From NCBI RefSeq assembly GCF_900129645.1, contig NZ_FSQZ01000001.1, forward strand, positions 62,001 to 126,000: a stretch of 64,000 nucleotides of DNA. The letters run 5' to 3'. This document shows, piece after piece, positions 1 to 64,000 of the stretch (the stretch's first letter is position 1; each line of letters begins with the position of its first letter). The notes under the pieces are model-generated. The model was given only the letters and a program-made list of their open reading frames with translations. It was not told the DNA's origin and ran no database searches. The stretch is from Acetomicrobium flavidum (GTDB lineage Bacteria; Synergistota; Synergistia; Synergistales; Acetomicrobiaceae). The translations under genes were made by a program, and so were the position numbers.

Positions 1-602
1 CCGCCCTGTACCTTCTTGCCATGTACATCGCCAAGGTGAGGGGAACATTTCCGATCGAGCGGGAAAGTGAGTTAATAGATGAGCTCTTGCAAATTCCCTA
101 CAAGATAGAGACCGTCTTAGAAAGGGAACACCTCATTGAAGAGTTGGCCTCTAAGTTTGCCTTTAGCCAAAACTTCCTATACCTTGGAAGGGGCATATCA
201 TTCCCGGTGGCCTTGGAGGGCGCCCTTAAATTAAAGGAGATATCCTACATTCACGCCGAAGCTTACGCCGCAGGCGAGATGAAACACGGTCCAATCGCAT
301 TGATCGATCCAAACGTTCCCGTGGTAGTCGTTGCACCTAAAGACAGCCTTTACGAGAAAACTTTGTCCAATATTCAGGAGGCAAAGGCAAGGCACGCCCC
401 TATAATTGCAGTGGGTTTCGATGGCGACGAGCGACTGGCGAGTGACGCGGACCACGTCTTATGTGTTCCGCCAACCTTGGAGGAATTTTCGCCCTTTGTC
501 ACGGTCGTGCCCTTGCAGCTTTTTGCCTACCACGTGGCCAAAAAGCGGGGATGCGAGATAGACAAGCCCAGGAACTTAGCTAAGAGCGTAACGGTAGAAT
601 AA
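1..602 (+). CDS. glmS: Glutamine-fructose-6-phosphate aminotransferase (isomerizing), C-terminal part
   Basis: This is the 3' end of glmS, the enzyme that makes glucosamine-6-phosphate from fructose-6-phosphate and glutamine for cell-wall and LPS precursors. The reading frame is open to the left edge (codons from base 3), so the N-terminal glutaminase domain and the first isomerase (SIS) domain lie mostly outside. What remains is the second SIS domain: the YLGRGISFPVALEGALKLKEI stretch contains the family sugar-phosphate binding signature, followed by AEAYAAGEMKHGPIALID. The protein ends in DKPRNLAKSVTVE, the typical GlmS C-terminus carrying the channel-gating tail. The methionine at base 21 is internal, not a start. 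A strong hairpin follows directly. Confidence 0.95.
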   Translation, partial: ALYLLAMYIAKVRGTFPIERESELIDELLQIPYKIETVLEREHLIEELASKFAFSQNFLYLGRGISFPVALEGALKLKEISYIHAEAYAAGEMKHGPIALIDPNVPVVVVAPKDSLYEKTLSNIQEAKARHAPIIAVGFDGDERLASDADHVLCVPPTLEEFSPFVTVVPLQLFAYHVAKKRGCEIDKPRNLAKSVTVE

Positions 603-610
603 AAAAAAAT

Positions 611-648
611 GATATGGCGCCGAAAACTCCAAGCTTCGGCGCCATATC
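611..648. terminator. Bidirectional hairpin terminator between glmS and the minus-strand operon
   Basis: A perfect 14-bp inverted repeat (611-624 with 635-648) encloses a 10-base loop. A run of nine A at 601-609 gives a U-tract for transcripts coming from the right on the minus strand, and AT-rich sequence follows on the plus strand. It sits between two convergent genes, glmS and the 198-residue protein, so it can serve both. Confidence 0.85.
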
Positions 649-659
649 TAATATATTAA

Positions 660-1256
660 TTACGCGGTCACAATAAAACGCCTTAATAGCTCCGAAATAT
701 CGCCACGACCAATCCTTAACCTCGCATAATAGGCGTTTTCTTCCACATTGGCAGCCAGGAGTTCTACGGAAGAAGGATCTTCGAGTTGAGACATGATCTT
801 CGTCAAAAAATCGATCTCTTCTTTGCTATCATAGCGCCTTTCGACGACAACCCCTTTTAATTCTATTTCATCTTTAAAGGAAACCTTAGAGATGTCTTTG
901 ATTTTTCCTATGGCTATATGAGCTTTCCCTTTAAGTTTTCTTTTGGGATAGATCAATATATAAACCCTGTCCCTTCGCCCCAAAAGAAGGGAAATGGGGA
1001 AATAAAGCAAGCTGTGATGGGGCAAGAGAGAAATTGTCCCCTTGACCTTTTCGTAAATCTCGTGCTTTAAATCATATTCGGCCACTACGCCGACATACCC
1101 GCCTATCCAAGTGTAATTTTTGTTTACAGGTTGAAGAGCTTCTTCCATCTGCCTTGAAAGCTCCCTGATTAAGGTTAAGTTCAACCTCCTGCCGCGCCAG
1201 TACTGAAGGCTTGCCGCCAATCCCAAAATGACCAATAAAGTTACGCCCGCGTTCAC
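660..1256 (-). CDS. Membrane-anchored protein of unknown function, last gene of ArsA-like operon
   Basis: 198 residues, not recognised. Residues 4-18 are hydrophobic (VTLLVILGLAASLQY) followed by Arg-rich WRGRRLN, which predicts one N-terminal membrane anchor with the rest on the cytoplasmic side. The soluble part is a mixed alpha/beta domain without cysteines or obvious catalytic motif. The start is a GTG overlapping the stop of the ATPase gene by four bases (GTGA), with AGGTGA upstream, so the two are translationally coupled. Coupling to an ArsA/Get3-like ATPase suggests that it is a membrane partner or substrate of that ATPase; this is inference from context only. The gene ends just before the bidirectional terminator. 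Confidence 0.8.
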   Translation of the reverse strand: MNAGVTLLVILGLAASLQYWRGRRLNLTLIRELSRQMEEALQPVNKNYTWIGGYVGVVAEYDLKHEIYEKVKGTISLLPHHSLLYFPISLLLGRRDRVYILIYPKRKLKGKAHIAIGKIKDISKVSFKDEIELKGVVVERRYDSKEEIDFLTKIMSQLEDPSSVELLAANVEENAYYARLRIGRGDISELLRRFIVTA

Positions 1257-2272
1257 CTTGCATCACCTGCATCGAGGAAACCGCAAATTACATCGCCAAG
1301 GTCAAGCAAACTTTGAGGGTCGGATATATCGCTTCCAAGGTCGGGTAATTCTATCCACGGTATCTCGTCGTAAAGTTCCATCAAGTTCGATAACCCGCAA
1401 GAATCATAGAGGAAAGCGCGCCCTTCTCCTTTCGAAGCCCTGTTTATAAAACAGGCGCCTATTCGATAACCGTTGCTGTCGAGTTTTCTGATGGTCCTTT
1501 CCGTCTCTGATACCGATAGCTTATCGGCCTGAAGCACCAAAAATATAAAGGAGCCTTCGCCAAGCAAGAAGCTTCTGGTCGCCTCAATTTCGATCTTGTA
1601 CCTGCGAAGCTCAGCCATTACTATGTCATCGCCAGGATCTGTTTCGAGATCGGTTCTTTCGATATTTTGAATGTAAGCGCGCCTGTCTAAAATTTTAGAG
1701 CGTAATTTCACTAGTTCAGCTACCCAAAGAAGGGTTATATCTGGAAGGGACAAGACCCTCACGGTCATGCCAGTTGGAGGAGTATCAAGTACCACTGCAT
1801 TGCACTTTTCTGCAAAAGCAGATATTTCTCCTATGGCTTCAAGGATGGCAAACTCCTCCATGCCCGGAGATTGCTTGAGGGCATCTAAGATTTTGTCTGC
1901 ATTAAATATCTGTAAATTGCCGTAAAGGGGGCGCATTTGGCGTAACTTTTCTTCTACGAACCGTTGTACCTGTTCATCCAAATCCAATTCAAAGGCGGCC
2001 AGATGATCGTCAATTTTTTTAGGCTCACTGCCCAAGGAACACCCTAAGACATCGCCCAAATTGTGGGCGGGATCCAAGGAGACGGCCAAGACGTCTTTGC
2101 CCTTCGATGAAAGCGCACGAGCTAATGCAGAAGAGATAGTGGTCTTTCCAGTTCCACCCTTGCCCATTACGATGAAGCGCTTGGGCTGAGCGCTACCGTC
2201 ACCTGTAAAGGATCTGCTATTTTTCCCATGCCTAGATCCTGAGAATCCCAGCAACCTTCGCAAAAAGGTCAT
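1253..2272 (-). CDS. ArsA/Get3-family ATPase
   Basis: 339-residue single-domain P-loop ATPase of the deviant Walker A class (GKGGTGKTT near residue 37). Further family marks are SLDPAHNLGDVLG (switch I region, about 65-77) and DTPPTGMTVRVLSLPD (switch II, about 162-177), matching the DxxPTGHTxRLL pattern of ArsA and Get3. The family includes the arsenite pump ATPase and the tail-anchored-protein targeting factor. No arsB, arsC or arsR is nearby and the Get3 CxxC zinc motif is not seen, so an arsenic role is poorly supported. The first 30 residues are a basic, Ser-rich extension. The start overlaps the preceding small gene by 41 bases and has only a weak ribosome site, so a later start is possible. 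Confidence 0.85.
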   Translation of the reverse strand: MTFLRRLLGFSGSRHGKNSRSFTGDGSAQPKRFIVMGKGGTGKTTISSALARALSSKGKDVLAVSLDPAHNLGDVLGCSLGSEPKKIDDHLAAFELDLDEQVQRFVEEKLRQMRPLYGNLQIFNADKILDALKQSPGMEEFAILEAIGEISAFAEKCNAVVLDTPPTGMTVRVLSLPDITLLWVAELVKLRSKILDRRAYIQNIERTDLETDPGDDIVMAELRRYKIEIEATRSFLLGEGSFIFLVLQADKLSVSETERTIRKLDSNGYRIGACFINRASKGEGRAFLYDSCGLSNLMELYDEIPWIELPDLGSDISDPQSLLDLGDVICGFLDAGDAR

Positions 2273-2492
2273 CGCTTTCTGCCACTCGCCTTTCTAAAAG
2301 TTCAAGTTCCGGCCCCAAATGGGGGATAAGCCGGATTACCAGCCCCGCTGAAGGAGCCGGTAATCCGATGAAGCTACCCAGAAGCAAAAGGGCAAATGTC
2401 TCTTCCAGCGCCGTAAGTTCCTCTTTCACGTAATCCGTGGCCTGAAATTTTGTCATTTTCTTTAGTAGCTCAAAAAAGCCCTCGCCAATCAT
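2232..2492 (-). CDS. Small protein of unknown function upstream of the ArsA-like ATPase
   Basis: 86 residues, not recognised. The middle (about 33-60) is hydrophobic and Gly/Pro-rich (LLLLGSFIGLPAPSAGLVIRLI), bracketed by charged amphipathic segments, so it may be a membrane-associated or peptide-adapter protein. ATG has GAGG upstream at good spacing. It begins 27 bases after cstA ends and overlaps the ATPase gene, which places it inside the operon. It does not resemble YbdD, the small partner usually found with CstA. Confidence 0.7.
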   Translation of the reverse strand: MIGEGFFELLKKMTKFQATDYVKEELTALEETFALLLLGSFIGLPAPSAGLVIRLIPHLGPELELLERRVAESDDLFAKVAGILRI

Positions 2493-2519
2493 GGAATAAT
2501 CCTCACTGGAGCTGTAAAT

Positions 2520-4274
2520 TTAAAGCTTTATTGTCTCGGGATATTTTGCTTTTAGAGAAGATGTATTCTGTAGCGAACGATAAAAATCATATAGGAATAT
2601 GAGGGCTAAAAGGATCTCCAAAACTACGAATCCTCGCACTAAGAGCGAAGATGGCACGGCAAACAGGAACCACCAAAGCCCAGCAAAGACTGTAAACCAT
2701 AAAGCTCCGGCACAGGCAATTATAAACTTGACGTGTCCCTTGGGAGCAGAGCCTAGCTGCAACACCCACAGAGCAACCGTTAATAAAGTGGCGGCTGCAA
2801 GCATTTGGTTTGCGCCACCGAAGGCGGGCCACAACACGTTATAGGCTTTGCCCCAAGCAAGGGCTACGCTCAAAGCCGATGGTATAGCCGATGCCAGCCA
2901 ACGGTTGGTAATAGCCCTGTAAAGCCTTCCCCCTCGGCTTTTGAGCGGATCCCACACCTCTTCCCAGGCAAAGCGCAACACCCTGTTTCCCGTGTCCATG
3001 GACGTAAGGGTAAAGGCCGAAACCCACAGGCTCGAAAAGATCGTCCCTGCCTGGGCTGAAATGCCAAAGGCCTGCTCGAAAAGCCTTCCGTAGCTTTCCG
3101 TGAAAATTCCCAGGGGACCCCCAACGGCTCCTATGGCCTTCACATAATTCTTACCAAGATAGAGAGGCTCCTTTAAGCTTTCAGCCACTACGCCGATTTC
3201 TGAGAGCTTTCCGCTTGCTTCCTTAAATACGAGCAAGCCGAAGGCAGCGATGGTCACCGTTACGACCGAAGAAAGCAATCCTTCGGTCAACATGCCTCCA
3301 TAGCCTACGATAAGGCCCTGAGTCTCCTTGTCCAGCTGTTTGGAGGTTGTTCCTGAGCCAATAAGCCCGTGTATCCCCGAGAGGGAACCACAGGCAATTA
3401 TCAGGGGAACGACGGGCCAGTAGGGAGACGGTACTCCCCCGACGATATTCGGGCTCCAACTTGAAAAACCCGCTAACTCCATCTTTGCTCCTGCAAAGAT
3501 CAGGGCAACTACTCCCAGGACAAGGCCGAAGACGAGTATATAGGAGTTAAGATAATCTCGCGGTTGAAGCAATATCCACACCGGCAAGGCACTAGCTGCC
3601 ATCATATAGAAGAAAAATACGAGCAACCACCCCTTATAACTGATGCTCAGCGGCGTCAAGAATCCCAGCCATATGGCTCCAAGAGTGAGCAGAATACCCA
3701 AAAGGCTTCCCAATACGAAGTTGATCCGTAATTTGTAGAGCAAAAGGCCCGTTATGACAGCAGCTACTATGAACCACATGGACATGCTCGCCACGTCTGG
3801 GCGGGCAATAAAAAGGTATGCAAGGGATGTGGCAAAGGCGGCCAAAGCCAAGACCAACGTAAGGTAAGCGAAGACTTGAAAAAGGTAAGAAGTACGCGGC
3901 CGCATCATTTTGCCGGCTATCCACTGGATCGATTTTCCCTCGTGTCGCACCGAGGCCATGATGGCCAAATAGTCGTGGACTGCTCCTATCAATATGTTTC
4001 CAAACCAAATCCAAAGCAAACCGGCCCACCAGCCCCAGGCCATGGCCAACGCGGGACCAAGTATTGGCGCTCCGCCTGCAATTGAAGCGAAGTGATGTCC
4101 AAACAAAACTGCCGGATGTGAGGGAACGAAATCTACATCGTCAAACTTGGAATGCGCAGGGGTTGGCCTGGAATTATCTGCCCCGACGACCTTTCGTTCG
4201 AGGCTTTTACCGTACCATAAATAGCAGACGAGATAAATGACGATTCCAATTATCAATAAAGTCGATGTGTTCAC
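2520..4274 (-). CDS. cstA: CstA-family carbon starvation transporter (pyruvate/peptide)
   Basis: 584-residue polytopic membrane protein with the CstA signature block near the N-terminus: DVDFVPSHPAVLFGHHFASIAGG, followed by ILGPALAMAWGW and GNILIGAVHDYLAIMASVRH. About 16 hydrophobic segments are visible. Family members import pyruvate or small peptides during carbon limitation; in an amino-acid fermenter either substrate fits. The start is GTG with a perfect AAGGAGGT seven bases upstream. The preceding gene, the winged-helix protein, ends 31 bases away, and the ArsA-like cluster follows on the same strand. The family's usual partner YbdD is absent here. Confidence 0.92.
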   Translation of the reverse strand: MNTSTLLIIGIVIYLVCYLWYGKSLERKVVGADNSRPTPAHSKFDDVDFVPSHPAVLFGHHFASIAGGAPILGPALAMAWGWWAGLLWIWFGNILIGAVHDYLAIMASVRHEGKSIQWIAGKMMRPRTSYLFQVFAYLTLVLALAAFATSLAYLFIARPDVASMSMWFIVAAVITGLLLYKLRINFVLGSLLGILLTLGAIWLGFLTPLSISYKGWLLVFFFYMMAASALPVWILLQPRDYLNSYILVFGLVLGVVALIFAGAKMELAGFSSWSPNIVGGVPSPYWPVVPLIIACGSLSGIHGLIGSGTTSKQLDKETQGLIVGYGGMLTEGLLSSVVTVTIAAFGLLVFKEASGKLSEIGVVAESLKEPLYLGKNYVKAIGAVGGPLGIFTESYGRLFEQAFGISAQAGTIFSSLWVSAFTLTSMDTGNRVLRFAWEEVWDPLKSRGGRLYRAITNRWLASAIPSALSVALAWGKAYNVLWPAFGGANQMLAAATLLTVALWVLQLGSAPKGHVKFIIACAGALWFTVFAGLWWFLFAVPSSLLVRGFVVLEILLALIFLYDFYRSLQNTSSLKAKYPETIKL

Positions 4275-4305
4275 CCCTTCAAACCTCCTTTTTATATTTA
4301 TATAT

Positions 4306-5307
4306 CTATACAGTTCTTGCCACCGGATGGGCTATCATGGAGAAAAGGTCAAAAAGCGTCTCCTGTTTTTCTCTAATCTCTTTAAGCTTTTCCGTGCTTA
4401 TGATCCATATATCCATTGGCTTTGCAGGCTCTATTAGCGATTGGCCGAAGGGCTTAAAACAACCAGCAAGGCTTAAAGCCTCTTCCTCGGTTTCCGTAAT
4501 CCAGGTGATCCAACTCAGCGAATCCTGATCGGCTAGGTCCAGGTCGAAGTATCCCGGCAGGTGCATGTGCCGTTGGTTCATCAGGTAAAGATGCACTTGA
4601 CCTATCGTCTCAACGAAATTTCTCAAGTTATCTTTAAAAGGAGGGCAGGCCTTAAAGAAAAAGAACCTGTCGGCATTTACCAAGCCGAGCCTGTCGTTGG
4701 GATGCTTTGGGAATTGTACGTAGTAGGCAAAATCGTATCGCGACAGGAAAAGCAGGTCTACTGTGAAGCATTCACGCGATATATTGTTTTCCTCAAGCCA
4801 CATACGGATTTCATCCAAGCTATGAGGTTTCAACTCCCTTGCCTTTAAACCCGTAACGGAAAAGTGAGCTTTTATCCTTTGTACTTCCGGGTTTGATAGG
4901 TAGGTCCACTTTAAGTCACAACCTTTAAGCGAAACGATTTCTTCTCCCTTTAATCCCGGCACGTATTCAAGTGCAATGCCCGGATGAAACTCCTTAAGCC
5001 CCCATCGTGCAATGAAGCTTTTATCCAGTAAAACCTGAAGCCTGGTGCGCCATAAGGACCGCCTTTGATCCGAAGGCTTTTCAGGAGCCATGCCGGGATT
5101 TGCTTCGACAAATTGGCCCTTGCAAAGGTCGATGTAAGCCTTGCGGCCCATTTCCGTCAAAATGTAAATATTTTCCCTTTTTTCAAGCAAGCCCGAACGT
5201 TCTAATCGTTTCAAGCCTTCGCTGTCCTCTCCGGCTAACCTCACGGTTTCCTCGTCCCAACAAGGATGCTCTTCGTCAAAGAGCAATAAGATCGCTTCGT
5301 CCCCCAT
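4306..5307 (-). CDS. Winged-helix-like protein of unknown function
   Basis: About 333 residues. The first 65 (ILLLFDEEHPCWDEETVRLAGEDSEGLKRLERSGLLEKRENIYILTEMGRKAY) read as a winged helix-turn-helix with a recognition helix and beta wing, ending in a transcription-regulator-like TEMGRKAY. The long C-terminal part (about 120-330) is not recognised; it holds aromatic-rich segments and short His stretches (NQRHMHLPGYF). I favour ATG at 5307, which has GGAG six bases upstream, over the GTG 12 bases earlier, whose ribosome site would abut it. It lies between asparaginase and cstA, so it could be a local nutrient-responsive regulator, but no ligand is indicated. Confidence 0.65.
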   Translation of the reverse strand: MGDEAILLLFDEEHPCWDEETVRLAGEDSEGLKRLERSGLLEKRENIYILTEMGRKAYIDLCKGQFVEANPGMAPEKPSDQRRSLWRTRLQVLLDKSFIARWGLKEFHPGIALEYVPGLKGEEIVSLKGCDLKWTYLSNPEVQRIKAHFSVTGLKARELKPHSLDEIRMWLEENNISRECFTVDLLFLSRYDFAYYVQFPKHPNDRLGLVNADRFFFFKACPPFKDNLRNFVETIGQVHLYLMNQRHMHLPGYFDLDLADQDSLSWITWITETEEEALSLAGCFKPFGQSLIEPAKPMDIWIISTEKLKEIREKQETLFDLFSMIAHPVARTV

Positions 5308-5331
5308 AAACGTCTCCACCCTTCCTTGTCA

Positions 5332-6321
5332 TCATTCGTCCAACAGATATTTTTGAAGGTCGCGGCCGGTAAGGTGCATGCCAATGCCCACGGCAAGTTT
5401 CAATCGCGCTTGCAGGGGGGTGAGGCTTCCTCCCGAAAGGACTCCAAATTCAATTAGCTTTTGCGCGCTTCCCTCGTAGCCGTGAGACGTCACGACCCTT
5501 CCGCGAAGACACCTTGAAGTGACCACTACAGGTACGTTACGTCTGATGATCTGCCTTATCTGTGGGACCCAGGCAGGGTTTACGTTACCTGCACCAAAGC
5601 CCGCCAGGACCAACCCTTCCAAGCTTTCGTCCTCGGCCAGCAGTTTAAGCATCCTTTCGCCGCCGCCAAGCGTTGCCCAGATGATTTCAACCTCCTTGGC
5701 GGGTACTACCATTTCCTCTATTGCTCTGCCACGCCTTGGTTTTTTTATGATGTGTATCTTGTTTGCCACTATCTCGGCAACAGGCCCGCGATAGGGTGCA
5801 GCCAAGGCATCTCTCTTGAAGTTGCTGATCTTGCATATCTCATTTGCTGCAAAGAGTTGATCCTGAAAACATATCAAGACCCCTAACCCCCAGGTGCATT
5901 CCGAGGAGGCGGCAAGGATGGCATGATATAAATTCAAAGGACCGTCGGAACCCAATTGGTCCGAGGGCAGCGTGGACCCGGTAAATATGACCGGGTAGGG
6001 GTAAGGCCAAAGAAGATCTACCAGATATGACATCTCCTCGATGGAATCCGTTCCTGCCGTTACGACTATGCCGTTAATCCCTTGGCCGGCTTGTTTTCTA
6101 AGCAGTTCCACGAGGTCGGCCATCATGCGAATGTTGTAATGGCTGCTAGGTTGGCGACTCCAGTCCAGTACGCTAACATCACACGGTAATTTCTTATCCT
6201 TAAACCAAGCCAGCATATCACCTGCACCCAGGGTTGGAGCGTAACTTTTCGCACGTTCATCATACGTCATGCCTATCGTTCCCCCTGCAGCTACAACCAG
6301 TACATTAGGGCGTTCCGGCAT
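5332..6321 (-). CDS. ansA: L-asparaginase
   Basis: About 329 residues of the bacterial type asparaginase/glutaminase fold, hydrolysing asparagine to aspartate and ammonia. Both catalytic threonine motifs are present: AAGGTIGMT (about residue 13) and VTAGTDSIEEMSYL (about 91), and the family GSDGPLNLYHAI segment follows. There is no signal peptide, so the enzyme is probably cytoplasmic. ATG at 6321 has AGGAGGT seven bases upstream, so it is preferred over a GTG three codons earlier. It heads the minus-strand run leading through the winged-helix gene to cstA, which fits amino-acid scavenging. Divergent to trkA across about 115 bases. Confidence 0.92.
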   Translation of the reverse strand: MPERPNVLVVAAGGTIGMTYDERAKSYAPTLGAGDMLAWFKDKKLPCDVSVLDWSRQPSSHYNIRMMADLVELLRKQAGQGINGIVVTAGTDSIEEMSYLVDLLWPYPYPVIFTGSTLPSDQLGSDGPLNLYHAILAASSECTWGLGVLICFQDQLFAANEICKISNFKRDALAAPYRGPVAEIVANKIHIIKKPRRGRAIEEMVVPAKEVEIIWATLGGGERMLKLLAEDESLEGLVLAGFGAGNVNPAWVPQIRQIIRRNVPVVVTSRCLRGRVVTSHGYEGSAQKLIEFGVLSGGSLTPLQARLKLAVGIGMHLTGRDLQKYLLDE

Positions 6322-6438
6322 CCCAACCACCTCCTCGACGTACGTACAAGTTTAACACTTTTTGACTTACAAAAGATGACTGTAGTGATAGAATATTATA
6401 CCCGAGGCAAGGCAAAAGAAAGGGAAGGGTGATCATAT

Positions 6439-7814
6439 TTGCGGACCGTTGTGGTGGGCGGAGGCAGTGTCGGTTTTTCAGTGGCAAAGAATTTAGTCGA
6501 ACAGGGACACGACGTCATAGTGATAGAACAGGACGAGGATCGTGCCGCAAGGATCGACGAGATGCTTGACGTCATGGTAGTAACCGGCAACGGAGCAAGA
6601 CCACAGGTGTTGGCACAAGCCGGGGTTCACCAAGGCGGAGACGTGAATTTGCTAATAGCCTGCACAGATAGGGACGAGGTCAATATCCTATCTTGTTGGA
6701 TCGCCAAAAAGGCCGGAGTAAAACATGTTATATCCAGGGCTCGGAGCTTAGAGTTCACCGACAGCCGCATTTGGGCTGATGCACTAGGCATCGATGAGAT
6801 GATATCGCCGGAAAGGTCAGTTGCGGGGGTCATCGAAGATATGTTGTCGATGCGCTCGGTCATTGTTTCTGACGAACTGTGGAACGGCATTGCATGCCTC
6901 TATGCAATGAAGGTAAAAAAGGGCGCCCTCCTTGAGGGCCGTCCCTTGAAGGAGGTAAAAGATCTGCGTCCCGACGTGGATGCACTTATCGTATACATAG
7001 ATCGTCAAGGAGAGGGAGGATTTATCCCCCGCGGCAACACTGTACTAAAGGAAGGAGACCTGTGCTACGTAGTTACCTTGAAGAAAAATGCCCATTTACT
7101 CGAAAGGCTTTTTGGCATTGAAGATTCTTTCAGGTTGAGGCGCATTATGATCGCTGGGGGGGTAAAATTGGCTTTCAAATAGCTAGACGCTTTGAGATCC
7201 ATCATAAAGACGTTGATGTGAGGTTAATAGATCTTGACCCGGAAAAATGCGAGCGCCTGTCCAAGGAATTGAGCAAAACCTTGATCCTGCAAGGAGACAT
7301 AGTCGATGAAGACGTGTTGCTAAGCGAAGGCATCGACGAGACTGACGGATTTGTAGCAACGACGGCCAATGACGAGCTTAACATATTGGCAGCCATATTA
7401 GCAAAGGATCTTGGAGCAAAAAGGTCCATCGCGATCGTAAGAAACGATACTTACAGAAAACTTGAGGGCAGGCTTTTACTTGATGCGATGGTAAACCCCC
7501 ACGAGGCATTAGTAGGTGCGATAATGCGCTATGTTACTTTGCGTACAAAGGGAGCAATCATGTCCACTATAAAGCAGTTAAATGCAGAGATGGTTGACTT
7601 GATCATACCCGAAGACGCCTATGTGGTTGGAAAGAAAATAATGGACCTGCATATATCTCCTATGGCCATAGTCGTGTTGGTCCAACGTGGCGAGGATATA
7701 TTCGTTCCAAACGGCATGACCGCGTTAAAACAGGGCGACAGGGTCTTGCTTTACTTAAAAGCTCCAAATGACGAACGAATTTTGCACATGTTCATAAAAC
7801 AAGAAAAGGATTAA
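6439..7814 (+). pseudogene. trkA: Trk potassium uptake regulator TrkA, split by a frameshift
   Basis: TrkA is the cytoplasmic NAD-binding ring subunit gating the TrkH potassium channel. It normally has two RCK_N-RCK_C units in about 450 residues. Here the first unit (6439-7182) starts at TTG with the nucleotide-binding VVVGGGSVGFSVAKNL and runs through its RCK_C domain, then enters the second nucleotide-binding motif and stops: RRIMIAGGVKLAFK. Adding one G to the seven-G tract at 7156-7162 restores the expected AGGGKIGFQIARRFE and joins it to the second unit (readable from 7218, VRLIDLDPEKCE onward, stop 7812-7814). All other parts are intact, so this is a single-base indel: true inactivation, phase variation or a sequencing error. 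trkH starts six bases after. Confidence 0.9.
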
Positions 7815-7819
7815 CTGCT

Positions 7820-9271
7820 ATGAGGTTTAAGATCATACTAAGGGTTCTCGGTCTCATAGTTGAGGTCGTGTCTTTTTTCATGCTGTGGCCGCTCGTATGG
7901 GCTGTATTAGACAGGTCGCATGACGTCGGGGCGATATTTACTTCTATGATAATAGGAATTGCCCTGGGCGTGGTTTTGCTTTTATATGGGGGCAACAACG
8001 CTTCCGAAGACATGAGGCCAAAGGAAGCACTGGTAACGGTTGGGCTATCGTGGTTGGTCGTTTCCGCCATAGGCGCCTTGCCTTTTTGGCTTTCGGGATC
8101 AGCGCCTTCTTTTACGGATGCTTTCTTTGAGTCCGTTTCCGGTTTCACTACGACCGGAGCATCAATCCTGACAAACATAGAGGCAAACCCCAGAGGAATT
8201 CTTTTTTGGAGAAGCTTAACTCACTGGTTGGGCGGCATGGGCATTATAGTGCTTGGCTTAGCCATACTCCCATTCTTAGGAGTGGGCGGACGCCAGCTAT
8301 TTCATGCGGAAGTTCCCGGCCCTGTGCCTGAAAAATTAACCCCGAGGATTCATCATACGGCCCTTCTTTTATGGGGGGTTTATGTATTTTTAACCATCTT
8401 GGAAACTTTGTTTTTGTACTTCGGCGGTCTATCCATTTTTGATGCGCTTACCCATACATTTGGAACAGTGGCAACGGGCGGATTTTCTCCCTTAAATGGC
8501 AGCGTCGGACAATACAATTCGGTTTATGTGGATGTCGTGATCACCGTATTTATGTTCATATCGGGTGCAAACTTTGCATTGCATTACAGAATGTTAAAGA
8601 AAGATTTCACTGCCTGGTGGAAGGATGAGGAGTTCAGATTTTATCTTTACATCGTCTTAGGATCAATTGCTACGATCTCTCTTGTGTTGCTTAAGGACCA
8701 CATCTATAGCAGCATCAGCGATGCCCTCCGCTACGTCTCATTTCAGGTCGTCAGCATCATGACCACTACAGGATTTGTAACGGCGGATTTTGAACAATGG
8801 CCGGCTTACGCTCAACTTCTGCTCATCCTTTTGATGCTCATAGGCGGCTGTGCAGGCTCTACGGGCGGCGGCATGAAGGTAGTGAGGCTTTTAATTTTGC
8901 TTAAGCATCTTAGCATCGAACTTAAGACAATGCTTCACCCGCGCGCCCATTATGCCATGAGGCTCAACAACAATACGGTAGAAAAAGAAATAGCCCTCTC
9001 CATTTCGGCGTTCTTCGTGCTTTACTTCGCTGTCTTTGTCGTATCGTTTCTGTTGTTATCGCTCATGGGAATGGACTTTATATCGTCAGTTGCGGCTGTG
9101 GCTGCAACGTTGGGAAACGTTGGCCCGGGATTGGGCGCAGTCGGTCCCATGGATAATTATTCTGCCCTTGCTGCACCTGCTAAATGGATATTGTCCTTCT
9201 GCATGCTCTTTGGACGTCTTGAACTATATCCAATGATAGCCCTATTTTTGCCCGATTCATGGAAGAGATAA
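7820..9271 (+). CDS. trkH: Trk-type potassium channel subunit TrkH
   Basis: 483-residue membrane protein with four repeated membrane-pore-membrane units. Pore-loop motifs are visible in order: SGFTTTGASIL, GTVATGGFSP, MTTTGFVTAD and TLGNVGPGLG, each ending in the filter glycine. STGGGMKVVR, a TrkH/KtrB gating-loop motif, lies near residue 350. It imports potassium together with the TrkA ring encoded immediately upstream. The start ATG follows AAGGA. Intact itself, it may lack normal gating if the upstream trkA is truly broken. Confidence 0.95.
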   Translation: MRFKIILRVLGLIVEVVSFFMLWPLVWAVLDRSHDVGAIFTSMIIGIALGVVLLLYGGNNASEDMRPKEALVTVGLSWLVVSAIGALPFWLSGSAPSFTDAFFESVSGFTTTGASILTNIEANPRGILFWRSLTHWLGGMGIIVLGLAILPFLGVGGRQLFHAEVPGPVPEKLTPRIHHTALLLWGVYVFLTILETLFLYFGGLSIFDALTHTFGTVATGGFSPLNGSVGQYNSVYVDVVITVFMFISGANFALHYRMLKKDFTAWWKDEEFRFYLYIVLGSIATISLVLLKDHIYSSISDALRYVSFQVVSIMTTTGFVTADFEQWPAYAQLLLILLMLIGGCAGSTGGGMKVVRLLILLKHLSIELKTMLHPRAHYAMRLNNNTVEKEIALSISAFFVLYFAVFVVSFLLLSLMGMDFISSVAAVAATLGNVGPGLGAVGPMDNYSALAAPAKWILSFCMLFGRLELYPMIALFLPDSWKR

Positions 9272-9330
9272 CCTCGCCCAATGATGTACAATAAATACAA
9301 CGGCGCAAATCCAATGTATGGGTGAATGAG

Positions 9331-10281
9331 ATGCTCGAGCTTAAAAGCAAGAAGGCAGTACTTTTAGCGGATGCGGCACTATTCGTGGCGGCCATGTTTT
9401 GGGGGTCCGGCTTTGGGATAACCAACTGGCTGCTCAAGTTCATGTCGCCCCTATGGTTGCTGTCCGTAAGGTTTATGTTGAGCGCCGGGATTTTGGCCTT
9501 GATATTCAGGTCAAGGCTTCCCCTTCTAAGCCGCAGAGATGTCTTTTTGGGATTCTTGCTCGGAAGCCTTTTGGCTTCAACTTTTATAGCCCATATATTT
9601 GGCCTTCTTTTCACCACGCCGGGCAAGCAATCCTTCATTGCAGGAAGCAACGTTGTGATGGTGCCTTTTATATATGCCCTTATCTACAGAAAAATGCCTT
9701 CTTTGATAGCTACAGCCGGGGCTTTCTTGACCACCGCAGGCCTTTTGATCATGGCATTCACTCCCGGAATGAGCTTCAACTTTGGCGACTATCTTTCTCT
9801 TTTGCTGGCCTTTGGATGTGCCTTGCACGTGCTATTCGTTGGCAACCTAAGCAGAAAAATGGACCCCATAGCGCTAACCGTGGTGCAGATAGCTTCAGCA
9901 AGTTTAATCCTGACTGTTCTGGCATTATTCTTGGAGCCCCTACCTCCCTTCGGAGAAGTGCCATCCAAAGCCTGGCTTGGCATTCTCTACGTGGCCGTCT
10001 TCGTAACGGTCATTCCTTTTCTGATCCAGACCGTCGCCCAACGTTACAGCCCCGAGATCCACGCTGCCGTACTTCTTTCCCTGGAAAGCCCCTCCGGTTA
10101 CATGTTTGCTTACCTGATAGGCGAAGAATTGATCAACTTTCAAGTCATCCTTGGCGGAATGGTAGTGTTTGCAGGTGTCGTACTTACGGAACTTGAGGCG
10201 TTCCTGACGAAGAAATTTCATCATTCTTCACATGAAGACGCCATGACATTGTGTGACATTAACGGAAGTCGCGACAGGTAA
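9331..10281 (+). CDS. EamA-family (DMT superfamily) transporter
   Basis: About 316 residues with ten hydrophobic segments in two EamA repeats: AMFWGSGFGITNWLLK opens the first, and the second begins near GDYLSLLLAFGCALHVLFVG. The pattern ALLLSLESPSGYMFAYLIGEELINFQVILGG near the C-terminus is the family hallmark. Members usually export amino acids or metabolites; no substrate can be assigned. I chose ATG at 9331 with GGTGA upstream; GTG at 9322 is the alternative. It is downstream of trkH on the same strand with a 59-base gap and no hairpin between. Confidence 0.85.
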   Translation: MLELKSKKAVLLADAALFVAAMFWGSGFGITNWLLKFMSPLWLLSVRFMLSAGILALIFRSRLPLLSRRDVFLGFLLGSLLASTFIAHIFGLLFTTPGKQSFIAGSNVVMVPFIYALIYRKMPSLIATAGAFLTTAGLLIMAFTPGMSFNFGDYLSLLLAFGCALHVLFVGNLSRKMDPIALTVVQIASASLILTVLALFLEPLPPFGEVPSKAWLGILYVAVFVTVIPFLIQTVAQRYSPEIHAAVLLSLESPSGYMFAYLIGEELINFQVILGGMVVFAGVVLTELEAFLTKKFHHSSHEDAMTLCDINGSRDR

Positions 10282-10394
10282 GGGGTATGTCTGCTTGGCT
10301 TCGATGCAAAAGGGCTAGCGAAACAGATGCAATAATCTAAAAACAAAGCTAAATGATAAAAATAACTTGTTTTGTCATATAAGGAGCGATCCCA

Positions 10395-11504
10395 TTGAAT
10401 GACAGCGTCAGAATCACTAAGGATAAACGTCCGAGAGCCAGGGATATTGGCATTCATATAGGCGTATTTTCGCCAGGGAAATATAACGCTATAACCGACG
10501 TCAAGGGCGTTTTGGTGGGTCATTGCACGTTAATACAAGGCCACGGACCGCTTACGCCGGGCAAAGGCCCGATTAGAACAGGAGTGACGGCGATTCTGCC
10601 GCACGATGGCAACATGTTTAAGCAAAAAGTGCCTGCTGCCAGCTTTGTGTTTAACGGGTTTGGCAAGTCAATCGGATTGCACCAGGTCAATGAACTCGGC
10701 AATTTAGAGACACCTATCCTTTTGACAAATACCTTAAACGCCCCGATAGTTGCAGACGCCCTAATAGAATGGATGATGAAGGAAAATCCTGAAATAGGAA
10801 TTGATACCTGTACCGTTAATCCCGTAGTTGGCGAAATAAACGACGGTTTTTTAAATGATATTCAAGGACGCCATGTAAAGAAGGAACACGTCTTCGAAGC
10901 CTTAACCACTGCGCAGTCAGGGCAGATAAAGGAGGGTGCAGTTGGTGCCGGGACAGGAAGCTCCTGTATGGGGTGGAAAAGCGGCATTGGGACGTCGTCT
11001 CGTGTGTTGCCACAAGATTTGGGCGGTTTCACGGTCGGCGTTCTCGTGCTTACCAATTTTGATGGGCTACTTACCGTAAACGGCGCTCCCGTAGGTAGAA
11101 AGTTAGGGCACATTCCCTTCAAAGATCCCGGAGGCTCCGTCATGGTCATCACAGCGACAGATGCCCCTTTATATCAAAGACATCTCTTACGCGTGGCCAA
11201 ACGGGCAGTGCTGGGGCTTGCCCGGACAGGATTTTACGGCAGCAATGGTTCTGGAGATTTTTTCATAGCCTTTTCTACAGCCACAACCATACCTCACGAA
11301 CCAACCGACGTTACCCTTCAAGGGGTAGCGATGACCAACGATGCGCTCTCATCACTATTTTTAGCGACGGTAGAAACCGCTGAAGAGGCAGTAATCAACT
11401 CCATCTTAAAGGCTGAAACGACAGTTGGGCGCGATGGAAACATTAGCGAAGCGGTAGACATCCAAAAGTTAGTCAGGATTCTTCGTGATTATAGTATTGA
11501 ATAA
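10395..11504 (+). CDS. P1-family N-terminal-nucleophile peptidase (DmpA-like aminopeptidase)
   Basis: 369 residues of the DmpA/BapA P1 family, which self-cleave to expose a catalytic serine and act as L-aminopeptidase/D-esterase or beta-peptidyl aminopeptidase. Visible marks are ITDVKGVLVGH, GPIRTGVTAILPH, the substrate-pocket segment GLHQVNELGNLETPI, and GAVGAGTGSSCMGWKSGIGTSSR, which lies before the autoprocessing region. The C-terminal GSGDFFIAFSTATTIPHE is also family-typical. The start is TTG, supported by AAGGAG eight bases upstream. No signal peptide is seen, so it is probably cytoplasmic. It is one of many peptide-degrading enzymes in the window and is closed by a strong terminator. 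Confidence 0.9.
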   Translation: MNDSVRITKDKRPRARDIGIHIGVFSPGKYNAITDVKGVLVGHCTLIQGHGPLTPGKGPIRTGVTAILPHDGNMFKQKVPAASFVFNGFGKSIGLHQVNELGNLETPILLTNTLNAPIVADALIEWMMKENPEIGIDTCTVNPVVGEINDGFLNDIQGRHVKKEHVFEALTTAQSGQIKEGAVGAGTGSSCMGWKSGIGTSSRVLPQDLGGFTVGVLVLTNFDGLLTVNGAPVGRKLGHIPFKDPGGSVMVITATDAPLYQRHLLRVAKRAVLGLARTGFYGSNGSGDFFIAFSTATTIPHEPTDVTLQGVAMTNDALSSLFLATVETAEEAVINSILKAETTVGRDGNISEAVDIQKLVRILRDYSIE

Positions 11505-11553
11505 ATAAGCGGGCCATCGAGACCTTGCATCAAATGTGCGATGGCCCGCTTAT
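11505..11553. terminator. Hairpin terminator between P1 peptidase and LUD protein genes
   Basis: A 15-bp perfect inverted repeat (11505-11519 with 11539-11553) with a 19-base loop lies between convergent genes. The stem begins immediately after the TAA of the peptidase gene. T-rich runs on either side are short, so termination strength is uncertain, but it is well placed for both directions. Confidence 0.75.
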
Positions 11554-11568
11554 GCTTAAATTACTTCA

Positions 11569-12222
11569 CTAAAATCCGAGGACCTCTCCCACGATGATCA
11601 CGTGAGATTGCCTGCCCTGAGGCGCCCTTTCAAGCACGAGCATGGCACGGCAAACCCGCTCGGGTGAATCGCAGTCGACGCAATAGCCAAGGGATGCGCA
11701 GGGCGTTTTGATATTAAGGCGCATTGCGTTAGGTGGAGTAGCAAAGTTCTTAACCCTGGCAATCGCAGCTTCAAGGCCCCCGGGGCAGACCTTATTTATC
11801 CCTATGACGTAAATGATCTTTCCCGCCGCCCAAGCCATGCCGGCAACCCTATTGCCGTTGCCGTCAATGTTGACCATGGTGCCATCTATGGTTACTGCGT
11901 TTGCACTGGTCAAAAACACATCACAGAGCAGCTCTTCCTGCAACCTTTGAATGCGTTCTGCCCCTGCGAGGTTTGGATCCCAGTGATGTACGATCTTGTT
12001 GCCCCTTTTTTCAAGCTCTTCAAGCAAGCCCAACTCTCTTACGGTGACGCTTCCCGGAATGCCTACGCTTGCATTCTTAGGTATTAACTCCAACACCTTA
12101 TCTTTGGCCTCGACAGCGGTTCTTGCGTACTCGGCTTTATAACCTTTTTTGTTGAGGTTATTGACGATAGCGCTGCCCAAAAGCTCGTAATGCCTCTTTC
12201 TGAAAGCTTCCCAATCAGCCAT
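11569..12222 (-). CDS. LUD-domain protein (LutC/YkgG-like)
   Basis: 217 residues with the LUD fold typical of lactate-utilisation proteins: VGIPGSVTVRELGLLEEL (about 53-70), DVFLTSANAVTIDGTMVNIDGNGNRVA (about 100-127) and KIIYVIGINKV. A C-terminal cysteine cluster CASLGYCVDCDSPERVC (about 175-191) could bind a metal or cluster. The gene stands alone, without lutA or lutB partners, so a lactate role cannot be assumed; standalone copies of this size are common in anaerobes and uncharacterised. Convergent with the P1 peptidase gene. Confidence 0.88.
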   Translation of the reverse strand: MADWEAFRKRHYELLGSAIVNNLNKKGYKAEYARTAVEAKDKVLELIPKNASVGIPGSVTVRELGLLEELEKRGNKIVHHWDPNLAGAERIQRLQEELLCDVFLTSANAVTIDGTMVNIDGNGNRVAGMAWAAGKIIYVIGINKVCPGGLEAAIARVKNFATPPNAMRLNIKTPCASLGYCVDCDSPERVCRAMLVLERAPQGRQSHVIIVGEVLGF

Positions 12223-12261
12223 ACAAATCCCCCCTCAGATTGTGAACGAAGTTGCTTCAAC

Positions 12262-12289
12262 TTGACTGTAGCTATTAAAATGATAACAT
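12262..12289 (+). promoter_or_regulatory. Candidate sigma-70-type promoter for the small His-rich protein
   Basis: TTGACT (12262-12267), 16-base spacer, TAACAT (12284-12289) preceded by TGA, giving an extended -10 character. It lies 40 bases before the start of the small gene and diverges from the LUD gene. Confidence 0.5.
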
Positions 12290-12328
12290 TAATTGGCGAA
12301 GTAATTTACAACAAAGGAGTGAATAACA

Positions 12329-12583
12329 TTGTGTAAGATAGTGACCGACGAAGAACACGAACACATCCATTCCCATACGGATGACCCTCTAGAGATAGCA
12401 GAGATGTTAAGGGAGACCTTGGCGGAAGAGCTGGACTCCATGAGCGAACTGGCCGCAACCTGGCACATGATCGATGACGAAACCATCCAAAAGAAGCTGA
12501 TGGAAGCCGTACGTGCAAAGCAAAAAACGATCTCTTTACTTTTTGAGGCTTTACAGGAGAGCGAAAAAAAGGCCTGGGGTTAA
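12329..12583 (+). CDS. Small acidic His-rich protein of unknown function
   Basis: 84 residues, not recognised. The N-terminus is MCKIVTDEEHEHIHSHTDD, with one Cys and four His in 16 residues, which could bind a transition metal. The remainder is strongly helical and acidic (EIAEMLRETLAEELDSMSELA, then KKLMEAVRAKQKTISLLFEAL). The start is TTG with AAGGAG nine bases upstream. It has its own candidate promoter and a strong terminator, so it is a real monocistronic gene. Confidence 0.7.
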   Translation: MCKIVTDEEHEHIHSHTDDPLEIAEMLRETLAEELDSMSELAATWHMIDDETIQKKLMEAVRAKQKTISLLFEALQESEKKAWG

Positions 12584-12609
12584 CAAAATTCATCTTTAAT
12601 CATAAGTAT

Positions 12610-12665
12610 TAAAAATGCCAGCCTCATGGCAGATCCTTTGACCATAGTATGGGCTGGCATTTTTA
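12610..12665. terminator. Bidirectional terminator between small His-rich gene and MFS gene
   Basis: Inverted repeat of 14 bp (12610-12623 with 12652-12665) whose outer part is A5/T5, giving a U-tract on both strands. It closes the small plus-strand gene and the minus-strand envelope operon. Confidence 0.85.
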
Positions 12666-12682
12666 ATAAATAGCTTTACTTT

Positions 12683-14080
12683 TTAAGCAAGGCTGTTTTT
12701 TGCCTTATCGACATGTATCTTGCCTCTGACATAGGAAAAATAAATTCCAACCAAGCACGTAACGGCAGAAATGACGAATGCCAAATTAACGCTTTCCAAG
12801 AAGAGATCAAGATTCTCCGTGCCTATCTGTTCCTTGCCGAGCATTATCGAAAATATCACTGTTGCCATCGCCATGCTCATCGTCTGACCGATCAGTCGCA
12901 TGGTTGCCAAGGAGCTTGATGCCGTACCGTAATGCTCGTTGGAGACAGAGCTCATAATGGCGTTAACGTTGGGCGATGAGAAAAGTGCAAACCCAAAGCC
13001 AAGACAACATAGCGTGAAGCCCAGATACAAAATGGTGGTATCGTAATTTAATCTCGATAATAAAAACAAACCCAAAGCCGTCAAGGCCATGCCCGCCGAA
13101 GCTATAAATCGGGGTTCAACCCTGTCGGACAGTCGCCCGGCCAAGGGAGAAAACCCAGCTTGAACTGCTGGTTGCAGCACAAGAACAATCCCTGCTAATT
13201 GGGGCGACATATTCTTTGCATATTGGAGGTAAAGGCTCAATAAAAAAGCTACCGATGCCGTTGCCGCGTAATTGATCAAGGCAGCCAAATTTGAAAAGGC
13301 AAAACTTCGATTGCTCAAGAAGAGCCTCACATTAAACACCGGATTATATGCCACCAACTGATATCTTAAGAAAACCAAAGCAAATATGATCCCTGTCAAG
13401 ACAAAATACAAACTTTTTATCTGAGGAACTAAGAAGAGACCATACATGAAGAATAATAAGAAAGCGACGTATAGCAGGCTGCCTACAATATCGAAGGGCT
13501 CTTCTGGGGAGGCGATCCACTCTCCTTTAATATGGCGAAGAATCGTAAAAAATACATAGAGGCTTAAAATTCCCGTCGCAACGAAGATGCTCTTCCATCC
13601 AAAGTTTTGCACTAAAATGCCACCGCAAAAAGGTCCCAACGATAATCCCAAATAGGTCGCAGCTGTGTTTATTCCCATGGCTCTTCCTCTTTCTCCGGGT
13701 GGAAAAACAGAGGCAAGTATGGCTATAGATGTCGTTACTATCATAGCTCCTCCTATACCTTGCAATACACGGCAAAGGATGAGAAAGGTCAAATTTGCTG
13801 AAAATAAGGCAAGGAAATTAAAGAAGGCCAAAAGGGCAGCGCCAAGGAGAAAGATTTTTCTCCTGCCCACTATATCGGCCGCCCTTCCAACGGGAACTAA
13901 AGCAGCAGCTGTGGCTAACATGTAGGAAGTAGCCACCCAACCGAGGGTGGCAGCGTCAGCATCGAAGTATCTGCCGATAACCGGTAAAGCAACGTTCACC
14001 GTCGATATCATAAGCGGTCCTAAGAGGGAAGCTATTGCAGAGACGAAGAGGACGGTCCTTTTAAATGAAGAATTGGCCAC
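12683..14080 (-). CDS. MFS drug/metabolite exporter, DHA2-like
   Basis: 465 residues with about 14 hydrophobic segments, the size and topology of the DHA2 (drug:H+ antiporter-2) group. Motifs include LMISTVNVALPVIGRYFD at the first helix, the loop-2 motif GRAADIVGRRKIFLLG, and the motif C-like LGLSLGPFCGGILVQNFGW. Substrate unknown. The start is GTG with AGAGAGGT seven bases upstream. It is the last gene of the opgG-opgH-EEP-cls run and starts 29 bases after cls, so it may export an envelope-related or toxic compound. Confidence 0.9.
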   Translation of the reverse strand: MANSSFKRTVLFVSAIASLLGPLMISTVNVALPVIGRYFDADAATLGWVATSYMLATAAALVPVGRAADIVGRRKIFLLGAALLAFFNFLALFSANLTFLILCRVLQGIGGAMIVTTSIAILASVFPPGERGRAMGINTAATYLGLSLGPFCGGILVQNFGWKSIFVATGILSLYVFFTILRHIKGEWIASPEEPFDIVGSLLYVAFLLFFMYGLFLVPQIKSLYFVLTGIIFALVFLRYQLVAYNPVFNVRLFLSNRSFAFSNLAALINYAATASVAFLLSLYLQYAKNMSPQLAGIVLVLQPAVQAGFSPLAGRLSDRVEPRFIASAGMALTALGLFLLSRLNYDTTILYLGFTLCCLGFGFALFSSPNVNAIMSSVSNEHYGTASSSLATMRLIGQTMSMAMATVIFSIMLGKEQIGTENLDLFLESVNLAFVISAVTCLVGIYFSYVRGKIHVDKAKNSLA

Positions 14081-14109
14081 GAATCATACCTCTCTTTGGA
14101 TTCAAATAA

Positions 14110-15576
14110 TTAAAATAATGGACTGAAGAGCTTGGTAATTCCGTAAATAACATGTTCTATGGCCGGCCTTTTTTCCCACTCTTGACGGTGCAATAGTTTC
14201 GAATTTCTTATATACATCTCCTGAGCCTCAACGATCCGGGATACCTCATCCGGGCTATAGAAGATCATATCAACCTCGAAATCGAGAGCAAAGGATCGAA
14301 TATCGAAGTTGCTAGTCCCCAAAAAGGCCACTTCGTCATCGATCGTAACGGTCTTGGAATGGAGGATATCATTCTTGTAAAGATATATCTTGACTCCCAT
14401 ATTGAGTAGGGGGGTAAAGTGGGATCTTGCAACGCCCCCTACTATGGCCTTGTCTGCTCGCTGAGGTATCACAAGCCTTACGTCGACGTCCATTATGCGG
14501 GCTGTCTCTATGGCGTGCATCGTCTCGCTGTCGGGAATGAAATATGGAGTGGTGATGGTGGCCTGTCTTTTAGCGTTGATCAAGGCCGACACGATCAATC
14601 GCTGATAGTTTTGCAGCTGCATCGACGGACCGCTCGGGACGGTCTGTAAAATCGCGCTTCCTGTGGCATTAAGATCGGGAAGAAAGTGCAGCAATTGATC
14701 AAAGGGCAAATCCTCATGGGTCTCTACGTACCAATCCTCATAAAAGACCGCCAGGAGCTGAATTACCACGGGACCCGTAAGCCTCACCGAAAGGTCATGC
14801 CAGAGGCGGCCCTTTGCCTTATTGTTATAGGAAGGCTCTATGACGTTATGGGAGCCCGTATAGGCGACTAACCCGTCTATTATGGCGATCTTTCTGTGGT
14901 TTCTTATGTCGTAACGGGCCGTGAAGGGCGTCCGCCTGAGAAGCCTTACAGGCAAAGCCTCCGCAACCTTTACGCCGCTTCTTCGCAATATATGTGCGTG
15001 CCGCCTCAGGAAGGCCTTTGAGCCCACTGAATCGACAAGCAACCTGCATTCGACGCCCCGTCTGGCGGCTCTTTCCAAGGCGTCAAAGAGCTTTTCGGTC
15101 AATTTATCGTATGAGAATATATAATACAGCAAGTTGACGTATTTTTTGGCGTTATCTATATCACGACACATATGATCTAAGAATTCCTCAGGGTCGCTTA
15201 TAAGCAAAACGGAATTACCAGCCACCGGGCTCATATCCACCATCTTGTAGGCCATGCGGCTGATCCTCGTTTGATCTTCGTTTAGGGCAGGGTTGTTGAC
15301 CTCATTTAGCACATGCACTCTTAAGTTGTGAAGCATGTCGCCTAATTCCGACAATAGCCTCATGCGACGCCTTAGCCTTTCTCTGGGAAGTCCCGTGGAG
15401 CCAAAGAGCGAATAGAGGATGAATCCGCCCCACGGCCATATGTTGATGGCCAAAAGCCAGGCCATGGCAGTAGGCGGCTCATGCTTCAAGGGGACATAGC
15501 AGAGCATGCCAATGCGGATACAAAAGGAGGTTGCATTGTATAACCAAAGGAGTAACATCGAAATATCGTCATTCAT
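14110..15576 (-). CDS. cls: Cardiolipin synthase
   Basis: 488 residues. Two N-terminal membrane segments (about 1-60) are followed by two phospholipase-D domains, each with an HxKxxxxD motif: NHRKIAIIDGLVAYTGSHN (about 229) and LHSKTVTIDDEVAFLGTSNFD (about 408). It joins two phosphatidylglycerol molecules into cardiolipin and glycerol at the inner membrane. Phosphatidylglycerol headgroups are also donors for periplasmic glucan modification in some bacteria, so co-transcription with opgGH is suggestive. Starts 25 bases after the endonuclease/phosphatase-like gene. Confidence 0.95.
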   Translation of the reverse strand: MNDDISMLLLWLYNATSFCIRIGMLCYVPLKHEPPTAMAWLLAINIWPWGGFILYSLFGSTGLPRERLRRRMRLLSELGDMLHNLRVHVLNEVNNPALNEDQTRISRMAYKMVDMSPVAGNSVLLISDPEEFLDHMCRDIDNAKKYVNLLYYIFSYDKLTEKLFDALERAARRGVECRLLVDSVGSKAFLRRHAHILRRSGVKVAEALPVRLLRRTPFTARYDIRNHRKIAIIDGLVAYTGSHNVIEPSYNNKAKGRLWHDLSVRLTGPVVIQLLAVFYEDWYVETHEDLPFDQLLHFLPDLNATGSAILQTVPSGPSMQLQNYQRLIVSALINAKRQATITTPYFIPDSETMHAIETARIMDVDVRLVIPQRADKAIVGGVARSHFTPLLNMGVKIYLYKNDILHSKTVTIDDEVAFLGTSNFDIRSFALDFEVDMIFYSPDEVSRIVEAQEMYIRNSKLLHRQEWEKRPAIEHVIYGITKLFSPLF

Positions 15577-15601
15577 ATCCTGTTACCTCAGGATAATTAA
15601 T

Positions 15602-16333
15602 TTAAAGAGAAAAATCACACACGAGCGGCAGATGATCAGAAAACGTCACCTTGGGAATGAATAGATTATCTACCTTTATTTCAGGGCTATACAAGACGAA
15701 GTCAAGCAACATCCTTGGCGATGAGCTAGGGTAAGTGGGCATGAGGTCAGAATTTGCATTTTTGAGCCCGACGCGTTCGATCAAGGGGAACAGCTCATCT
15801 TCGCCGCCGAAGGTGTTGCAATCTCCTGCTAATATTACAGGTTTTTTGGACGACATGCATCTTTCTGCCAACTCCTCCAGTTGCTTCGTACGGGCCTTAC
15901 GCCCCAGGGAAAGGTGGACCAAATACAAGACGAAGTCCTCGTATTCCACTTCCAGAAGAGCCCTCTTTACGCCGTAACTCAAGTACCTCACCTTGTGGCT
16001 GACTGGCGGGATCTTGGTTACGACAGCATTGCCCTGCGACTTGAGAATCGGCGTCTTGGTAATGAAGGATTCAGGGTAGTATTTACAGCAAAAGATAGGC
16101 ATCCCTCCGATTTGCGAGGCCATTTCCTTAGGTTGGCTTTTACCGTTCTGCCTATAGGAACCTCCATCGGATTCGACCAGGCCGACGATGTCTGGATTTA
16201 ACTTTATCAAGAAGCTAGAGATATCTTTAAAATTTTTTTCGGTCTTTCTAAAACATCCCCAAAAGGGAAAGGGGATATGATAATCCCACCCAGTTCCGGT
16301 GGCGTAACGAATATTATAAAGCACAAAGCGCAT
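15602..16333 (-). CDS. Endonuclease/exonuclease/phosphatase-family protein
   Basis: About 243 residues of the EEP fold: MRFVLYNIRYATG at the start (metal-binding Asn), PDIVGLVESDGG (catalytic Glu), VILAGDCNTFGGE (Asp/Asn pair) and VTFSDHLPLVCDFS (Asp-His) at the end. No signal peptide. The family includes DNA repair nucleases and lipid/sugar phosphatases; the location between opgH and cls makes a lipid- or envelope-linked phosphodiesterase more likely than DNA repair, but this is inference. ATG at 16333 begins the domain and has GGGAGGA ten bases upstream; the frame is open for 23 codons further. Confidence 0.85.
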   Translation of the reverse strand: MRFVLYNIRYATGTGWDYHIPFPFWGCFRKTEKNFKDISSFLIKLNPDIVGLVESDGGSYRQNGKSQPKEMASQIGGMPIFCCKYYPESFITKTPILKSQGNAVVTKIPPVSHKVRYLSYGVKRALLEVEYEDFVLYLVHLSLGRKARTKQLEELAERCMSSKKPVILAGDCNTFGGEDELFPLIERVGLKNANSDLMPTYPSSSPRMLLDFVLYSPEIKVDNLFIPKVTFSDHLPLVCDFSL

Positions 16334-16423
16334 TCCCAAACGTTCCTCCCATAAACTTTTACTTTTGAAAATTTTACAAGATATATTAACTCCTTTGATC
16401 ATTTAAGGCAAGCTGTCGGGCCA

Positions 16424-18811
16424 TCATTGAATCCGCGACAGGTATTTCGACCATTTTTCTATAAATTTGTCCTCGGGACTTTCCCAGACCCTTTTGTGAA
16501 GCTCAAAGAGCATGACGGGGGAGCGTAGCAGAGCCATAATCTCGCTTCTGCTCAAAACCTCTTTCGAGTCGATGGCATTTAGGGCTTTTTTTAGAACTTT
16601 AGGCATCAACCTCCCCCTTTTGCGCAAAAGGCTTCGATGCAATGCATTAACCCAGGGATCGAAAAGAGCCAATTTAAAGTCCTGGTCAGCAGGCAAAGGC
16701 GGATTTGCCAACACCTCAGCCAAAACCTTCATCTCTGGCGACGGATCCATCTCCTGTGGCGTCAAGAAAATTCCATGTCTTTTGAAGAGCTCCCCCGCAG
16801 TTGGCCGGCTGGTCCAAACGGAAAGAAAGATCGACAGCACGAATGAGATTAGTATAGGCGAGAGCCATATGCAGAATGCAGGATTAACGATCCACAAAGT
16901 TGTACCCCATAACAGGCCTATGAGCGTATCCTTCCAATGAAACTTTAAGGCTTGCCTCCAACTGAGGCCCACGTCGGACCTTTCCTGCGGGCCCCAACCG
17001 ACCTTTTTGCCAAGCAGCGCCAACAAAAGGAACTTACTGTGAAATAACATCTTTATTGGAGCAAAAAACACCGAAAAAAGCGTCTCAAGAAGAACGCTTG
17101 ACACAAGCTTGCCGGTTCCCCCAAAAAGTCCTGCCTTTTTTTTGACTATGACCAAATACAAACCCAGCAATTTCGGAAGAAATAGCAACACGACGGTCAC
17201 TATGAATAGGAAAATCGCCCATCCAGGATACCATACAGGCCATTCGGGGAAAAGGGCGTACTCGGCAGGGAAGTAGACGGGCTCAATCCAAACATCCAAC
17301 AGGGCCTGGAGGGAACTCATGAATATGAAGCAAAACCAAAGCAACCCCGATCCGTATATCATCACGCCATTTAAGAAGAGAAATCGATGGGCGGGAATGA
17401 TCCCCTTTAGCAGGAAAAGCCTCAGGTGCTGTAAATTTCCCTGGCACCAACGCCTATCCCTCGACAGTTCTTCAAGCAAGGTAGGAGGAGTTTCCTCATA
17501 GCTGCCATCTAAATCGTAGGAAAGCCAAACCTCGTAGCCCGCCCTTCGCATCAGGGCGGCTTCGACGAAATCGTGGCTCAATATCTCGCCGCCAAAGGGA
17601 GGATCTCCAGGCAAAACGGGAAGGGCGCAGTTTTCCATAAAGGGCTTAATCCTGATGATGGCATTGTGTCCCCAGTATTGCGCGTCGCCAAGCTGCCAAA
17701 AGCTTAAACCGGCAGCGAATATAGGGCCGTACACATAAGTCGCAAATTGCTGTATCCTACCGTAAAGCGAGCGCCTGCCAATGGCCTTTGGTGCGCTTTG
17801 CAGTATCCCTACCTTGGGATTAGCCTCCATAATCGCCGTCATCTGTACCAATATATCACCGGTCATGACGCTGTCGGCATCGAAGACGATCATGTACTTG
17901 TAATTTTTGCCCCATCTTCGACAAAAATCGGCAATATTACCGCTCTTTTTCTTTACGTTTCTGGTCCTTCGCCGGTAAAACAGCTTGCCTTTTGCCTTCA
18001 GGCGTTCGCACCATTCGGCCCAGGCCAACTCCTCACACACCCATGAATCGGGGTCATTGCTGTCGCTTAAAACATAAAAATCATAATGCTTCAACTTGCC
18101 CGTTCGCTCAAGGGAACGATAAGTCGCTTCGATCCCGGCATAGACGCGGTTGACATCTTCGTTATAGATGGGAAACACTAGAGCAACGCGCGTGTCATCC
18201 TTTATCCCGCGCACCTTGGCCTTGGGCGCGTAACGATCCACGCCCCGAAGGACCGATATGAAGCCAACAAGGGCCGTCCAAAAGCCCACCGATATCCAGG
18301 CAAAAAGGACGGCAAAGGCAAAAAGCATGAGGTAGCCTAAGAGGGCCCTGCTCCTGAAATATATGATTAAACTCATGAGATATGTCGCCAGAGCCGTAGA
18401 GGCAATCACTAGTATTGCAAAAAGCCTGCGTCGCCTTTTGGCCACGGTCTCCCAAAAAGCCTTGCTGGCTGGAAGTTCAAACAAATTGGAAAGGCTGACC
18501 AGAAACCCCTTGGGAACCATCGATGACCTGTTTATGGGCGGCGTCGAAGTCAGACCTCCATATCCATCGTTCAGCAGCTTCGACAAGACATTTTTGCTGA
18601 TGCCCGGCCATCGTGGGTCATCTATTAAGCTATCGTCGTTTGAAATGCCATTTAAAAGTTCACCGGCAAGCTCATCGAAAAAGTTCGATGTAATTAAGGA
18701 AATCTTGCGCATGACGTTTAGCGCAATCTCCAAGGAGCGGGTAGACGTTACCCCCAATAACCAAACATAGGCAAGTATGCGCCTGGTTAGCTTTAACGTT
18801 ATAGCTGCCAT
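16424..18811 (-). CDS. opgH: Glucans biosynthesis glucosyltransferase H
   Basis: About 795 residues. OpgH is the inner-membrane GT2 glucosyltransferase that polymerises osmoregulated periplasmic glucans from UDP-glucose. The catalytic domain shows VFPIYNEDVNRVYAG (about 216), VLSDSNDPDSW (about 251), FDADSVM (about 314) and the RRWCQGNLQH acceptor motif (about 465). Two membrane segments precede it (about 133-190) and several follow, as in the family. ATG at 18811 has GGAG six bases upstream; the GTG four codons earlier would have its ribosome site too close. It overlaps the end of opgG by 13 bases, so the pair is translationally coupled. Confidence 0.95.
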   Translation of the reverse strand: MAAITLKLTRRILAYVWLLGVTSTRSLEIALNVMRKISLITSNFFDELAGELLNGISNDDSLIDDPRWPGISKNVLSKLLNDGYGGLTSTPPINRSSMVPKGFLVSLSNLFELPASKAFWETVAKRRRRLFAILVIASTALATYLMSLIIYFRSRALLGYLMLFAFAVLFAWISVGFWTALVGFISVLRGVDRYAPKAKVRGIKDDTRVALVFPIYNEDVNRVYAGIEATYRSLERTGKLKHYDFYVLSDSNDPDSWVCEELAWAEWCERLKAKGKLFYRRRTRNVKKKSGNIADFCRRWGKNYKYMIVFDADSVMTGDILVQMTAIMEANPKVGILQSAPKAIGRRSLYGRIQQFATYVYGPIFAAGLSFWQLGDAQYWGHNAIIRIKPFMENCALPVLPGDPPFGGEILSHDFVEAALMRRAGYEVWLSYDLDGSYEETPPTLLEELSRDRRWCQGNLQHLRLFLLKGIIPAHRFLFLNGVMIYGSGLLWFCFIFMSSLQALLDVWIEPVYFPAEYALFPEWPVWYPGWAIFLFIVTVVLLFLPKLLGLYLVIVKKKAGLFGGTGKLVSSVLLETLFSVFFAPIKMLFHSKFLLLALLGKKVGWGPQERSDVGLSWRQALKFHWKDTLIGLLWGTTLWIVNPAFCIWLSPILISFVLSIFLSVWTSRPTAGELFKRHGIFLTPQEMDPSPEMKVLAEVLANPPLPADQDFKLALFDPWVNALHRSLLRKRGRLMPKVLKKALNAIDSKEVLSRSEIMALLRSPVMLFELHKRVWESPEDKFIEKWSKYLSRIQ

Positions 18812-20382
18812 AGGTAGCTCCACGTCTCCGTCAATACATCAGGCAGATTGTCGCCTTTCTTGATATAGGCCTCGATCTTTATCTTTGGACGTTTGTCAGG
18901 CTGCAGTTGCTCTATGGCGCTGCCGCCTTTGGCCCGTACCTGAAATGACAATCTCCATCCGCCGGTAGCTTCGTTTTTCATCAGGATCTTTTCAACCAAT
19001 TCAGCTCCTTCGGACACGTTGACAACGGCAGTAAGTCCGGTACTTGCCGGTATGGCTTCAATGGATCTTCCCTTAAAATCGACCACAAAAAGTCTCGTGT
19101 CATTATCCCTTCCCTTGCCAGTACGAGTGGAAACGACGTAACCCAGCCCATGGGGAGAGCCGATTGGTCGATGCCAACTCATCCTGTAAGAGACATCTAT
19201 TGGTTTGCCCAGAGGAGGTATTTCTTCAGGGACCCAAAAGGCCACGATGTTGTCCGTCGTCTCCCAAGTCGTTGGTATTTCCACTAGCTCGACATGGCCT
19301 TTTCCCCATCTGCCCCTGGGAGCGATCCATACGCTCGGCCTAAGCTCGTATCTGGCTTCTAAGTCCTGATAATGGTCAAAGGTTATGTCGCGCTGCAGCA
19401 GTCCAAAACCCTTAACATTGGTTGCAGGGAAGTCAACTATGTTAAGGCGTGCTGAATTTTGCAACGGCCGCCATTCCCATTTGTCATTTTCGTAGGCGAT
19501 CAACAAACCGTCGGAATCGTGCACTTCAGGGCGATAATCGTCAGGTCGGTTAACGGTATTTTCGCCGTAATAGAACATGCTGGTAAGCGGCGCGATGCCG
19601 AGCTTTTCTACGTCCTTCCTTCTAAAGATAGACGCCTTGACATCGATGGCCGTCTTTTCTCCGGGCTGTATGTAAAATTTGTAAGCCCCGGTCAAGCTTG
19701 GGCTGTTAAGCAATGCGTAAACCGTGATCTTGTCATATCTTCGCGGAGGCTTTACGATCCAAAATTCCTTGAAGTAGGGAAACTCCTCGCCCTTAGGCAA
19801 TGCCGTGCCTATTGCAAGACCTCTCGCTGACATGCCATACCATTGTCCCTTTCCCAGAGCCCTAAAGTAACTTGCACCCAAAAAGGAGATCAGTTCATCA
19901 TAATAATCCTTCCTGTTTAAAGGATAGTGAATCCTAAAACCTGCAAATCCTATGTCCTTGTACTCGTGCACCGGCAAAGTGTTTTTGCCGTAATCAAAGA
20001 GGTTGGGATCGAAGGGGAAGGGTTTTACGCCCTCGGGCGTCACTAAGTTGATCTTTACGGGAACGTTGTACAGAAAGCCTAAATGATAGAACTGGATCTC
20101 GAAAAGCGAATTCTTGCCGCGCCAGACCGATCTTTCAGGCCTAAACCTTATGTCTCTCCATTGGTCGTAGTTGAGGTCCTTCAAAGAGGTTGGGATTTTA
20201 CCGACAGACTCCTGATATGGGGACAACGAAAGGTCGCGGGCTTTCTTCCAAACCTCCTTTTCCAGGCGGTCCAGCTGGTTGGCACTCACCTTAGAGCTAC
20301 CGTAAATTACAGGTGTCTCAAAAACAAATGCTATACTCAATAGCGAAATAGCAACTATGGCTAAAATAGTTCGCGGCTTCAT
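18799..20382 (-). CDS. opgG: Glucans biosynthesis protein G (periplasmic)
   Basis: About 527 residues. A Sec signal peptide is clear (MKPRTILAIVAISLLSIAFVF, cleavage probably after residues 28-33). The mature protein carries the OpgG/MdoG hallmarks: YDQWRDIRFRPERSVW, FEIQFYHLGFLY, FAGFRIHYPLNRKDYYDE, FLGASYFRALGKGQ.YG (Phe-Arg rich), and ISMFYYGENT-like SMFYYGENTVNRPDDYRPEVHDSDGL. It is needed for backbone branching or release of periplasmic glucans. ATG at 20382 has AAGGAG eight bases upstream and begins the signal peptide exactly; the listed longer frame adds six codons. First gene of a five-gene minus-strand envelope operon. Confidence 0.95.
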   Translation of the reverse strand: MKPRTILAIVAISLLSIAFVFETPVIYGSSKVSANQLDRLEKEVWKKARDLSLSPYQESVGKIPTSLKDLNYDQWRDIRFRPERSVWRGKNSLFEIQFYHLGFLYNVPVKINLVTPEGVKPFPFDPNLFDYGKNTLPVHEYKDIGFAGFRIHYPLNRKDYYDELISFLGASYFRALGKGQWYGMSARGLAIGTALPKGEEFPYFKEFWIVKPPRRYDKITVYALLNSPSLTGAYKFYIQPGEKTAIDVKASIFRRKDVEKLGIAPLTSMFYYGENTVNRPDDYRPEVHDSDGLLIAYENDKWEWRPLQNSARLNIVDFPATNVKGFGLLQRDITFDHYQDLEARYELRPSVWIAPRGRWGKGHVELVEIPTTWETTDNIVAFWVPEEIPPLGKPIDVSYRMSWHRPIGSPHGLGYVVSTRTGKGRDNDTRLFVVDFKGRSIEAIPASTGLTAVVNVSEGAELVEKILMKNEATGGWRLSFQVRAKGGSAIEQLQPDKRPKIKIEAYIKKGDNLPDVLTETWSYLWQL

Positions 20383-20449
20383 CAAACGCACTCCTTCCAT
20401 GCCATGCTTTTAACATGGACTATGAAAATCATGGATAATTTAAATCCTT

Positions 20450-20477
20450 TTGATCGTTTGCATTTATACCATATATT
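20450..20477 (+). promoter_or_regulatory. Candidate promoter for the nitroreductase gene
   Basis: TTGATC (20450-20455), 16-base spacer, TATATT (20472-20477), about 85 bases before the nitroreductase start in the region between divergent opgG and nitroreductase genes. Confidence 0.45.
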
Positions 20478-20563
20478 CCTTAGATCTGAAAGCATCCGAT
20501 AAACGGCGTAAAATTATCCGAAAGAAAGCCAAATCAAGGCGCAAGGTTTAAGGAGGGATGGAC

Positions 20564-21082
20564 TTGATAGAGCTTCTGAGAAAACGAAGAAGTATCAGGC
20601 ATTTTAAGGACGTCGCCATAGAGAAGGATAAGGTAGACCTGCTGAAGGAAGCAGCCCTTCGAGCCCCTACGTCCAAGAACTTGCATTCCTGGGAATTTGT
20701 CTTTGTAGATGACAAAGACACGATCGGCAAGCTGTCGGAGGTAAGGGGCCAAAGCTCCTATTTTCTCAAGGGAGCACCCCTTTGCCTGGCAGTGATCGGA
20801 CGAGAAGACGTAAACGACACCTGGATAGAGGATGCATCGATAGCTGCCATCATCGTTCAGCTTACCGCTCTTTCCTTAGGACTGGGCTCGTGCTGGATAC
20901 AGATACGAAATCGAATGCATTCCGATGACGAAAGCGCTGAAAGTTACGTGAAGTCAGTTTTAAACATACCGGAGCAGTGTAGGGTAGTGTGTCTTGTGGC
21001 CTTAGGCTATCCCGATGAAAAGAAGGACCCTACGCCTTCAGAGAAGCTGAGGTGGGATAAGATACACGTCAATAGGTGGTAG
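20564..21082 (+). CDS. Nitroreductase-family FMN oxidoreductase
   Basis: About 172 residues of the minimal nitroreductase fold. The N-terminal RKRRSIRHFKD (FMN phosphate binding) and APTSKNLHSWEFVFVD, then the C-terminal VALGYPDEKKDP are diagnostic. Family members reduce nitro or quinone compounds or act in flavin chemistry with NAD(P)H; the physiological substrate here is unknown. AGGAGGG ends directly against an ATG at 20558, while a TTG two codons later sits six bases from it, so I choose the TTG. Monocistronic, ending at a hairpin. Confidence 0.88.
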   Translation: MIELLRKRRSIRHFKDVAIEKDKVDLLKEAALRAPTSKNLHSWEFVFVDDKDTIGKLSEVRGQSSYFLKGAPLCLAVIGREDVNDTWIEDASIAAIIVQLTALSLGLGSCWIQIRNRMHSDDESAESYVKSVLNIPEQCRVVCLVALGYPDEKKDPTPSEKLRWDKIHVNRW

Positions 21083-21090
21083 ACAATATC

Positions 21091-21139
21091 GCGGCGGTAA
21101 GGGACTTACGGCTAATTTGCCCTAAGTTCCTGCCGTCGC
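21091..21139. terminator. Imperfect hairpin between nitroreductase and dipeptidase genes
   Basis: Imperfect inverted repeat (about 21091-21108 with 21123-21139) that pairs over about 17 positions when G-U pairs are allowed, between two convergent genes. No T-run is obvious, so its role is only suggested by position. Confidence 0.4.
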
Positions 21140-21158
21140 AACAAACTTTCCAATACAT

Positions 21159-22199
21159 CTAGCCTATAGTGCGCTCGAGGAAACGCAGGAAGTTACCTCC
21201 AATTATCTTGGCTATATCCTCTTCCTTCACGCCTCTTGCGATGAGCTCGGCAGTAAGCTCGAAGCTTCTGGCATGCCCTTTTATGCAGTCGTAGTTAGGG
21301 CTTTCCTTTGGCGATGGGGAGAGCTCTCGAAATTCGTCGCAAAAATCGAAGCCGTAACAAACGTGCTCAAATGATCCCGTTATTTTATAAATGTGCTCGA
21401 TGTGATCAGCCAGGTCGGCTGCACCAATTTTTTCCTTCGCGTCTTTGACGAACTCGCTACAGGAATTCATGCCCATGAGGCCACCTCTTTGGGCAATCTG
21501 CAGTATTTGCTCATCCGTCAGGTTGCGCATGGATCGCGCTAGATTTCTGCAGTTGGAGTGAGAGGCAATCACTGGTTTATCGTAAAACTTTAATACGTCG
21601 CTTAAGCCTTCGTCATTTAGGTGACTTACGTCGATGTACATGCCAAGCTTTTCCGCCTCTCGAATCAGCTTGACTCCAAAATCGGTTATCCCTCCCCTTT
21701 GGCCCTCTTCCCGGGCTTCGAAGTGACAACCGTCGGCAGCGTAATTTCTCCTGCTCCATGCTATCCCAACGCCCCGCACGCCCAACTCGTAGAATATACG
21801 CAATAAGTTTAAATCGTTGCCTATGGGCTCAACGCCCTCAAAGGAAAGCATTATAGCTACCATGCCCGCTGAGTTTGCTTCCTTTATCTCTTTTACGCTG
21901 CGACACAACGAAAAAAGGCCGGGGCTTTCTTCAATTTCCTCGTGAAGTACGCCTATATAGTCCAGAGCGCGCCTCAGTGCCATTTCGGGAAGATATTCGT
22001 TAGAGACGAAAAGAGAGGAGACAATCAAATTTACGCCTCCCTGTCTGAAGGCAGGGATGTAACGATTTTCCATGACCTTGGTCTCTCCCCTTTGGCGCCT
22101 ATCCCATATAAGTGGCAATAGGTCAAAGTGGGCATCCGAGACGAAGTGCTTTTCGTGAAGCGCCCTTGCCATTTCGATATGCTCGCGATTTACCGTCAT
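21159..22199 (-). CDS. M19 (renal-type) dipeptidase
   Basis: 346 residues of the zinc membrane-dipeptidase family, here without signal or anchor. Metal and substrate motifs in order: SDAHFDLLPLIWDRR (about 20-34; HxD), MLSFEGVEPIG (bridging Glu, about 118), YIDVSHLND (about 192) and VIASHSNCRNLARSMRNLTDEQ (about 214), then CYGFDFCDEF. It cleaves dipeptides, often with D-residues tolerated at the second position. It starts 35 bases after the HD/OB gene on the same strand, with GGAGATGA upstream. Confidence 0.93.
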   Translation of the reverse strand: MTVNREHIEMARALHEKHFVSDAHFDLLPLIWDRRQRGETKVMENRYIPAFRQGGVNLIVSSLFVSNEYLPEMALRRALDYIGVLHEEIEESPGLFSLCRSVKEIKEANSAGMVAIMLSFEGVEPIGNDLNLLRIFYELGVRGVGIAWSRRNYAADGCHFEAREEGQRGGITDFGVKLIREAEKLGMYIDVSHLNDEGLSDVLKFYDKPVIASHSNCRNLARSMRNLTDEQILQIAQRGGLMGMNSCSEFVKDAKEKIGAADLADHIEHIYKITGSFEHVCYGFDFCDEFRELSPSPKESPNYDCIKGHARSFELTAELIARGVKEEDIAKIIGGNFLRFLERTIG

Positions 22200-22234
22200 T
22201 TGATCATCTCCAATTTGTTAATATACTAGCAGGC

Positions 22235-23245
22235 TTATGATTTCCAAAAACGGCGCTGCGCCACCCCGTTGTATTCCGACAGGGAAAGCTCGTCAGCCGG
22301 CGGGGTGGAATTCCAACAGTAGACGAGAAAGTCCAGCTCGTCTGCAGCAGAAACTATCAAGGCTTCCGGCGTGCTTGGCAAAACCGGAGAACCATATTCC
22401 TTTTTCCCATGGTGACTGATTATGATATGGCCTATAGCCAAGATGACGTTTTCGTCGAAATTGAACCTTTTGGCAAACTCCATGAAGGTGAAATAACCCA
22501 ATGGAATGTGATCGATGACGGCACCTTGAAGCGTGATTTGCGGAGCCAGGTCAATGGAGTAGGCATTTAACTTGCCGATGTCGTGAAGCAGGGCTCCTGC
22601 CGTGAGTATATCCATATCTATCTTTAAGCCCTTGTTTAAATAGATGGACCCTATGGCCCTGGAAGCCTTAGTGACGTCAAGGGTATGCTCAATCAAGCCG
22701 TGAACGTAAGCGTGATGATTTTTAACCGCTGCAGGAGCCACCTTGAAGCGTTCCCACATCTCGTCGTCAAAGAAATCGTGCAGCAATGTTCTGACAGGCT
22801 CACCGCAACTGTCCACTATAGCCCAAAAGTCGCGCTCCATCTGCTCGATGGGAACGGGTGATTTTTCCATGAAGGACTCGGGAGGATATTTATCCGCACT
22901 AAGCAAGTAGATCTGGTTGACATGATACTGGAGCTTCTGTTTAAACTTGGTAACTACGCCCAATATCCCGACGGGTTGTCTTGATATGCGCTCAATCTCG
23001 GCCAACTGGTCTTGATCCAAGGCCTTCTTTTCTCCCAGGCGGGCATCCCACCATTTCGTGTCTGACCATGCCTTGACATTTAAAGTACCGCTTGCATCCA
23101 TGACGGCAAGATCCCAATAAGGCTGATCGTTTTTATCGCGCTTTAGTCTTGCTGATGTTAACACCCCTACCGCTTTAAACTTTTCTCCCGGCTTTAAATT
23201 TTCCTTTATGTCATTGATGGTCACACAAATATCGTCCAACATCAT
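22235..23245 (-). CDS. OB-fold/HD-domain protein, YhaM-like 3'-5' exoribonuclease
   Basis: About 336 residues. The N-terminal 100 form an OB fold (FKAVGVLTSARLKRDKNDQPYWDLAVMDASGTLNVKAW), and an HD metal-hydrolase domain follows with HHAYVHGLIEHTLDV (about 180), ALLHDIGKLNAYS (about 225), HIIISHHGKKEYGSP (about 275) and AADELD. This order is that of Bacillus YhaM, a 3'-5' exoribonuclease and DNase. AAGGTGG precedes two adjacent ATG codons; I take the first at 23245, a GTG lies two codons earlier. Probably transcribed with the downstream dipeptidase. Confidence 0.88.
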   Translation of the reverse strand: MMLDDICVTINDIKENLKPGEKFKAVGVLTSARLKRDKNDQPYWDLAVMDASGTLNVKAWSDTKWWDARLGEKKALDQDQLAEIERISRQPVGILGVVTKFKQKLQYHVNQIYLLSADKYPPESFMEKSPVPIEQMERDFWAIVDSCGEPVRTLLHDFFDDEMWERFKVAPAAVKNHHAYVHGLIEHTLDVTKASRAIGSIYLNKGLKIDMDILTAGALLHDIGKLNAYSIDLAPQITLQGAVIDHIPLGYFTFMEFAKRFNFDENVILAIGHIIISHHGKKEYGSPVLPSTPEALIVSAADELDFLVYCWNSTPPADELSLSEYNGVAQRRFWKS

Positions 23246-23326
23246 TACCACCTTAATATCGTGAAAAATTCGCCGTGAATCCCTACGCTTTACATTTTAT
23301 ACCACTAATAAATGGCAAACGCCACC

Positions 23327-23355
23327 TGGACATTTTAATCGCTCAAGGGTAATAT
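23327..23355 (+). promoter_or_regulatory. Candidate promoter for the HpcH aldolase gene
   Basis: TGGACA (23327-23332), 17-base spacer, TAATAT (23350-23355), with the ATG about 30 bases further and AAAAGGGGG as ribosome site. Lies between divergent genes. Confidence 0.55.
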
Positions 23356-23385
23356 ACTGACAAATGAAAAGGGGGAATTACAATC

Positions 23386-24153
23386 ATGGCTAACATAAAA
23401 GAGCGCCTGCGCAACGGAGAGGCATTGATTGGGACGTTTGCGGTTGTGCCCTCGACGGACTCCATCGAGATACTGGCGCTTGGCGGATTTGATTTCGTGG
23501 TTTTGGACAGGGAGCACGGCCCTCATTCAGTGGAAAAATTGCAGGACATGGTCAGGGTAGCCCAATTGCACGGAATGGGAACTCTGGTGAGGGTACCGGA
23601 AAATTGCGAGAAGGAAATACTTTGGGCGCTGGATACCGGCGCTGACGGAGTGCTGGTTCCTATGATTGAAACGGCTTCGGATGCGGCTAATGCAGTCAAG
23701 GCATCTAAGTACGCTCCGATAGGCCATAGAGGAGTGGCCCTGGTAAGGTCGTCAAGATACGGGAGCTTGGAGATTTCGTCCTATCTTAATAAAGCCAACG
23801 AGGATACATTTGTTGCACTGCAATGCGAAAACACCAAAGGGCTAGCTAATCTAGAAGAGATAGCAAGCATGCCGGGAGTGGATATGATATTTTTCGGTCC
23901 CTTCGATATGTCCGCCTCCTTGGGTATACCTGGCAAAGTTGACGACCCGAAAGTAAGGGACGCAGCCGCAAGAGTGCTTGACGTATGCAAAAAGTTCGGC
24001 AAGGCTGCAGGAACCTTTGCGACATCGGCCGATGGAGCTGCCAGATACATCAAGGAAGGCTTTAACGCCGTTGGCCTTGGCATTGAAGCTGCCATTTACC
24101 TAAATGCCGTAACGAGCCTCGTTAAAGCAGCAAAGGACGAGGCGAAGAAATAA
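23386..24153 (+). CDS. HpcH/HpaI-family aldolase
   Basis: 255 residues of the class II pyruvate-aldolase (HpcH/HpaI, GarL-like) TIM barrel. Motifs: GGFDFVVLDREHGPHS (about 34-49, catalytic His region), VLVPMIETASDA (about 88-99, Glu metal ligand), QCENTKGLANLEEIASMPGVDMIFFGPFDMSASLGIPG (about 147-184, second metal Asp). They cleave or form 2-keto-3-deoxy acids giving pyruvate. No neighbouring sugar-acid genes identify the substrate. Monocistronic, convergent with the PP-loop gene. Confidence 0.92.
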   Translation: MANIKERLRNGEALIGTFAVVPSTDSIEILALGGFDFVVLDREHGPHSVEKLQDMVRVAQLHGMGTLVRVPENCEKEILWALDTGADGVLVPMIETASDAANAVKASKYAPIGHRGVALVRSSRYGSLEISSYLNKANEDTFVALQCENTKGLANLEEIASMPGVDMIFFGPFDMSASLGIPGKVDDPKVRDAAARVLDVCKKFGKAAGTFATSADGAARYIKEGFNAVGLGIEAAIYLNAVTSLVKAAKDEAKK

Positions 24154-24189
24154 GATATGTACATAACCACAGCCCTATCCCGCAAATTG

Positions 24190-25188
24190 TCATATCCTAA
24201 ATTTCTCCAGTTCTGCAGGATGGGCCGGCTTTGTGACTATGTTTAAGCGATCCTCCTCGGACGTCATCAAAATTCGCACAGGATCACCTTCATGATCGCT
24301 GTAGCGCGCAACAAACCTGGCAGATACTTCAAAGTTTTCCTGAGTGAGCAAACCGTCTCGGGAATAAAGCAATGCTACCGGGCCTTTCACGTTAATTGGG
24401 TTTACAAGCCACATCCATGGAAGGCGCAGTTGAAGCAGTCTTTTGTTCTCCTTCATATCCCTTCCTATGACCAGGTGGGCTTTGGGCGGCAGTAAGAAAT
24501 GCCTGCCCACACGAAGGAGGGCAATGTGAAAGAAGGAAATTTGCCCCTCAAAGGCCTTCATGAAACGTCTTAGCTTTAGCGAAAACAGTTTTTCCGTAAG
24601 CGGACATCCTCCCGCAGGCGAGGGATACTTCTTGATATGCCATTCTTGCGCTAAGGCTATCTGTACCTTTCTGCCGCGTCCGGAGATGGCAAGCAGGCGG
24701 TTCCTGTCAATCAATCCTTCCCTTTCAGGAGCCGTTGGTGGCAACAACTTTGCCGATAAAGGCCTTAAGATGTAATCTCCAAAGCCGGACGCTTCGTCAA
24801 CCCGTCTTAAAGCGGCAATGGTCTGAGATTTTGGCCTTTCTCCTGCCACTTCGCCCGTAGCCAAGAAGTCGTATCCTCTTTGTTTCATCATATTCCCTGC
24901 CGTCTTTAGCATCAAGGCATGACAGTCTATGCAGGGGTTCATGTATTTGCCAAAACCGTGAGGCGGGCCAGTCAGGAGATTAATGTATACTCTTTCGGGA
25001 AGCGGTGCTATAATTAGCGGATAGTCGTACAGGCGAGCTGCAGAAACTGCCTTTTCGGAGGTAAGGAAGGGTGCGGTAAACGTCAAACATGTGACTTGGA
25101 CGCCGTTTCGGCGTAAGACCTCGCCTGCAAGCAGCGAATCGAGTCCTCCAGAAAAAAGAAGAAGTGCTTTGGGCGATCTTTTTGCCAT
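24190..25188 (-). CDS. PP-loop ATPase, tRNA-thiolation-like (ThiI/MnmA-related)
   Basis: About 332 residues. The N-terminus has the ATP-pyrophosphatase loop LLLFSGGLDSLLAGEVL (about 11-27) and NPCIDCHALMLKTAGNMM (about 83), a Cys pair comparable with the catalytic cysteine of tRNA 2-thiolation enzymes; LATGEVAGERPKSQT follows. The C-terminal third (LLPPKAHLVIGRDMKENKRLLQL) resembles an NFACT-R-like RNA-associated domain. This architecture is shorter than ThiI (no THUMP) and differs from MnmA at the C-terminus, so the target is unknown; a sulfur-transfer role on RNA is inferred. ATG at 25188 has GGAGG eight bases upstream; the frame is open 15 codons further. Divergent to lepA. Confidence 0.75.
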   Translation of the reverse strand: MAKRSPKALLLFSGGLDSLLAGEVLRRNGVQVTCLTFTAPFLTSEKAVSAARLYDYPLIIAPLPERVYINLLTGPPHGFGKYMNPCIDCHALMLKTAGNMMKQRGYDFLATGEVAGERPKSQTIAALRRVDEASGFGDYILRPLSAKLLPPTAPEREGLIDRNRLLAISGRGRKVQIALAQEWHIKKYPSPAGGCPLTEKLFSLKLRRFMKAFEGQISFFHIALLRVGRHFLLPPKAHLVIGRDMKENKRLLQLRLPWMWLVNPINVKGPVALLYSRDGLLTQENFEVSARFVARYSDHEGDPVRILMTSEEDRLNIVTKPAHPAELEKFRI

Positions 25189-25305
25189 CTTTCCTTCCTC
25201 CCAAAACGTATAATTATTTATTGATAAATACATATCAGCTTTGATAGACTATCCGAAGTTTCTCGATGCGTCAAATACGCTCGAAACCTATGAGGTGGTT
25301 AGTAG

Positions 25306-27105
25306 ATGGACAATATCAGGAACTTTTGCATAATCGCTCACGTCGACCATGGGAAATCGACGCTGGCGGACCGACTGCTTGAATACACCAATACGATAGA
25401 GTCAAGAAGAATGAGAGAACAGTTTCTGGACACTATGGACATAGAGCGGGAACGAGGCATAACGATCAAGTTGGTTCCCGTCAGGATGAAGTATAAGGCA
25501 AATGACGGACAGGAATACATCTTAAACCTGATAGATACTCCCGGTCACGTAGATTTCAGCTATGAAGTGTCAAGGTCCCTTGCAGCCTGCGAGGGGGCAC
25601 TGCTCGTGGTGGACGCCACGCAGGGAGTGGAGGCCCAAACCTTGGCCAATGCCTATTTGGCGGTAGATCAGGGGCTGGAGATAATTCCCGTGATCAATAA
25701 AATAGACTTACCTAGCGCGCAGCCTGATGAAGTTTTACGTCAAATAGAGGAAATAATAGGCTTGGATGCCTCTCAAGCTCTACTAGTAAGTGCCAAGGAG
25801 GGCATAGGCATACCGGAGGTCTTGGAGGCCATAGTCAAAAGGATTCCGCCTCCCAAGGGCGATGTCAACGCCCCTCTACAGGCGCTTATCTTCGATTCGG
25901 TTTATGACAACTACAGAGGCGTCATCTCTTACGTGAGACTGGTTAACGGTTCCGTTAAAAAAGGGCAAAACATACTTTTCATGGCAACCAGGAAAGTGTA
26001 CGAGGTAGAGGAGGTGGGATTTTTTATCCCCTTCATGTCTCCTTCTGAGGAAATTCGAGCAGGAGAGGTTGGCTACGTAATTGCAAACGTCAAGACTCTC
26101 TTTGAGGCCAGAGTGGGAGATACCATTACGGATGCCAACAAGCCGACGGATAGACCTTTGCCCGGCTACAAGCACGTAAAGCCGGTAGTGTTCTGCGGAC
26201 TTTTCCCGGTCGACAGGGACGACTTTCCGCGTTTGCGGGAGGCCATCGAGAAGCTTCAGTTGAACGACTCAGCCTTAACGTTTGAGCCCGAGACTTCTGA
26301 AGCTCTTGGGTTCGGCTTTCGATGCGGATTTTTGGGATTGCTTCACATGGACATAACGGTGGAACGCCTCAAGAGGGAGTTTGACATAGATCTTGTGGCC
26401 ACAGCGCCGAACGTGGCATATGAAGTGGTGCTTACAGACGGAAACATCATCGAGGCACACCGGCCGTCTGACTTTCCCGAACCCACGAAGATCGAGGAGA
26501 TCAGAGAGCCATACATAAAGCTCACGATTTTTTTGCCATCGGATTACGTCGGCAAGGCCATGAAGTTATGTCAGGACAGGCGCGGAGAGTTCGTCTCGCT
26601 CGATTACATAACTCCCGAGAGAGTAAGGCTTATCTACAACCTTCCATTGGCGGAATTCATAATAGACTTTCACGATCGCCTAAAGTCCATAACCAGGGGT
26701 TACGCATCCATAGACTACGAACACATAGGTTATAAAAAATCGGACCTCGTGAAGGTGGATATACTCATCCATGGAGAGCCCGTAGACGCCTTCTCGTTCA
26801 TATGCCATAGAGACAACGCCTACAAGCGAGCGCTGAGCGTAATAAAAAAGCTAAAGGAGCTCATACCCAGGCAGTTGTTCGAGGTGGCTATACAGGCATC
26901 CATTGGAAGCCGCGTGATAGCCAGGGAGAACGTGAAACCCTTGCGCAAAAACGTGCTCGCGAAATGTTACGGCGGCGATGTGACGCGAAAGCGCAAGTTG
27001 CTTGAAAAACAAAAAGAGGGCAAAGAAAAGATGAAGATGATAGGAAAGGTTCAAATTCCACAGGAAGCCTTTCTTGCCTTCCTGCAGGCTGATGAGGAAG
27101 AATAA
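25306..27105 (+). CDS. lepA: Elongation factor 4 (LepA back-translocating GTPase)
   Basis: 599 residues, full family length. G-domain motifs: [18 protein letters not shown] (G1, about 10-27), RERGITI (G2), [21 protein letters not shown] (G3) and NKIDLP (G4), then domain II, the EF-G-like domains III and V, and the LepA-specific C-terminal domain with [22 protein letters not shown] near the end. It acts on stalled or incorrectly translocated ribosomes and affects initiation. GAGGTGG lies seven bases before ATG. hemW follows directly, a common arrangement in bacteria. Confidence 0.97.
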
Positions 27106-27115
27106 ATTATCGGGC

Positions 27116-28267
27116 ATGACAAACGGTGCAACCGCGCGGCTCGGCTGGGCGTTGTCATGCCCCCTTTCGCTTTACGTCCACATCCCCTTTTGCGTCAGGA
27201 AATGTCCCTACTGCGCCTTTTACAGCATCACGGCAAGCCCAGAGGACATGGATAAGTACTTGGATGCCTTGGGGCAAGAGCTTCAGCTATGGACGTCCCT
27301 GTCAGGGGACAAGTTGCACGCTCAAACGCTTTACATCGGAGGAGGAACGCCCACCGTTTTAAGCGCAAAGCAGTGGGAAAAGCTGATCCTTATCCTTGAA
27401 CGATATGTGGATTTCTTGCCATTTTTAGAGGCAAGCGTGGAGGCAAATCCAGGCAGCTTACGTGCAGATCACATTAAGCTGTGGCGTTCCTGGAAAATCA
27501 CGCGCGTCAGTTTGGGTGCTCAAAGCCTGGATGAAGGCGAGCTTAACTGGCTTCGCCGGCCTCACAATGCCTACGACGTCGCTGACTCGTTAGCTGCCTT
27601 GGTGGCAAGCGGCCTAGACGTAAGCGTGGATCTGCTTTTCGGCTTACCGGGGCAGACGATACAAAGCTGGCACAGGGCCATCAAGGATTGCCTAAGGTTT
27701 GGGATCAGACACCTGTCGATTTATGAACTGACCCTGGAAGAAAACACCCCCTGGGGCGAAAATCCGCCAAAGGGCTTGACTGCAGGTTACCCCTTATACC
27801 GCTTTGCCCAATGGTACCTGCCTAAAAAGGGATTTACCCACTACGAAATAGCAAGCTTTTCTCTGCCAGGACATTGGTGTAGACATAACATAGCTTACTG
27901 GCAGGGTGAAAATTTTCTAGGCATAGGCGCAAGCGCCTGGGGTTATCTCGACGGCTACAGGTACGGAAACGTCAAAGACATCAAGATCTATGCAAAAAAA
28001 ATTTCAGAGGGAAAGCTTGCCATAGCCGATGAGGAGCTTTTGCCGACCGAGCAGGCAGCCAGGGAATCTGCCGTACTTGCCCTGAGGACGATGTGGGGGG
28101 TATCAGGACGTTTCTTTAGGAGGAGATGGGGATGGAAGGCCTACAGGGACTTTTGCGACACGTGGAGGGGATTGCCCGAGGACTGCAAAATCACCTGTCA
28201 TGGGAGATACGCCCTTTCGCCAAAGGGCTTTCGGGTGGCAAATTCGCTTTGGGAGGAATTTCTGTGA
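27116..28267 (+). CDS. hemW: HemW-like radical SAM protein (heme chaperone)
   Basis: About 383 residues, coproporphyrinogen-oxidase-like. The radical SAM cluster motif is SLYVHIPFCVRKCPYCAFYS (CxxxCxxC, about residue 20), followed by TLYIGGGTPTVLSAKQW and LLFGLPGQTIQSW. The C-terminal HemW domain is present (QAARESAVLALRTMWGV). HemW is now regarded as a heme-trafficking chaperone, not the oxygen-independent coproporphyrinogen oxidase HemN, whose extra Cys is lacking. Start is uncertain: ATG at 27116 gives the usual length; ATGs at 27092 and 27074 would overlap lepA. Closed by a strong terminator. Confidence 0.92.
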   Translation: MTNGATARLGWALSCPLSLYVHIPFCVRKCPYCAFYSITASPEDMDKYLDALGQELQLWTSLSGDKLHAQTLYIGGGTPTVLSAKQWEKLILILERYVDFLPFLEASVEANPGSLRADHIKLWRSWKITRVSLGAQSLDEGELNWLRRPHNAYDVADSLAALVASGLDVSVDLLFGLPGQTIQSWHRAIKDCLRFGIRHLSIYELTLEENTPWGENPPKGLTAGYPLYRFAQWYLPKKGFTHYEIASFSLPGHWCRHNIAYWQGENFLGIGASAWGYLDGYRYGNVKDIKIYAKKISEGKLAIADEELLPTEQAARESAVLALRTMWGVSGRFFRRRWGWKAYRDFCDTWRGLPEDCKITCHGRYALSPKGFRVANSLWEEFL

Positions 28268-28275
28268 TCATGATG

Positions 28276-28321
28276 AACAAAAGCAGGCGTATGTGCCATG
28301 GCATGGACGCCTGCTTTTGTT
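28276..28321. terminator. Bidirectional terminator between hemW and yedF
   Basis: Perfect 15-bp inverted repeat (28276-28290 with 28307-28321), 16-base loop, with AAAA on one arm and TTTT on the other so both strands get a U-tract. It separates convergent genes. Confidence 0.88.
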
Positions 28322-28325
28322 AGTT

Positions 28326-28961
28326 TTAACCATAAATTAAGGCTTTGTCTACTTCCATCATCGCCTCTGTTATCTGAAACATGTTGGAGATCGTGCCTAC
28401 GGCAACTTTGTCGGTTATTCCAAAATGATTCGTACACGTGCCGCAGACAAGGATGGCGGTTCCTCTTTTCTCGAGGTCCTTTAGTATATCGCAGGCACTT
28501 GAATCCGGCAGGGCCAAAAGTACGCCCTCGTTCATTAGCGCCAAAACCACAGGTGGTTCGTCTTGTTCGACCAGAACGCCAAGGAAGCTTTTCATCAACA
28601 CTTCGCCCAATCCGTCGCTTGCCCTCCCAAGCGTATTTGAGAGAAGCAAGATCCCTACGGTCTTTCCTTTTTCAGTTGCCAAAGGCGTACCTGACGAAAG
28701 AGTCTCTTTAGGCGATTCCCGATGGCCTTCGGGCGAAACCTCCAATTTTCCACGAATGACAAAAATCCCGTCTTCCCGTTTCCCCTCTTCCACGACTCGA
28801 TATCCGCGCGAATTCAGGAAACGCTTGACGTTTTGAAATGAAACGTCGTTATCTACCAAGACCTCGATCTCGGTTTCCCCCGAGTCTATCGCCTGTTTGG
28901 TGAGTATGACAGGCTTTGGGCAGGTCATTCCTCTTGCGTCAACTACTTTCATATCGCTCAT
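28326..28961 (-). CDS. yedF: YedF-type sulfurtransferase-like protein (selenium-associated)
   Basis: About 211 residues. N-terminal TusA/SirA domain with MKVVDARGMTCPKPVILTKQAI (the CPxP motif cysteine at about 13), and a C-terminal DsrE-like half with GILLLSNTLGRASDGLGEVLMKSFL and ILVCGTCTNHFG. This two-domain form is the selenium-metabolism protein YedF that co-occurs with selenophosphate synthetase and selenocysteine genes. It fits the selA-selB pair 5 kb away. ATG at 28961 has AAGGAG close upstream; the longer frame starting at 28991 is unlikely. Converges on hemW. Confidence 0.88.
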   Translation of the reverse strand: MSDMKVVDARGMTCPKPVILTKQAIDSGETEIEVLVDNDVSFQNVKRFLNSRGYRVVEEGKREDGIFVIRGKLEVSPEGHRESPKETLSSGTPLATEKGKTVGILLLSNTLGRASDGLGEVLMKSFLGVLVEQDEPPVVLALMNEGVLLALPDSSACDILKDLEKRGTAILVCGTCTNHFGITDKVAVGTISNMFQITEAMMEVDKALIYG

Positions 28962-29040
28962 GCGCTCCTTTTTAATCTGAAGTAAGAGCAAAACTGCCCT
29001 TGATCTTTAAATATAACCCTAAATCGAAGAAGCAAAGACC

Positions 29041-29616
29041 TTATAGCGATTCGATTTCAAAGCTTTTGACGATCTTTATTCCTGTCTCTTTCATCTCTTC
29101 AAGGCTTGCCCTAACGCTTTCTTCGCTTATGCCTCTAGAGGCGTCCAGGACGACATATGTATCGTAGCCCAATTTTCTGGCATCCATGGCGGTAGATTTT
29201 ACGCAAAAATCGGTTGCCAGACCGCATACGAATATCCTTTCCGTGCCGGCTGCCTTTAAAGTTTCGGATAAACCGGTGCCGTCGAAGGCGGAGTATGCCT
29301 CGCGCGCAACATCGGTGGCCTTGCTTACGACAATGGCAGAATCGGGTATGAGAAGGTCGGGGTGAAATTCGGCACCCTTCGTATTTTGAACGCAGTGGGG
29401 AGGCCAAGTGCCGCCTTCATCCCTGAAGCTCTTGTGACGTTGCGGGTGCCAGTCTCGCGAGAAGATGACCAATCCGCCCCCTTTTTCAAACAGTTCGACA
29501 AGCCTGTTTACGATTGTAACTATCTCATCACCTCCAGGAACAGCCAGATTTCCTCCGGGACAGAAGTCCACCTGAACATCCACGACTATCAGGGCATCAG
29601 TCTTGCATATCGGCAT
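29041..29616 (-). CDS. pncA: Nicotinamidase/isochorismatase-family hydrolase (PncA-like)
   Basis: 191 residues. VVDVQVDFCPGG supplies the catalytic Asp (about 13), SRDWHPQRHKSF the metal-binding Asp-His-His triad (about 53-63), and VCGLATDFCVKSTAMDA the nucleophile Cys (about 138); the order and the DWHP motif are those of nicotinamidases. It converts nicotinamide to nicotinate for NAD salvage. GGAGG lies eight bases before ATG. Monocistronic in appearance; divergent to the 29.8-36.9 kb operon across about 200 AT-rich bases. Confidence 0.92.
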   Translation of the reverse strand: MPICKTDALIVVDVQVDFCPGGNLAVPGGDEIVTIVNRLVELFEKGGGLVIFSRDWHPQRHKSFRDEGGTWPPHCVQNTKGAEFHPDLLIPDSAIVVSKATDVAREAYSAFDGTGLSETLKAAGTERIFVCGLATDFCVKSTAMDARKLGYDTYVVLDASRGISEESVRASLEEMKETGIKIVKSFEIESL

Positions 29617-29713
29617 CTCAAATATCCTCCTGTTAAATTCAATTTGCCAAGGGGTAATTTAATATAACTTTGAAATATAATACAATCATCTTATTTATAA
29701 TCGTTTATTACTT

Positions 29714-29742
29714 TTAATATTGTCAAATTAAGGCTATATAAT
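29714..29742 (+). promoter_or_regulatory. Candidate promoter for the transporter-amidohydrolase-selAB run
   Basis: TTAATA (29714-29719), 17-base spacer, perfect TATAAT (29737-29742) in the AT-rich gap between pncA and the transporter gene; about 78 bases before the start codon. Confidence 0.55.
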
Positions 29743-29820
29743 TATAAACGCTCTAGAAGTGTTCAAACAAAAAGATAGAAAATTTGAAAAAAACAAACAA
29801 AATAAAAGGAGGATGTATGT

Positions 29821-31014
29821 ATGAATTTTGATCTAATCACCGCTTTTTCTATTGTTTTGCTCATCCTTTACATCGGCGATGTAGTATCTGTCAAGACGAA
29901 AGCCTTTGTGCCATCAGTATTCGTGTCTGCAGTCTTATTTCTGCTGGGTTTTTGGACAATTTTACCAAAGAACCTGATAGATTTGGCATGTCTGGGTCAA
30001 CCGTTGGCGACGTTATCCATGTACCTGCTTTTGGTCCACATGGGTACGATGCTAAATATAAAAGAATTAGCCGCACAATGGAAGACCGTAGTCATATCTT
30101 TGGCGGGAATAGTGGGAATTGTCTTGGGGACCATGACATTAGGTAAATATCTCTTCGGATGGGAAGCGGTCGTCATCGCCACTCCACCTTTGACAGGAGG
30201 AATTGTCGCAGCTTTGATGATGCAGGATGCCGCAGCCCAGAAGGGCCTTGTTGAGCTTTCCGTATTGGCCATAGTGATGTACGTATCGCAGGGCTTTTTT
30301 GGCTACCCCCTTACGGCCATAGCCCTCAAACGTGAAGGAAAGAGGCTACTTTCTGCCTTTAGGAAGGGAGAGATTCAGGCTCAAGAGGTTACTGTCCCCG
30401 ATAAAACAGCCCCTGCTTACAGCTCTAAGCTGCAAATATTTGCACAAGTTCCACCTAAATACAGGACGACCTACATGTACCTTCTAAAACTTGGCATTGT
30501 TGCCTGGGCGTCTGCCATGACTGCAACTGCTATCAACGAAGCTATATCCCGATTCGTCATATGTTTGGTATTTGGCGTCATAGCGGCAGAAATTGGCTTT
30601 CTTGAGCGCAGGCCTCTTGATCTGTCCAATTCCTTTGGTTTTATGATGACCACCCTAATGGCCTTTATATTCGCAGGATTGGCCAAGGCCACACCAGACA
30701 TGATCATGAGGCTCATTGGCCCGCTTTTCGGGATAATAATCATCGGCGTCGTCGGGATGGCGATACTGTCGATGGCTTTGGGCAAAATTCTTGGGTATTC
30801 CACGGACATGGCCTTTGCCTGTGCATTAACGGCCCTTTACGGCTTCCCGCCAAATTATGTGTTGACCGAGGAGGCATCCAAAGCCTTAGCCGAGACGCCG
30901 GAGGAATTTAAATTTCTCATGGATACCATGTTGCCCAAGATGTTGGTCGGCGGATTTACTACGGTCACCATTGCTTCTGTCGTTTTAGCAGGGTTGTTTA
31001 TTAAGTTGCTATAA
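29821..31014 (+). CDS. GltS-like membrane transporter, substrate unknown
   Basis: 397 residues with about ten to twelve hydrophobic segments and a polar central loop (about 178-215). The sequence looks like the Na+/glutamate symporter (GltS)-related group found in anaerobes, with two inverted halves and Gly-rich turns (TPPLTGGIVAALMMQDAAAQKG; CALTALYGFPPNYVL). It opens a run with two M20 amidohydrolases, so it probably imports or exports an acylated or carbamoylated amino acid or a dicarboxylic amino acid. AAGGAGG lies eight bases before ATG. Assignment to GltS is by resemblance only. Confidence 0.7.
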   Translation: MNFDLITAFSIVLLILYIGDVVSVKTKAFVPSVFVSAVLFLLGFWTILPKNLIDLACLGQPLATLSMYLLLVHMGTMLNIKELAAQWKTVVISLAGIVGIVLGTMTLGKYLFGWEAVVIATPPLTGGIVAALMMQDAAAQKGLVELSVLAIVMYVSQGFFGYPLTAIALKREGKRLLSAFRKGEIQAQEVTVPDKTAPAYSSKLQIFAQVPPKYRTTYMYLLKLGIVAWASAMTATAINEAISRFVICLVFGVIAAEIGFLERRPLDLSNSFGFMMTTLMAFIFAGLAKATPDMIMRLIGPLFGIIIIGVVGMAILSMALGKILGYSTDMAFACALTALYGFPPNYVLTEEASKALAETPEEFKFLMDTMLPKMLVGGFTTVTIASVVLAGLFIKLL

Positions 31015-31043
31015 CAAATCAAACTGGAGGTGCATTCTCTAAA

Positions 31044-32210
31044 ATGGACGTCAAAATGCTGGCGAAAGAGGTAAAGGATTACGTTATCGAGCTTAGGCGA
31101 GAATTTCACATGTATCCCGAAAGATCGGGCGAGGAGTTTCGGACATCCAAAAGGGTTAAAGAAGAGCTGGACAAGCTTGGCATTCCCTACATTGCTGCCG
31201 GCAGAACGGGCGTAATTGCTACGATCAGCGGACGTAAGCCGGGAAAGACCGTAGCTTTAAGGGCAGATATGGACGCCCTCGAAGTGCAGGAGAAAAACGA
31301 CGTGCCATACAGATCTAAGAACGAAGGCCTGATGCATGCCTGCGGCCACGACGGACACACAGCCATGCTACTGGGTGCTGCCAAGGTATTGTCGGCGATG
31401 AGGGAAGAGCTCAAGGGAAATGTCAGGCTGATCTTTCAACCCGCCGAGGAAACCGCTAATGGCGCCGTGAAGATGATCGAAGATGGTGCCATGGAAGGCG
31501 TTGACAGCATCTTTGGCATACATCTTTGGAGCGGGCTGCCCATTGGCAAGGTCTCAGTCGAAGCTGGCCCCAGAATGGCAGCGGTAGATGTGTTTGACAT
31601 AACCGTGCAGGGCAAAGGAGGGCACGGCTCTGCGCCCCATGAAGGAGTCGACGCCGTAGTAGTCGCATCGAACATGGTAATGGCGCTACAGACCGTGGTA
31701 AGTCGCGAGCTGTCGCCACTTGAGCCTGTCGTCGTAACGGTAGGCAAGCTCGTAGCAGGCACAAGGTTTAACGTTCTTGCATCTGAAGCCAAACTGGAAG
31801 GAACTAACAGGTATTTTAATCCCAAGATAAAAGACGTCTTGCCTGCAGCAATAGAAAGGATCGCCAAACACGTGGCAGCAGGCTTTAGGGCAGAGGCAAA
31901 GGTAAATTACACCTTTGCTACCTCACCCGTCATAAATGATCCGGAGTGTTCCAGGATAGCTGCAACTGCCGTCAAAAAGATACTGGGCGAGGGAGGCCTG
32001 ATGGAGTACGAAAAGGTCATGGGCGGAGAGGACTTCGCCGAATACCTAAAGAAGGCCCCCGGAGCATTGGCACTGGTGGGCATTGGAAATGAACAAAAAC
32101 AAACTATCTATCCACACCATCATCCGAACTTCAACATGGACGAAGACGCGCTCGAGATAGGCGTTGCCCTTTATGCCCAATATGCCCTTGAGTTTCTATG
32201 CAATAATTAA
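31044..32210 (+). CDS. M20D-family amidohydrolase (N-acyl-amino-acid hydrolase type)
   Basis: 388 residues of the aminoacylase-1-like M20D group (IAA-amino acid hydrolase, hippurate hydrolase, N-acetyl-diaminopimelate deacetylase). REFHMYPERSGEEF opens it; ALRADMDALEVQEK, MHACGHDGHTAMLLGAA and IFQPAEETANGAVKMIEDGAM contain the metal Cys-His and catalytic Glu residues, and FGIHLWSGLPIGKV and GGEDFAEYLKKAPG complete the pattern. It hydrolyses an amide bond of an N-acylated amino acid or small peptide in the cytoplasm. Gap of 29 bases after the transporter gene. Confidence 0.93.
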   Translation: MDVKMLAKEVKDYVIELRREFHMYPERSGEEFRTSKRVKEELDKLGIPYIAAGRTGVIATISGRKPGKTVALRADMDALEVQEKNDVPYRSKNEGLMHACGHDGHTAMLLGAAKVLSAMREELKGNVRLIFQPAEETANGAVKMIEDGAMEGVDSIFGIHLWSGLPIGKVSVEAGPRMAAVDVFDITVQGKGGHGSAPHEGVDAVVVASNMVMALQTVVSRELSPLEPVVVTVGKLVAGTRFNVLASEAKLEGTNRYFNPKIKDVLPAAIERIAKHVAAGFRAEAKVNYTFATSPVINDPECSRIAATAVKKILGEGGLMEYEKVMGGEDFAEYLKKAPGALALVGIGNEQKQTIYPHHHPNFNMDEDALEIGVALYAQYALEFLCNN

Positions 32211-32233
32211 AATTAAAAAGGATGGCGAGTTAA

Positions 32234-33472
32234 GTGTTAGAGACAAATCTCGAAAGAATCAGGCATAACTTAGAGACTTTAAGCACGTTCAATTCTACAC
32301 CGGATCATGGATGTACGCGCTTGTCCTTCTCGCACGAACATAGAAGAGCTCTAGATTTTTTGACTGAGGCTTGCACATCGCTTGGCATGGATGTCGTCAT
32401 AGATCCTGTGGGAAACTTCAGGGCAAGGCTTAAGGGTTCGAGCTTAAGCGCTCCTGCCGTCATGTGTGGATCCCACATTGACACGGTTCTTCACGGTGGC
32501 AAGTTTGACGGAGCAGCAGGAGTCGTAGCTGCACTGGAAGCTCTCACGGTGATAAAAGAACAAGAAGTTTCCTTGAGACATCCCCTTGAGCTCATCGCCT
32601 TTGTGGAGGAGGAAGGGGCTTCCTTCGGCGGGGGCCTGGTGGGAAGCAAGGCATTGGTCGGGCAATATACAGTAAAGGACCTGATGAAGATCGTTAACGA
32701 CGAAGGCGTATCCTTTTACGAAGCTGCTAAAAGGTTCGGCCTAAATCCGGACGATCTTGAAAATTACGTGATCAAAAAAGGCGACGTGAAGGCATTGATC
32801 GAGCTTCATATCGAGCAGGGAAATGTCTTGTATACTAAATCAATCCCCCTGGGAGTGGTTGAGGCCATAGTCGGAATAAGGCAGCTTTCCGTAACGCTTA
32901 CGGGGATGGCAAACCACGCAGGAACCACCCCGATGAACCTGCGGCATGACGCTTTGGCAGCAGCGAGTAAGCTGATATCTTTCGTCGAACATTGCGCCAG
33001 GCATGAAGCCTTCGACACCACAGTAGCGACCGTCGGGAAAATACATTGCTTCCCCAACGTCACTAACGTAATCCCCGGAAAGGTGGTCTTTTCCGTTGAC
33101 ATCCGCGACATCAGAGATGAAGGCATTTCAAAGGTCGAGCAGCTTATCAGAGAAGAAGTAAAAAGAATATCAAGCGAATATGGGTTACAATATTCAATAA
33201 GCCTGGTCGGCGACTCAAAGCCGGTCAAGTTATCGGAGGAGGTCATCTCTGTAATTCAAAGGACCGCCGAAGAGGTTGGCGTAAAGTACCTTAAGATGCA
33301 CAGCGGGGCCGGCCACGATTCAGCCATACTTACCGAGGTCACCGACGTGGGAATGATATTTGTCCCGAGCATTGAAGGCATAAGCCATGCTCCAGATGAA
33401 AATACGACCTTTGAGGACTTAAAGACAGGCTGTGACGTCCTGGTTAACTCCCTGGTAAAATTGGCACAGTAA
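32234..33472 (+). CDS. M20-family amidase, hydantoinase/carbamoylase type
   Basis: 412 residues resembling N-carbamoyl-L-amino-acid hydrolase, allantoate amidohydrolase and beta-ureidopropionase. Hallmarks are VMCGSHIDTVLHGGKFDGAAGVVAALEAL (metal His-Asp), FVEEEGASFGGGLVGSKAL (catalytic EE), ALIELHIEQGNVL, MANHAGTTPMNLRHDALAAAS (dimerisation/bridging His) and MHSGAGHDSAIL near the end. It releases an amino acid with CO2 and ammonia from a carbamoyl derivative. The start is GTG with AAGGATG upstream. Together with DUF917 and racemase genes 10 kb away it suggests hydantoin-type metabolism. Confidence 0.92.
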   Translation: MLETNLERIRHNLETLSTFNSTPDHGCTRLSFSHEHRRALDFLTEACTSLGMDVVIDPVGNFRARLKGSSLSAPAVMCGSHIDTVLHGGKFDGAAGVVAALEALTVIKEQEVSLRHPLELIAFVEEEGASFGGGLVGSKALVGQYTVKDLMKIVNDEGVSFYEAAKRFGLNPDDLENYVIKKGDVKALIELHIEQGNVLYTKSIPLGVVEAIVGIRQLSVTLTGMANHAGTTPMNLRHDALAAASKLISFVEHCARHEAFDTTVATVGKIHCFPNVTNVIPGKVVFSVDIRDIRDEGISKVEQLIREEVKRISSEYGLQYSISLVGDSKPVKLSEEVISVIQRTAEEVGVKYLKMHSGAGHDSAILTEVTDVGMIFVPSIEGISHAPDENTTFEDLKTGCDVLVNSLVKLAQ

Positions 33473-33550
33473 TATAATAATTTAAACGAACAGGCATCAA
33501 CGTAAAAAGGGCAATACAAATCAGCTCGACTAAGGGGCAGTGATGACTAA

Positions 33551-34945
33551 GTGAGCGAAGCAAGTAAACTACTGCGGAATATACCCTCCATGGATAGAAT
33601 ATTGTCCTTGGAATGGGTGCAAAGCTATTATGCGGCCCTAGGACGCAAGGCCGTAAAATCGCTCATCGAGGAAATCCTTACAAGCTGTAGAGAGGACATA
33701 TTAAGCGGAAACAGGAAAGAACTCGACGTCGAGGTTTTAATGAACGAAATTAAAGACGTGCTTGAGGAAAAGTCCAAGCAAAGCTTGAGGCGCGTGATTA
33801 ACGCCACAGGAGTGATAGTTCATACCAATCTTGGAAGGTCATGTCTGGCAGAAGAGGCGATAGAAGCTGTAAGCGAAGCCTCAAGATATTACAGTAACCT
33901 CGAATACGACCTTGAAGCCGGCAGAAGGGGCCACAGGTACGATCACGTCGAATGGTTGCTGTGTCAACTGACGGGCGCAGAGGCAGCATTGGTCGTAAAT
34001 AACAACGCAAGTGCCGTCCTTCTATGTTTGGCTGCACTTGCTGTCAATGGTGAGGCCATCATATCCAGGGGAGAGCTCATCGAGATTGGAGAATCCTTCA
34101 GAATACCTGATATAATGGCCTTTTCCGGTGCCAAGATGGTAGAGGTGGGCACCACCAACAGAACACACCTCTACGATTATGAAAGGGCCATAACCGAAAA
34201 CACCAAGATAATTCTCAAGGTACACCCTTCCAATTACAGGATCGTAGGCTTCCACTCGCAGGTCGAGAGAAAGGACCTGGCAAACCTGGCTCACTCCAGG
34301 GGGTTGCTTGTAATGGAGGACTTGGGCAGCGGTTTTTTGGTAGATTTATCCTCCTATGGCTTAAGGGGCGAACCTACCATAGGCCAGTGCATCGAGGATG
34401 GGGTAGATGTCGTGACCTTTTCGGGCGATAAGTTGCTTGGAGGTCCCCAGATCGGCGGCATCGTCGGGAAAAAAGATATCGTATCTAAGCTAAAAAGACA
34501 CCCTCTGCTGCGCGCCGTGAGGGTGGACAAGATGACCTTGGCTGCATTTGAATCTACCTTAAGGCTATACTTAAGGGAAGATATCGCCAAGATACCTACG
34601 ATTCGCATGATAATGACGGACATCGAGGATTTGCAAAGAAAGGCAACGGGCCTTGCAAACTCGTTAAAAGAGCTTTTAAGCGAAAAGGAGGGTTGGCTGG
34701 TCGAAACGGTAAAGGTAAAAGACGTCGTCGGCGGGGGAGCGTTCCCTGACGACGAGCTTGACGGCTTCGGCGTGGCCATAAGACCCCCAAGGGACATGAG
34801 CGCGTCGACGCTGGTTTCGCAACTTAGGGATCTTGAAACTCCCGTGGTCGCAAACGTAGATCAGGACAAACTGATCTTTCACGTAAGGACCATGTCCGCA
34901 GAGGACTGCCAAATCTTAATTTCCCAAATGGGAAGGATGGTCTGA
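33551..34945 (+). CDS. selA: L-seryl-tRNA(Sec) selenium transferase
   Basis: 464 residues, PLP enzyme converting seryl-tRNA(Sec) to selenocysteyl-tRNA(Sec) with selenophosphate. Family marks: RRVINATGVIVHTNLGRSCLAEEA (about 80-103), GRRGHRYDHVEWLLCQLTGAEAALVVNNNASAV (about 125-157), VEVGTTNRTHLYDYE, and the PLP lysine in VTFSGDKLLGGPQIGGIVG (about 290-308). Start GTG; the ribosome site is weak. Its stop overlaps the selB ATG by one base (TGATG), coupling the pair. selC and selD are not in the window. Confidence 0.97.
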   Translation: MSEASKLLRNIPSMDRILSLEWVQSYYAALGRKAVKSLIEEILTSCREDILSGNRKELDVEVLMNEIKDVLEEKSKQSLRRVINATGVIVHTNLGRSCLAEEAIEAVSEASRYYSNLEYDLEAGRRGHRYDHVEWLLCQLTGAEAALVVNNNASAVLLCLAALAVNGEAIISRGELIEIGESFRIPDIMAFSGAKMVEVGTTNRTHLYDYERAITENTKIILKVHPSNYRIVGFHSQVERKDLANLAHSRGLLVMEDLGSGFLVDLSSYGLRGEPTIGQCIEDGVDVVTFSGDKLLGGPQIGGIVGKKDIVSKLKRHPLLRAVRVDKMTLAAFESTLRLYLREDIAKIPTIRMIMTDIEDLQRKATGLANSLKELLSEKEGWLVETVKVKDVVGGGAFPDDELDGFGVAIRPPRDMSASTLVSQLRDLETPVVANVDQDKLIFHVRTMSAEDCQILISQMGRMV

Positions 34946-36867
34946 TGGCAGAACCTGTAGAAACCACTGTAGTATTTGGAACGGCTGGGCACATAGACCA
35001 CGGCAAGACGACCTTGGTAAAGGCCCTTTCAGGTGTGGATTGCGACAGGCTCGTTGAGGAAAAAAAGCGGGGCATTACAATAGAGCTTGGCTTCGCACCT
35101 CTTTCACTTCCCAGCGGCCGCATCATTAGCATCATAGATGTGCCAGGACACGAACGTTTTATTAGGCAGATGGTCGCAGGAGCTGCCGGCATAGATGCCG
35201 TCATCTTTGTCGTGGCTGCTGACGAAGGCGTAATGCCCCAGTCAAGGGAACACCTTGAGATCCTGTCGCTTCTTGGCATAAAAGAAGGCCTCGTCGTGCT
35301 GACCAAGGCGGACATGGTCGATGAGGAGATGCTTGAGCTTGCAAGGGAAGACGTTAAAGATCTGGTAAGAGGAACTTTCCTTGAGGGCAAGCCAATAATT
35401 GCCGTATCTGCCGTGACGGGCCTCAACTTAGATATCCTTCTCAAACAAATTGATGCCATCTTGGAGAATATTAGCCCCCGGGATATAAAGGGGCCATTCT
35501 TCATGCCGATTGACAGAAGTTTTCCCATAGCGGGCTTCGGCACGGTCGTTACGGGTACGGTTTACAAAGGAAAAGTATCGGTGGGCGATGCCGTAGATGT
35601 CCTGCCTTTGGATAAAAGCTCCAAGGTGCGGTCCATTCAGGTGCACGGCAAATCCGTAAAGCAAGCCCTGGCAGGACAACGATCAGCACTGAACCTTCCT
35701 GACGTCAAGTCAGCCGAGTTAAAGCGGGGCGATGTGGCGTGTTCAAGGGGCTTATTTAAGAGCACGCAATGTCTTGACGTAAGGCTTATGCTTCTTTCGT
35801 CCGCACAGGAACCATTGAGACATTGGCAAGAGGTCCACTTCCACATGGGCACCAGTGAATCCATGGCAAGGGTGGCACTATTAAACGACGCAAGGATAAC
35901 GCCCGGAAATGAAGCCTTGGCGCAGGTGGTATTACATGAGCCAGTTGTAGCTTTAATAGGGCAACGCTTTGTAATAAGGGCTTACACTCCCCTGCGTACC
36001 ATAGGCGGCGGCGAAGTGCTTTTCCCCTACGATAAAAAGCCCAAGGGCAAAAAGGCAAGAAACGAGCTCACGGTTTTTTTGAATAAATTAACTCAAGCCC
36101 AAAGCTTTGATGAAAGGATCAAGGCAATCATAGATCGCTTTGGTTTGCTCTCGCTTGAGGATGCTCTCACGCTTATCCAGCAGACCTCTGGCCAGCTGGA
36201 GAGCTCGTTGCGTCTCATGGCTGAAAGATCTGAAGTCTTGTTGGTCGAATCGGGAGATCAACCCCTGGTCATGTCATCTGCTTATTTTGATACGCTTAAG
36301 GAGGACCTGTACAACATTTTAACAAAGTATCATGACGAAAACCCACACATGTCGGGCATGAAGGCCTTGGATTTGATATCGGCCCTAGGACTTTCTTTGA
36401 CAAAAAAACAGTCACAGGAGTTGATGAGACTGCTGGCAAGCCGGGGCCTGATCGAAATTGACGGCGAAATGGTAAGGCTTCCCGGAGCTTCTCCTAAGGT
36501 CAGCGAAGACACGTTGAGGGACAAGGAAATCCTGCTAGATTACTGCAACAAAAGGGGATTTCAGTTTCCGACTATCGAAGAAGCCATGAGCGAACTCAAG
36601 TTGGACAAGGTCAAGCTAGATCGCATCATAAACATCGCCAGACAAAACGGCGAGTTAAGGCTGATAGGTGGCGAATTTTTGCTCTCGCGAAACATAGAGG
36701 AAAAGGCGCTAGAAATATTACGCTCACTTCCCGAAATAACCATAGCGTCGCTGCGGGATGCCGCTAACGCCAGCAGAAAATACATATTGCCCCTTCTTGA
36801 GGACTTCGATGCCCGAGGCATCACGAGGAGGGTAGGGGATAAAAGAATACTGCTAAAAAAGAAATGA
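34945..36867 (+). CDS. selB: Selenocysteine-specific elongation factor
   Basis: 640 residues. GTPase motifs GTAGHIDHGKTTLVKAL (about 10-26), KKRGITIELGF, DVPGHERFIRQMVAGAAGIDAV and TKAD (G4), followed by EF-Tu-like domains II and III, and a C-terminal array of winged-helix repeats (from about 380) that reads the SECIS hairpin next to in-frame UGA codons. It delivers selenocysteyl-tRNA to the ribosome. Start overlaps selA stop by one base. The presence of selAB means that in-frame UGA in this genome may encode selenocysteine, so short ORFs ending in UGA should be checked. Confidence 0.97.
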   Translation: MAEPVETTVVFGTAGHIDHGKTTLVKALSGVDCDRLVEEKKRGITIELGFAPLSLPSGRIISIIDVPGHERFIRQMVAGAAGIDAVIFVVAADEGVMPQSREHLEILSLLGIKEGLVVLTKADMVDEEMLELAREDVKDLVRGTFLEGKPIIAVSAVTGLNLDILLKQIDAILENISPRDIKGPFFMPIDRSFPIAGFGTVVTGTVYKGKVSVGDAVDVLPLDKSSKVRSIQVHGKSVKQALAGQRSALNLPDVKSAELKRGDVACSRGLFKSTQCLDVRLMLLSSAQEPLRHWQEVHFHMGTSESMARVALLNDARITPGNEALAQVVLHEPVVALIGQRFVIRAYTPLRTIGGGEVLFPYDKKPKGKKARNELTVFLNKLTQAQSFDERIKAIIDRFGLLSLEDALTLIQQTSGQLESSLRLMAERSEVLLVESGDQPLVMSSAYFDTLKEDLYNILTKYHDENPHMSGMKALDLISALGLSLTKKQSQELMRLLASRGLIEIDGEMVRLPGASPKVSEDTLRDKEILLDYCNKRGFQFPTIEEAMSELKLDKVKLDRIINIARQNGELRLIGGEFLLSRNIEEKALEILRSLPEITIASLRDAANASRKYILPLLEDFDARGITRRVGDKRILLKKK

Positions 36868-36955
36868 GCTTTTTAAGGATAAACCTTGGATAATGTTAAA
36901 ACCAGCAACCATGCATCCTACAGCAGCATCATGAAGAATAAGCAACTTGCTCACA

Positions 36956-37708
36956 TCACGATCGTAACGATATCAATACCGCTTTGGCTGTTCCTTTTTT
37001 CAAAAACGACCCCGTGCTACCGCCTTCGCTTACAATTTGATACACAAGCTCCGGATCACATACCCTTAAGCCAAACAACCCCACAACGCGCTTGGAGCCA
37101 AGGCCGTTTAGCAATTCAGGCCAAAGTGGAGTAGAAGGCCCGATGATCGCTACGCGGCCTGAGCAGAGGTCAAGCAGATGGTCTATGGTCTTGTTGATGA
37201 AGGCAGTGCCAGTTATAAAGACAACATCGCAGCGTGGCAGCTCCCATTCTGCCGCCCAATCAGGAAGGATTCCCTTCGAATGTTGCAAGGGGTTTCTTTC
37301 AAAGATGAGAAGTTCCTTTGCCCGCCCGGCGACATGACGGGCTAAAGGGGCAATGTTTCCGACCATACCGACTACATCGTCTTCGCTTATCCCAAGAAAC
37401 TCTATAGGCTCTACATCCTGCATGGGTGCATTTTGAGACAGCACCGCATTTACTGTCGCAAGGCCTATGGAAGAGGCTATAGAATCGGCCGTCATCAAAC
37501 CGCGTGCCAGGTCTAAAGCAAGCCGTCCAGCCAGAGGCCCCGACCAATTAAACTTACTGCAGCATCTGCCTTCGTCTAAGGTCGCAGCCAAGCCGCAACT
37601 GTCGTCTGAAAGCACCACACAGGTATAGCGCAAGCCTACCACCACTTTCTTGACAGTCAATCGCGAAAGCTCCGATTCAAGAGAAGTAATTAATCTTTCA
37701 ACGATCAC
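36956..37708 (-). CDS. DUF364/DUF4213 putative heavy-metal chelation protein
   Basis: 250 residues. VKKVVVGLRYTCVVLSDDSCGLAATL (DUF4213-like N-terminus) and VGMVGNIAPLARHVAGRAKELLIFERNPLQ plus CDVVFITGTAFINKTIDHLLDLC (DUF364 Rossmann-like half) support the family. Structures of relatives suggest metal or molybdopterin-type ligand binding, but function is unproven. Start GTG with GGAGG ten bases upstream. Converges on selB without an obvious terminator, and is downstream of the permease remnant and the formamidase gene on the same strand. Confidence 0.85.
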   Translation of the reverse strand: MIVERLITSLESELSRLTVKKVVVGLRYTCVVLSDDSCGLAATLDEGRCCSKFNWSGPLAGRLALDLARGLMTADSIASSIGLATVNAVLSQNAPMQDVEPIEFLGISEDDVVGMVGNIAPLARHVAGRAKELLIFERNPLQHSKGILPDWAAEWELPRCDVVFITGTAFINKTIDHLLDLCSGRVAIIGPSTPLWPELLNGLGSKRVVGLFGLRVCDPELVYQIVSEGGSTGSFLKKGTAKAVLISLRS

Positions 37709-37736
37709 CTTTTATCTTCCTCCGTAAAAATGAAGA

Positions 37737-37807
37737 AAAACGGGCTTGTTTATTGATCATGATCATAGCGTAACATAGTTGCATGAAAAATACATCAAGC
37801 CCGTTTT
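37737..37807 (-). terminator. Long-loop hairpin after the permease remnant
   Basis: 12-bp perfect inverted repeat (37737-37748 with 37796-37807) around a 47-base AT-rich loop; on the minus strand the right arm ends in a T5 run followed by more T. It would end the transcript of the formamidase gene and permease remnant, upstream of the DUF364 gene. Confidence 0.6.
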
Positions 37808-37820
37808 CAAAAAGCGATCC

Positions 37821-38091
37821 TCAATCCACGGGAAGTATGGTCTTTACCTTGAAACCCCTGGTAATCACGGCCAAATTGTCCATATCCCCACGCAGTAAAC
37901 ACCATGGCGCAGGCTGCTATCACATACGCAAGAGGAACGTGACCTTTGCTCAATACGGCAACGACTCCATATATGCCCATGGGGGCTATGGGGACCATCG
38001 TTATTATGGCAAAGGCGATGAGGTCGCCCATCTTTAAGACTCGTTTTAACCCTTGTTTGTCCGTCTGATTCTCGCTATGATTTTCAGCCAT
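37821..38091 (-). pseudogene. Amino-acid permease (APC family) with internal deletion
   Basis: The frame starting at 38091 gives a normal APC-superfamily N-terminus: KRVLKMGDLIAFAIITMVP, then a second helix ending in VFTAWGYGQF (about residue 73). There the protein should continue for some 370 more residues, but the same frame becomes non-membrane sequence and stops. In another frame the bases just after the break read AVITRGFKVKTILPVD then TGA (37821-37823), which looks like a permease C-terminus. The simplest reading is an internal deletion that fused first helices to last residues out of frame, near 37868-37880. Follows the formamidase gene by 16 bases, so it was probably its transporter. 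Confidence 0.75.
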
Positions 38092-38107
38092 GACATATCA
38101 CTTCCAA

Positions 38108-39031
38108 TTACTCGGATATTGCTTCCAAAAGCTTTTCTGCTGAAATTAGGCTTTTAGGAAGTTTAGCCCTTACCGTCTTACGCGGATCGACCAATTGACA
38201 AATTTCTAAGTCCATCGCCAAGCTTGCCAACATATACGCATCATGCCAGTCTATTTGAAGGGCATGCTCGAGAGATTTTACCGCCAAGTCCGTAGCTACA
38301 TAAAAAGCTTTATTGATATCTTCATCGGAAACGATTATATACAGCCAGTCTTTTGTCTCTACACAGGGCCACGACGGTGACATTGCGCTTATCGATTTAA
38401 ATTCGACGGTAACGCTTCCGGCTATTTCGCAAGCAGCCACGCAGATCTCGCCGTCTCCCATCACAGCGTGAAGATCGCCTAGTCCAAATAAGGCGCCGTC
38501 ATAACTAACCGGAAAGTAAACGGTTGCGCCCTCGGTTATCACGGTGGTATCCATATTTCCTCCATGCCTTCCCGGTGTGCCCGTAGGCGTATTTTCAGGC
38601 GTGGCAACTCCGATCACGCCTATCATCTTTCTTACGGGTAAACCAAGATTTAAGAACTTGACCTTATCCTGATCTACATTGCATATTACGGTCTTGGCCT
38701 GCCTTACCTTATCACCAAGGATGCCTTCTTTGGGAATGGTAACTATGGCACCTTGCTCTTTCAGGTCTATCCTGTGAATCTTGACCGCTAAAGCGTCACC
38801 TTTCTTAGCTCCCTTTACGAAGATGGGCCCTGTGGCCGGGTTTATGCGCGAAAAGTCGATCTCCGTCACCAGTTGCTCTTCTTCGGTAATTTGATTGGAA
38901 AAGCAGTCCTTAGTTTCTATCTCAACCAATAAGCCCTGTTCAACCTCAGCAGCAGGAGGAAGCTTCGGGTCGAAGGAGAAGAAGGTAAAATCATTACGCA
39001 CCACGATCTTTGGCCTTTCACAGCCTATCAC
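38108..39031 (-). CDS. Acetamidase/formamidase-family protein
   Basis: About 307 residues of the FmdA/AmdA family. Visible family marks are NPATGPIFVKGAKKGDALAVKIHRIDL (about 65-92), MIGVIGVATP, PTGTPGRHGGNMDTT (about 150) and LFGLGDLHAVMGDGEICVAACEIAG (about 183-207), which contain the metal-binding His, Asp and Glu residues. Members hydrolyse formamide or small amides to acid and ammonia. The GTG at 39031 has AGGGGTGA at good spacing and is preferred to the GTG three codons earlier. Downstream lies the deleted permease. Confidence 0.88.
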   Translation of the reverse strand: MIGCERPKIVVRNDFTFFSFDPKLPPAAEVEQGLLVEIETKDCFSNQITEEEQLVTEIDFSRINPATGPIFVKGAKKGDALAVKIHRIDLKEQGAIVTIPKEGILGDKVRQAKTVICNVDQDKVKFLNLGLPVRKMIGVIGVATPENTPTGTPGRHGGNMDTTVITEGATVYFPVSYDGALFGLGDLHAVMGDGEICVAACEIAGSVTVEFKSISAMSPSWPCVETKDWLYIIVSDEDINKAFYVATDLAVKSLEHALQIDWHDAYMLASLAMDLEICQLVDPRKTVRAKLPKSLISAEKLLEAISE

Positions 39032-39179
39032 AACGATCACCCCTTTTTAGTTCATCAACACAATATGTAAACTAAAATGTAAGGCTCGATTAAGTTTCAG
39101 TCAAGTTAGTGAATTGAGCTAACAACTTAAGATGTTATGCATGTCGTAAATCCAAATGGTGTGGATTCCTTTCTGGATT

Positions 39180-39614
39180 TTAATCTCCTTCGAGTACAAC
39201 CTCGTCTCCTGGCTTAACAATGCCACCGTTGACTACCTCAAGGAAATAGCCCACCTTGGGCAGCAGACACCATCCGCGGTAATCGTATGTGTGAGGTTCA
39301 TCCGGTTTTTTGCCCTTTTCTATTACAAGCAAGACCACGTCACGGCCAATTTTAAGGCGGCTTTCTAGGGGGATCTGATCAGGCAATCCCTCCACCACCA
39401 GGTTTTCGGCCAAGGACCCCGGCGGAAAGGAAAAGCCCGCCTCTTTTTCGGCGAGCTTTATATCCTCATATCTCAATAAGCTGACCTGTCGTGACGAAAT
39501 GCCAAAATGGGAATCCCCATCAATGCCTTTTCCTTCGATGAATCGCGCCTCCGCCACGGGCTTTTTTGGTTCCTGTCTGTTTGAGCTAACGCATACTGCC
39601 AGAACGCGCGCCAT
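39180..39614 (-). CDS. MOSC-domain protein
   Basis: 144 residues, a stand-alone MOSC (molybdenum cofactor sulfurase C-terminal) domain: GKGIDGDSHFGISSRQVSLLRYEDI, FPPGSLAENLVVEGL, and the characteristic cysteine at the end of DYRGWCLLPKVGYFLEVVNGGIVKPGD. Such domains bind sulfur-carrying molybdenum cofactor ligands. AGGAGGT lies seven bases before ATG. It stands about 25 bases downstream of the 39.6-46.4 kb operon on the same strand and might be read through from it. The 140 bases that follow (39041-39179) hold only a weak 6-bp hairpin. Confidence 0.9.
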   Translation of the reverse strand: MARVLAVCVSSNRQEPKKPVAEARFIEGKGIDGDSHFGISSRQVSLLRYEDIKLAEKEAGFSFPPGSLAENLVVEGLPDQIPLESRLKIGRDVVLLVIEKGKKPDEPHTYDYRGWCLLPKVGYFLEVVNGGIVKPGDEVVLEGD

Positions 39615-39639
39615 TGCTTAAACCTCCTAATTCAATAGC

Positions 39640-40599
39640 TTAAATCCATATCTTACCATCCTTTACGACAAGTATATCATCCAAATAAAGTTCAGGGCTC
39701 CTCATTACAGCATCAACATGAACGCCTGCAGCAACTTTTCCACCAAAGGTGTCATTGCTTCCCATTGCTACATGAACAGATCCATATATCTTTTCGTCTT
39801 CTAGGATAACCCCGGTGAGGCGAGCTTTATCGTTGGTCCCAATGCCAAGTTCCGCCAAATTACGCGCATTGGAATTATCACCCAAAACCTCAAGCAGGCG
39901 ATCAGCGCGATCGCCTTTCACGTCCAAAAGTAACCCCTGATCAAATTCCAGGATGAGTGGAGAATCAAGAAGCCCAATACCAACGCAAGAACCGTCTATA
40001 AGAACGCTCCCCGTCGCAGTGCCCTCAAGGGGCGCTATGTAAGCTTCGCCTGAGGGCAAATTTCCCGATTCTCCTTTATTGCGGTAAATTCCGGTGCTTG
40101 GCACGCCACGTCTTCCTTCAAGCGACATTAAAAGCGTATGCTTTCCGGTAACAATTCTGGCCGATCTCGCCTTATCCAGCAAGACAGTAACCTTTTTGGT
40201 CAATTTTTCTACTTTTTCATAGTCGGCATTTATCGGGCCATTAAAAAACATATCTTCAGTGATCCCTGGCATGGTGGCAATTCGTGCCCCACAACTGCAG
40301 GCATTTTTCCGTGCCTGCGTATGGGTAAGAGAAGCGCTGGTAGGTGCCATAACCACATCCGACATCGCCATAGCCTTTGCCACCAGCTCGTCGGGTTCCA
40401 TGCCGCTTTTTTCAAGTTTTTGCATGCAAAGCAAGAAAGATCTAGCTTTTACCTCCATGCCAGCCTTAAAGATCGCATCGCCGATGTCCTGCGTAGCATC
40501 ATCACACAGGACAAGGAGCCTTTCGCCCCCTGCTATGCCCATATTTACCATTAAAAGCTTCTTTGCAATTTCCATCAAACTATTTATTTCGCTCATCAT
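39640..40599 (-). CDS. M29-like (aminopeptidase T/II-related) hydrolase
   Basis: About 319 residues. The first half (GERLLVLCDDATQDIGDAIFKAG; DVVMAPTSASLTHTQARKNACSCGARIATMPG) resembles the N-terminal domain of thermophilic aminopeptidase II, and the second half keeps NLAELGIGTNDKARLTGVILEDEKIYGSVHVAMGSNDTFGG, where M29 enzymes place metal Glu and His residues, ending in LYLDDILVVKDGKIW. Probably a metal-dependent amino- or iminopeptidase. ATG at 40599 follows GAGGAAA; the longer frame begins with TTG. Last gene of the OPT-racemase-DUF917-DUF1177-AroM operon, 10 bases after aroM-like. Confidence 0.8.
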   Translation of the reverse strand: MMSEINSLMEIAKKLLMVNMGIAGGERLLVLCDDATQDIGDAIFKAGMEVKARSFLLCMQKLEKSGMEPDELVAKAMAMSDVVMAPTSASLTHTQARKNACSCGARIATMPGITEDMFFNGPINADYEKVEKLTKKVTVLLDKARSARIVTGKHTLLMSLEGRRGVPSTGIYRNKGESGNLPSGEAYIAPLEGTATGSVLIDGSCVGIGLLDSPLILEFDQGLLLDVKGDRADRLLEVLGDNSNARNLAELGIGTNDKARLTGVILEDEKIYGSVHVAMGSNDTFGGKVAAGVHVDAVMRSPELYLDDILVVKDGKIWI

Positions 40600-40609
40600 G
40601 ATCTTTTCC

Positions 40610-41281
40610 TCACTCAAGCAATTCCCTGGCTATGCGGCTTGCAACGGTCCTGGCCAAGATCACGGGACATGAAGTAATTTCTTTTGCATGCTTTTTCATC
40701 TTGGAAGTGTAGCCTATACAATCCATTACTATTAATTGCGCTCCCCATTCGGATAACTCCATAGCGCCCCTTGCTATTGAGGCATCAGACTCTACGTAAG
40801 GTGAGGCAGCCACTATCCGAAGGTCCTTTGTCACGGCAGACCATCTTTTGCGCGATTGCTCTATTTGGTCCTTTGAAGGGGTAAATACGCCTAACTTCAA
40901 ACCTTCTCCAACTGCCTTGGTTACCTCAAAAAGCATTCTTTGGGGTCTCAAAAGAAAGCCATTTGCGCCAAAATCAGGAAATTCTCCAGTGCACAGAAGC
41001 AAAGTCACTTTGATACCGCTTTCAAAAAGCTTGCCGATCTTGTCCTGGAGCAGGGGAGTGATGTGCTTTTCTGCAACTTTGACGGATGTGCCGTCACGAA
41101 GCCTGGTTACCAATACATAATCTCCTTCTTTTGGAGCTAACTTGGCTATTTCTTCTTTACTAAGTCCATCTAGCGCTCCGGCCTCTACAATTTCAATGTC
41201 ATGCCCCAAAATCGGTTTTATGTCCACCATAACGTCGTTTCTTGGCGACTGTCCTATTGTTACGGCACCAATTTTATACAT
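40610..41281 (-). CDS. AroM-family protein
   Basis: 223 residues of the AroM family: MYKIGAVTIGQSPRNDVMVDI at the start, VTLLLCTGEFPDFG (about 94-107, Cys) and AQLIVMDCIGYTSKMKKHAKE (about 184-204, second Cys). The paired cysteines in racemase-like positions suggest a relative of the Asp/Glu racemase fold; the function of AroM itself is unknown despite its name and location near aro genes in E. coli. It overlaps the preceding gene by eight bases, evidence of tight coupling inside this operon. Confidence 0.88.
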   Translation of the reverse strand: MYKIGAVTIGQSPRNDVMVDIKPILGHDIEIVEAGALDGLSKEEIAKLAPKEGDYVLVTRLRDGTSVKVAEKHITPLLQDKIGKLFESGIKVTLLLCTGEFPDFGANGFLLRPQRMLFEVTKAVGEGLKLGVFTPSKDQIEQSRKRWSAVTKDLRIVAASPYVESDASIARGAMELSEWGAQLIVMDCIGYTSKMKKHAKEITSCPVILARTVASRIARELLE

Positions 41282-42104
41282 TGTTCATTCTCCCTTTATA
41301 AATACAATTCAAGTGATCCGGGGCTCCTGGGCCACAACGCAGGCATTCTTTTAAGGAATCCTCGATCCCACTTGGTAATGTACCTTTGATGGAACAAATA
41401 TATTCCATGAAGTTGCTAGCCCACGATTTATCTCCCTCTATCAAAAAAGTGGTACTACCTGCGCCTTCGTAAATTCCACCTCGTCCTATCACTGTTACAT
41501 ACGTGGCACCCAGTGCATAGATGCCATCAACCTCGCTAAAGACCTTGCCTACAATTGGAACTAATCCAACTGACATGCCCATAGACATATCCGGTACGTT
41601 TCGTCCACACCTGGACATCGCTTCCCTTAAAGAAAAGGGGCAATATTTTTCAAGCCCTGCAGCTACGATGATAGGCACTCCCTCGACATGCAAAAGAGGA
41701 AGAATCCTGCCCGGCTCACCCCCGAAAAAACGACCTGCCATCATAGCTGCATTTCCGTCCCCATCTATGATGTTTGCCCCACAAATTGCCAAATCGCTCG
41801 AACCCATTTGAGATACTATCTCCTCAAGGTGTCCATCCGCCGTTTCAGGTTTGCCGTTTCTAATCACAATGGAATGCGGGCCTTCAACATTACCTTCGGT
41901 CGATACGGCACCTCTCTCGGTTATCCTTCCGGATATCCTCAGTTTAATCCCAACCAAGGTCTCCGAAACTGCAGATACTGTCGTTCCCCCTTTCAAGAGT
42001 AAGATGCCTTGCTTCATTACGCGGTTGACTTCGGGTAACGAGGAAATGCCTCTTGCTATGACCCTTTTTCCCTCTTCTACGGTAAGTGTAACTTGAATTT
42101 TCAT
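41274..42104 (-). CDS. Conserved-looking protein of unknown function in the OPT-AroM operon
   Basis: 276 residues, not recognised. The sequence is soluble, Gly-rich and clearly a folded enzyme-like protein: ILLLKGGTTVSAVSETL (about 32-48), SSDLAICGANIIDGDGNAAMMAG (about 102-124), FFGGEPGRILPLLHVEGVPIIVAAGLEK, and YVTVIGRGGIYEGAGSTTFLIEGD. Three cysteines and a His close the C-terminus (CLRCGPGAPDHLNC), a possible metal site. Its ATG abuts the DUF1177 stop (TAAATG) and its own end overlaps aroM-like, so it is an integral member of the operon. The GGTT-type phosphate-loop-like motif could bind a nucleotide or sugar phosphate; that is speculation. Confidence 0.8.
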   Translation of the reverse strand: MKIQVTLTVEEGKRVIARGISSLPEVNRVMKQGILLLKGGTTVSAVSETLVGIKLRISGRITERGAVSTEGNVEGPHSIVIRNGKPETADGHLEEIVSQMGSSDLAICGANIIDGDGNAAMMAGRFFGGEPGRILPLLHVEGVPIIVAAGLEKYCPFSLREAMSRCGRNVPDMSMGMSVGLVPIVGKVFSEVDGIYALGATYVTVIGRGGIYEGAGSTTFLIEGDKSWASNFMEYICSIKGTLPSGIEDSLKECLRCGPGAPDHLNCIYKGRMNNV

Positions 42105-43043
42105 TTATTTTATCTTTCCTAAGGTCTGTAAATGCCTCATATGTCCATAAAGCGAGATTAATCTGTCGAATTCCGCCGCATCGTAAAAAGATACCCTTCC
42201 TTCACCGTAGTACTTAGCGACCTCAACGCTAAATCTAACCGCCTCGTCAATATCCATGGCCTGCGTAGCGCCCGTTGCACATCCCGGGACCGGCACCTCG
42301 GACGTCAAGGCAACTCCTACTACTGGTGCAGAGGTCGCCGTACACGGCTGCATTATGCTGTTTAAATGGTAAATGTCGTTGCCGTAAGGCGTGATATCCT
42401 GCATGGTTATGGGAAATACCACCGGCATTTTCCCGGTAACATAACTCATGAGAGACAACAAATCCTCGCTCACTCTCAGTATCCATCCCTCTTTTACAGT
42501 CGGCGATATGGCAAAACCGCGATGGTTTATGACTCTGTTTCCACGAGTCGTGTCAATCGAAAGCACAGCGTCCAACTCGCCGGTTATTTCTTCTTTGTTA
42601 GCCATCGCCATATCGATGGGGGAGCCCATGAAGGGGACGGGATCGTGTGGCTGGGTGGGGGCATCTGGACATATGTGAGTAGAGATGAAAACATCGCCCT
42701 TTAAGATATCTCCCTTGCTATACATATCACCTAAAAGCATGGCAGTAGCTACGGCAGCTATGCCTCCATCGGCGTCGGAGACCAGGCCAAGCCTTTCCGG
42801 TCTTGCGCCTATGCCGCCAAGCCTGCCGACTATGCCAAGGGTTGGAGCAGATCCTCCAGATCTTTTGCCCTCGTTTCCAGGTATCCAAACCTTTACAAAA
42901 TCGGTCTTCCCATTTGGACCTGTTACCGTCTTTACCTCAACGTCTTTAAGCCCTATCTTAACCAACACTTCTTTGACGTCTTGTCCATTTACTTTGGGAT
43001 TACCTAAAAGATCTATTGCCTCAATAGTCCATTTTAGCGACAT
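42105..43043 (-). CDS. DUF1177-family protein
   Basis: 312 residues matching my knowledge of DUF1177: TLGIVGRLGGIGARPERLGLVSDADGGIAAVATAMLLGDM (about 68-107), STHICPDAPTQPHDPVPFMGSPIDM (about 118-142) and VLSIDTTRGNRVINHRGFAISPTVKEGWIL. Acidic and histidine residues in the last two blocks look like a metallo-hydrolase site, similar in flavour to M20/M42 peptidases, but no activity is established. GGGAGG lies nine bases before ATG. Between DUF917 and the unknown protein in the operon. Confidence 0.82.
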   Translation of the reverse strand: MSLKWTIEAIDLLGNPKVNGQDVKEVLVKIGLKDVEVKTVTGPNGKTDFVKVWIPGNEGKRSGGSAPTLGIVGRLGGIGARPERLGLVSDADGGIAAVATAMLLGDMYSKGDILKGDVFISTHICPDAPTQPHDPVPFMGSPIDMAMANKEEITGELDAVLSIDTTRGNRVINHRGFAISPTVKEGWILRVSEDLLSLMSYVTGKMPVVFPITMQDITPYGNDIYHLNSIMQPCTATSAPVVGVALTSEVPVPGCATGATQAMDIDEAVRFSVEVAKYYGEGRVSFYDAAEFDRLISLYGHMRHLQTLGKIK

Positions 43044-43060
43044 GAAATTTACGCCTCCCG

Positions 43061-44140
43061 TTAAATTTTTAAGTAGCTTATTATTTCTTTTCCAATGACC
43101 TTTTCTATCGGTTCAAATAGCTCTTTACACCGCATGCCTTCACCCAAAATTAGGTTTTTGGCCGAAGCTGATACGACTATTACCATTTGATCTTTGCGAA
43201 CCTCGGCACTTGTTGCGGGAATGCCACTTTCTCCATCAAGCGTCATAATAAGATCCGGAAAGGTACTGATACGTTTGCCGTTGCACTCTAATGTCATGTA
43301 TTCGTTCCAAAAAGTAATTTCATGGCCATCTTCCAATACTATCTTTCCGTGGTCAAATCCTCCTTCGGAGACAAGTTTTTTATCCTTTACACGGGAAGCT
43401 GTGATTACGTTGCCTCCTAAAATATCCATCGAAGCAGAAGCTATAGCCCGTGGGCCGCTTGATTTTAGCTTCATCATGACCTCACCCAACTTTAAAGCTA
43501 ACTTTATTGCACCCGGAGCACCATGGTCTTTTATGAAGGATGCCTTCACCGGATTCCTTGCCACAGCTACGAGACCACCTGCACAGACCGCACATTGTCT
43601 TACTAAAGAAGAAGCAGAATCTAGTGCACCTTTGAAAACTGCTTCCAAGTGCTTTTCAGTTTTGGGATTCCCTCCAACGGCACTTTGAACTGAAACGTAA
43701 TCTTTAATTCGGTGCAACCCCATAGAACCCATCAAACCCGTAGGATGGGCCCGCCCATTGCAGGGTGCGTCAAGCAAAGCAAGATCCAAAACAGCAGCTG
43801 GCACCCACCCGTTGAAGATGGATCCTCCTCCGCACTCGTTGGTGATGAATGCGTTTATCCCAGAAACACCTACCGCTTGACACAGTTCGACCGTACGCAG
43901 GTGATCTTGGTCTGTCACAAAGGCTTCGCTTGACGACGGAGCTCCGACGGCAGAAGAGGTCAACACAACTGATTCGAGGTCAACAGCATTAATATCCTTC
44001 AATAAAACTTTGCCATGTTTCAGGGCTGTCTTTGCAAGCTTAATTCCTTCCGCCATAGAACCGCCACCGCCACCGCCGAGCAGACAGCCGCCGAGGGCTA
44101 TGGCATCTACCATATCTTCAGTGATCAAGATTTCGCTCAA
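43061..44140 (-). CDS. DUF917 (S-methyl-thiohydantoin desulfurase/hydantoinase-related) protein
   Basis: 359 residues. ALGGCLLGGGGGGSMAEGIKLA (about 15-36) is the typical DUF917 N-terminus, followed by SAVGAPSSSEAF, NECGGGSIFNGWVPAAVLDLALLDAPCNGRAHPTGLMGSMGLHR and FPDLIMTLDGESGIPATSAEVRKDQMVIVVSASA. DUF917 domains are related to hyuA-type hydantoinase/oxoprolinase subunits, and one characterised relative desulfurises S-methyl thiohydantoin. The start is TTG, with GAGGAGGT seven bases upstream, directly after the racemase stop. It probably acts on a cyclic amide. Confidence 0.85.
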   Translation of the reverse strand: MSEILITEDMVDAIALGGCLLGGGGGGSMAEGIKLAKTALKHGKVLLKDINAVDLESVVLTSSAVGAPSSSEAFVTDQDHLRTVELCQAVGVSGINAFITNECGGGSIFNGWVPAAVLDLALLDAPCNGRAHPTGLMGSMGLHRIKDYVSVQSAVGGNPKTEKHLEAVFKGALDSASSLVRQCAVCAGGLVAVARNPVKASFIKDHGAPGAIKLALKLGEVMMKLKSSGPRAIASASMDILGGNVITASRVKDKKLVSEGGFDHGKIVLEDGHEITFWNEYMTLECNGKRISTFPDLIMTLDGESGIPATSAEVRKDQMVIVVSASAKNLILGEGMRCKELFEPIEKVIGKEIISYLKI

Positions 44141-44141
44141 A

Positions 44142-44810
44142 TCAATTACCTCCTCTTTGCTCTAAAACCGTCCACAAGGCAGCTGCAGCCGCCTTGAGCG
44201 GATCTACTACAATTAGACCCGTTTCTTTAGCGATCAAAGGCGCTACGTCTATGCTTGCCATGCCAGTGCATGCTAAAGCGAGCACTTTGACACCTTTCTG
44301 TTTTAGTTCCTCTGCCGCATTTAGTGTGTTCGATCTGCCCGCAGGGGTCATTAAGTCAAGCGTCGAAGTTACACCACTGGGTTTTGTCCAAGCTATCATG
44401 CGATCACGCAATACCGCCTTCATGCCCACGGGTACTTCATCTGTAATCCCTAAGACACCAATGGGGAGATCAAAGGAAAGAGCGATGCAGGCCGTCGTCC
44501 TCCCTGCGCCAACTACAGGTATCGAAAGTACTTCTTTAAGCTCGCTTACTCCAGGGTCTCCAGCACAGCTTACCAATATACCGTCGAAACCTTCGCTTTC
44601 GAATTCCTCTGCCAGGTTTATAACCTTCGGAACGGCCATTTGCTCCGTCGTGTCATCGTGTATACCTTCCGGCTGATCGGGAATGCAGCGCGACACCACC
44701 TCCAGCTCCGGAAACCACGACATCACCTTTTTCCCGTGAAGTTCGAGCAAATCCCGATCGCTTGTAGTGAGTACCCTTATTAGACCTACTTTTGCCCTTT
44801 TTACCACCAT
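44142..44810 (-). CDS. Asp/Glu/hydantoin racemase-family protein
   Basis: 222 residues with the two-cysteine acid-base pair of cofactor-independent racemases: GILVSCAGDPGVSEL (about 79-93) and VLALACTGMASIDVAPLIAKETGL (about 172-195). GAGRTTACIALSFDLPIGVLGI between them is family-typical of hydantoin racemase HyuE. Next to DUF917 and an OPT transporter it may racemise a hydantoin or amino-acid derivative before ring opening. GGAGGAG lies six bases before ATG; overlaps the OPT stop by 10 bases. Confidence 0.88.
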   Translation of the reverse strand: MVVKRAKVGLIRVLTTSDRDLLELHGKKVMSWFPELEVVSRCIPDQPEGIHDDTTEQMAVPKVINLAEEFESEGFDGILVSCAGDPGVSELKEVLSIPVVGAGRTTACIALSFDLPIGVLGITDEVPVGMKAVLRDRMIAWTKPSGVTSTLDLMTPAGRSNTLNAAEELKQKGVKVLALACTGMASIDVAPLIAKETGLIVVDPLKAAAAALWTVLEQRGGN

Positions 44811-46450
44811 CCAAAACTCCTCCCTATAGAAAAGAAAAATCCATATATGCCATCGCCTGCTATGAAACCAGCACCGTAAAGCTCCATCTTTTCCTTATGC
44901 GTCTTCTCGTAAATGCGTCTTATGGCCACGGCGATCAGGAGACCTACCCCGTAAATCGGATTGTTTATAAGTAACCCAGTGGCAAAAAGTATACCCAATG
45001 CACGTTTTGCCTTACCAACAAACTGAATTATTGCCCCAGGTATTGCCCAAATGACAAGTTCCCGCAGGATTTGTGGACTTGAACCGGCCTTAATAGTGAC
45101 GGCAAAGGCACGACTCACAGGAGGAATCAAATCAAGCTTGAAATGCATATTCATGAACAAAGCTACTGCGATCATGGCAACTATGCCGCCTATCATCTCT
45201 GATATAAACTGTTGGCGCCTTCCGTCAAGCTCGTAGGGAATATTTTTGCCCATTCCCCTTATGATCCATCCTGTTTTTAAATCATAGCCCATATCGGCAA
45301 AGCAAGAACCCGTGCTTGCTACATAACCGGAAAGTAAAGCTAGGGCTAAAGGAGGAAAGTTCATAAATAAACCTATGGTTAAAAATATGATTGTGATGGC
45401 AAAACCTGGAAACCATCCGGAGTGCATGGCACATAGGCCAACAAGTATTGGTGCGATAAGCGCTGATATACCAGACCAAAAAATCCACAAAGCCAGTTTT
45501 GATGTTGTCATTTCCGTATATACGCCAGAGATAAAAGCCAAGACCAACGCTCCCGCGATAAAGAGGACAAAAGACATAAGAATGACCTTCTTGGTTTCAG
45601 ATGGAGATACCGTAGGAATATATTCATTATTTTCAATTTTACCTCTTGTTTTATCAGCTGAAGAGTCCTTTTTAAATATTATGATCATAGCCTGAATTAG
45701 CGATACAAATCCAGCACCTATCATGACACCGTGTGGTATATAGGTCTTCCCTAAATCTGCAGGAAGGCCACTTAGACCCATAGAAGTCATAACAGAGGAA
45801 ATTTGGGGAAAATAACCTCTCAATATTAAACCTATTCCCAAGGCTAGCATAGCCGAAGGATTGGCTATAAAGGCAATACCGACACCTGCCATAGGAAGCC
45901 CACTGGGTATAACCGGCTTTACCCTCAGCGCTGTACCCAGAGCTCCTAAAATGATGCCCTTAAATAACGTCTTCGCCTTCGCTCCTCCTTCGTCTCCTGC
46001 GATCAATGCAGCTGCAGTCGCAACCCCTGGAGGCCATGATCCACTGGCTGGGTACATTTCAGAATCATAGACCTTATATACAAAATATATCCCGATTAAT
46101 GTAGCGATAGTACTTCCCAGCAGCATAGGAATTACTAACTTCAAGTCTCCAAAGGCATACAAAATGCCCACCGCGAGCAGACCGCAATTAGCAGCTGCAA
46201 ACCCTCCTGCTGATGTCATCGTCTGAACTAAATTTTGCCGATCAAGGTTTCTAAATTTCGACAGTGCTGCCGAAGGAATCCTAGCGATAGACATTGCTAT
46301 CAAAGCACCGATGATGGAAGTATTGGGAGTGATTCCAATACGCGCTATGATCTGCATACAAATAATTGCCGAAAAGAATGTTACAATAAGGCTTATCAAG
46401 AAAGTTTCTTTTTCCATTGCTTTGACGTGTTGATTAGTATTTTGAGACAC
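44801..46450 (-). CDS. OPT-family (oligopeptide/metal-chelate) transporter
   Basis: 549 residues with about 14 to 16 hydrophobic segments. The N-terminal IIARIGITPNTSIIGALIAMSIARIPSA and TMTSAGGFAAANCGLLAVGILYAFGD match the prokaryotic OPT group, which uses protons to import peptides or chelates. SGYVASTGSCFADMGYDLKTGWIIRG near residue 373 is also family-like. Start GTG with AGGAGGG eight bases upstream. First gene of a seven-gene operon whose enzymes presumably process its substrate. The 291 bases upstream (46451-46741) are AT-rich; no clear promoter stands out for this strand. Confidence 0.88.
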   Translation of the reverse strand: MSQNTNQHVKAMEKETFLISLIVTFFSAIICMQIIARIGITPNTSIIGALIAMSIARIPSAALSKFRNLDRQNLVQTMTSAGGFAAANCGLLAVGILYAFGDLKLVIPMLLGSTIATLIGIYFVYKVYDSEMYPASGSWPPGVATAAALIAGDEGGAKAKTLFKGIILGALGTALRVKPVIPSGLPMAGVGIAFIANPSAMLALGIGLILRGYFPQISSVMTSMGLSGLPADLGKTYIPHGVMIGAGFVSLIQAMIIIFKKDSSADKTRGKIENNEYIPTVSPSETKKVILMSFVLFIAGALVLAFISGVYTEMTTSKLALWIFWSGISALIAPILVGLCAMHSGWFPGFAITIIFLTIGLFMNFPPLALALLSGYVASTGSCFADMGYDLKTGWIIRGMGKNIPYELDGRRQQFISEMIGGIVAMIAVALFMNMHFKLDLIPPVSRAFAVTIKAGSSPQILRELVIWAIPGAIIQFVGKAKRALGILFATGLLINNPIYGVGLLIAVAIRRIYEKTHKEKMELYGAGFIAGDGIYGFFFSIGRSFGWW

Positions 46451-46717
46451 CTTCTCATCCCTCCTGTTTTTATCTTGTCAACTTTGTTTTTCAAGTAGTA
46501 ATTGAATGTAATAAATAGCATGGGAATATAGTTGATAATGTTGAATTGTATATTGAACAAATAGAGATAATAAGTTCTGAATACCGAACTTAAAAGTTAA
46601 GCAGACGGCTGAATTATTTAGAAATATATATGTTTTAATTCAATGCTGTTTTTATTTTATAGCTATAAATGGATGTGATACAATGTTTGATATATTGCAA
46701 AAAATGAGGAGGTTATT

Positions 46718-46834
46718 GTGCATAATGAACAAAAGCTATTTTTAAACATCCGCTTTGTGTTGATATACAGAATGGAAAAATATGGCAAGCTGCAAAATAG
46801 AGTTGCTCTTGCTATCAAGCAGTTGATCGCCTAA
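46718..46834 (+). other. Possible 38-codon ORF with a strong ribosome site, antisense to the pucR 3' end
   Basis: GAGGAGG (46706-46712) lies five bases before a GTG that opens a short basic frame (MHNEQKLFLNIRFVLIYRME...) ending at TAA 46832-46834. A TACAAT-like -10 (about 46679-46684) precedes. It overlaps the end of pucR on the opposite strand. It could be a leader, the stump of a lost gene, or chance; the ribosome site is its only support. Confidence 0.2.
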
Positions 46835-47899
46835 CAATTCTTCAATCTGCCCTAGACGATACCTTAGCGTATTTCTATGGATTTGGAGGAGGGATGACGC
46901 AATCTGTTGATTTTTACCGGACTCCAGAAAGACCTTCAAAGTTTTAAAAAGTTCTGTTCCCTGGTTGGCATCGTGATCCAAGATAGGGGAAAGCATATGA
47001 GATGCGGTCGAAATTATTTCCCCAAGTTGCGGGTGTTCGAGAATTATTGAAAGCATCTTTATCTGGGAAAAGGGTATAACTCCAATCTTGTAACCTAAGA
47101 CTTTGCCAAGCTGAGATGCCACTTGTGCCTCGTTCAAAGAATGTTTTATGCACTTGCCAAGAGGACGTGGCTCGCTTAATCCAAGCAATAAATCCTTACC
47201 TTTAAGTTGACCTTTTAAAAATTCAACTACTTCCTTAATTGTTTCTACGGGTAAATCTCTAAGAAGAATTACTAGATCTTCATGGCGAGGAGCGAGGATA
47301 AATTCGAGATCAGCCCTTAATAGGACATGCCGCAAAAGAGCGATATCATCATTATTAAAATTAAATCCGACAGAGGAAGTCAAAACACCGATACGCACAG
47401 GAGTGCCCCTTTCCCATCCATACGATCCAAGTTCTTCAACTGCAGTTTGTACATCACCCTCTAAAAGTTGAATGAAAACATCACTTTTGGCCAAGCTTCT
47501 TTTCAGGCTTTCTTCCGATTTTATAATCTCAAACATTACATCTTTTATAATTTGTATATAAGGTACATTGATCGGTAGGCCAATAATGGGCATGGAATAG
47601 CGATTTGCAGCTTCGATTACAGAAGCTGGAAGGGAGTTTATAAAACGCCCCAGTTTTATTCCGAATCCAGCTAAATTTCGCTTTGCACCCACTTCGACAA
47701 GCTTACTCAATCCATCTTCATTGTCCTTAAAGGCAAAGGCAGTGGTAAGAATAAATTCATAGGAAACAAGCCAATTTTCGGCATCAGGTACCTCCAGTAT
47801 ATCTAGGTATTTTATTTTCCTGTTGAGACCACTTTGCCCTGCTAAAATAGAGGATCCTGAGAGAACTGGTAACTTCAACATTTCATTCACTGAAATCAT
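46742..47899 (-). CDS. PucR-family transcriptional regulator
   Basis: 385 residues. The N-terminal purine-catabolism-regulator (PucR) domain is clear: ISVNEMLKLPVLSGSSILAG, KYLDILEVPDAENWLVSYEFILTTAFAF, GFGIKLGRFINSLPASVIEAAN. A GGDEF-like middle (about 150-290) and the C-terminal PucR helix-turn-helix (SSLLQIHRNTLRYRLGQIEELLG, about 340-362) complete it. Such proteins sense purines or other nitrogen sources and control catabolic genes nearby. It sits between the divergent NCS1-amidase unit and the co-oriented OPT operon, so either may be its target. Confidence 0.93.
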   Translation of the reverse strand: MISVNEMLKLPVLSGSSILAGQSGLNRKIKYLDILEVPDAENWLVSYEFILTTAFAFKDNEDGLSKLVEVGAKRNLAGFGIKLGRFINSLPASVIEAANRYSMPIIGLPINVPYIQIIKDVMFEIIKSEESLKRSLAKSDVFIQLLEGDVQTAVEELGSYGWERGTPVRIGVLTSSVGFNFNNDDIALLRHVLLRADLEFILAPRHEDLVILLRDLPVETIKEVVEFLKGQLKGKDLLLGLSEPRPLGKCIKHSLNEAQVASQLGKVLGYKIGVIPFSQIKMLSIILEHPQLGEIISTASHMLSPILDHDANQGTELFKTLKVFLESGKNQQIASSLLQIHRNTLRYRLGQIEELLGDQLLDSKSNSILQLAIFFHSVYQHKADV

Positions 47900-47978
47900 A
47901 TTTTGGCCTCCAAATTTGGGTGAACGTTATATGCTTTCTGCACAACAACATGGCCATCCAATTTATGCTTTTGACACA

Positions 47979-48006
47979 TTGACTGTTTTTTCAGACACAA
48001 TATAAT
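47979..48006 (+). promoter_or_regulatory. Strong candidate promoter for the NCS1 permease-amidase unit
   Basis: TTGACT (47979-47984), 16-base spacer, perfect TATAAT (48001-48006). A second -35-like TTGACA lies eight bases upstream (47971-47976). The predicted transcript has a leader of about 135 bases before the GTG, long enough for regulation. Confidence 0.65.
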
Positions 48007-48148
48007 TTTATCAGCTATTTTGGTGATCATTCTTTTTGCTTGAATTATCCTACTCAGTTTAATTATTCCCCAGTAAATGTAATATTAAAATTATACAACC
48101 TGATTTAAAGATCAACAAATCATTATTTTATATCGAGGTGAATTAATA

Positions 48149-49381
48149 GTGCAGGAAAGAGAAGAGCTTATCCTCAACCCAGTTCCACAAGAAGAACGCA
48201 CAGGATGGAGGGCTCCGCTTTTTAATATACTAGGTTGTAACATAGCCATTTCAGAACTAATGGTTGGCGGAGCACTTATAGCGGGTATGACTTTCAAGGA
48301 TATGGCTATAGCTTCAGTCATCGGCAATCTTTTGTTGGTAGTTATATTGTCCATCCAAGGATATATAGGATACAAGGAAGGGCTTAACACTTACATCCTT
48401 GCAAAAGGGGCCTTTGGCAATGTGGGAGGCAAATGGATCATTTCCTTGATCTTAGGAATTACGAGCTTTGGTTGGTTTGGAGTCCAAGCTGGAGTAGCCG
48501 GGTTGTCGATCCAAAAGATTTTTCCAAGCTTTAATTTCACCATTACAACTATCGTAATAGGACTGTTGATGGTAATCGTGGCTACGTATGGGTTTAAAAC
48601 TATGGCGGTCTTCAATTATATAGCAATACCGCCATTGATTATTTTGCTCACATGGGGGTTGATCAAAACTGTAGGAATTAATAACATTGATACCATCAAA
48701 TCTTACATACCTTCTCAACACATCAGCTTAAAAGAAGGTATCAATATGGTCGTAGGATTAATTATAGTTGGTGCAGTGATATCTCCAGATTACCTTCGCT
48801 ATGCTAAAAGGACTTTAGATATTTTCATGGTAGGATTTATCGGTTTTGCCATCATATCCATTTTCCAACAGATTGCAGCAGGCATCATTGCAATGCAAGC
48901 GCCGACATGGGATATAACGGAAGTACTTGCACAGCTTGGTTTCAACTGGATTGCCTTTGCAATACTACTGTTGGCTGCTTGGTCGACAAATTTATCAAAT
49001 GCTTACTCCGGCGGTTTGGCACTTAAAAACTTATTTCCGAATATAAACAGATCTACATTGACATTCATCGCGGGATTGATAGGAACAACAATAGCAGCTT
49101 TAGGTATTGTATTTAAATTTCAAAGCTTTCTTGGATTCTTAAGCATGATGATACCCTCAATCGCCGGTGTAATGTGGGTCGAGTACTACATTATCCAAGG
49201 AAGGCAGTTTAGGGTCCGCGAGGGCATTAATGTTCCAGCGTTCCTTGCTTGGTTGCTAGGGTTTTTGATATCTTACCTTTCGACAAAATATCAATACGGT
49301 TTACCACCGATAAACGGCATCGTAAGCGCAAGCATTTTATATCTTGTTTTTGCCCGCTTGTTTCATCTTGCTGAAAAATAA
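48149..49381 (+). CDS. NCS1-family permease (cytosine permease-like)
   Basis: 410 residues with about 12 membrane segments. TGWRAPLFNILGCNIAISELMVGGALIAGM (about 18-47) and GAFGNVGGKWIISLILGITSFGWFGVQAGVAGLSI match CodB-type NCS1 permeases, which import cytosine, hydantoins (Mhp1), allantoin or related compounds with cations. GAGGTG lies eight bases before the GTG start. The downstream gene is an amidase of the nitrilase superfamily, so the substrate is probably a small N-heterocycle or ureide; which cannot be read. Confidence 0.9.
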   Translation: MQEREELILNPVPQEERTGWRAPLFNILGCNIAISELMVGGALIAGMTFKDMAIASVIGNLLLVVILSIQGYIGYKEGLNTYILAKGAFGNVGGKWIISLILGITSFGWFGVQAGVAGLSIQKIFPSFNFTITTIVIGLLMVIVATYGFKTMAVFNYIAIPPLIILLTWGLIKTVGINNIDTIKSYIPSQHISLKEGINMVVGLIIVGAVISPDYLRYAKRTLDIFMVGFIGFAIISIFQQIAAGIIAMQAPTWDITEVLAQLGFNWIAFAILLLAAWSTNLSNAYSGGLALKNLFPNINRSTLTFIAGLIGTTIAALGIVFKFQSFLGFLSMMIPSIAGVMWVEYYIIQGRQFRVREGINVPAFLAWLLGFLISYLSTKYQYGLPPINGIVSASILYLVFARLFHLAEK

Positions 49382-49411
49382 TAAATAAATGATTAATTGG
49401 AGGGCTGTAAA

Positions 49412-50230
49412 ATGTCAAGGATAGTGAATATCGGGATCGTCCAGATGGATTCAAAACTAGGAGATGTGCCATACAATATCGATCATGCCAAAAGTTTGAT
49501 TGATATTGCCGTAAAGGCAGGCGCAAACATAATATGTTTGCCAGAGCTTTTTGCTACTGGATATAATTTAAGCGTTCTTAAAGACAACGTTGTGAAGTTA
49601 AGCATTCAATATTACGAACAAATTTGCCAAGAAATTTCAGATATTGCCAAACACAATAAGGTTTACATAATCGCCCCCTTCGGTGAAAAAGGAGAGGTTT
49701 CAGGAGTAGTATATAATTCTGCCTTACTATTTGACGACGAAGGAAAGATGATGGGAAGCTTTGCGAAGACACACCTTTGGACACTGGAGCGATTGTATTT
49801 TAAAGAAGGATCAAGATATCCCGTTTTTGAAACGAAATACGGCAAAATCGGCATAATGATATGTTACGATGCCGGCTTTCCGGAGGCATGCAGGAGTTTA
49901 TGCTTAAAAGGAGCTGAAATTGTCTTCGTACCGGCAGCATGGAGAAAACAGGACAAAGATATGTGGGATCTGAACCTTCGGCAAAGATCCCTCGAAAACC
50001 TCTTATTCACAGTTGGCGTCAACAGAGTAGGAGTAGAGGAGGATTTACGCTTATTTGGGGGCAGCAAAATATGTAACCCTAGGAGTGAAGTAATATGCGA
50101 GTTGCCTATCGACAAGGAAGATATCACGGTTTTTAGCATCGATTTAGACGAAGTAGTTGACCAAAGAATCCAAATACCGTATCTGAGGGACAGGAAGCCA
50201 TGGCTATACACAAAACTTGTTGAAATGTAA
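49412..50230 (+). CDS. Nitrilase-superfamily carbon-nitrogen hydrolase
   Basis: About 272 residues with the Glu-Lys-Cys triad: ICLPELFATGYNL (Glu, about 43), SFAKTHLWTLERLYF (Lys, about 113) and IGIMICYDAGFPEACR (Cys, about 147). Members hydrolyse amides, carbamoyl compounds (beta-ureidopropionase, N-carbamoylputrescine amidase) or omega-amides. With an NCS1 permease directly upstream (30-base gap), a carbamoyl- or ring-opened pyrimidine/hydantoin substrate is reasonable. ATG at 49412 has GGAGGG seven bases upstream, so it is preferred over the TTG five codons earlier. Converges on the second racemase. Confidence 0.92.
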   Translation: MSRIVNIGIVQMDSKLGDVPYNIDHAKSLIDIAVKAGANIICLPELFATGYNLSVLKDNVVKLSIQYYEQICQEISDIAKHNKVYIIAPFGEKGEVSGVVYNSALLFDDEGKMMGSFAKTHLWTLERLYFKEGSRYPVFETKYGKIGIMICYDAGFPEACRSLCLKGAEIVFVPAAWRKQDKDMWDLNLRQRSLENLLFTVGVNRVGVEEDLRLFGGSKICNPRSEVICELPIDKEDITVFSIDLDEVVDQRIQIPYLRDRKPWLYTKLVEM

Positions 50231-50265
50231 GTAAAATCACTCTTTGAAGATGGTGCTAAACAATA

Positions 50266-51036
50266 TCATTTCATGGGTATCTTGAAATATTCATCGAGCT
50301 TCCATTGGTGTATTTCGCTGTATTTGGGCTTTTCGTAAGCTCCCACTTTACTTGTCGTCCAGTTCAGCATATTTTTGCAACTTACCAAAAATTCGGCCTC
50401 TTTGCACGCAGCTATCATGGAATCTATCACTGGAACGCCAAGTTCATCCTGAACCTTTTGAAAGAACCCAAACTCTTTAGTGCATCCCAAAACTATAACC
50501 TCTGCGCCATCTTCTTTCACTGCACGTTCTGCTTCTCTCAGAATCCTTTCTTCCGCAAGATCCTTCTTGTCTTGAAAATCAAGGACGCCTAGCTCAACCG
50601 AGCGAAACGACGCCAGCTTATTTTCAAAACCGTATTTTCTCACGTTTTCCTCCATATAAGGGATCATCTTTCGACGCCCTACTATTATCGAAAAGCTGGC
50701 CCCAAGCTTAACAGCAATTGATAATGATGCTTCACATGGTGCAGTAACCACAAGTTTATCGCTCATCTCTCTAGCTTCATATAGAAATGGGTCATAAAAA
50801 CACCCGATAATTGCAGCATCAAATCCATCAATCTCTGCTTGCTTTATTTTATTCAACAGCTCAGGAGCAATTAACGCAGAATAGTAAAGATATTCTAGAT
50901 GATACGGAGCCTTTGCAAGAGAGGTTGCGCATACTGTACAATTTTCTACATATTTAAGGATATAACTTTTTATTTGGTCGTCTAAAAAACTATAGCCTAT
51001 AGGACTAATATACATTAATTTCTTTACATTCGCCAA
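50266..51036 (-). CDS. Asp/Glu/hydantoin racemase-family protein (second copy)
   Basis: 256 residues, distinct from the 44.1 kb copy. The two active-site cysteines are in FDAAIIGCFYDPFLYEAREM (about 80) and VIVLGCTKEFGFFQKV (about 184); VVTAPCEASLSIAVKLGASFSIIVGRR lies between. A C-terminal tail of about 30 residues (WTTSKVGAYEKPKYSEIHQW) is extra. Start is TTG with GGAGGG eight bases upstream. It is the last gene of the aminopeptidase-PepV-ABC run and may racemise an amino acid or hydantoin released from imported peptides. Confidence 0.85.
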   Translation of the reverse strand: MANVKKLMYISPIGYSFLDDQIKSYILKYVENCTVCATSLAKAPYHLEYLYYSALIAPELLNKIKQAEIDGFDAAIIGCFYDPFLYEAREMSDKLVVTAPCEASLSIAVKLGASFSIIVGRRKMIPYMEENVRKYGFENKLASFRSVELGVLDFQDKKDLAEERILREAERAVKEDGAEVIVLGCTKEFGFFQKVQDELGVPVIDSMIAACKEAEFLVSCKNMLNWTTSKVGAYEKPKYSEIHQWKLDEYFKIPMK

Positions 51037-51059
51037 CTTTGATGCCCTCCTTGAGTAAT

Positions 51060-52019
51060 TTATTTATATAAGTGACAACGGACATAATGACGTGCTTCTA
51101 ATTCTTTCATATCTGGATCCAGCTTTTTGCATTGATCCGTTACAAACGGACATCTAAGATGAAAGCTACAACCGGGAGGAATATTTACAGGACTGGGAAT
51201 TTCGCCTCTTGAAGTTATTTTTTTAGGCTTAAGCTGTTCTTCCTCATCGGTAACTACCGGAATTGAGGAGAGTAACATTTGCGTATATGGGTGCAGTGGC
51301 TTCTCGAAAAATTCCTTGGTTTGAGCAATCTCGCAAATTTTGCCCAAGTACATTATCGCAACTCTATGTGCCACGTTTCTCATTAGGCTAAGATCATGGG
51401 TTATAAAAAGATATGACAATTTATATCTGTTTTGTAGGTCCATCAAGCGATTTATTACTTTTGCCTGTATTGATACATCCAGAGCGGAAGTTGGCTCATC
51501 CAAAAGTACTAAATCGGGGTTTGTTGCAATTGCATGAGCTATAGCAACGAGCTGACGCTCTCCGCCGCTCAAGGACCTAGAGAATCGATATGCATAGATT
51601 GAAGACAACCCTACTTCTTCTAAAAGGGCTTCAGGAGATGCAGGAAATCCTTTGTATCTGTCATTTTTATGCAATTTCAACGGAGTGAACAATATTTGTC
51701 TTATTGTCCTTCTGGGATTCAATGAGGAATTAGGGTCTTGAAAGACGATACGTATCTTACCTTTAATTTCATTGGATCTAAATTTATAAAGTGATGATAT
51801 ATCTTGGTCATTGTATAGTATTTGACCATTTGTAGGCTCATACATCCCCACAACGGTATAGGCAACCGTGCTTTTGCCTGAACCAGACTCTCCAACTAAG
51901 CCCAACGTTTCTCCTCGAAATATTTCTAAGCTTACTCCGTCAACTGCCCTTACAAAGCTACCTTTTTTATATGGAAAATATTTCTTCAACATGCTCAACT
52001 TTAAAATAGGAATATCCAA
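51060..52019 (-). CDS. dppF: Oligopeptide/dipeptide ABC transporter ATP-binding protein (DppF/OppF-like)
   Basis: 319 residues. Walker A GLVGESGSGKSTVAYTV (about 39-55), signature LSGGERQLVAIAHAIATNPDLVLLDEPTSALDVS (about 151-184, Walker B) and the C-terminal oligopeptide-specific domain IPPGCSFHLRCPFVTDQCKKLDPDM with a four-Cys site (about 278-315). It powers peptide import together with the second ATPase. The start is TTG with GGGAGGA seven bases upstream. Overall order SBP-B-C-D-F is the standard dpp arrangement. Confidence 0.93.
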   Translation of the reverse strand: MDIPILKLSMLKKYFPYKKGSFVRAVDGVSLEIFRGETLGLVGESGSGKSTVAYTVVGMYEPTNGQILYNDQDISSLYKFRSNEIKGKIRIVFQDPNSSLNPRRTIRQILFTPLKLHKNDRYKGFPASPEALLEEVGLSSIYAYRFSRSLSGGERQLVAIAHAIATNPDLVLLDEPTSALDVSIQAKVINRLMDLQNRYKLSYLFITHDLSLMRNVAHRVAIMYLGKICEIAQTKEFFEKPLHPYTQMLLSSIPVVTDEEEQLKPKKITSRGEIPSPVNIPPGCSFHLRCPFVTDQCKKLDPDMKELEARHYVRCHLYK

Positions 52020-52034
52020 CGTACTATCCTCCCT

Positions 52035-53015
52035 TTAGAGATCAGCCTTATGACATGCAACGTAGTGATCGTCCTCATACAGAGTTAATTTTGGCTTTGT
52101 CCTGTTGCAATCTTCATTGCAAAAAGAACATCGTGGTTGAAATCTACATCCCTTAGGCGGATTTAGATAACTTACCATTTCTCCCGGTATACCTTCAGCT
52201 ATGCCTTCTCCTGTCAATTTAGGAACACATGCCAATAACGCCCTTGTATAAGGGTGAAATGGATTTGCGAAAAGAGAGCGGGTAGGACCTATTTCTACAA
52301 TCTCACCACCATACATGATGCAGACGCGGTCGGTAGTTTCCCTTACGACCCCTAAGGAGTGGGTAGCCAAAATGACCGACATGCCGGTAGTCTTAACTAA
52401 ATTATTAAGGAGCCCCAAAATTTGCGCTTGTATGGTGACATCCAATGATGTCCCAGGTTCATCAGCCAGTAAAAGTTTTCTCTCGGTTGCAACTGACATA
52501 GCTATACATATACGCTGTCTCATCCCGCCACTTAACTGAAATGGATATGACTCAAAAATTCTTTCAGGATCTGGCAAAAGGACATCGGATAAGGCCTTAA
52601 GCGCTATGTTCTTAATATCATTTTCGCTGTAATTTATCCCTTTGGCCTGCAAGTTTGCCCTTATGACGGAAGATATTTGTTCACCCACTTTAAAAACCGG
52701 ATTTAAAGAACTGGTCGGATCCTGAAATATCATCGACATCTCAGTCCTTCTTGTATTTAACAATTCTGTTTGACTCATCTTGTTTACATTGCGCCCTTTA
52801 TACAAAATGTCACCCTTAGAGCTAGCGTTGCTATCAAGAACCCTGAGTAATGCCCTAAAGGTGGTCGTCTTACCACAACCTGTCTCTCCCACTAAGCCAA
52901 GCCTTTCTCCTTCGACAAGAGAAAAAGAAACATCATTCAAAACATGCAGTAAGCCTTCGTAAACCCTGTAATACACGTTAAGGTCTTTGACTTCTAATAA
53001 CACTTCTTTATTCAT
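52035..53015 (-). CDS. dppD: Oligopeptide/dipeptide ABC transporter ATP-binding protein (DppD/OppD-like)
   Basis: 326 residues. Walker A GLVGETGCGKTTTFRALL (about 40-57), Q-loop FQDPTSSLNPVF, signature QLSGGMRQRICIAMSV and Walker B LLLADEPGTSLDVTIQAQ, then the C-terminal peptide-transporter Cys domain PKGCRFQPRCSFCNEDCNRTKPKL. Shares a four-base ATGA overlap with dppC. Note Gly-Thr instead of the usual Thr-Thr in DEPGTSLDV; a small variation. Confidence 0.93.
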   Translation of the reverse strand: MNKEVLLEVKDLNVYYRVYEGLLHVLNDVSFSLVEGERLGLVGETGCGKTTTFRALLRVLDSNASSKGDILYKGRNVNKMSQTELLNTRRTEMSMIFQDPTSSLNPVFKVGEQISSVIRANLQAKGINYSENDIKNIALKALSDVLLPDPERIFESYPFQLSGGMRQRICIAMSVATERKLLLADEPGTSLDVTIQAQILGLLNNLVKTTGMSVILATHSLGVVRETTDRVCIMYGGEIVEIGPTRSLFANPFHPYTRALLACVPKLTGEGIAEGIPGEMVSYLNPPKGCRFQPRCSFCNEDCNRTKPKLTLYEDDHYVACHKADL

Positions 53016-53911
53016 TGTTTTTCCTCCGTCGAGAAGAGGTCTCGAAACCCGTCTCCCAACAAATTAAATGAAAGCACTATGATCATGATAGCCAATGCAG
53101 GAAATATAGTTAGCCACCACTGGTCTGGCATATACTTGACGCCATCGGATATCATAGTGCCAAGCGCAGGTGCCGGTGGCTGCTCACCTAACCCAACAAA
53201 GCTCAATGCAGCAGCCGTCATGATTACTATGCCCATATCCAAAGTCATCTTTGTTAATATAGGAGACAAGCAATTGGGAAGCATCTCTTTAAAAATTATA
53301 TGCATCCAACTTGCACCTAGCAGTTGCGCAGAGCGAACATAATACTCTCTATTTAACGTCACAGCCATCCCGTAAGCTAATCGAGCATACCATGTCCACC
53401 ATGTTATGGTGATTGCTAACATGGCGTTCATTAAGCTTGGCTTAAGCAACGCTGCAACTGCCAGTGCCAAAATAAGCGGAGGAACTGCTAAAAAAACATC
53501 CGTAAGTCGCGTTATCAGAGAATCTATTAATGAGCCTTGAAAATAACCTGCCATTAAACCCATAGTAGTTCCAAAGGGAACTGAAATACTCAACACAATA
53601 ATTCCCATTAATAACGTAGATCTTAAGGCAAATACTATGCGACTAAATACATCTCTTCCCATGGGATCGGTGCCGCATAAATGTGCTAGGCTAGGAGGTT
53701 GATTCGCGTTCAAAAAATCGACTACTTTACCTGCATGGGTTGGATAAGGTGCAATAAGAGGGGCAAATATGGCAGCCAAAACTATCACGATAACGCCCAC
53801 AAAACCTACGACAGACAACTTATTCTTAGATAATCTATACCAAGCTCTTCTAGTCTTATCGCTAAAGCTTCCAAAATTATCACGCCTTTTATCGTTCATG
53901 AATACGCTCAC
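53012..53911 (-). CDS. dppC: Peptide ABC transporter permease (DppC-like)
   Basis: 299 residues, six membrane segments after a basic cytoplasmic N-terminus (DKTRRAWYRLSKNKLSVVGF). HLCGTDPMGRDVFSRIVFALRSTL (about 75-98) is the DppC signature, and the EAA loop is RSAQLLGASWMHIIFKEMLPNCLSPIL (about 192-218). Starts with GTG overlapping the dppB stop (GTGA); an ATG four codons later is an alternative. Confidence 0.92.
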   Translation of the reverse strand: MSVFMNDKRRDNFGSFSDKTRRAWYRLSKNKLSVVGFVGVIVIVLAAIFAPLIAPYPTHAGKVVDFLNANQPPSLAHLCGTDPMGRDVFSRIVFALRSTLLMGIIVLSISVPFGTTMGLMAGYFQGSLIDSLITRLTDVFLAVPPLILALAVAALLKPSLMNAMLAITITWWTWYARLAYGMAVTLNREYYVRSAQLLGASWMHIIFKEMLPNCLSPILTKMTLDMGIVIMTAAALSFVGLGEQPPAPALGTMISDGVKYMPDQWWLTIFPALAIMIIVLSFNLLGDGFRDLFSTEEKQ

Positions 53912-54927
53912 TCCCCAGCTTTAAGCCTGACTCTGGGATCTATGATGGCTACTAGTATGTCAACAAATATGTTGGCTATTATGAAGACAAACCCCACTAT
54001 ACATATGACTGCGCTAACAGCATTCAAATCCTTAAACAACATAGCTTCAACCCCATAGCGTGAAAGCCCAGGCCAATTAAAAATTGACTCGACCAAAAAA
54101 GCATTTGCAAATAGTGAGCCAATCTGAAGGGCTAATACAGAAACAGCAGGTATAACGGAAGGTCTGAGTAGATATTTAAAAAATATTTCTTTTTTGCTTA
54201 GCCCTTGGGCTGTCTCCATGACGATGTAATCTCTCTCACTGTTGTCTATCATAGACGATCGTGTAATTCTTGCGAGCTGGGCCATGCCATTCATAGCAAG
54301 AGCAGTCGCCGGGAGGAGAAGGTGAACAAAAGCATCCGCTGCAGTTGAGAAATCACCGCGAATAATACTGTCTATCACCATCATCCCGGTTATTGGCGAG
54401 ACATTCACCTCAACTGTAGTGCGTCCTAAAACCGGAAGAATGGGCCACTTATACCCAAAAAGAAGCATGAATAAGACTGCAAAGACAAAAGACGGAGTTA
54501 CGACACCGATATAGGCAACCACCCTTAAAAGGTAATCCATGTAACTGCCCTGGCTCGCCGTGGCAAGAACCCCTAATAGTATGCCAAAAACGCATTGTAT
54601 TATAGCCGCGACGATCACTAGTTCTAATGTTGCAGGCAAATAAATCTTAATATCATCTGTCACCGATCTCATCGTCATAAGTGAGAGGCCGAAATCTCCC
54701 CTTAGCACACTTGCGATCCAATGAAAGTATTGATATATCATTGGTTGGTCTAGTTTTAGTTCGCTTCTTAATGCCTGGACCGCTTCTTCCGTTGCCCTTG
54801 GCCCTAAAGCCATACGAGCTGGGTCTCCGGGAACAACCCTAGACAAAGTAAATATGATAATCGAAAGCCCAACCAATGCTACTAAGGACCAGAGAGTACG
54901 CTTGCAGATAAACTTAAATATTTCCAT
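53908..54927 (-). CDS. dppB: Peptide ABC transporter permease (DppB-like)
   Basis: About 339 residues, six membrane segments. FTLSRVVPGDPARMALGPRATEEAVQALRSEL (about 26-57) is the DppB N-terminal periplasmic signature, and the EAA loop is METAQGLSKKEIFFKYLLRPSVIPAVSV (about 232-259). ATG at 54927 has AGGAGGG six bases upstream; the frame extends 20 codons further into the substrate-binding-protein gene but lacks a ribosome site. Confidence 0.92.
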   Translation of the reverse strand: MEIFKFICKRTLWSLVALVGLSIIIFTLSRVVPGDPARMALGPRATEEAVQALRSELKLDQPMIYQYFHWIASVLRGDFGLSLMTMRSVTDDIKIYLPATLELVIVAAIIQCVFGILLGVLATASQGSYMDYLLRVVAYIGVVTPSFVFAVLFMLLFGYKWPILPVLGRTTVEVNVSPITGMMVIDSIIRGDFSTAADAFVHLLLPATALAMNGMAQLARITRSSMIDNSERDYIVMETAQGLSKKEIFFKYLLRPSVIPAVSVLALQIGSLFANAFLVESIFNWPGLSRYGVEAMLFKDLNAVSAVICIVGFVFIIANIFVDILVAIIDPRVRLKAGE

Positions 54928-54967
54928 TAATTTCCCTCCTGACACTGACGACGAATCGGCTAGGTGC

Positions 54968-56581
54968 TTATTTCTTAAATTGAACACTACGCATATATAA
55001 CAAATCTAGCCCTGGGATTATTTCCTTTCCATGTTTTTTAATCTCTGCCGGTTCCCACGTCAGATATCCAGATTGATAAGCGTGAACTTCCGGCTCTTCA
55101 AATATTGGAATATGAGGTTGGTGCTTAACAATTAGTTCTTGAGCTCTATGGTAAAGCTTAATTCGCTCATCAATGTCTGTCTTTTTTAGGGCTTTATCGA
55201 TTGCTTCATCGATATCAGGGTACTTTACCCAACTTGTGTTAGTATAGGTTCCAATTGATTCTGAATGATATATTGCCCGCAAAAGCGAACCGGCCTCGCT
55301 ATAATGAGAAGATTCGCTGATTGTGGTACCATGGGGGGTATCTTCCAAACGCGATGCCTGGTCAACAAATTTAGCCCAAGGAACCTTAACAACTTCTACG
55401 TTGACTCCCAATTTATCGAAATATGTCTGAAACGCCAGTGCAAGCTTTTCTCTATCGGGCACATCGGCCACCCATGCTATTTCAAGGGGATATTTATTAG
55501 GGTTATCTGCATATTTCGAGAGAGCAAGCTCCTTTTTTGCCGTTTCTAAATCATAACTATAATATGGCAAATCAGAGGCAGCGCCTATAAGCGAAAGAGC
55601 AACAGGCGCCTTGGCTCTTTTTCTCCATGGGAAAATCTGAAGCAGAGCTTCATAATCGATCGCGTAAGATAAAGCTTTTCTAAAATGAACATCATCTGTA
55701 GGTGCCTTAGCATTGTTTAATGATAAATAAAGCATCTTACCGTTAGATATAGCGAATATCTCAATACCTTTGACCTTTTCGAGAGTTTTATAGACTTCTG
55801 CAGGTTGGTACTCATCGGAGAACTCAAGTTGCTTACGCATCATCATCGTTTTTATAGTAACCGGTTCAGAGACGGCCAACAATTCAAAGCCCTCCGGGTT
55901 ACCAGGTTTAAAACCCTTCCAGTAATTTGAAAACTTCGTTGCTCTCAAGTGTTGGTTATGTGCCATTTCCACCACAGTGTAGGGACCGCTCCCAGCATCA
56001 TTATTGATGAGCCATTTTGTCCCATAGTCTTTGAACTCTCCATAATTTCCCTCTTGAAGATGTGCAAGGACCTGTTTTTTGTTGACAATATAGAACTTGG
56101 TCAGGGTGGAAAGAAAGGGGCCAAAGGGTTCATTTAAAGTAATTACCACAGTATTATCAGCCGATTTTGTAATATCCTTGATTAATCCTTCATATAAATA
56201 AGAAAATCCCCTTTTGACTTTTAAAAGCCTTTTCATGCTAAATACCACATCATCTGCAGTAAGCTTATCCCCATTATGAAAAAATATCCCATCTCGGATC
56301 CTAAATGTGTACTTCAAACCATCTTCGGATACCTTCCAAGACTCGGCAACCCCGTCTTTTAAATTTCCTGAATAATCCTGAAAAATCAAGGGATCATATA
56401 GGTTTACCAAGGCAATCTGAGAAGCACGATCATGTCCTTGTGCTGGATCTATGTTAGGCGTGTTAGAAGCAGTGAATCGCACTATATGATCTTCTACGGT
56501 AGCCCAAGCACCACCAGCAAAAATTGCTCCAATAAACAACGTTACAAGGATAATCCGTGTAACAGCTCTCCTACCCATCAT
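54968..56581 (-). CDS. dppA: Peptide ABC transporter substrate-binding protein (SBP family 5)
   Basis: 537 residues. A Sec signal peptide (MMGRRAVTRIILVTLFIGAIFAGGAWA) without a lipobox cysteine precedes the family-5 body: SNTPNIDPAQGHDRASQIALVNLYDPLI, VAESWKVSEDGLKYTFRIRDGIFFHNGDKLTADDVVFSMKRL and VHFRKALSYAIDYEALLQIFPW. Soluble periplasmic form implies a diderm cell. It binds di/oligopeptides or related ligands and delivers them to DppBC. GGAGGAGG lies seven bases before ATG. A small hairpin separates it from pepV, possibly setting different expression levels. Confidence 0.93.
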   Translation of the reverse strand: MMGRRAVTRIILVTLFIGAIFAGGAWATVEDHIVRFTASNTPNIDPAQGHDRASQIALVNLYDPLIFQDYSGNLKDGVAESWKVSEDGLKYTFRIRDGIFFHNGDKLTADDVVFSMKRLLKVKRGFSYLYEGLIKDITKSADNTVVITLNEPFGPFLSTLTKFYIVNKKQVLAHLQEGNYGEFKDYGTKWLINNDAGSGPYTVVEMAHNQHLRATKFSNYWKGFKPGNPEGFELLAVSEPVTIKTMMMRKQLEFSDEYQPAEVYKTLEKVKGIEIFAISNGKMLYLSLNNAKAPTDDVHFRKALSYAIDYEALLQIFPWRKRAKAPVALSLIGAASDLPYYSYDLETAKKELALSKYADNPNKYPLEIAWVADVPDREKLALAFQTYFDKLGVNVEVVKVPWAKFVDQASRLEDTPHGTTISESSHYSEAGSLLRAIYHSESIGTYTNTSWVKYPDIDEAIDKALKKTDIDERIKLYHRAQELIVKHQPHIPIFEEPEVHAYQSGYLTWEPAEIKKHGKEIIPGLDLLYMRSVQFKK

Positions 56582-56619
56582 GTTTACTCCTCCTCCAAGC
56601 AGGTTGCATAATTAACTAA

Positions 56620-56640
56620 CAGGCACAGGATATATGCCTG
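56620..56640 (-). terminator. Small hairpin between pepV and the substrate-binding-protein gene
   Basis: 6-bp stem (56620-56625 with 56635-56640), nine-base loop, followed on the minus strand by a T-rich stretch. It may be an attenuator or an mRNA-stabilising structure; weak as a terminator. Confidence 0.35.
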
Positions 56641-56649
56641 CCCAAAAAC

Positions 56650-58050
56650 CTAATTTGCCATCTCCACCATGGCAGCCCCAATTATTTGAATGACCTTTAA
56701 GTATTCGTCTAAGTCTATGAACTCATCTGCCTTATGTGCCACATCTGGACTTCCTGGAAACTTCGGGCCAAAGGCAACCATGTTTGGGAGGGCTTTTGCG
56801 TAAGTACCCCCGCCCATCGATAGCAATTTTGCTTCTTGTCCAGTCTTTTCTTCATACACCTTCTGAAGCTTTCTAATTAATATGCTATCTTCTGGCATGT
56901 TAAGTGGTGCTTTCTCGCGAAGGATTGATAAGGAAAATCCGTTCTTTCCTGCAAAAGCTTTGAGGGGAGTGAGTATATCTTCGGATCGAAACGTGACAGG
57001 AAAACGGATGTCTAGCACTAAAGACATACACTCATCTTGGAATGTTAGTAGTCCCAGATTGCATGTCAATTTACCGGACAATTTATCTTGGGTAAAAATT
57101 CCAAGATTCATACCATTTACATCTCCGTAAAAACATTTCCCCAGCTGGTCTATGACCTTGCCCCAATCCTCGTCAATAGAAGATCCTAAAACAAACATAA
57201 GATTTGCTATGGCATTTACACCTAGTTCAGGAGTGCTTCCGTGAGCAGCAACCCCAAATACTTTTAATGTAACCTCATTATCTTCCTCAAGAAGGGAGAT
57301 TTTTATGTCATTTATTTGTGCGGTTTCCCTGATAGCGTTTAACGCTGTTCGTTTCTTATCTGGATCCGAAAACCTGATTGTAGCTTTTGCTTCGGAAGGC
57401 ACGACATTGGGAACGGTCCCGCCATTTATATCTAGGAGCATAGACTTTGAAGCCTTGGGCTGGATGAATGGCACATCAATACGTATATGCAGCTGTCCTT
57501 TTTCATATGCAATTATCGGGAATTCTCCGTCGGGTGTAAAGCCCATCAGCGGTATTTCTCCGCCGTGCTCCAGATAATACTTCATATCCTTCATACCGCT
57601 TTCCTCGTTAGTTCCAAATAAGATACGAATCCTGCGTTTTACAGGAATAGAAAGTTCCTTTATAGCGTACAAAGCCCATAATGCGCCTATTGTCGGCCCT
57701 TTGTCATCCATCGTACCTCGTCCAAACATTTTATTTCCATGAATTTCTCCGGCAAAAGGGGGATATGTCCATCCGTCTCCAGGAGGGACGACGTCTAGAT
57801 GTCCAAGGACAGCAACCATATCTTTCCCTTCTCCGTATTCCGCCCAACCAACGTAGCTATCCAGATTTTGTGTGGCAAACCCTAACGAAGAAGCCGTCTT
57901 TAATGCTTGATCTAATGCCCTTTTAACCTCGATTCCAAAAGGAGCATCCGGGGCAGGGTCACTTTGAACGCTTGGAATTCTTATGGACTCCTGCAAATTT
58001 AATATTATGGAAGGAAACAAGTTTGTAATTTTAGCATCAAGGGAATTCAT
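56650..58050 (-). CDS. pepV: M20A dipeptidase PepV
   Basis: 466 residues, the size of PepV. Metal ligands sit in MVAVLGHLDVVPPGDGWTYPPF (His-Asp, about 78-99), GRGTMDDKGPTIGALWALYAI (bridging Asp, about 112-132) and ILFGTNEESGMKDMKYYLEH (catalytic Glu pair, about 143-162); MGGGTYAKALPNMVAFGPKFPGS (about 413) is the C-terminal His/Glu region. It cleaves a broad set of dipeptides in the cytoplasm. Next to a complete Dpp importer, it most likely hydrolyses the imported peptides. AGGAG lies six bases before ATG. Confidence 0.93.
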   Translation of the reverse strand: MNSLDAKITNLFPSIILNLQESIRIPSVQSDPAPDAPFGIEVKRALDQALKTASSLGFATQNLDSYVGWAEYGEGKDMVAVLGHLDVVPPGDGWTYPPFAGEIHGNKMFGRGTMDDKGPTIGALWALYAIKELSIPVKRRIRILFGTNEESGMKDMKYYLEHGGEIPLMGFTPDGEFPIIAYEKGQLHIRIDVPFIQPKASKSMLLDINGGTVPNVVPSEAKATIRFSDPDKKRTALNAIRETAQINDIKISLLEEDNEVTLKVFGVAAHGSTPELGVNAIANLMFVLGSSIDEDWGKVIDQLGKCFYGDVNGMNLGIFTQDKLSGKLTCNLGLLTFQDECMSLVLDIRFPVTFRSEDILTPLKAFAGKNGFSLSILREKAPLNMPEDSILIRKLQKVYEEKTGQEAKLLSMGGGTYAKALPNMVAFGPKFPGSPDVAHKADEFIDLDEYLKVIQIIGAAMVEMAN

Positions 58051-58066
58051 AGAACTCTCCTTTCGC

Positions 58067-59134
58067 TTAATAGCCTGGGATATTCATTTTCTTACAAATC
58101 TCGACAGCCTTAGGGTCTTTATAAATCCCGTTTTCCTCAAAGACATCGCCATCAAGTAAAATGGTAGGATTTAGGGTAACGCCATCCGTATGCGATGCTG
58201 CGGACCAACATTTGCCCATGATCTGCTTACCTTGACTGCCAAAACCAAATTCTATACAACCAAAAATCCTCTCGTCTTCGACGATCCTGCCGGTAGGAGC
58301 ATTTACACCCGGATTAAAACCAAGAGAGTAGTGGGCGAGCCTGAACATATTCGGATCATTGAAAGATTTAAGCCACGTCTCAAAGATCGTTGCCTCTCTT
58401 CCACCTGATATCGATTGTATCACCCCTTTTTCTATCTCTAATGCTATCGGTTCCTTTATGATTCCAAGTTGTGCCGGAGGAAACACTGCTGCGTCAAATA
58501 CTACGGTGCCGTTTATTGTCTCTTCTATGGGGCACCAACTTACCTGGCCAGCTAGCATGATAGGATATCCCTTTTTAGTGGCCTTTTCTCCAGAGAGGCG
58601 TATATTTCGTCCTTGGTTATATGCCGCCAGATTGGTTCCGCTTGGATTTTTGACTTCAACCTTATTTGCTTTCCCAAGTATCTCCTGAAAGTGACGCCCC
58701 AGCTCGACCACCATATCGTAATCGATTCTTTCGACACAATTTACCAGCATCATCACATCCATACCCGTAAGATTGATATACCTGCAACCTTTTTCCATAG
58801 CATCTCTCCAGGTTTGGGAATGCATGACAGTGGCATATGCAATTTCTATCCAAACATCTGCATTTGCCGTCGCGGCTGCCATATGAGCTGGCATTTCGCT
58901 TGCAAATGTCTTAGCAGGGGTAGGGTAGTATAATACAATGGGTTTGGCGCCAATGGCATAAGCAGCATCACCAATCGCTTCGGCAACTCTTCTATCGCCT
59001 GAGCTATCACAAGTAACAACGACAGTTTCTCCTTCCTTTGCAAGCATAACGTCCCTCACCAATTTTAGGGCTCCGTTCATGGTTTCCATAGAACAATATT
59101 TTTCCGTTGGTTCTATCCCGCTTTTGAATTCCAT
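58067..59134 (-). CDS. M29-family-like aminopeptidase
   Basis: About 355 residues. ETVVVTCDSSGDRRVAEAIGDAAYAIGAKPIVLYYP (about 35-70) and MVLVN-like NLTGMDVMMLVNCVERI belong to the N-terminal half of aminopeptidase II/leucyl aminopeptidase (aminopeptidase T) annotations, and GRIVEDERIFGCIEFGFGSQGKQIMGK with SHTDGVTLNPTILLDGDVFEENG at the C-terminus carries the metal Glu/His positions. It probably trims N-terminal residues of imported peptides. ATG at 59134 follows GGAAGG. First gene of the aminopeptidase-pepV-dpp-racemase run and divergent to a PucR gene. Confidence 0.82.
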   Translation of the reverse strand: MEFKSGIEPTEKYCSMETMNGALKLVRDVMLAKEGETVVVTCDSSGDRRVAEAIGDAAYAIGAKPIVLYYPTPAKTFASEMPAHMAAATANADVWIEIAYATVMHSQTWRDAMEKGCRYINLTGMDVMMLVNCVERIDYDMVVELGRHFQEILGKANKVEVKNPSGTNLAAYNQGRNIRLSGEKATKKGYPIMLAGQVSWCPIEETINGTVVFDAAVFPPAQLGIIKEPIALEIEKGVIQSISGGREATIFETWLKSFNDPNMFRLAHYSLGFNPGVNAPTGRIVEDERIFGCIEFGFGSQGKQIMGKCWSAASHTDGVTLNPTILLDGDVFEENGIYKDPKAVEICKKMNIPGY

Positions 59135-59269
59135 GATCAAATCGCCTTCCTTTTTATAAATTACCTTGATTATATTCAAGCACGTGATTATTTACATCAT
59201 CTAACGAAATAAATACCAGAATGACTATTTGTAATTTTCGAACAATTTGGGATTATCATGGCATATTAT

Positions 59270-59310
59270 TTGTCAAATATTACAAAATTTGTGCTATTAT
59301 ATTGTATAAT
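59270..59310 (+). promoter_or_regulatory. Candidate promoter for the second PucR-family gene
   Basis: TTGTCA (59270-59275), 19-base spacer, TGC-TATTAT extended -10 (59295-59300), with a second -10-like TATAAT at 59305-59310. It lies 45-60 bases before the ATG in the AT-rich gap shared with the divergent aminopeptidase operon. Confidence 0.5.
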
Positions 59311-59354
59311 GCAATAAAATCTTATTGCGGAAGGCATCCTTTGGAGGGATATAA

Positions 59355-60956
59355 ATGCCTTTAACCATCGAAGAAATGTTACAAATCGGCGATTTAAAAG
59401 ATGTGGAAGTCTTAGCCGGCGAGCGCGGCCTTTCCAGTCGAGCGGTTAAGACGGTAGTGGTAATAGATGTACCAAATGCAGGTCAATGGATTAGAGGCGG
59501 AGAATTTTTGCTCACTTCTGGATACCTTTTTGCCGATGACGAGTTCTCCTTTATTGATCTGGTCGATAGTCTTGCCCAAAAAAATGCAGCCGCTTTAGGT
59601 GTTAAGGTTGGTCGTTTCTTAAGTAAGGTACCGGATGAAGCAATATCAAAGGCCAACAAATACAATTTTCCTATCTTAAAGATACCTACATATATGAATC
59701 ATGTAGATATTATAAATCCGGTGCTTTCAGCTATCATCAACACTCAATATAAATTGCTAGAAACAACGGAAACCCTAAGGAACAAATTTCTCGATTCGAT
59801 CTTATTCAGCAAAGGAGTCGAAGGTATACTTAATATATTGGAGGATTTTTTAAACATAGGCGTAGCATTTGTCGACAATATTCTTGGGATACGTTATTAT
59901 TCCCAAAATAGTGGCCTAAAAGGTGTAATTGAAAACTCATACAAAACTGAGATAGTAAATAAATATCCAAACACTCAAATTACTATTGGGGATAGGGTTA
60001 TAGGATATTTGCTTTATGAAAAAGAGCCGAGTTATTTAACTCATTTTGCTGATATTGCAATTCGTGAAGCTCAAAGGGCATTGCTCCTGAATTATCAAAA
60101 AACGGAATTTGCTCATGAAGTCGAAAGGCGCCATAGGGATGTATTTTTAAAAGACCTTCTGTACTCTAAGTTTAAAAGACCGGCCGAGGTGTTTCTCCAG
60201 GCCAAGATATATGGGTGGGATCCCAAATGTAAACTAATCGTGGTTGTAATTTCAATCGATAACATAAACAAGGAAAATTTCGATGTTAATTTAACAAACA
60301 ACTACGGTAATGAAAATGAATTTTCGTTGTCCCAAAAATTTGCTACCTATTTCCCGGGCACAGTATTGACCCGGATTGACCCGCATTATGTAGCCCTAAT
60401 TCCCGTAAGAGAGGAAGAAAATTACACCTTTTTACGCAACAAAATAAAGGAACTACATCAAATAATATCGCAGTCTAAAAAAATTGACCTTGTCATAACC
60501 CTAAGTTCTGTAAAAAAGGATTTATTGGAAGCTCCCCATGCTTTTTCCGAATGCCTGGAAACTTTTGATATCTTAAGACGAACTGAACAAAAACCAGGCG
60601 TATATTCATGGTGCGACCTCGGCGTAGAGAAGGTTTTATGTGCCCTCAAAGGAACCGAAATGAGCCAAAACTTCTGGAAACATACTTTGGGCAAGTTGAT
60701 TGATAGACAGGATGAAAGTTCATCGTTTTTGCTGCAAACGCTTGAAGCACTTATTATAAACGACTGGCAAATGAGACAAACGGCCGCATTTCTCCACGTT
60801 CATTACAACACACTAAAATATAGAATTAAAAAACTGGAAGAAATTTTGGAAATCAATGGTCTGCTAGAGGGAAAACAACGCTTTGAGGTTACCTTGGCAT
60901 TCATGCTATATAGGTTGGAGCACAACAATCTTTCACGAATTCCGCAAAAAAGTTAG
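59355..60956 (+). CDS. PucR-family transcriptional regulator (second copy)
   Basis: 533 residues, longer than the 46.7 kb copy. N-terminal PucR domain: LTIEEMLQIGDLKDVEVLAGERGLSSRAVKTVVVIDVPNAGQWIRGGEFLLTSGYLF and AAALGVKVGRFLSKVPDEAISKANKYNFPILKIP. A divergent central sensor region (about 140-420) follows, then the C-terminal helix-turn-helix DWQMRQTAAFLHVHYNTLKYRIKKLEEILEI (about 473-503). ATG has GGAGGGATATAA upstream. It is placed divergently from the aminopeptidase-pepV-dpp-racemase run, which is its most likely target. Confidence 0.92.
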   Translation: MPLTIEEMLQIGDLKDVEVLAGERGLSSRAVKTVVVIDVPNAGQWIRGGEFLLTSGYLFADDEFSFIDLVDSLAQKNAAALGVKVGRFLSKVPDEAISKANKYNFPILKIPTYMNHVDIINPVLSAIINTQYKLLETTETLRNKFLDSILFSKGVEGILNILEDFLNIGVAFVDNILGIRYYSQNSGLKGVIENSYKTEIVNKYPNTQITIGDRVIGYLLYEKEPSYLTHFADIAIREAQRALLLNYQKTEFAHEVERRHRDVFLKDLLYSKFKRPAEVFLQAKIYGWDPKCKLIVVVISIDNINKENFDVNLTNNYGNENEFSLSQKFATYFPGTVLTRIDPHYVALIPVREEENYTFLRNKIKELHQIISQSKKIDLVITLSSVKKDLLEAPHAFSECLETFDILRRTEQKPGVYSWCDLGVEKVLCALKGTEMSQNFWKHTLGKLIDRQDESSSFLLQTLEALIINDWQMRQTAAFLHVHYNTLKYRIKKLEEILEINGLLEGKQRFEVTLAFMLYRLEHNNLSRIPQKS

Positions 60957-61772
60957 TAAAATACACGTTAATTTCTAACGAAATGATAACAAATGGTTAA
61001 TGTACTATAAAAAGGTAACACTTTATCTAGAAATGTTATTGAAATGAGAAGTCACAACACAACACTGGGAATTCATTATCCTAAGTTTCTTAATGGGCCA
61101 ATGACGTTTCAGTGAATACTCAGACCATCAGGGAGTGAGACAAGAGGTATTGAATGCCATCAAGCGAAATGAAATAGAGAGGTAAAAGCTATTTCAATTT
61201 GGTGGCGCCAAAGACTCTAATAAACCCATTGGTTCGCTAGCTTCTTGCACAGAAAGTTGGCACTAGAACTACAGACAGGTGCACAAAAGTTAATGACATA
61301 TGGTTTACCGGCATCAAATACATAGGTGAAGTCGTATCACAGTGGGAACGGACACATTTGCTTTGACATCGCATACCAATTGGCTTAATCGCCGCCGTGT
61401 TTTATCAGGATCCTTCTGGTACAGGTGCTGCTATCATGAAGGACCCTGTCGGAAGAGCCCTTAGGGGCCGCAAAGCGGAATCATAGAATATACGATCCCT
61501 AGCTCACGGTTTCGATAACTAAGGCTATCTTTCCGACTTTGGTTGCTACTTATCAGGTAAATAAGGTAGCTGCCCTTGAAAACTAAGACAACCCGAGCGG
61601 ACTCCGCTTTGGAAGCATGGATGTCACCAGGCCTGGGATATTCAAAGATAGATTAGGCAATATAGCTGAGGATGCGGATAAGGTTGACCCCGAGGTCTAT
61701 TACTGTTTTGATAACGGGTATTCCCCAAAGGGACGCTAATTTTACAAATATAGACATGAAGGGCAATATATA
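60957..61772 (+). pseudogene. Gene-poor stretch holding the remains of a decayed gene
   Basis: No intact gene of 60 codons or more exists here on either strand, yet coding-like residues run on the plus strand in three successive frames: QEVLNAIKRNEIER then FQFGGAKDSNKPIGSLASCTE (61141-61266), NDIWFTGIKYIGEVVSQWE and IPIGLIAAVFYQDPSGTGA..MKDPVGRALRGRKAES (61262-61486), and PTLVATYQVNKVAALEN plus GSMDVTRPGIFKDRLGNIAEDADKVDPEVYYCFDNG (61503-61739). They are interrupted by stops at 61183, 61364, 61484 and 61584. I read this as one gene ruined by frameshifts and nonsense changes; I cannot name the family. The first 150 bases (60957-61110) look non-coding. Convergent with the ABC ATPase gene. Confidence 0.6.
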
Positions 61773-62861
61773 TCACATTATCGCCAATAGCCTAACATCC
61801 AGCGGATCTACATGAAGCCCAATGCCTTGCCCTTCCTGCCAAAGGGCACCATCACGGCGATACGGTTCGACCACGCGGATCGTATCGCCCGATGCAAGCT
61901 TAACGACATATTCAATTTCGTCTCCTAAAAAGACGCTACTTACTATTTGGCCCCTCAATGTCCCGTCATCTGGAGAGACAATTTCGATCGATTCCGGCCT
62001 GATTGCCGCCGCGACTTCATCTCCCACTTTAAACTCTAAACTTTTTTCGTCAACATGAGCAATAACTGTTATTTCACTAATTAGCACTTTAGCATTATTG
62101 CCATCAATGGACGTCAATTTTCCCTTAAGAATGTTGGCCTGACCTATGAAGTCGGCAACGAAAAGGGAAGTGGGGTTCGTATAAAGCTCAAATGGCGTCG
62201 CTATCTGTTCAACCTTGCCCCCGTTTAAGACGGCAATCCTGTCTGCCAGAGCTAATGCTTCCTTTTGGTCGTGGGTAACATAAACGCAAGTGATCCCAAG
62301 GCGCTTCTGTAAGCTGCGAATTTCAGAGCGCATGTAAATTCGAAGCTTCGCATCGAGGTTGGACAACGGTTCGTCCATCAGCAGCACCTGAGGATTAATA
62401 ACCAATACCCTTGCCAAGGCAACTCTTTGCTGTTCTCCGCCCGAAAGCTGATTTGGGAATCGGTCTTCTATTCCACCTAAGCTTACCGTTTCGAGGGCCT
62501 CTGCGACACGCCTAACAATCTCTCCAGTCGGCAACTTCCTGATCTTAAGGCCATAAGCGATATTGTCAAATACAGTCATATGGGGAAATAAGGCATAGTT
62601 TTGAAACACAAAACCTATGTTTCGTTTGTTCGCCGCTATGCTCGTTACGTCATGTTTGCCGATGAAGACTTGTCCTTCTGTGGGCGTCTCAAAGCCTGCA
62701 ATCATGCGCAGGATGGTGGTCTTTCCGCATCCTGACGGCCCAAGCAAAGTTATAAGTTCACCTGCATTAATCTGAAGATTAACGTCGTCTACCGCCTTAA
62801 AGGCTGCTTCGCCACTATTAAATATTTTGGTCAAATGCTTAAGACAAATGGGAACGGACAA
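61773..62861 (-). CDS. ABC transporter ATP-binding protein, iron/polyamine-type (FbpC/PotA-like)
   Basis: 362 residues. Walker A LLGPSGCGKTTILRMIAG (about 39-56), Q-loop FVFQNYALFPHMTVFDNIAYGL, signature QLSGGEQQRVALARVL and Walker B LLMDEPLSNLDAKLR, then a C-terminal TOBE domain (about 240-360, VGDEVAAAIRPESIEIV). This is the CUT1/FbpC class serving iron(III), thiosulfate/sulfate, spermidine or 2-aminoethylphosphonate importers. The start is TTG with AAGGGGG seven bases upstream, one base after the permease stop. The fused permease next to it favours iron(III). Confidence 0.92.
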   Translation of the reverse strand: MSVPICLKHLTKIFNSGEAAFKAVDDVNLQINAGELITLLGPSGCGKTTILRMIAGFETPTEGQVFIGKHDVTSIAANKRNIGFVFQNYALFPHMTVFDNIAYGLKIRKLPTGEIVRRVAEALETVSLGGIEDRFPNQLSGGEQQRVALARVLVINPQVLLMDEPLSNLDAKLRIYMRSEIRSLQKRLGITCVYVTHDQKEALALADRIAVLNGGKVEQIATPFELYTNPTSLFVADFIGQANILKGKLTSIDGNNAKVLISEITVIAHVDEKSLEFKVGDEVAAAIRPESIEIVSPDDGTLRGQIVSSVFLGDEIEYVVKLASGDTIRVVEPYRRDGALWQEGQGIGLHVDPLDVRLLAIM

Positions 62862-62862
62862 T

Positions 62863-64000
62863 TTATATCCCCCTTTGCCACTTGAGGTTAGGATAAAGCG
62901 CCTCGAAAAGCAACCTTATAACCCACATGGCCATGGCAACGATCAGTATCAGGACCACGGAGAAGGCCGCTGCCTGGGCAAAAAGCAGCTCTGTAATGCA
63001 TTCAAGTATACGTACTGTCAGCAAGCTCAATCGTACCGAGACCAAAAATATCGTAGCACTTATAGCGGTCATCGAGACCACGAACAAATATTGAGTCCCG
63101 GTTATGATCGCCGGTGTAATCAAGGGCACCGTTACCTTTCTAAATGTAGTCAACTTCGAAGCGCCCAAGTTTAGCGACGCTTCTTCTAGTGAGGTATCTA
63201 TTTGCTTTAGCGTTGCCGTCGTAGCCCTTATTCCGGTTGCATCATATCTCGATACGCATAGTGCCACTATGATCGCCATGGTGCCGGTAAGCATAATAGG
63301 GCCTGAGCTAAATGCAATGGCGTAAGCGATGCCTACGACTGTCCCAGGCAATACATAATTAAGCAGGGATACGAACTCCAAGGCCTTTCGTCCGGGCAGT
63401 TCATGTCTGTTTACGAGATAACCTATTACGACTCCCACCGCGCCTCCCATAACGGTCGAGACCAGGGCAATTGTCACGGTATCTTTCACGGCCTTTCGTC
63501 CCACGGTAAAGACGTATACGTAATTTTCAAGGGTTAGGCTGTTATCCACTCCCCAAACTTTGATAAGGGACCCAAGAAATATAATGGAATACAAGAACAT
63601 GATGAACAAAGAAATGAGAGAGATTACAGCTAGCATCACGACTTCGGCAAACGTACCGGCGCCTTTGGGTTTGGAACGGGCTCCTGCTTTGCCTGACACG
63701 GTAACGTAATATCGGCTTTCTACCCAATAATGCTGAAGCAAGTATACAATCAGGGCGGGAACGAGCAGTGCAAAGGATATAGCGGCTCCTCCTTGCATAT
63801 CGTACATTCCCGTTATTTGCATGTAAGCTTGCGTCGTTAACACAGGAAAGGTATGTCCTGCCATGACAAGTGGAGTTGCAAAATCCGCAAGCGAGCTTCC
63901 AAAGAGCAGCAAAAACGAGTTTGCAAGCCCCGGTATGCTCAAAGGCAACGTCACCGTGCAAAAGGCCTGCCACGGGGTACTCCCCATGCTCATGGCTGCG
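62863..64000 (-). CDS. Fused ABC permease, iron(III)-type (FbpB-like), partial
   Basis: At least 379 residues, open at the right edge, so the N-terminus is missing. Two binding-protein-dependent permease domains are fused: the end of the first has the EAA loop MSMGSTPWQAFCTVTLPLSIPGLANSF, and the second, after a cytoplasmic linker (SGKAGARSKPKGAG), contains EEASLNLGASKLTTFRKVTVPLITPAI (about 270-296) and further helices. This twin-domain layout is that of FbpB/SfuB ferric-iron permeases (about 500-560 residues). ATG at 63993 is internal. Ends at TAA directly before the ATPase TTG. Its binding protein should lie to the right of the window. Confidence 0.9.
   Translation of the reverse strand, partial: AAMSMGSTPWQAFCTVTLPLSIPGLANSFLLLFGSSLADFATPLVMAGHTFPVLTTQAYMQITGMYDMQGGAAISFALLVPALIVYLLQHYWVESRYYVTVSGKAGARSKPKGAGTFAEVVMLAVISLISLFIMFLYSIIFLGSLIKVWGVDNSLTLENYVYVFTVGRKAVKDTVTIALVSTVMGGAVGVVIGYLVNRHELPGRKALEFVSLLNYVLPGTVVGIAYAIAFSSGPIMLTGTMAIIVALCVSRYDATGIRATTATLKQIDTSLEEASLNLGASKLTTFRKVTVPLITPAIITGTQYLFVVSMTAISATIFLVSVRLSLLTVRILECITELLFAQAAAFSVVLILIVAMAMWVIRLLFEALYPNLKWQRGI

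Follow-up and report, generated by a model that had tools for sequence, protein, structure and literature searches.

Seven genes of Acetomicrobium flavidum (Synergistota), lying close together in the 64,000-nucleotide stretch of DNA analysed here (the window), form a conserved unit whose members co-occur far above chance in other genomes. We propose, tentatively and with slightly less than even confidence, that this operon, under the control of PucR, serves the catabolism of small dipeptides that are cyclic or modified, with 2,5-diketopiperazines as the likeliest substrates. Cyclic dipeptides are abundant and bioactive and withstand attack by ordinary peptidases; for the most part, the enzymes of their degradation have yet to be identified (PMC3852281).

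Organization of the operon

The seven close-packed genes of the initial annotation are all present on the minus strand between 39640 and 46450, with Pfam scores that agree with the products named there (Table 1). They are transcribed in the order OPT, RacA, DUF917, DUF1177, an unnamed 276-residue protein (UNK), AroM and M29-like, and the intergenic distances range from −10 to +17 bases. OPT and RacA overlap by 10 bases, and both UNK/AroM and AroM/M29 by 8, while RacA and DUF917 are separated by 1 base, DUF917 and DUF1177 by 17, and DUF1177 and UNK by 0. The claimed use of GTG and TTG starts also proved correct, for the OPT gene (GTG) and for the DUF917 and M29-like genes (TTG). We infer a single transcript for the seven genes, and put it no more strongly because pattern scans for promoters and terminators gave results at chance level.

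Table 1. Features of the operon and its surroundings, in window coordinates
Feature	Position	Strand	Length (aa)	Start	Profile match
PucR-type regulator, upstream of OPT	46742..47899	-			PF07905, PF13556
OPT family transporter	44801..46450	-	549	GTG	PF03169, 89.5 bits (cut-off 25.8)
RacA, Asp/Glu/hydantoin-type racemase	44142..44810	-	222		PF01177, 79.6 bits (cut-off 31)
DUF917 / S-Me-THD-like	43061..44140	-	359	TTG	PF06032 + PF20906
DUF1177	42105..43043	-	312		PF06675, 448.5 bits (cut-off 25)
UNK, unnamed family	41274..42104	-	276		no Pfam/NCBIfam match
AroM	40610..41281	-	223		PF07302, 267.6 bits (cut-off 23.8)
M29-like protein	39640..40617	-	325	TTG	PF02073, 29.4 bits (cut-off 27)
MOSC-domain protein, 25 bases after the M29-like gene	39180..39614	-			PF03473
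Second module: M29b, M20, OppA, DppB, DppC, DppD, DppF, racemase RacB	50266..59179	-			

The transcript may extend further, since a MOSC-domain gene and an FmdA-like gene follow on the same strand. The former, a possible eighth operon gene, is retained in four other Acetomicrobium genomes, its conservation being that of the genus, and the arrangement with the FmdA-like gene is confined to the same genus. The PucR gene upstream of OPT probably encodes the operon's regulator. An NCS1 permease and a carbon-nitrogen hydrolase are encoded in the flanks of the operon. Genome searches returned two M29-like genes and one copy each of DUF917, AroM, DUF1177 and UNK, all within the window.

Conservation and co-occurrence

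The gene order is retained in other Synergistota, at protein identities of about 42–72%, and across phyla, with cassettes ranging from Thermococcus to Enterobacteria. Among 99 DUF1177 loci, which were picked by DUF1177 similarity and include near-duplicates, DUF917 and DUF1177 are neighbours in 52, DUF1177 and AroM in 51, and AroM and M29 in 40, and this adjacency set takes in Thermococcus. The gene for UNK almost always adjoins that for DUF1177. OPT is found in 54 of the 99 loci, with Opp/Dpp ABC importers in its place in others, and a PucR gene immediately precedes OPT in 24. PepE, M20 or M24 peptidases stand in for or accompany M29 in other cassettes, and in those of enterobacteria PepE (S51) occupies the M29 position. 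Several Bacillus-type loci carry NCS1, Nitrilase and HyuA-type genes beside DUF1177.

A sample of 300 genomes from another phylum, selected independently of DUF1177, was searched for co-presence. The initial annotation had staked its pathway on these families occurring together elsewhere, and they do: DUF1177 is present in 24 of the 28 genomes with AroM (expected 3.1; p = 4e-24), and in 21 of these 24 the two genes share a strand and are no more than about 2 kb apart. UNK is likewise found with DUF1177, in nine of ten genomes (p = 7e-9).

Predicted functions of the encoded proteins

RacA has the PF01177 domain and the two catalytic-type cysteines of an Asp/Glu/hydantoin racemase, Cys82 and Cys181 being invariant in 15 sequences. 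AroM has been known from E. coli for decades, and to our knowledge no role has been attached to it. When AroM was compared with RacA using hhalign (95.6%), its Cys97 and Cys188 aligned with Cys82 and Cys181, which on sequence grounds makes it a two-cysteine relative of RacA within the racemase superfamily and agrees with the two cysteine-pair proteins noted at the outset. According to a 2024 paper, AroM is without experimental characterisation (PMC11055893).

Both S-Me-THD domains of the DUF917 protein exceed their gathering cut-offs (N-terminal domain 68.3 bits, C-terminal domain 83.9 bits; cut-off 27 each). Assignment as an S-methyl thiohydantoin desulfurase was rejected on the score of 255.6 bits against an equivalog cut-off of 450 (NF058532), and the score for thiohydantoin desulfurase is about 255 against 440 (NF058529). 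Thiohydantoins are, in NCBIfam, the substrates of the sole DUF917 relatives with an assigned activity, and the single solved relative (PDB code 2o3i) is annotated as hypothetical. The protein is probably a ring (cyclic amide) hydrolase.

The AF2 model of DUF1177 (pTM 0.90) returned as its top Foldseek matches the DapE catalytic domain and the M17 and M28 aminopeptidases, with E-values down to 6.6e-8 and TM-scores of about 0.5. A metallopeptidase or amidase fold is predicted, and DUF1177 is likely the metallo-hydrolase that had been anticipated in the operon. Seven invariant residues (D90, D92, D117, H123, H133, D164 and H226) are candidate metal ligands. A tie to M20 at the sequence level was rejected, as alignment with the M20 profile gave no significant relation; profile searches gave no link in the PDB and none to other families in Pfam.

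Sequence searches with UNK found no match in Pfam, NCBIfam, the PDB or a plasmid collection. Its AF2 model (pTM 0.79) matched eIF2B, CoA transferases and 1ydm in Foldseek, with probabilities up to 1.00 and TM-scores of only about 0.35, and the fold is tentatively predicted to be NagB/RpiA/CoA-transferase-like (ISOCOT); sequence-level support for this fold was sought and none was found. Family alignments reveal a conserved C..H..C stretch at the C-terminus.

The M29-like protein barely passes the Pfam gathering score for its family. Its best match in a PDB search is NicX (7cn3, 2.2e-12), followed by PepS, AmpS and AmpT. Residues E191, E256, H282, H300 and D302 are invariant in 21 sequences and align with AmpT, AmpS and PepS, and we take them to be the five M29 metal-ligand positions (Glu, Glu, His, His, Asp). 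A NicX-type dioxygenase was considered and rejected, since glutamate is kept where NicX has Phe and His.

Linkage to cyclodipeptide oxidases

Cyclodipeptide oxidase (CDO), which consists of the nitroreductase-like CDOA and DUF6092/CDOB, is encoded inside the DUF1177 cassette at five loci. Conversely, all 13 loci seeded with CDOB carry genes of the toolkit (M29-type in 11, DUF917 in nine, PucR and Opp/Dpp in eight each, a racemase in five), and one holds a complete cassette. This reproduces the enrichment of racemase, DUF917, AroM, OPT, peptide ABC transporter and peptidase genes around CDOs described in a Nat Commun 2024 report, where the role of the clusters is left between purine metabolism and peptide products (PMC11055893). 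The second module of the window is the same toolkit without the oxidase. A search for CDO (PF19585) gave no match in the genomes of A. flavidum and two others of the genus, the oxidase is present in only 8 of 56 searched genomes bearing the cassette, and the association of DUF1177 with CDOB in the 300-genome sample is weak (3 of 9; p = 0.06). Calling the pathway possibly undescribed thus has to be qualified, as the enrichment of such genes around CDOs had been noted earlier (PMC11055893). For DUF1177 a literature search yielded one incidental match and no functional description. The new element is the substrate that now seems likely.

Proposed pathway and alternatives

The initial annotation had outlined a route in which uptake and racemisation lead to the opening of a ring and the cleavage of a peptide bond, and logic of this kind appears to be right; the substrate and every reaction given below are proposals. 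OPT, judging from its family, would import the compound. RacA and AroM, as members of a cofactor-independent two-cysteine superfamily, might epimerise the α-carbons of the ring or of its products, so that later enzymes would meet one configuration. The hydantoinase-like DUF917 protein would hydrolyse a ring amide to give the linear dipeptide, which DUF1177 and the M29-like protein, as their folds and ligand conservation suggest, could cleave to amino acids. UNK might conceivably serve in an accessory isomerisation or acyl transfer that only some lineages need.

The replacement of OPT by Opp/Dpp, the presence of PepE, M20 or M24 for or beside M29, and the insertion of CDO favour cyclic or modified dipeptides over hydantoins. 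Diketopiperazine-degrading bacteria include Paenibacillus and Streptomyces, the ring is not opened by peptidases alone, and the enzymes responsible were not identified (PMC3852281). Recombinant hydantoinases failed to open diketopiperazines in the same account, which counts against the dipeptide reading. Against it we also count the lack of a CDO in this genome and two congeners, its presence in so few of the searched genomes with the cassette, the weak DUF1177–CDOB association, the thiohydantoin-acting relatives of DUF917, the lack of a DUF1177–M20 sequence relation, and the choice of loci by DUF1177 similarity, with near-duplicates among them. The fuller claim, that the cassette achieves complete diketopiperazine catabolism without CDO, with DUF917 as ring opener, DUF1177 as a new metallopeptidase family, AroM as an epimerase and UNK as a new enzyme family, is possible and more doubtful.

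Catabolism of hydantoins, thiohydantoins or ureides, the substrate class first suggested, is a weaker rival that we consider unlikely. Here the racemase would interconvert 5-substituted hydantoins, DUF917 would act as the ring opener, and removal of the carbamoyl group would fall to the M29-like protein or DUF1177. Membership of DUF917 in the S-Me-THD family, the PucR regulators, the flanking NCS1 permease and carbon-nitrogen hydrolase, and the NCS1, Nitrilase and HyuA-type neighbours in Bacillus-type loci speak for it. However, DUF917 scores well under the desulfurase cut-offs (255 bits against 440–450), HyuA and HyuB are absent among the seven operon genes, and what recurs instead is importers of peptides and peptidases from several unrelated families. 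A role in salvaging linear peptides that resist ordinary peptidases through D-, isoaspartyl or other damaged residues, with the racemases converting D- to L-residues after cleavage by DUF1177, M29 or PepE, also seems improbable; it would account for the two racemase-type proteins, the OPT or Opp/Dpp importers and the PepE (an Asp-X dipeptidase), M20, M24 and M29 genes around DUF1177, but leaves the recurrent DUF917 gene and the CDO linkage unexplained. That the cluster serves the biosynthesis of a modified peptide, or self-resistance to one, is very unlikely: albonoursin-type products do come from CDOs in Streptomyces, and biosynthesis is one option raised in PMC11055893, but there is no synthase, the transporters are importers rather than exporters, the regulator is of the catabolic PucR type, several peptidases are present, and the distribution extends over anaerobes and archaea. 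A chance array or annotation artefact, for which the tight spacing usual in small genomes might be invoked, is refuted by the recurrence of the same neighbours at such identities and across phyla and by the co-presence statistics.

If the diketopiperazine reading is true, one conserved cassette, present in archaea and in many phyla of bacteria, would supply functions for DUF1177, AroM, DUF917 and the UNK family, diketopiperazine breakdown would become directly testable, and many non-biosynthetic CDOs would be recast as catabolic enzymes.

Comparison with known systems

As modelled, DUF1177 resembles zinc peptidases with a DapE/M28/M17-type catalytic fold, but stands apart from them in sequence, with neither a relation to M20 nor a Pfam link. 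The DUF917 protein shares, over its full length, the two-domain family of the thiohydantoin desulfurases (NF058532, NF058529) and differs in scoring well under both cut-offs. RacA is a member of the Asp/Glu/hydantoin racemases, whereas AroM, which aligns to it with both cysteines, constitutes a separate Pfam family. The M29-like protein belongs to the superfamily of peptidase family M29 (AmpT, AmpS, PepS) and NicX and keeps the five presumed M29 ligand positions, but is shorter and diverged; it does not have the iron site of the 2,5-dihydroxypyridine dioxygenase NicX (His/His/Asp without the M29 glutamates). The α-aspartyl dipeptidase PepE, which replaces M29 in enterobacterial cassettes, is absent from the Acetomicrobium operon. 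From the non-CDPS CDO clusters the operon differs in that the A. flavidum genome has no CDO, and DUF1177 and UNK are not mentioned for those clusters in the accessible text of PMC11055893; PF01177 racemases, DUF917, AroM and peptidases are common to both, as are importers of the OPT or dipeptide ABC type.

Organization and conservation of the operon

The seven genes encode, in order of transcription, an OPT transporter, the racemase RacA, DUF917, DUF1177, an unnamed protein, AroM and an M29-like protein, and they form a compact minus-strand unit with a neighbour spacing of -10 to +17 bases, in which OPT, DUF917 and the M29-like gene begin with GTG or TTG. The initial annotation was correct in genes, strand and compactness; from the spacing we infer the single transcript that it also claimed, and promoter and terminator scans were uninformative. 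Six of the seven products gave Pfam matches above the curated cut-offs, and the unnamed protein matched nothing in Pfam or NCBIfam.

Features of the operon and its flanks (window positions)
Feature	Position	Strand
DUF364/DUF4213, putative heavy-metal-chelation protein	36956-37708	-
94-aa ORF	37807-38091	-
Seven-gene operon	39640-46450	-
Unnamed protein, 276 aa	41274-42104	-
NCS1-type permease, then carbon-nitrogen hydrolase	48149-50230	+
Second module, M29b-M20-OppA-DppB-DppC-DppD-DppF-RacB	50266-59179	-
PucR regulator	59355-60956	

A PucR regulator gene lies upstream of the operon, and a MOSC gene 25 bases downstream is followed by an FmdA-like gene, both conserved only within the genus Acetomicrobium. 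The DUF364/DUF4213 gene at the far end of this gene run accompanies these two in other Acetomicrobium genomes. The 94-aa ORF, which has no Pfam match, looks like a remnant of an amino-acid-permease-like protein, and the corresponding place in genome G004 (locus L021) holds a 442-codon ORF between FmdA and DUF364. The NCS1 permease/hydrolase pair adjoins DUF1177 in other genomes (L031, L084).

The complete gene order recurs in other Synergistota at ~42-72% identity. The operon of A. hydrogeniformans (L020/L059) is 90-97% identical to that of the window except for OPT (43%), which suggests that the transporter gene was exchanged. A DUF1177 profile scan of GTDB genomes returned at least 591 relatives. 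Among 99 loci selected by DUF1177, near-duplicates included, same-strand adjacency was found 52 times for DUF917-DUF1177, 51 times for DUF1177-AroM and 40 times for AroM-M29, with OPT present in 54, a RacA-type racemase in 52 and the unnamed protein in 21. Because of this selection and redundancy, co-presence was also assessed without DUF1177 seeding in 300 genomes of one other phylum. DUF1177 occurred in 33 and strong AroM matches in 28. Their overlap of 24 genomes compares with 3.1 expected (Fisher p = 4e-24), and in 21 of these 24 the pair lay on one strand, at most ~2 kb apart. Nine of the 10 genomes with strong unnamed-protein matches carried DUF1177 (p = 7e-9). The families thus co-occur in other genomes, and the initial annotation withstood the refutation that it had itself proposed on this point. 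Carriers include Thermococcus, Thermoplasmata and a Salinigranum plasmid on the archaeal side, and Blautia, Paenibacillus, Actinomycetota, Serratia and plasmids of Sodalis and Klebsiella.

Predicted functions and substrate class

Profile comparison relates AroM to RacA (95.6%, both cysteines aligned), and the cysteine pairs of both are invariant. Five invariant positions of the M29-like protein (E191, E256, H282, H300, D302) align with AmpT, AmpS and PepS at what we take to be the M29 metal-ligand positions, and they do not follow the NicX pattern. DUF1177 gave a good predicted model (pTM 0.90), which among solved folds comes closest to the catalytic domain of DapE and to aminopeptidases of families M17 and M28 (E to 6.6e-8, TM ~0.5). 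Sequence-level support for these matches was not found with PDB and Pfam profiles or an M20 alignment, and the DUF1177 metal ligands are candidates only. The model of the unnamed protein (pTM 0.79) matched eIF2B, CoA-transferases and 1ydm weakly but consistently. Members of a more distant subfamily of this protein (L143, L156-L175) have ~265 aa and often a cluster of cysteines at the C-terminus; they are common among Clostridia (~70 of 300 genomes), occur also in Thermococcus and are mostly found without DUF1177. One Acetomicrobium genome has a second copy (L145, G004:C7:7000-24000), clustered with NCS1, racemases, two DUF917, M29b, M20, HyuA/HyuB, PucR and a proline-racemase-like gene.

In many DUF1177 loci Opp/Dpp peptide ABC importers stand in place of OPT. 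PepE, M20 or M24 peptidases replace or join the M29-like gene; the match to PepE, an Asp-X dipeptidase, scored 331 bits (cut-off 156). Judged from gene content, these swaps bear the mark of small peptides taken up by the cell. The outline proposed initially, a possible undescribed pathway of uptake, racemisation, ring opening and cleavage, is retained, but a cyclic or modified dipeptide is better supported as the substrate than a hydantoin, by the peptide importers, the peptidases and the link to cyclodipeptide oxidase (CDO). OPT would import the substrate, as its family suggests; RacA and AroM, by superfamily and cysteines, would epimerise it; DUF917, again by family, would open the ring; and DUF1177, with its predicted fold, and the M29-like protein, with its conserved ligands, would cleave the dipeptide. 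Diketopiperazines fit all operon parts at once, because their peptide bond resists ordinary peptidases and their breakdown is known in Paenibacillus and Streptomyces, with the enzymes mostly unidentified (PMC3852281). Caution is advised by two recombinant hydantoinases that did not open diketopiperazines and by the high specificity that degraders can have (PMC3852281).

Relation to cyclodipeptide oxidase clusters

A 2024 study describes CDO clusters without a cyclodipeptide synthase as enriched in PF01177 racemases, DUF917, AroM and OPT, and also in dipeptide ABC transporters and peptidases, and leaves their role open (PMC11055893). We examined this link from both sides. Five DUF1177 cassettes contain CDO, among them PucR-OPT-DUF917-DUF1177-AroM-M29-RacA-CDOAB fusion (L055) and PucR-RacA-OPT-DUF917-DUF1177-AroM-M29-nitroreductase-CDOA-CDOB (L110), where CDOA is the nitroreductase-like and CDOB the DUF6092 part. 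Conversely, all 13 oxidase-seeded loci (10 from a phylum sample, three from DUF1177-carrying genomes) hold genes of the same toolkit: M29-type proteins in 11, DUF917 in nine, PucR and Opp/Dpp importers in eight each and racemases in five, with nearly the whole cassette in one (L200). Since these genomes have only a few DUF917 genes each, DUF917 within ~19 kb in 9 of 13 loci is far above random placement, for which rough arithmetic, not a formal test, gives well under one. CDO was not found in the window's genome or in two others of the genus. The second module, upstream of the operon and adjoined by a PucR gene, has the same toolkit as the CDO-type clusters but is without the oxidase. We regard the cassette as a widespread variant of the gene clusters previously noted around CDO.
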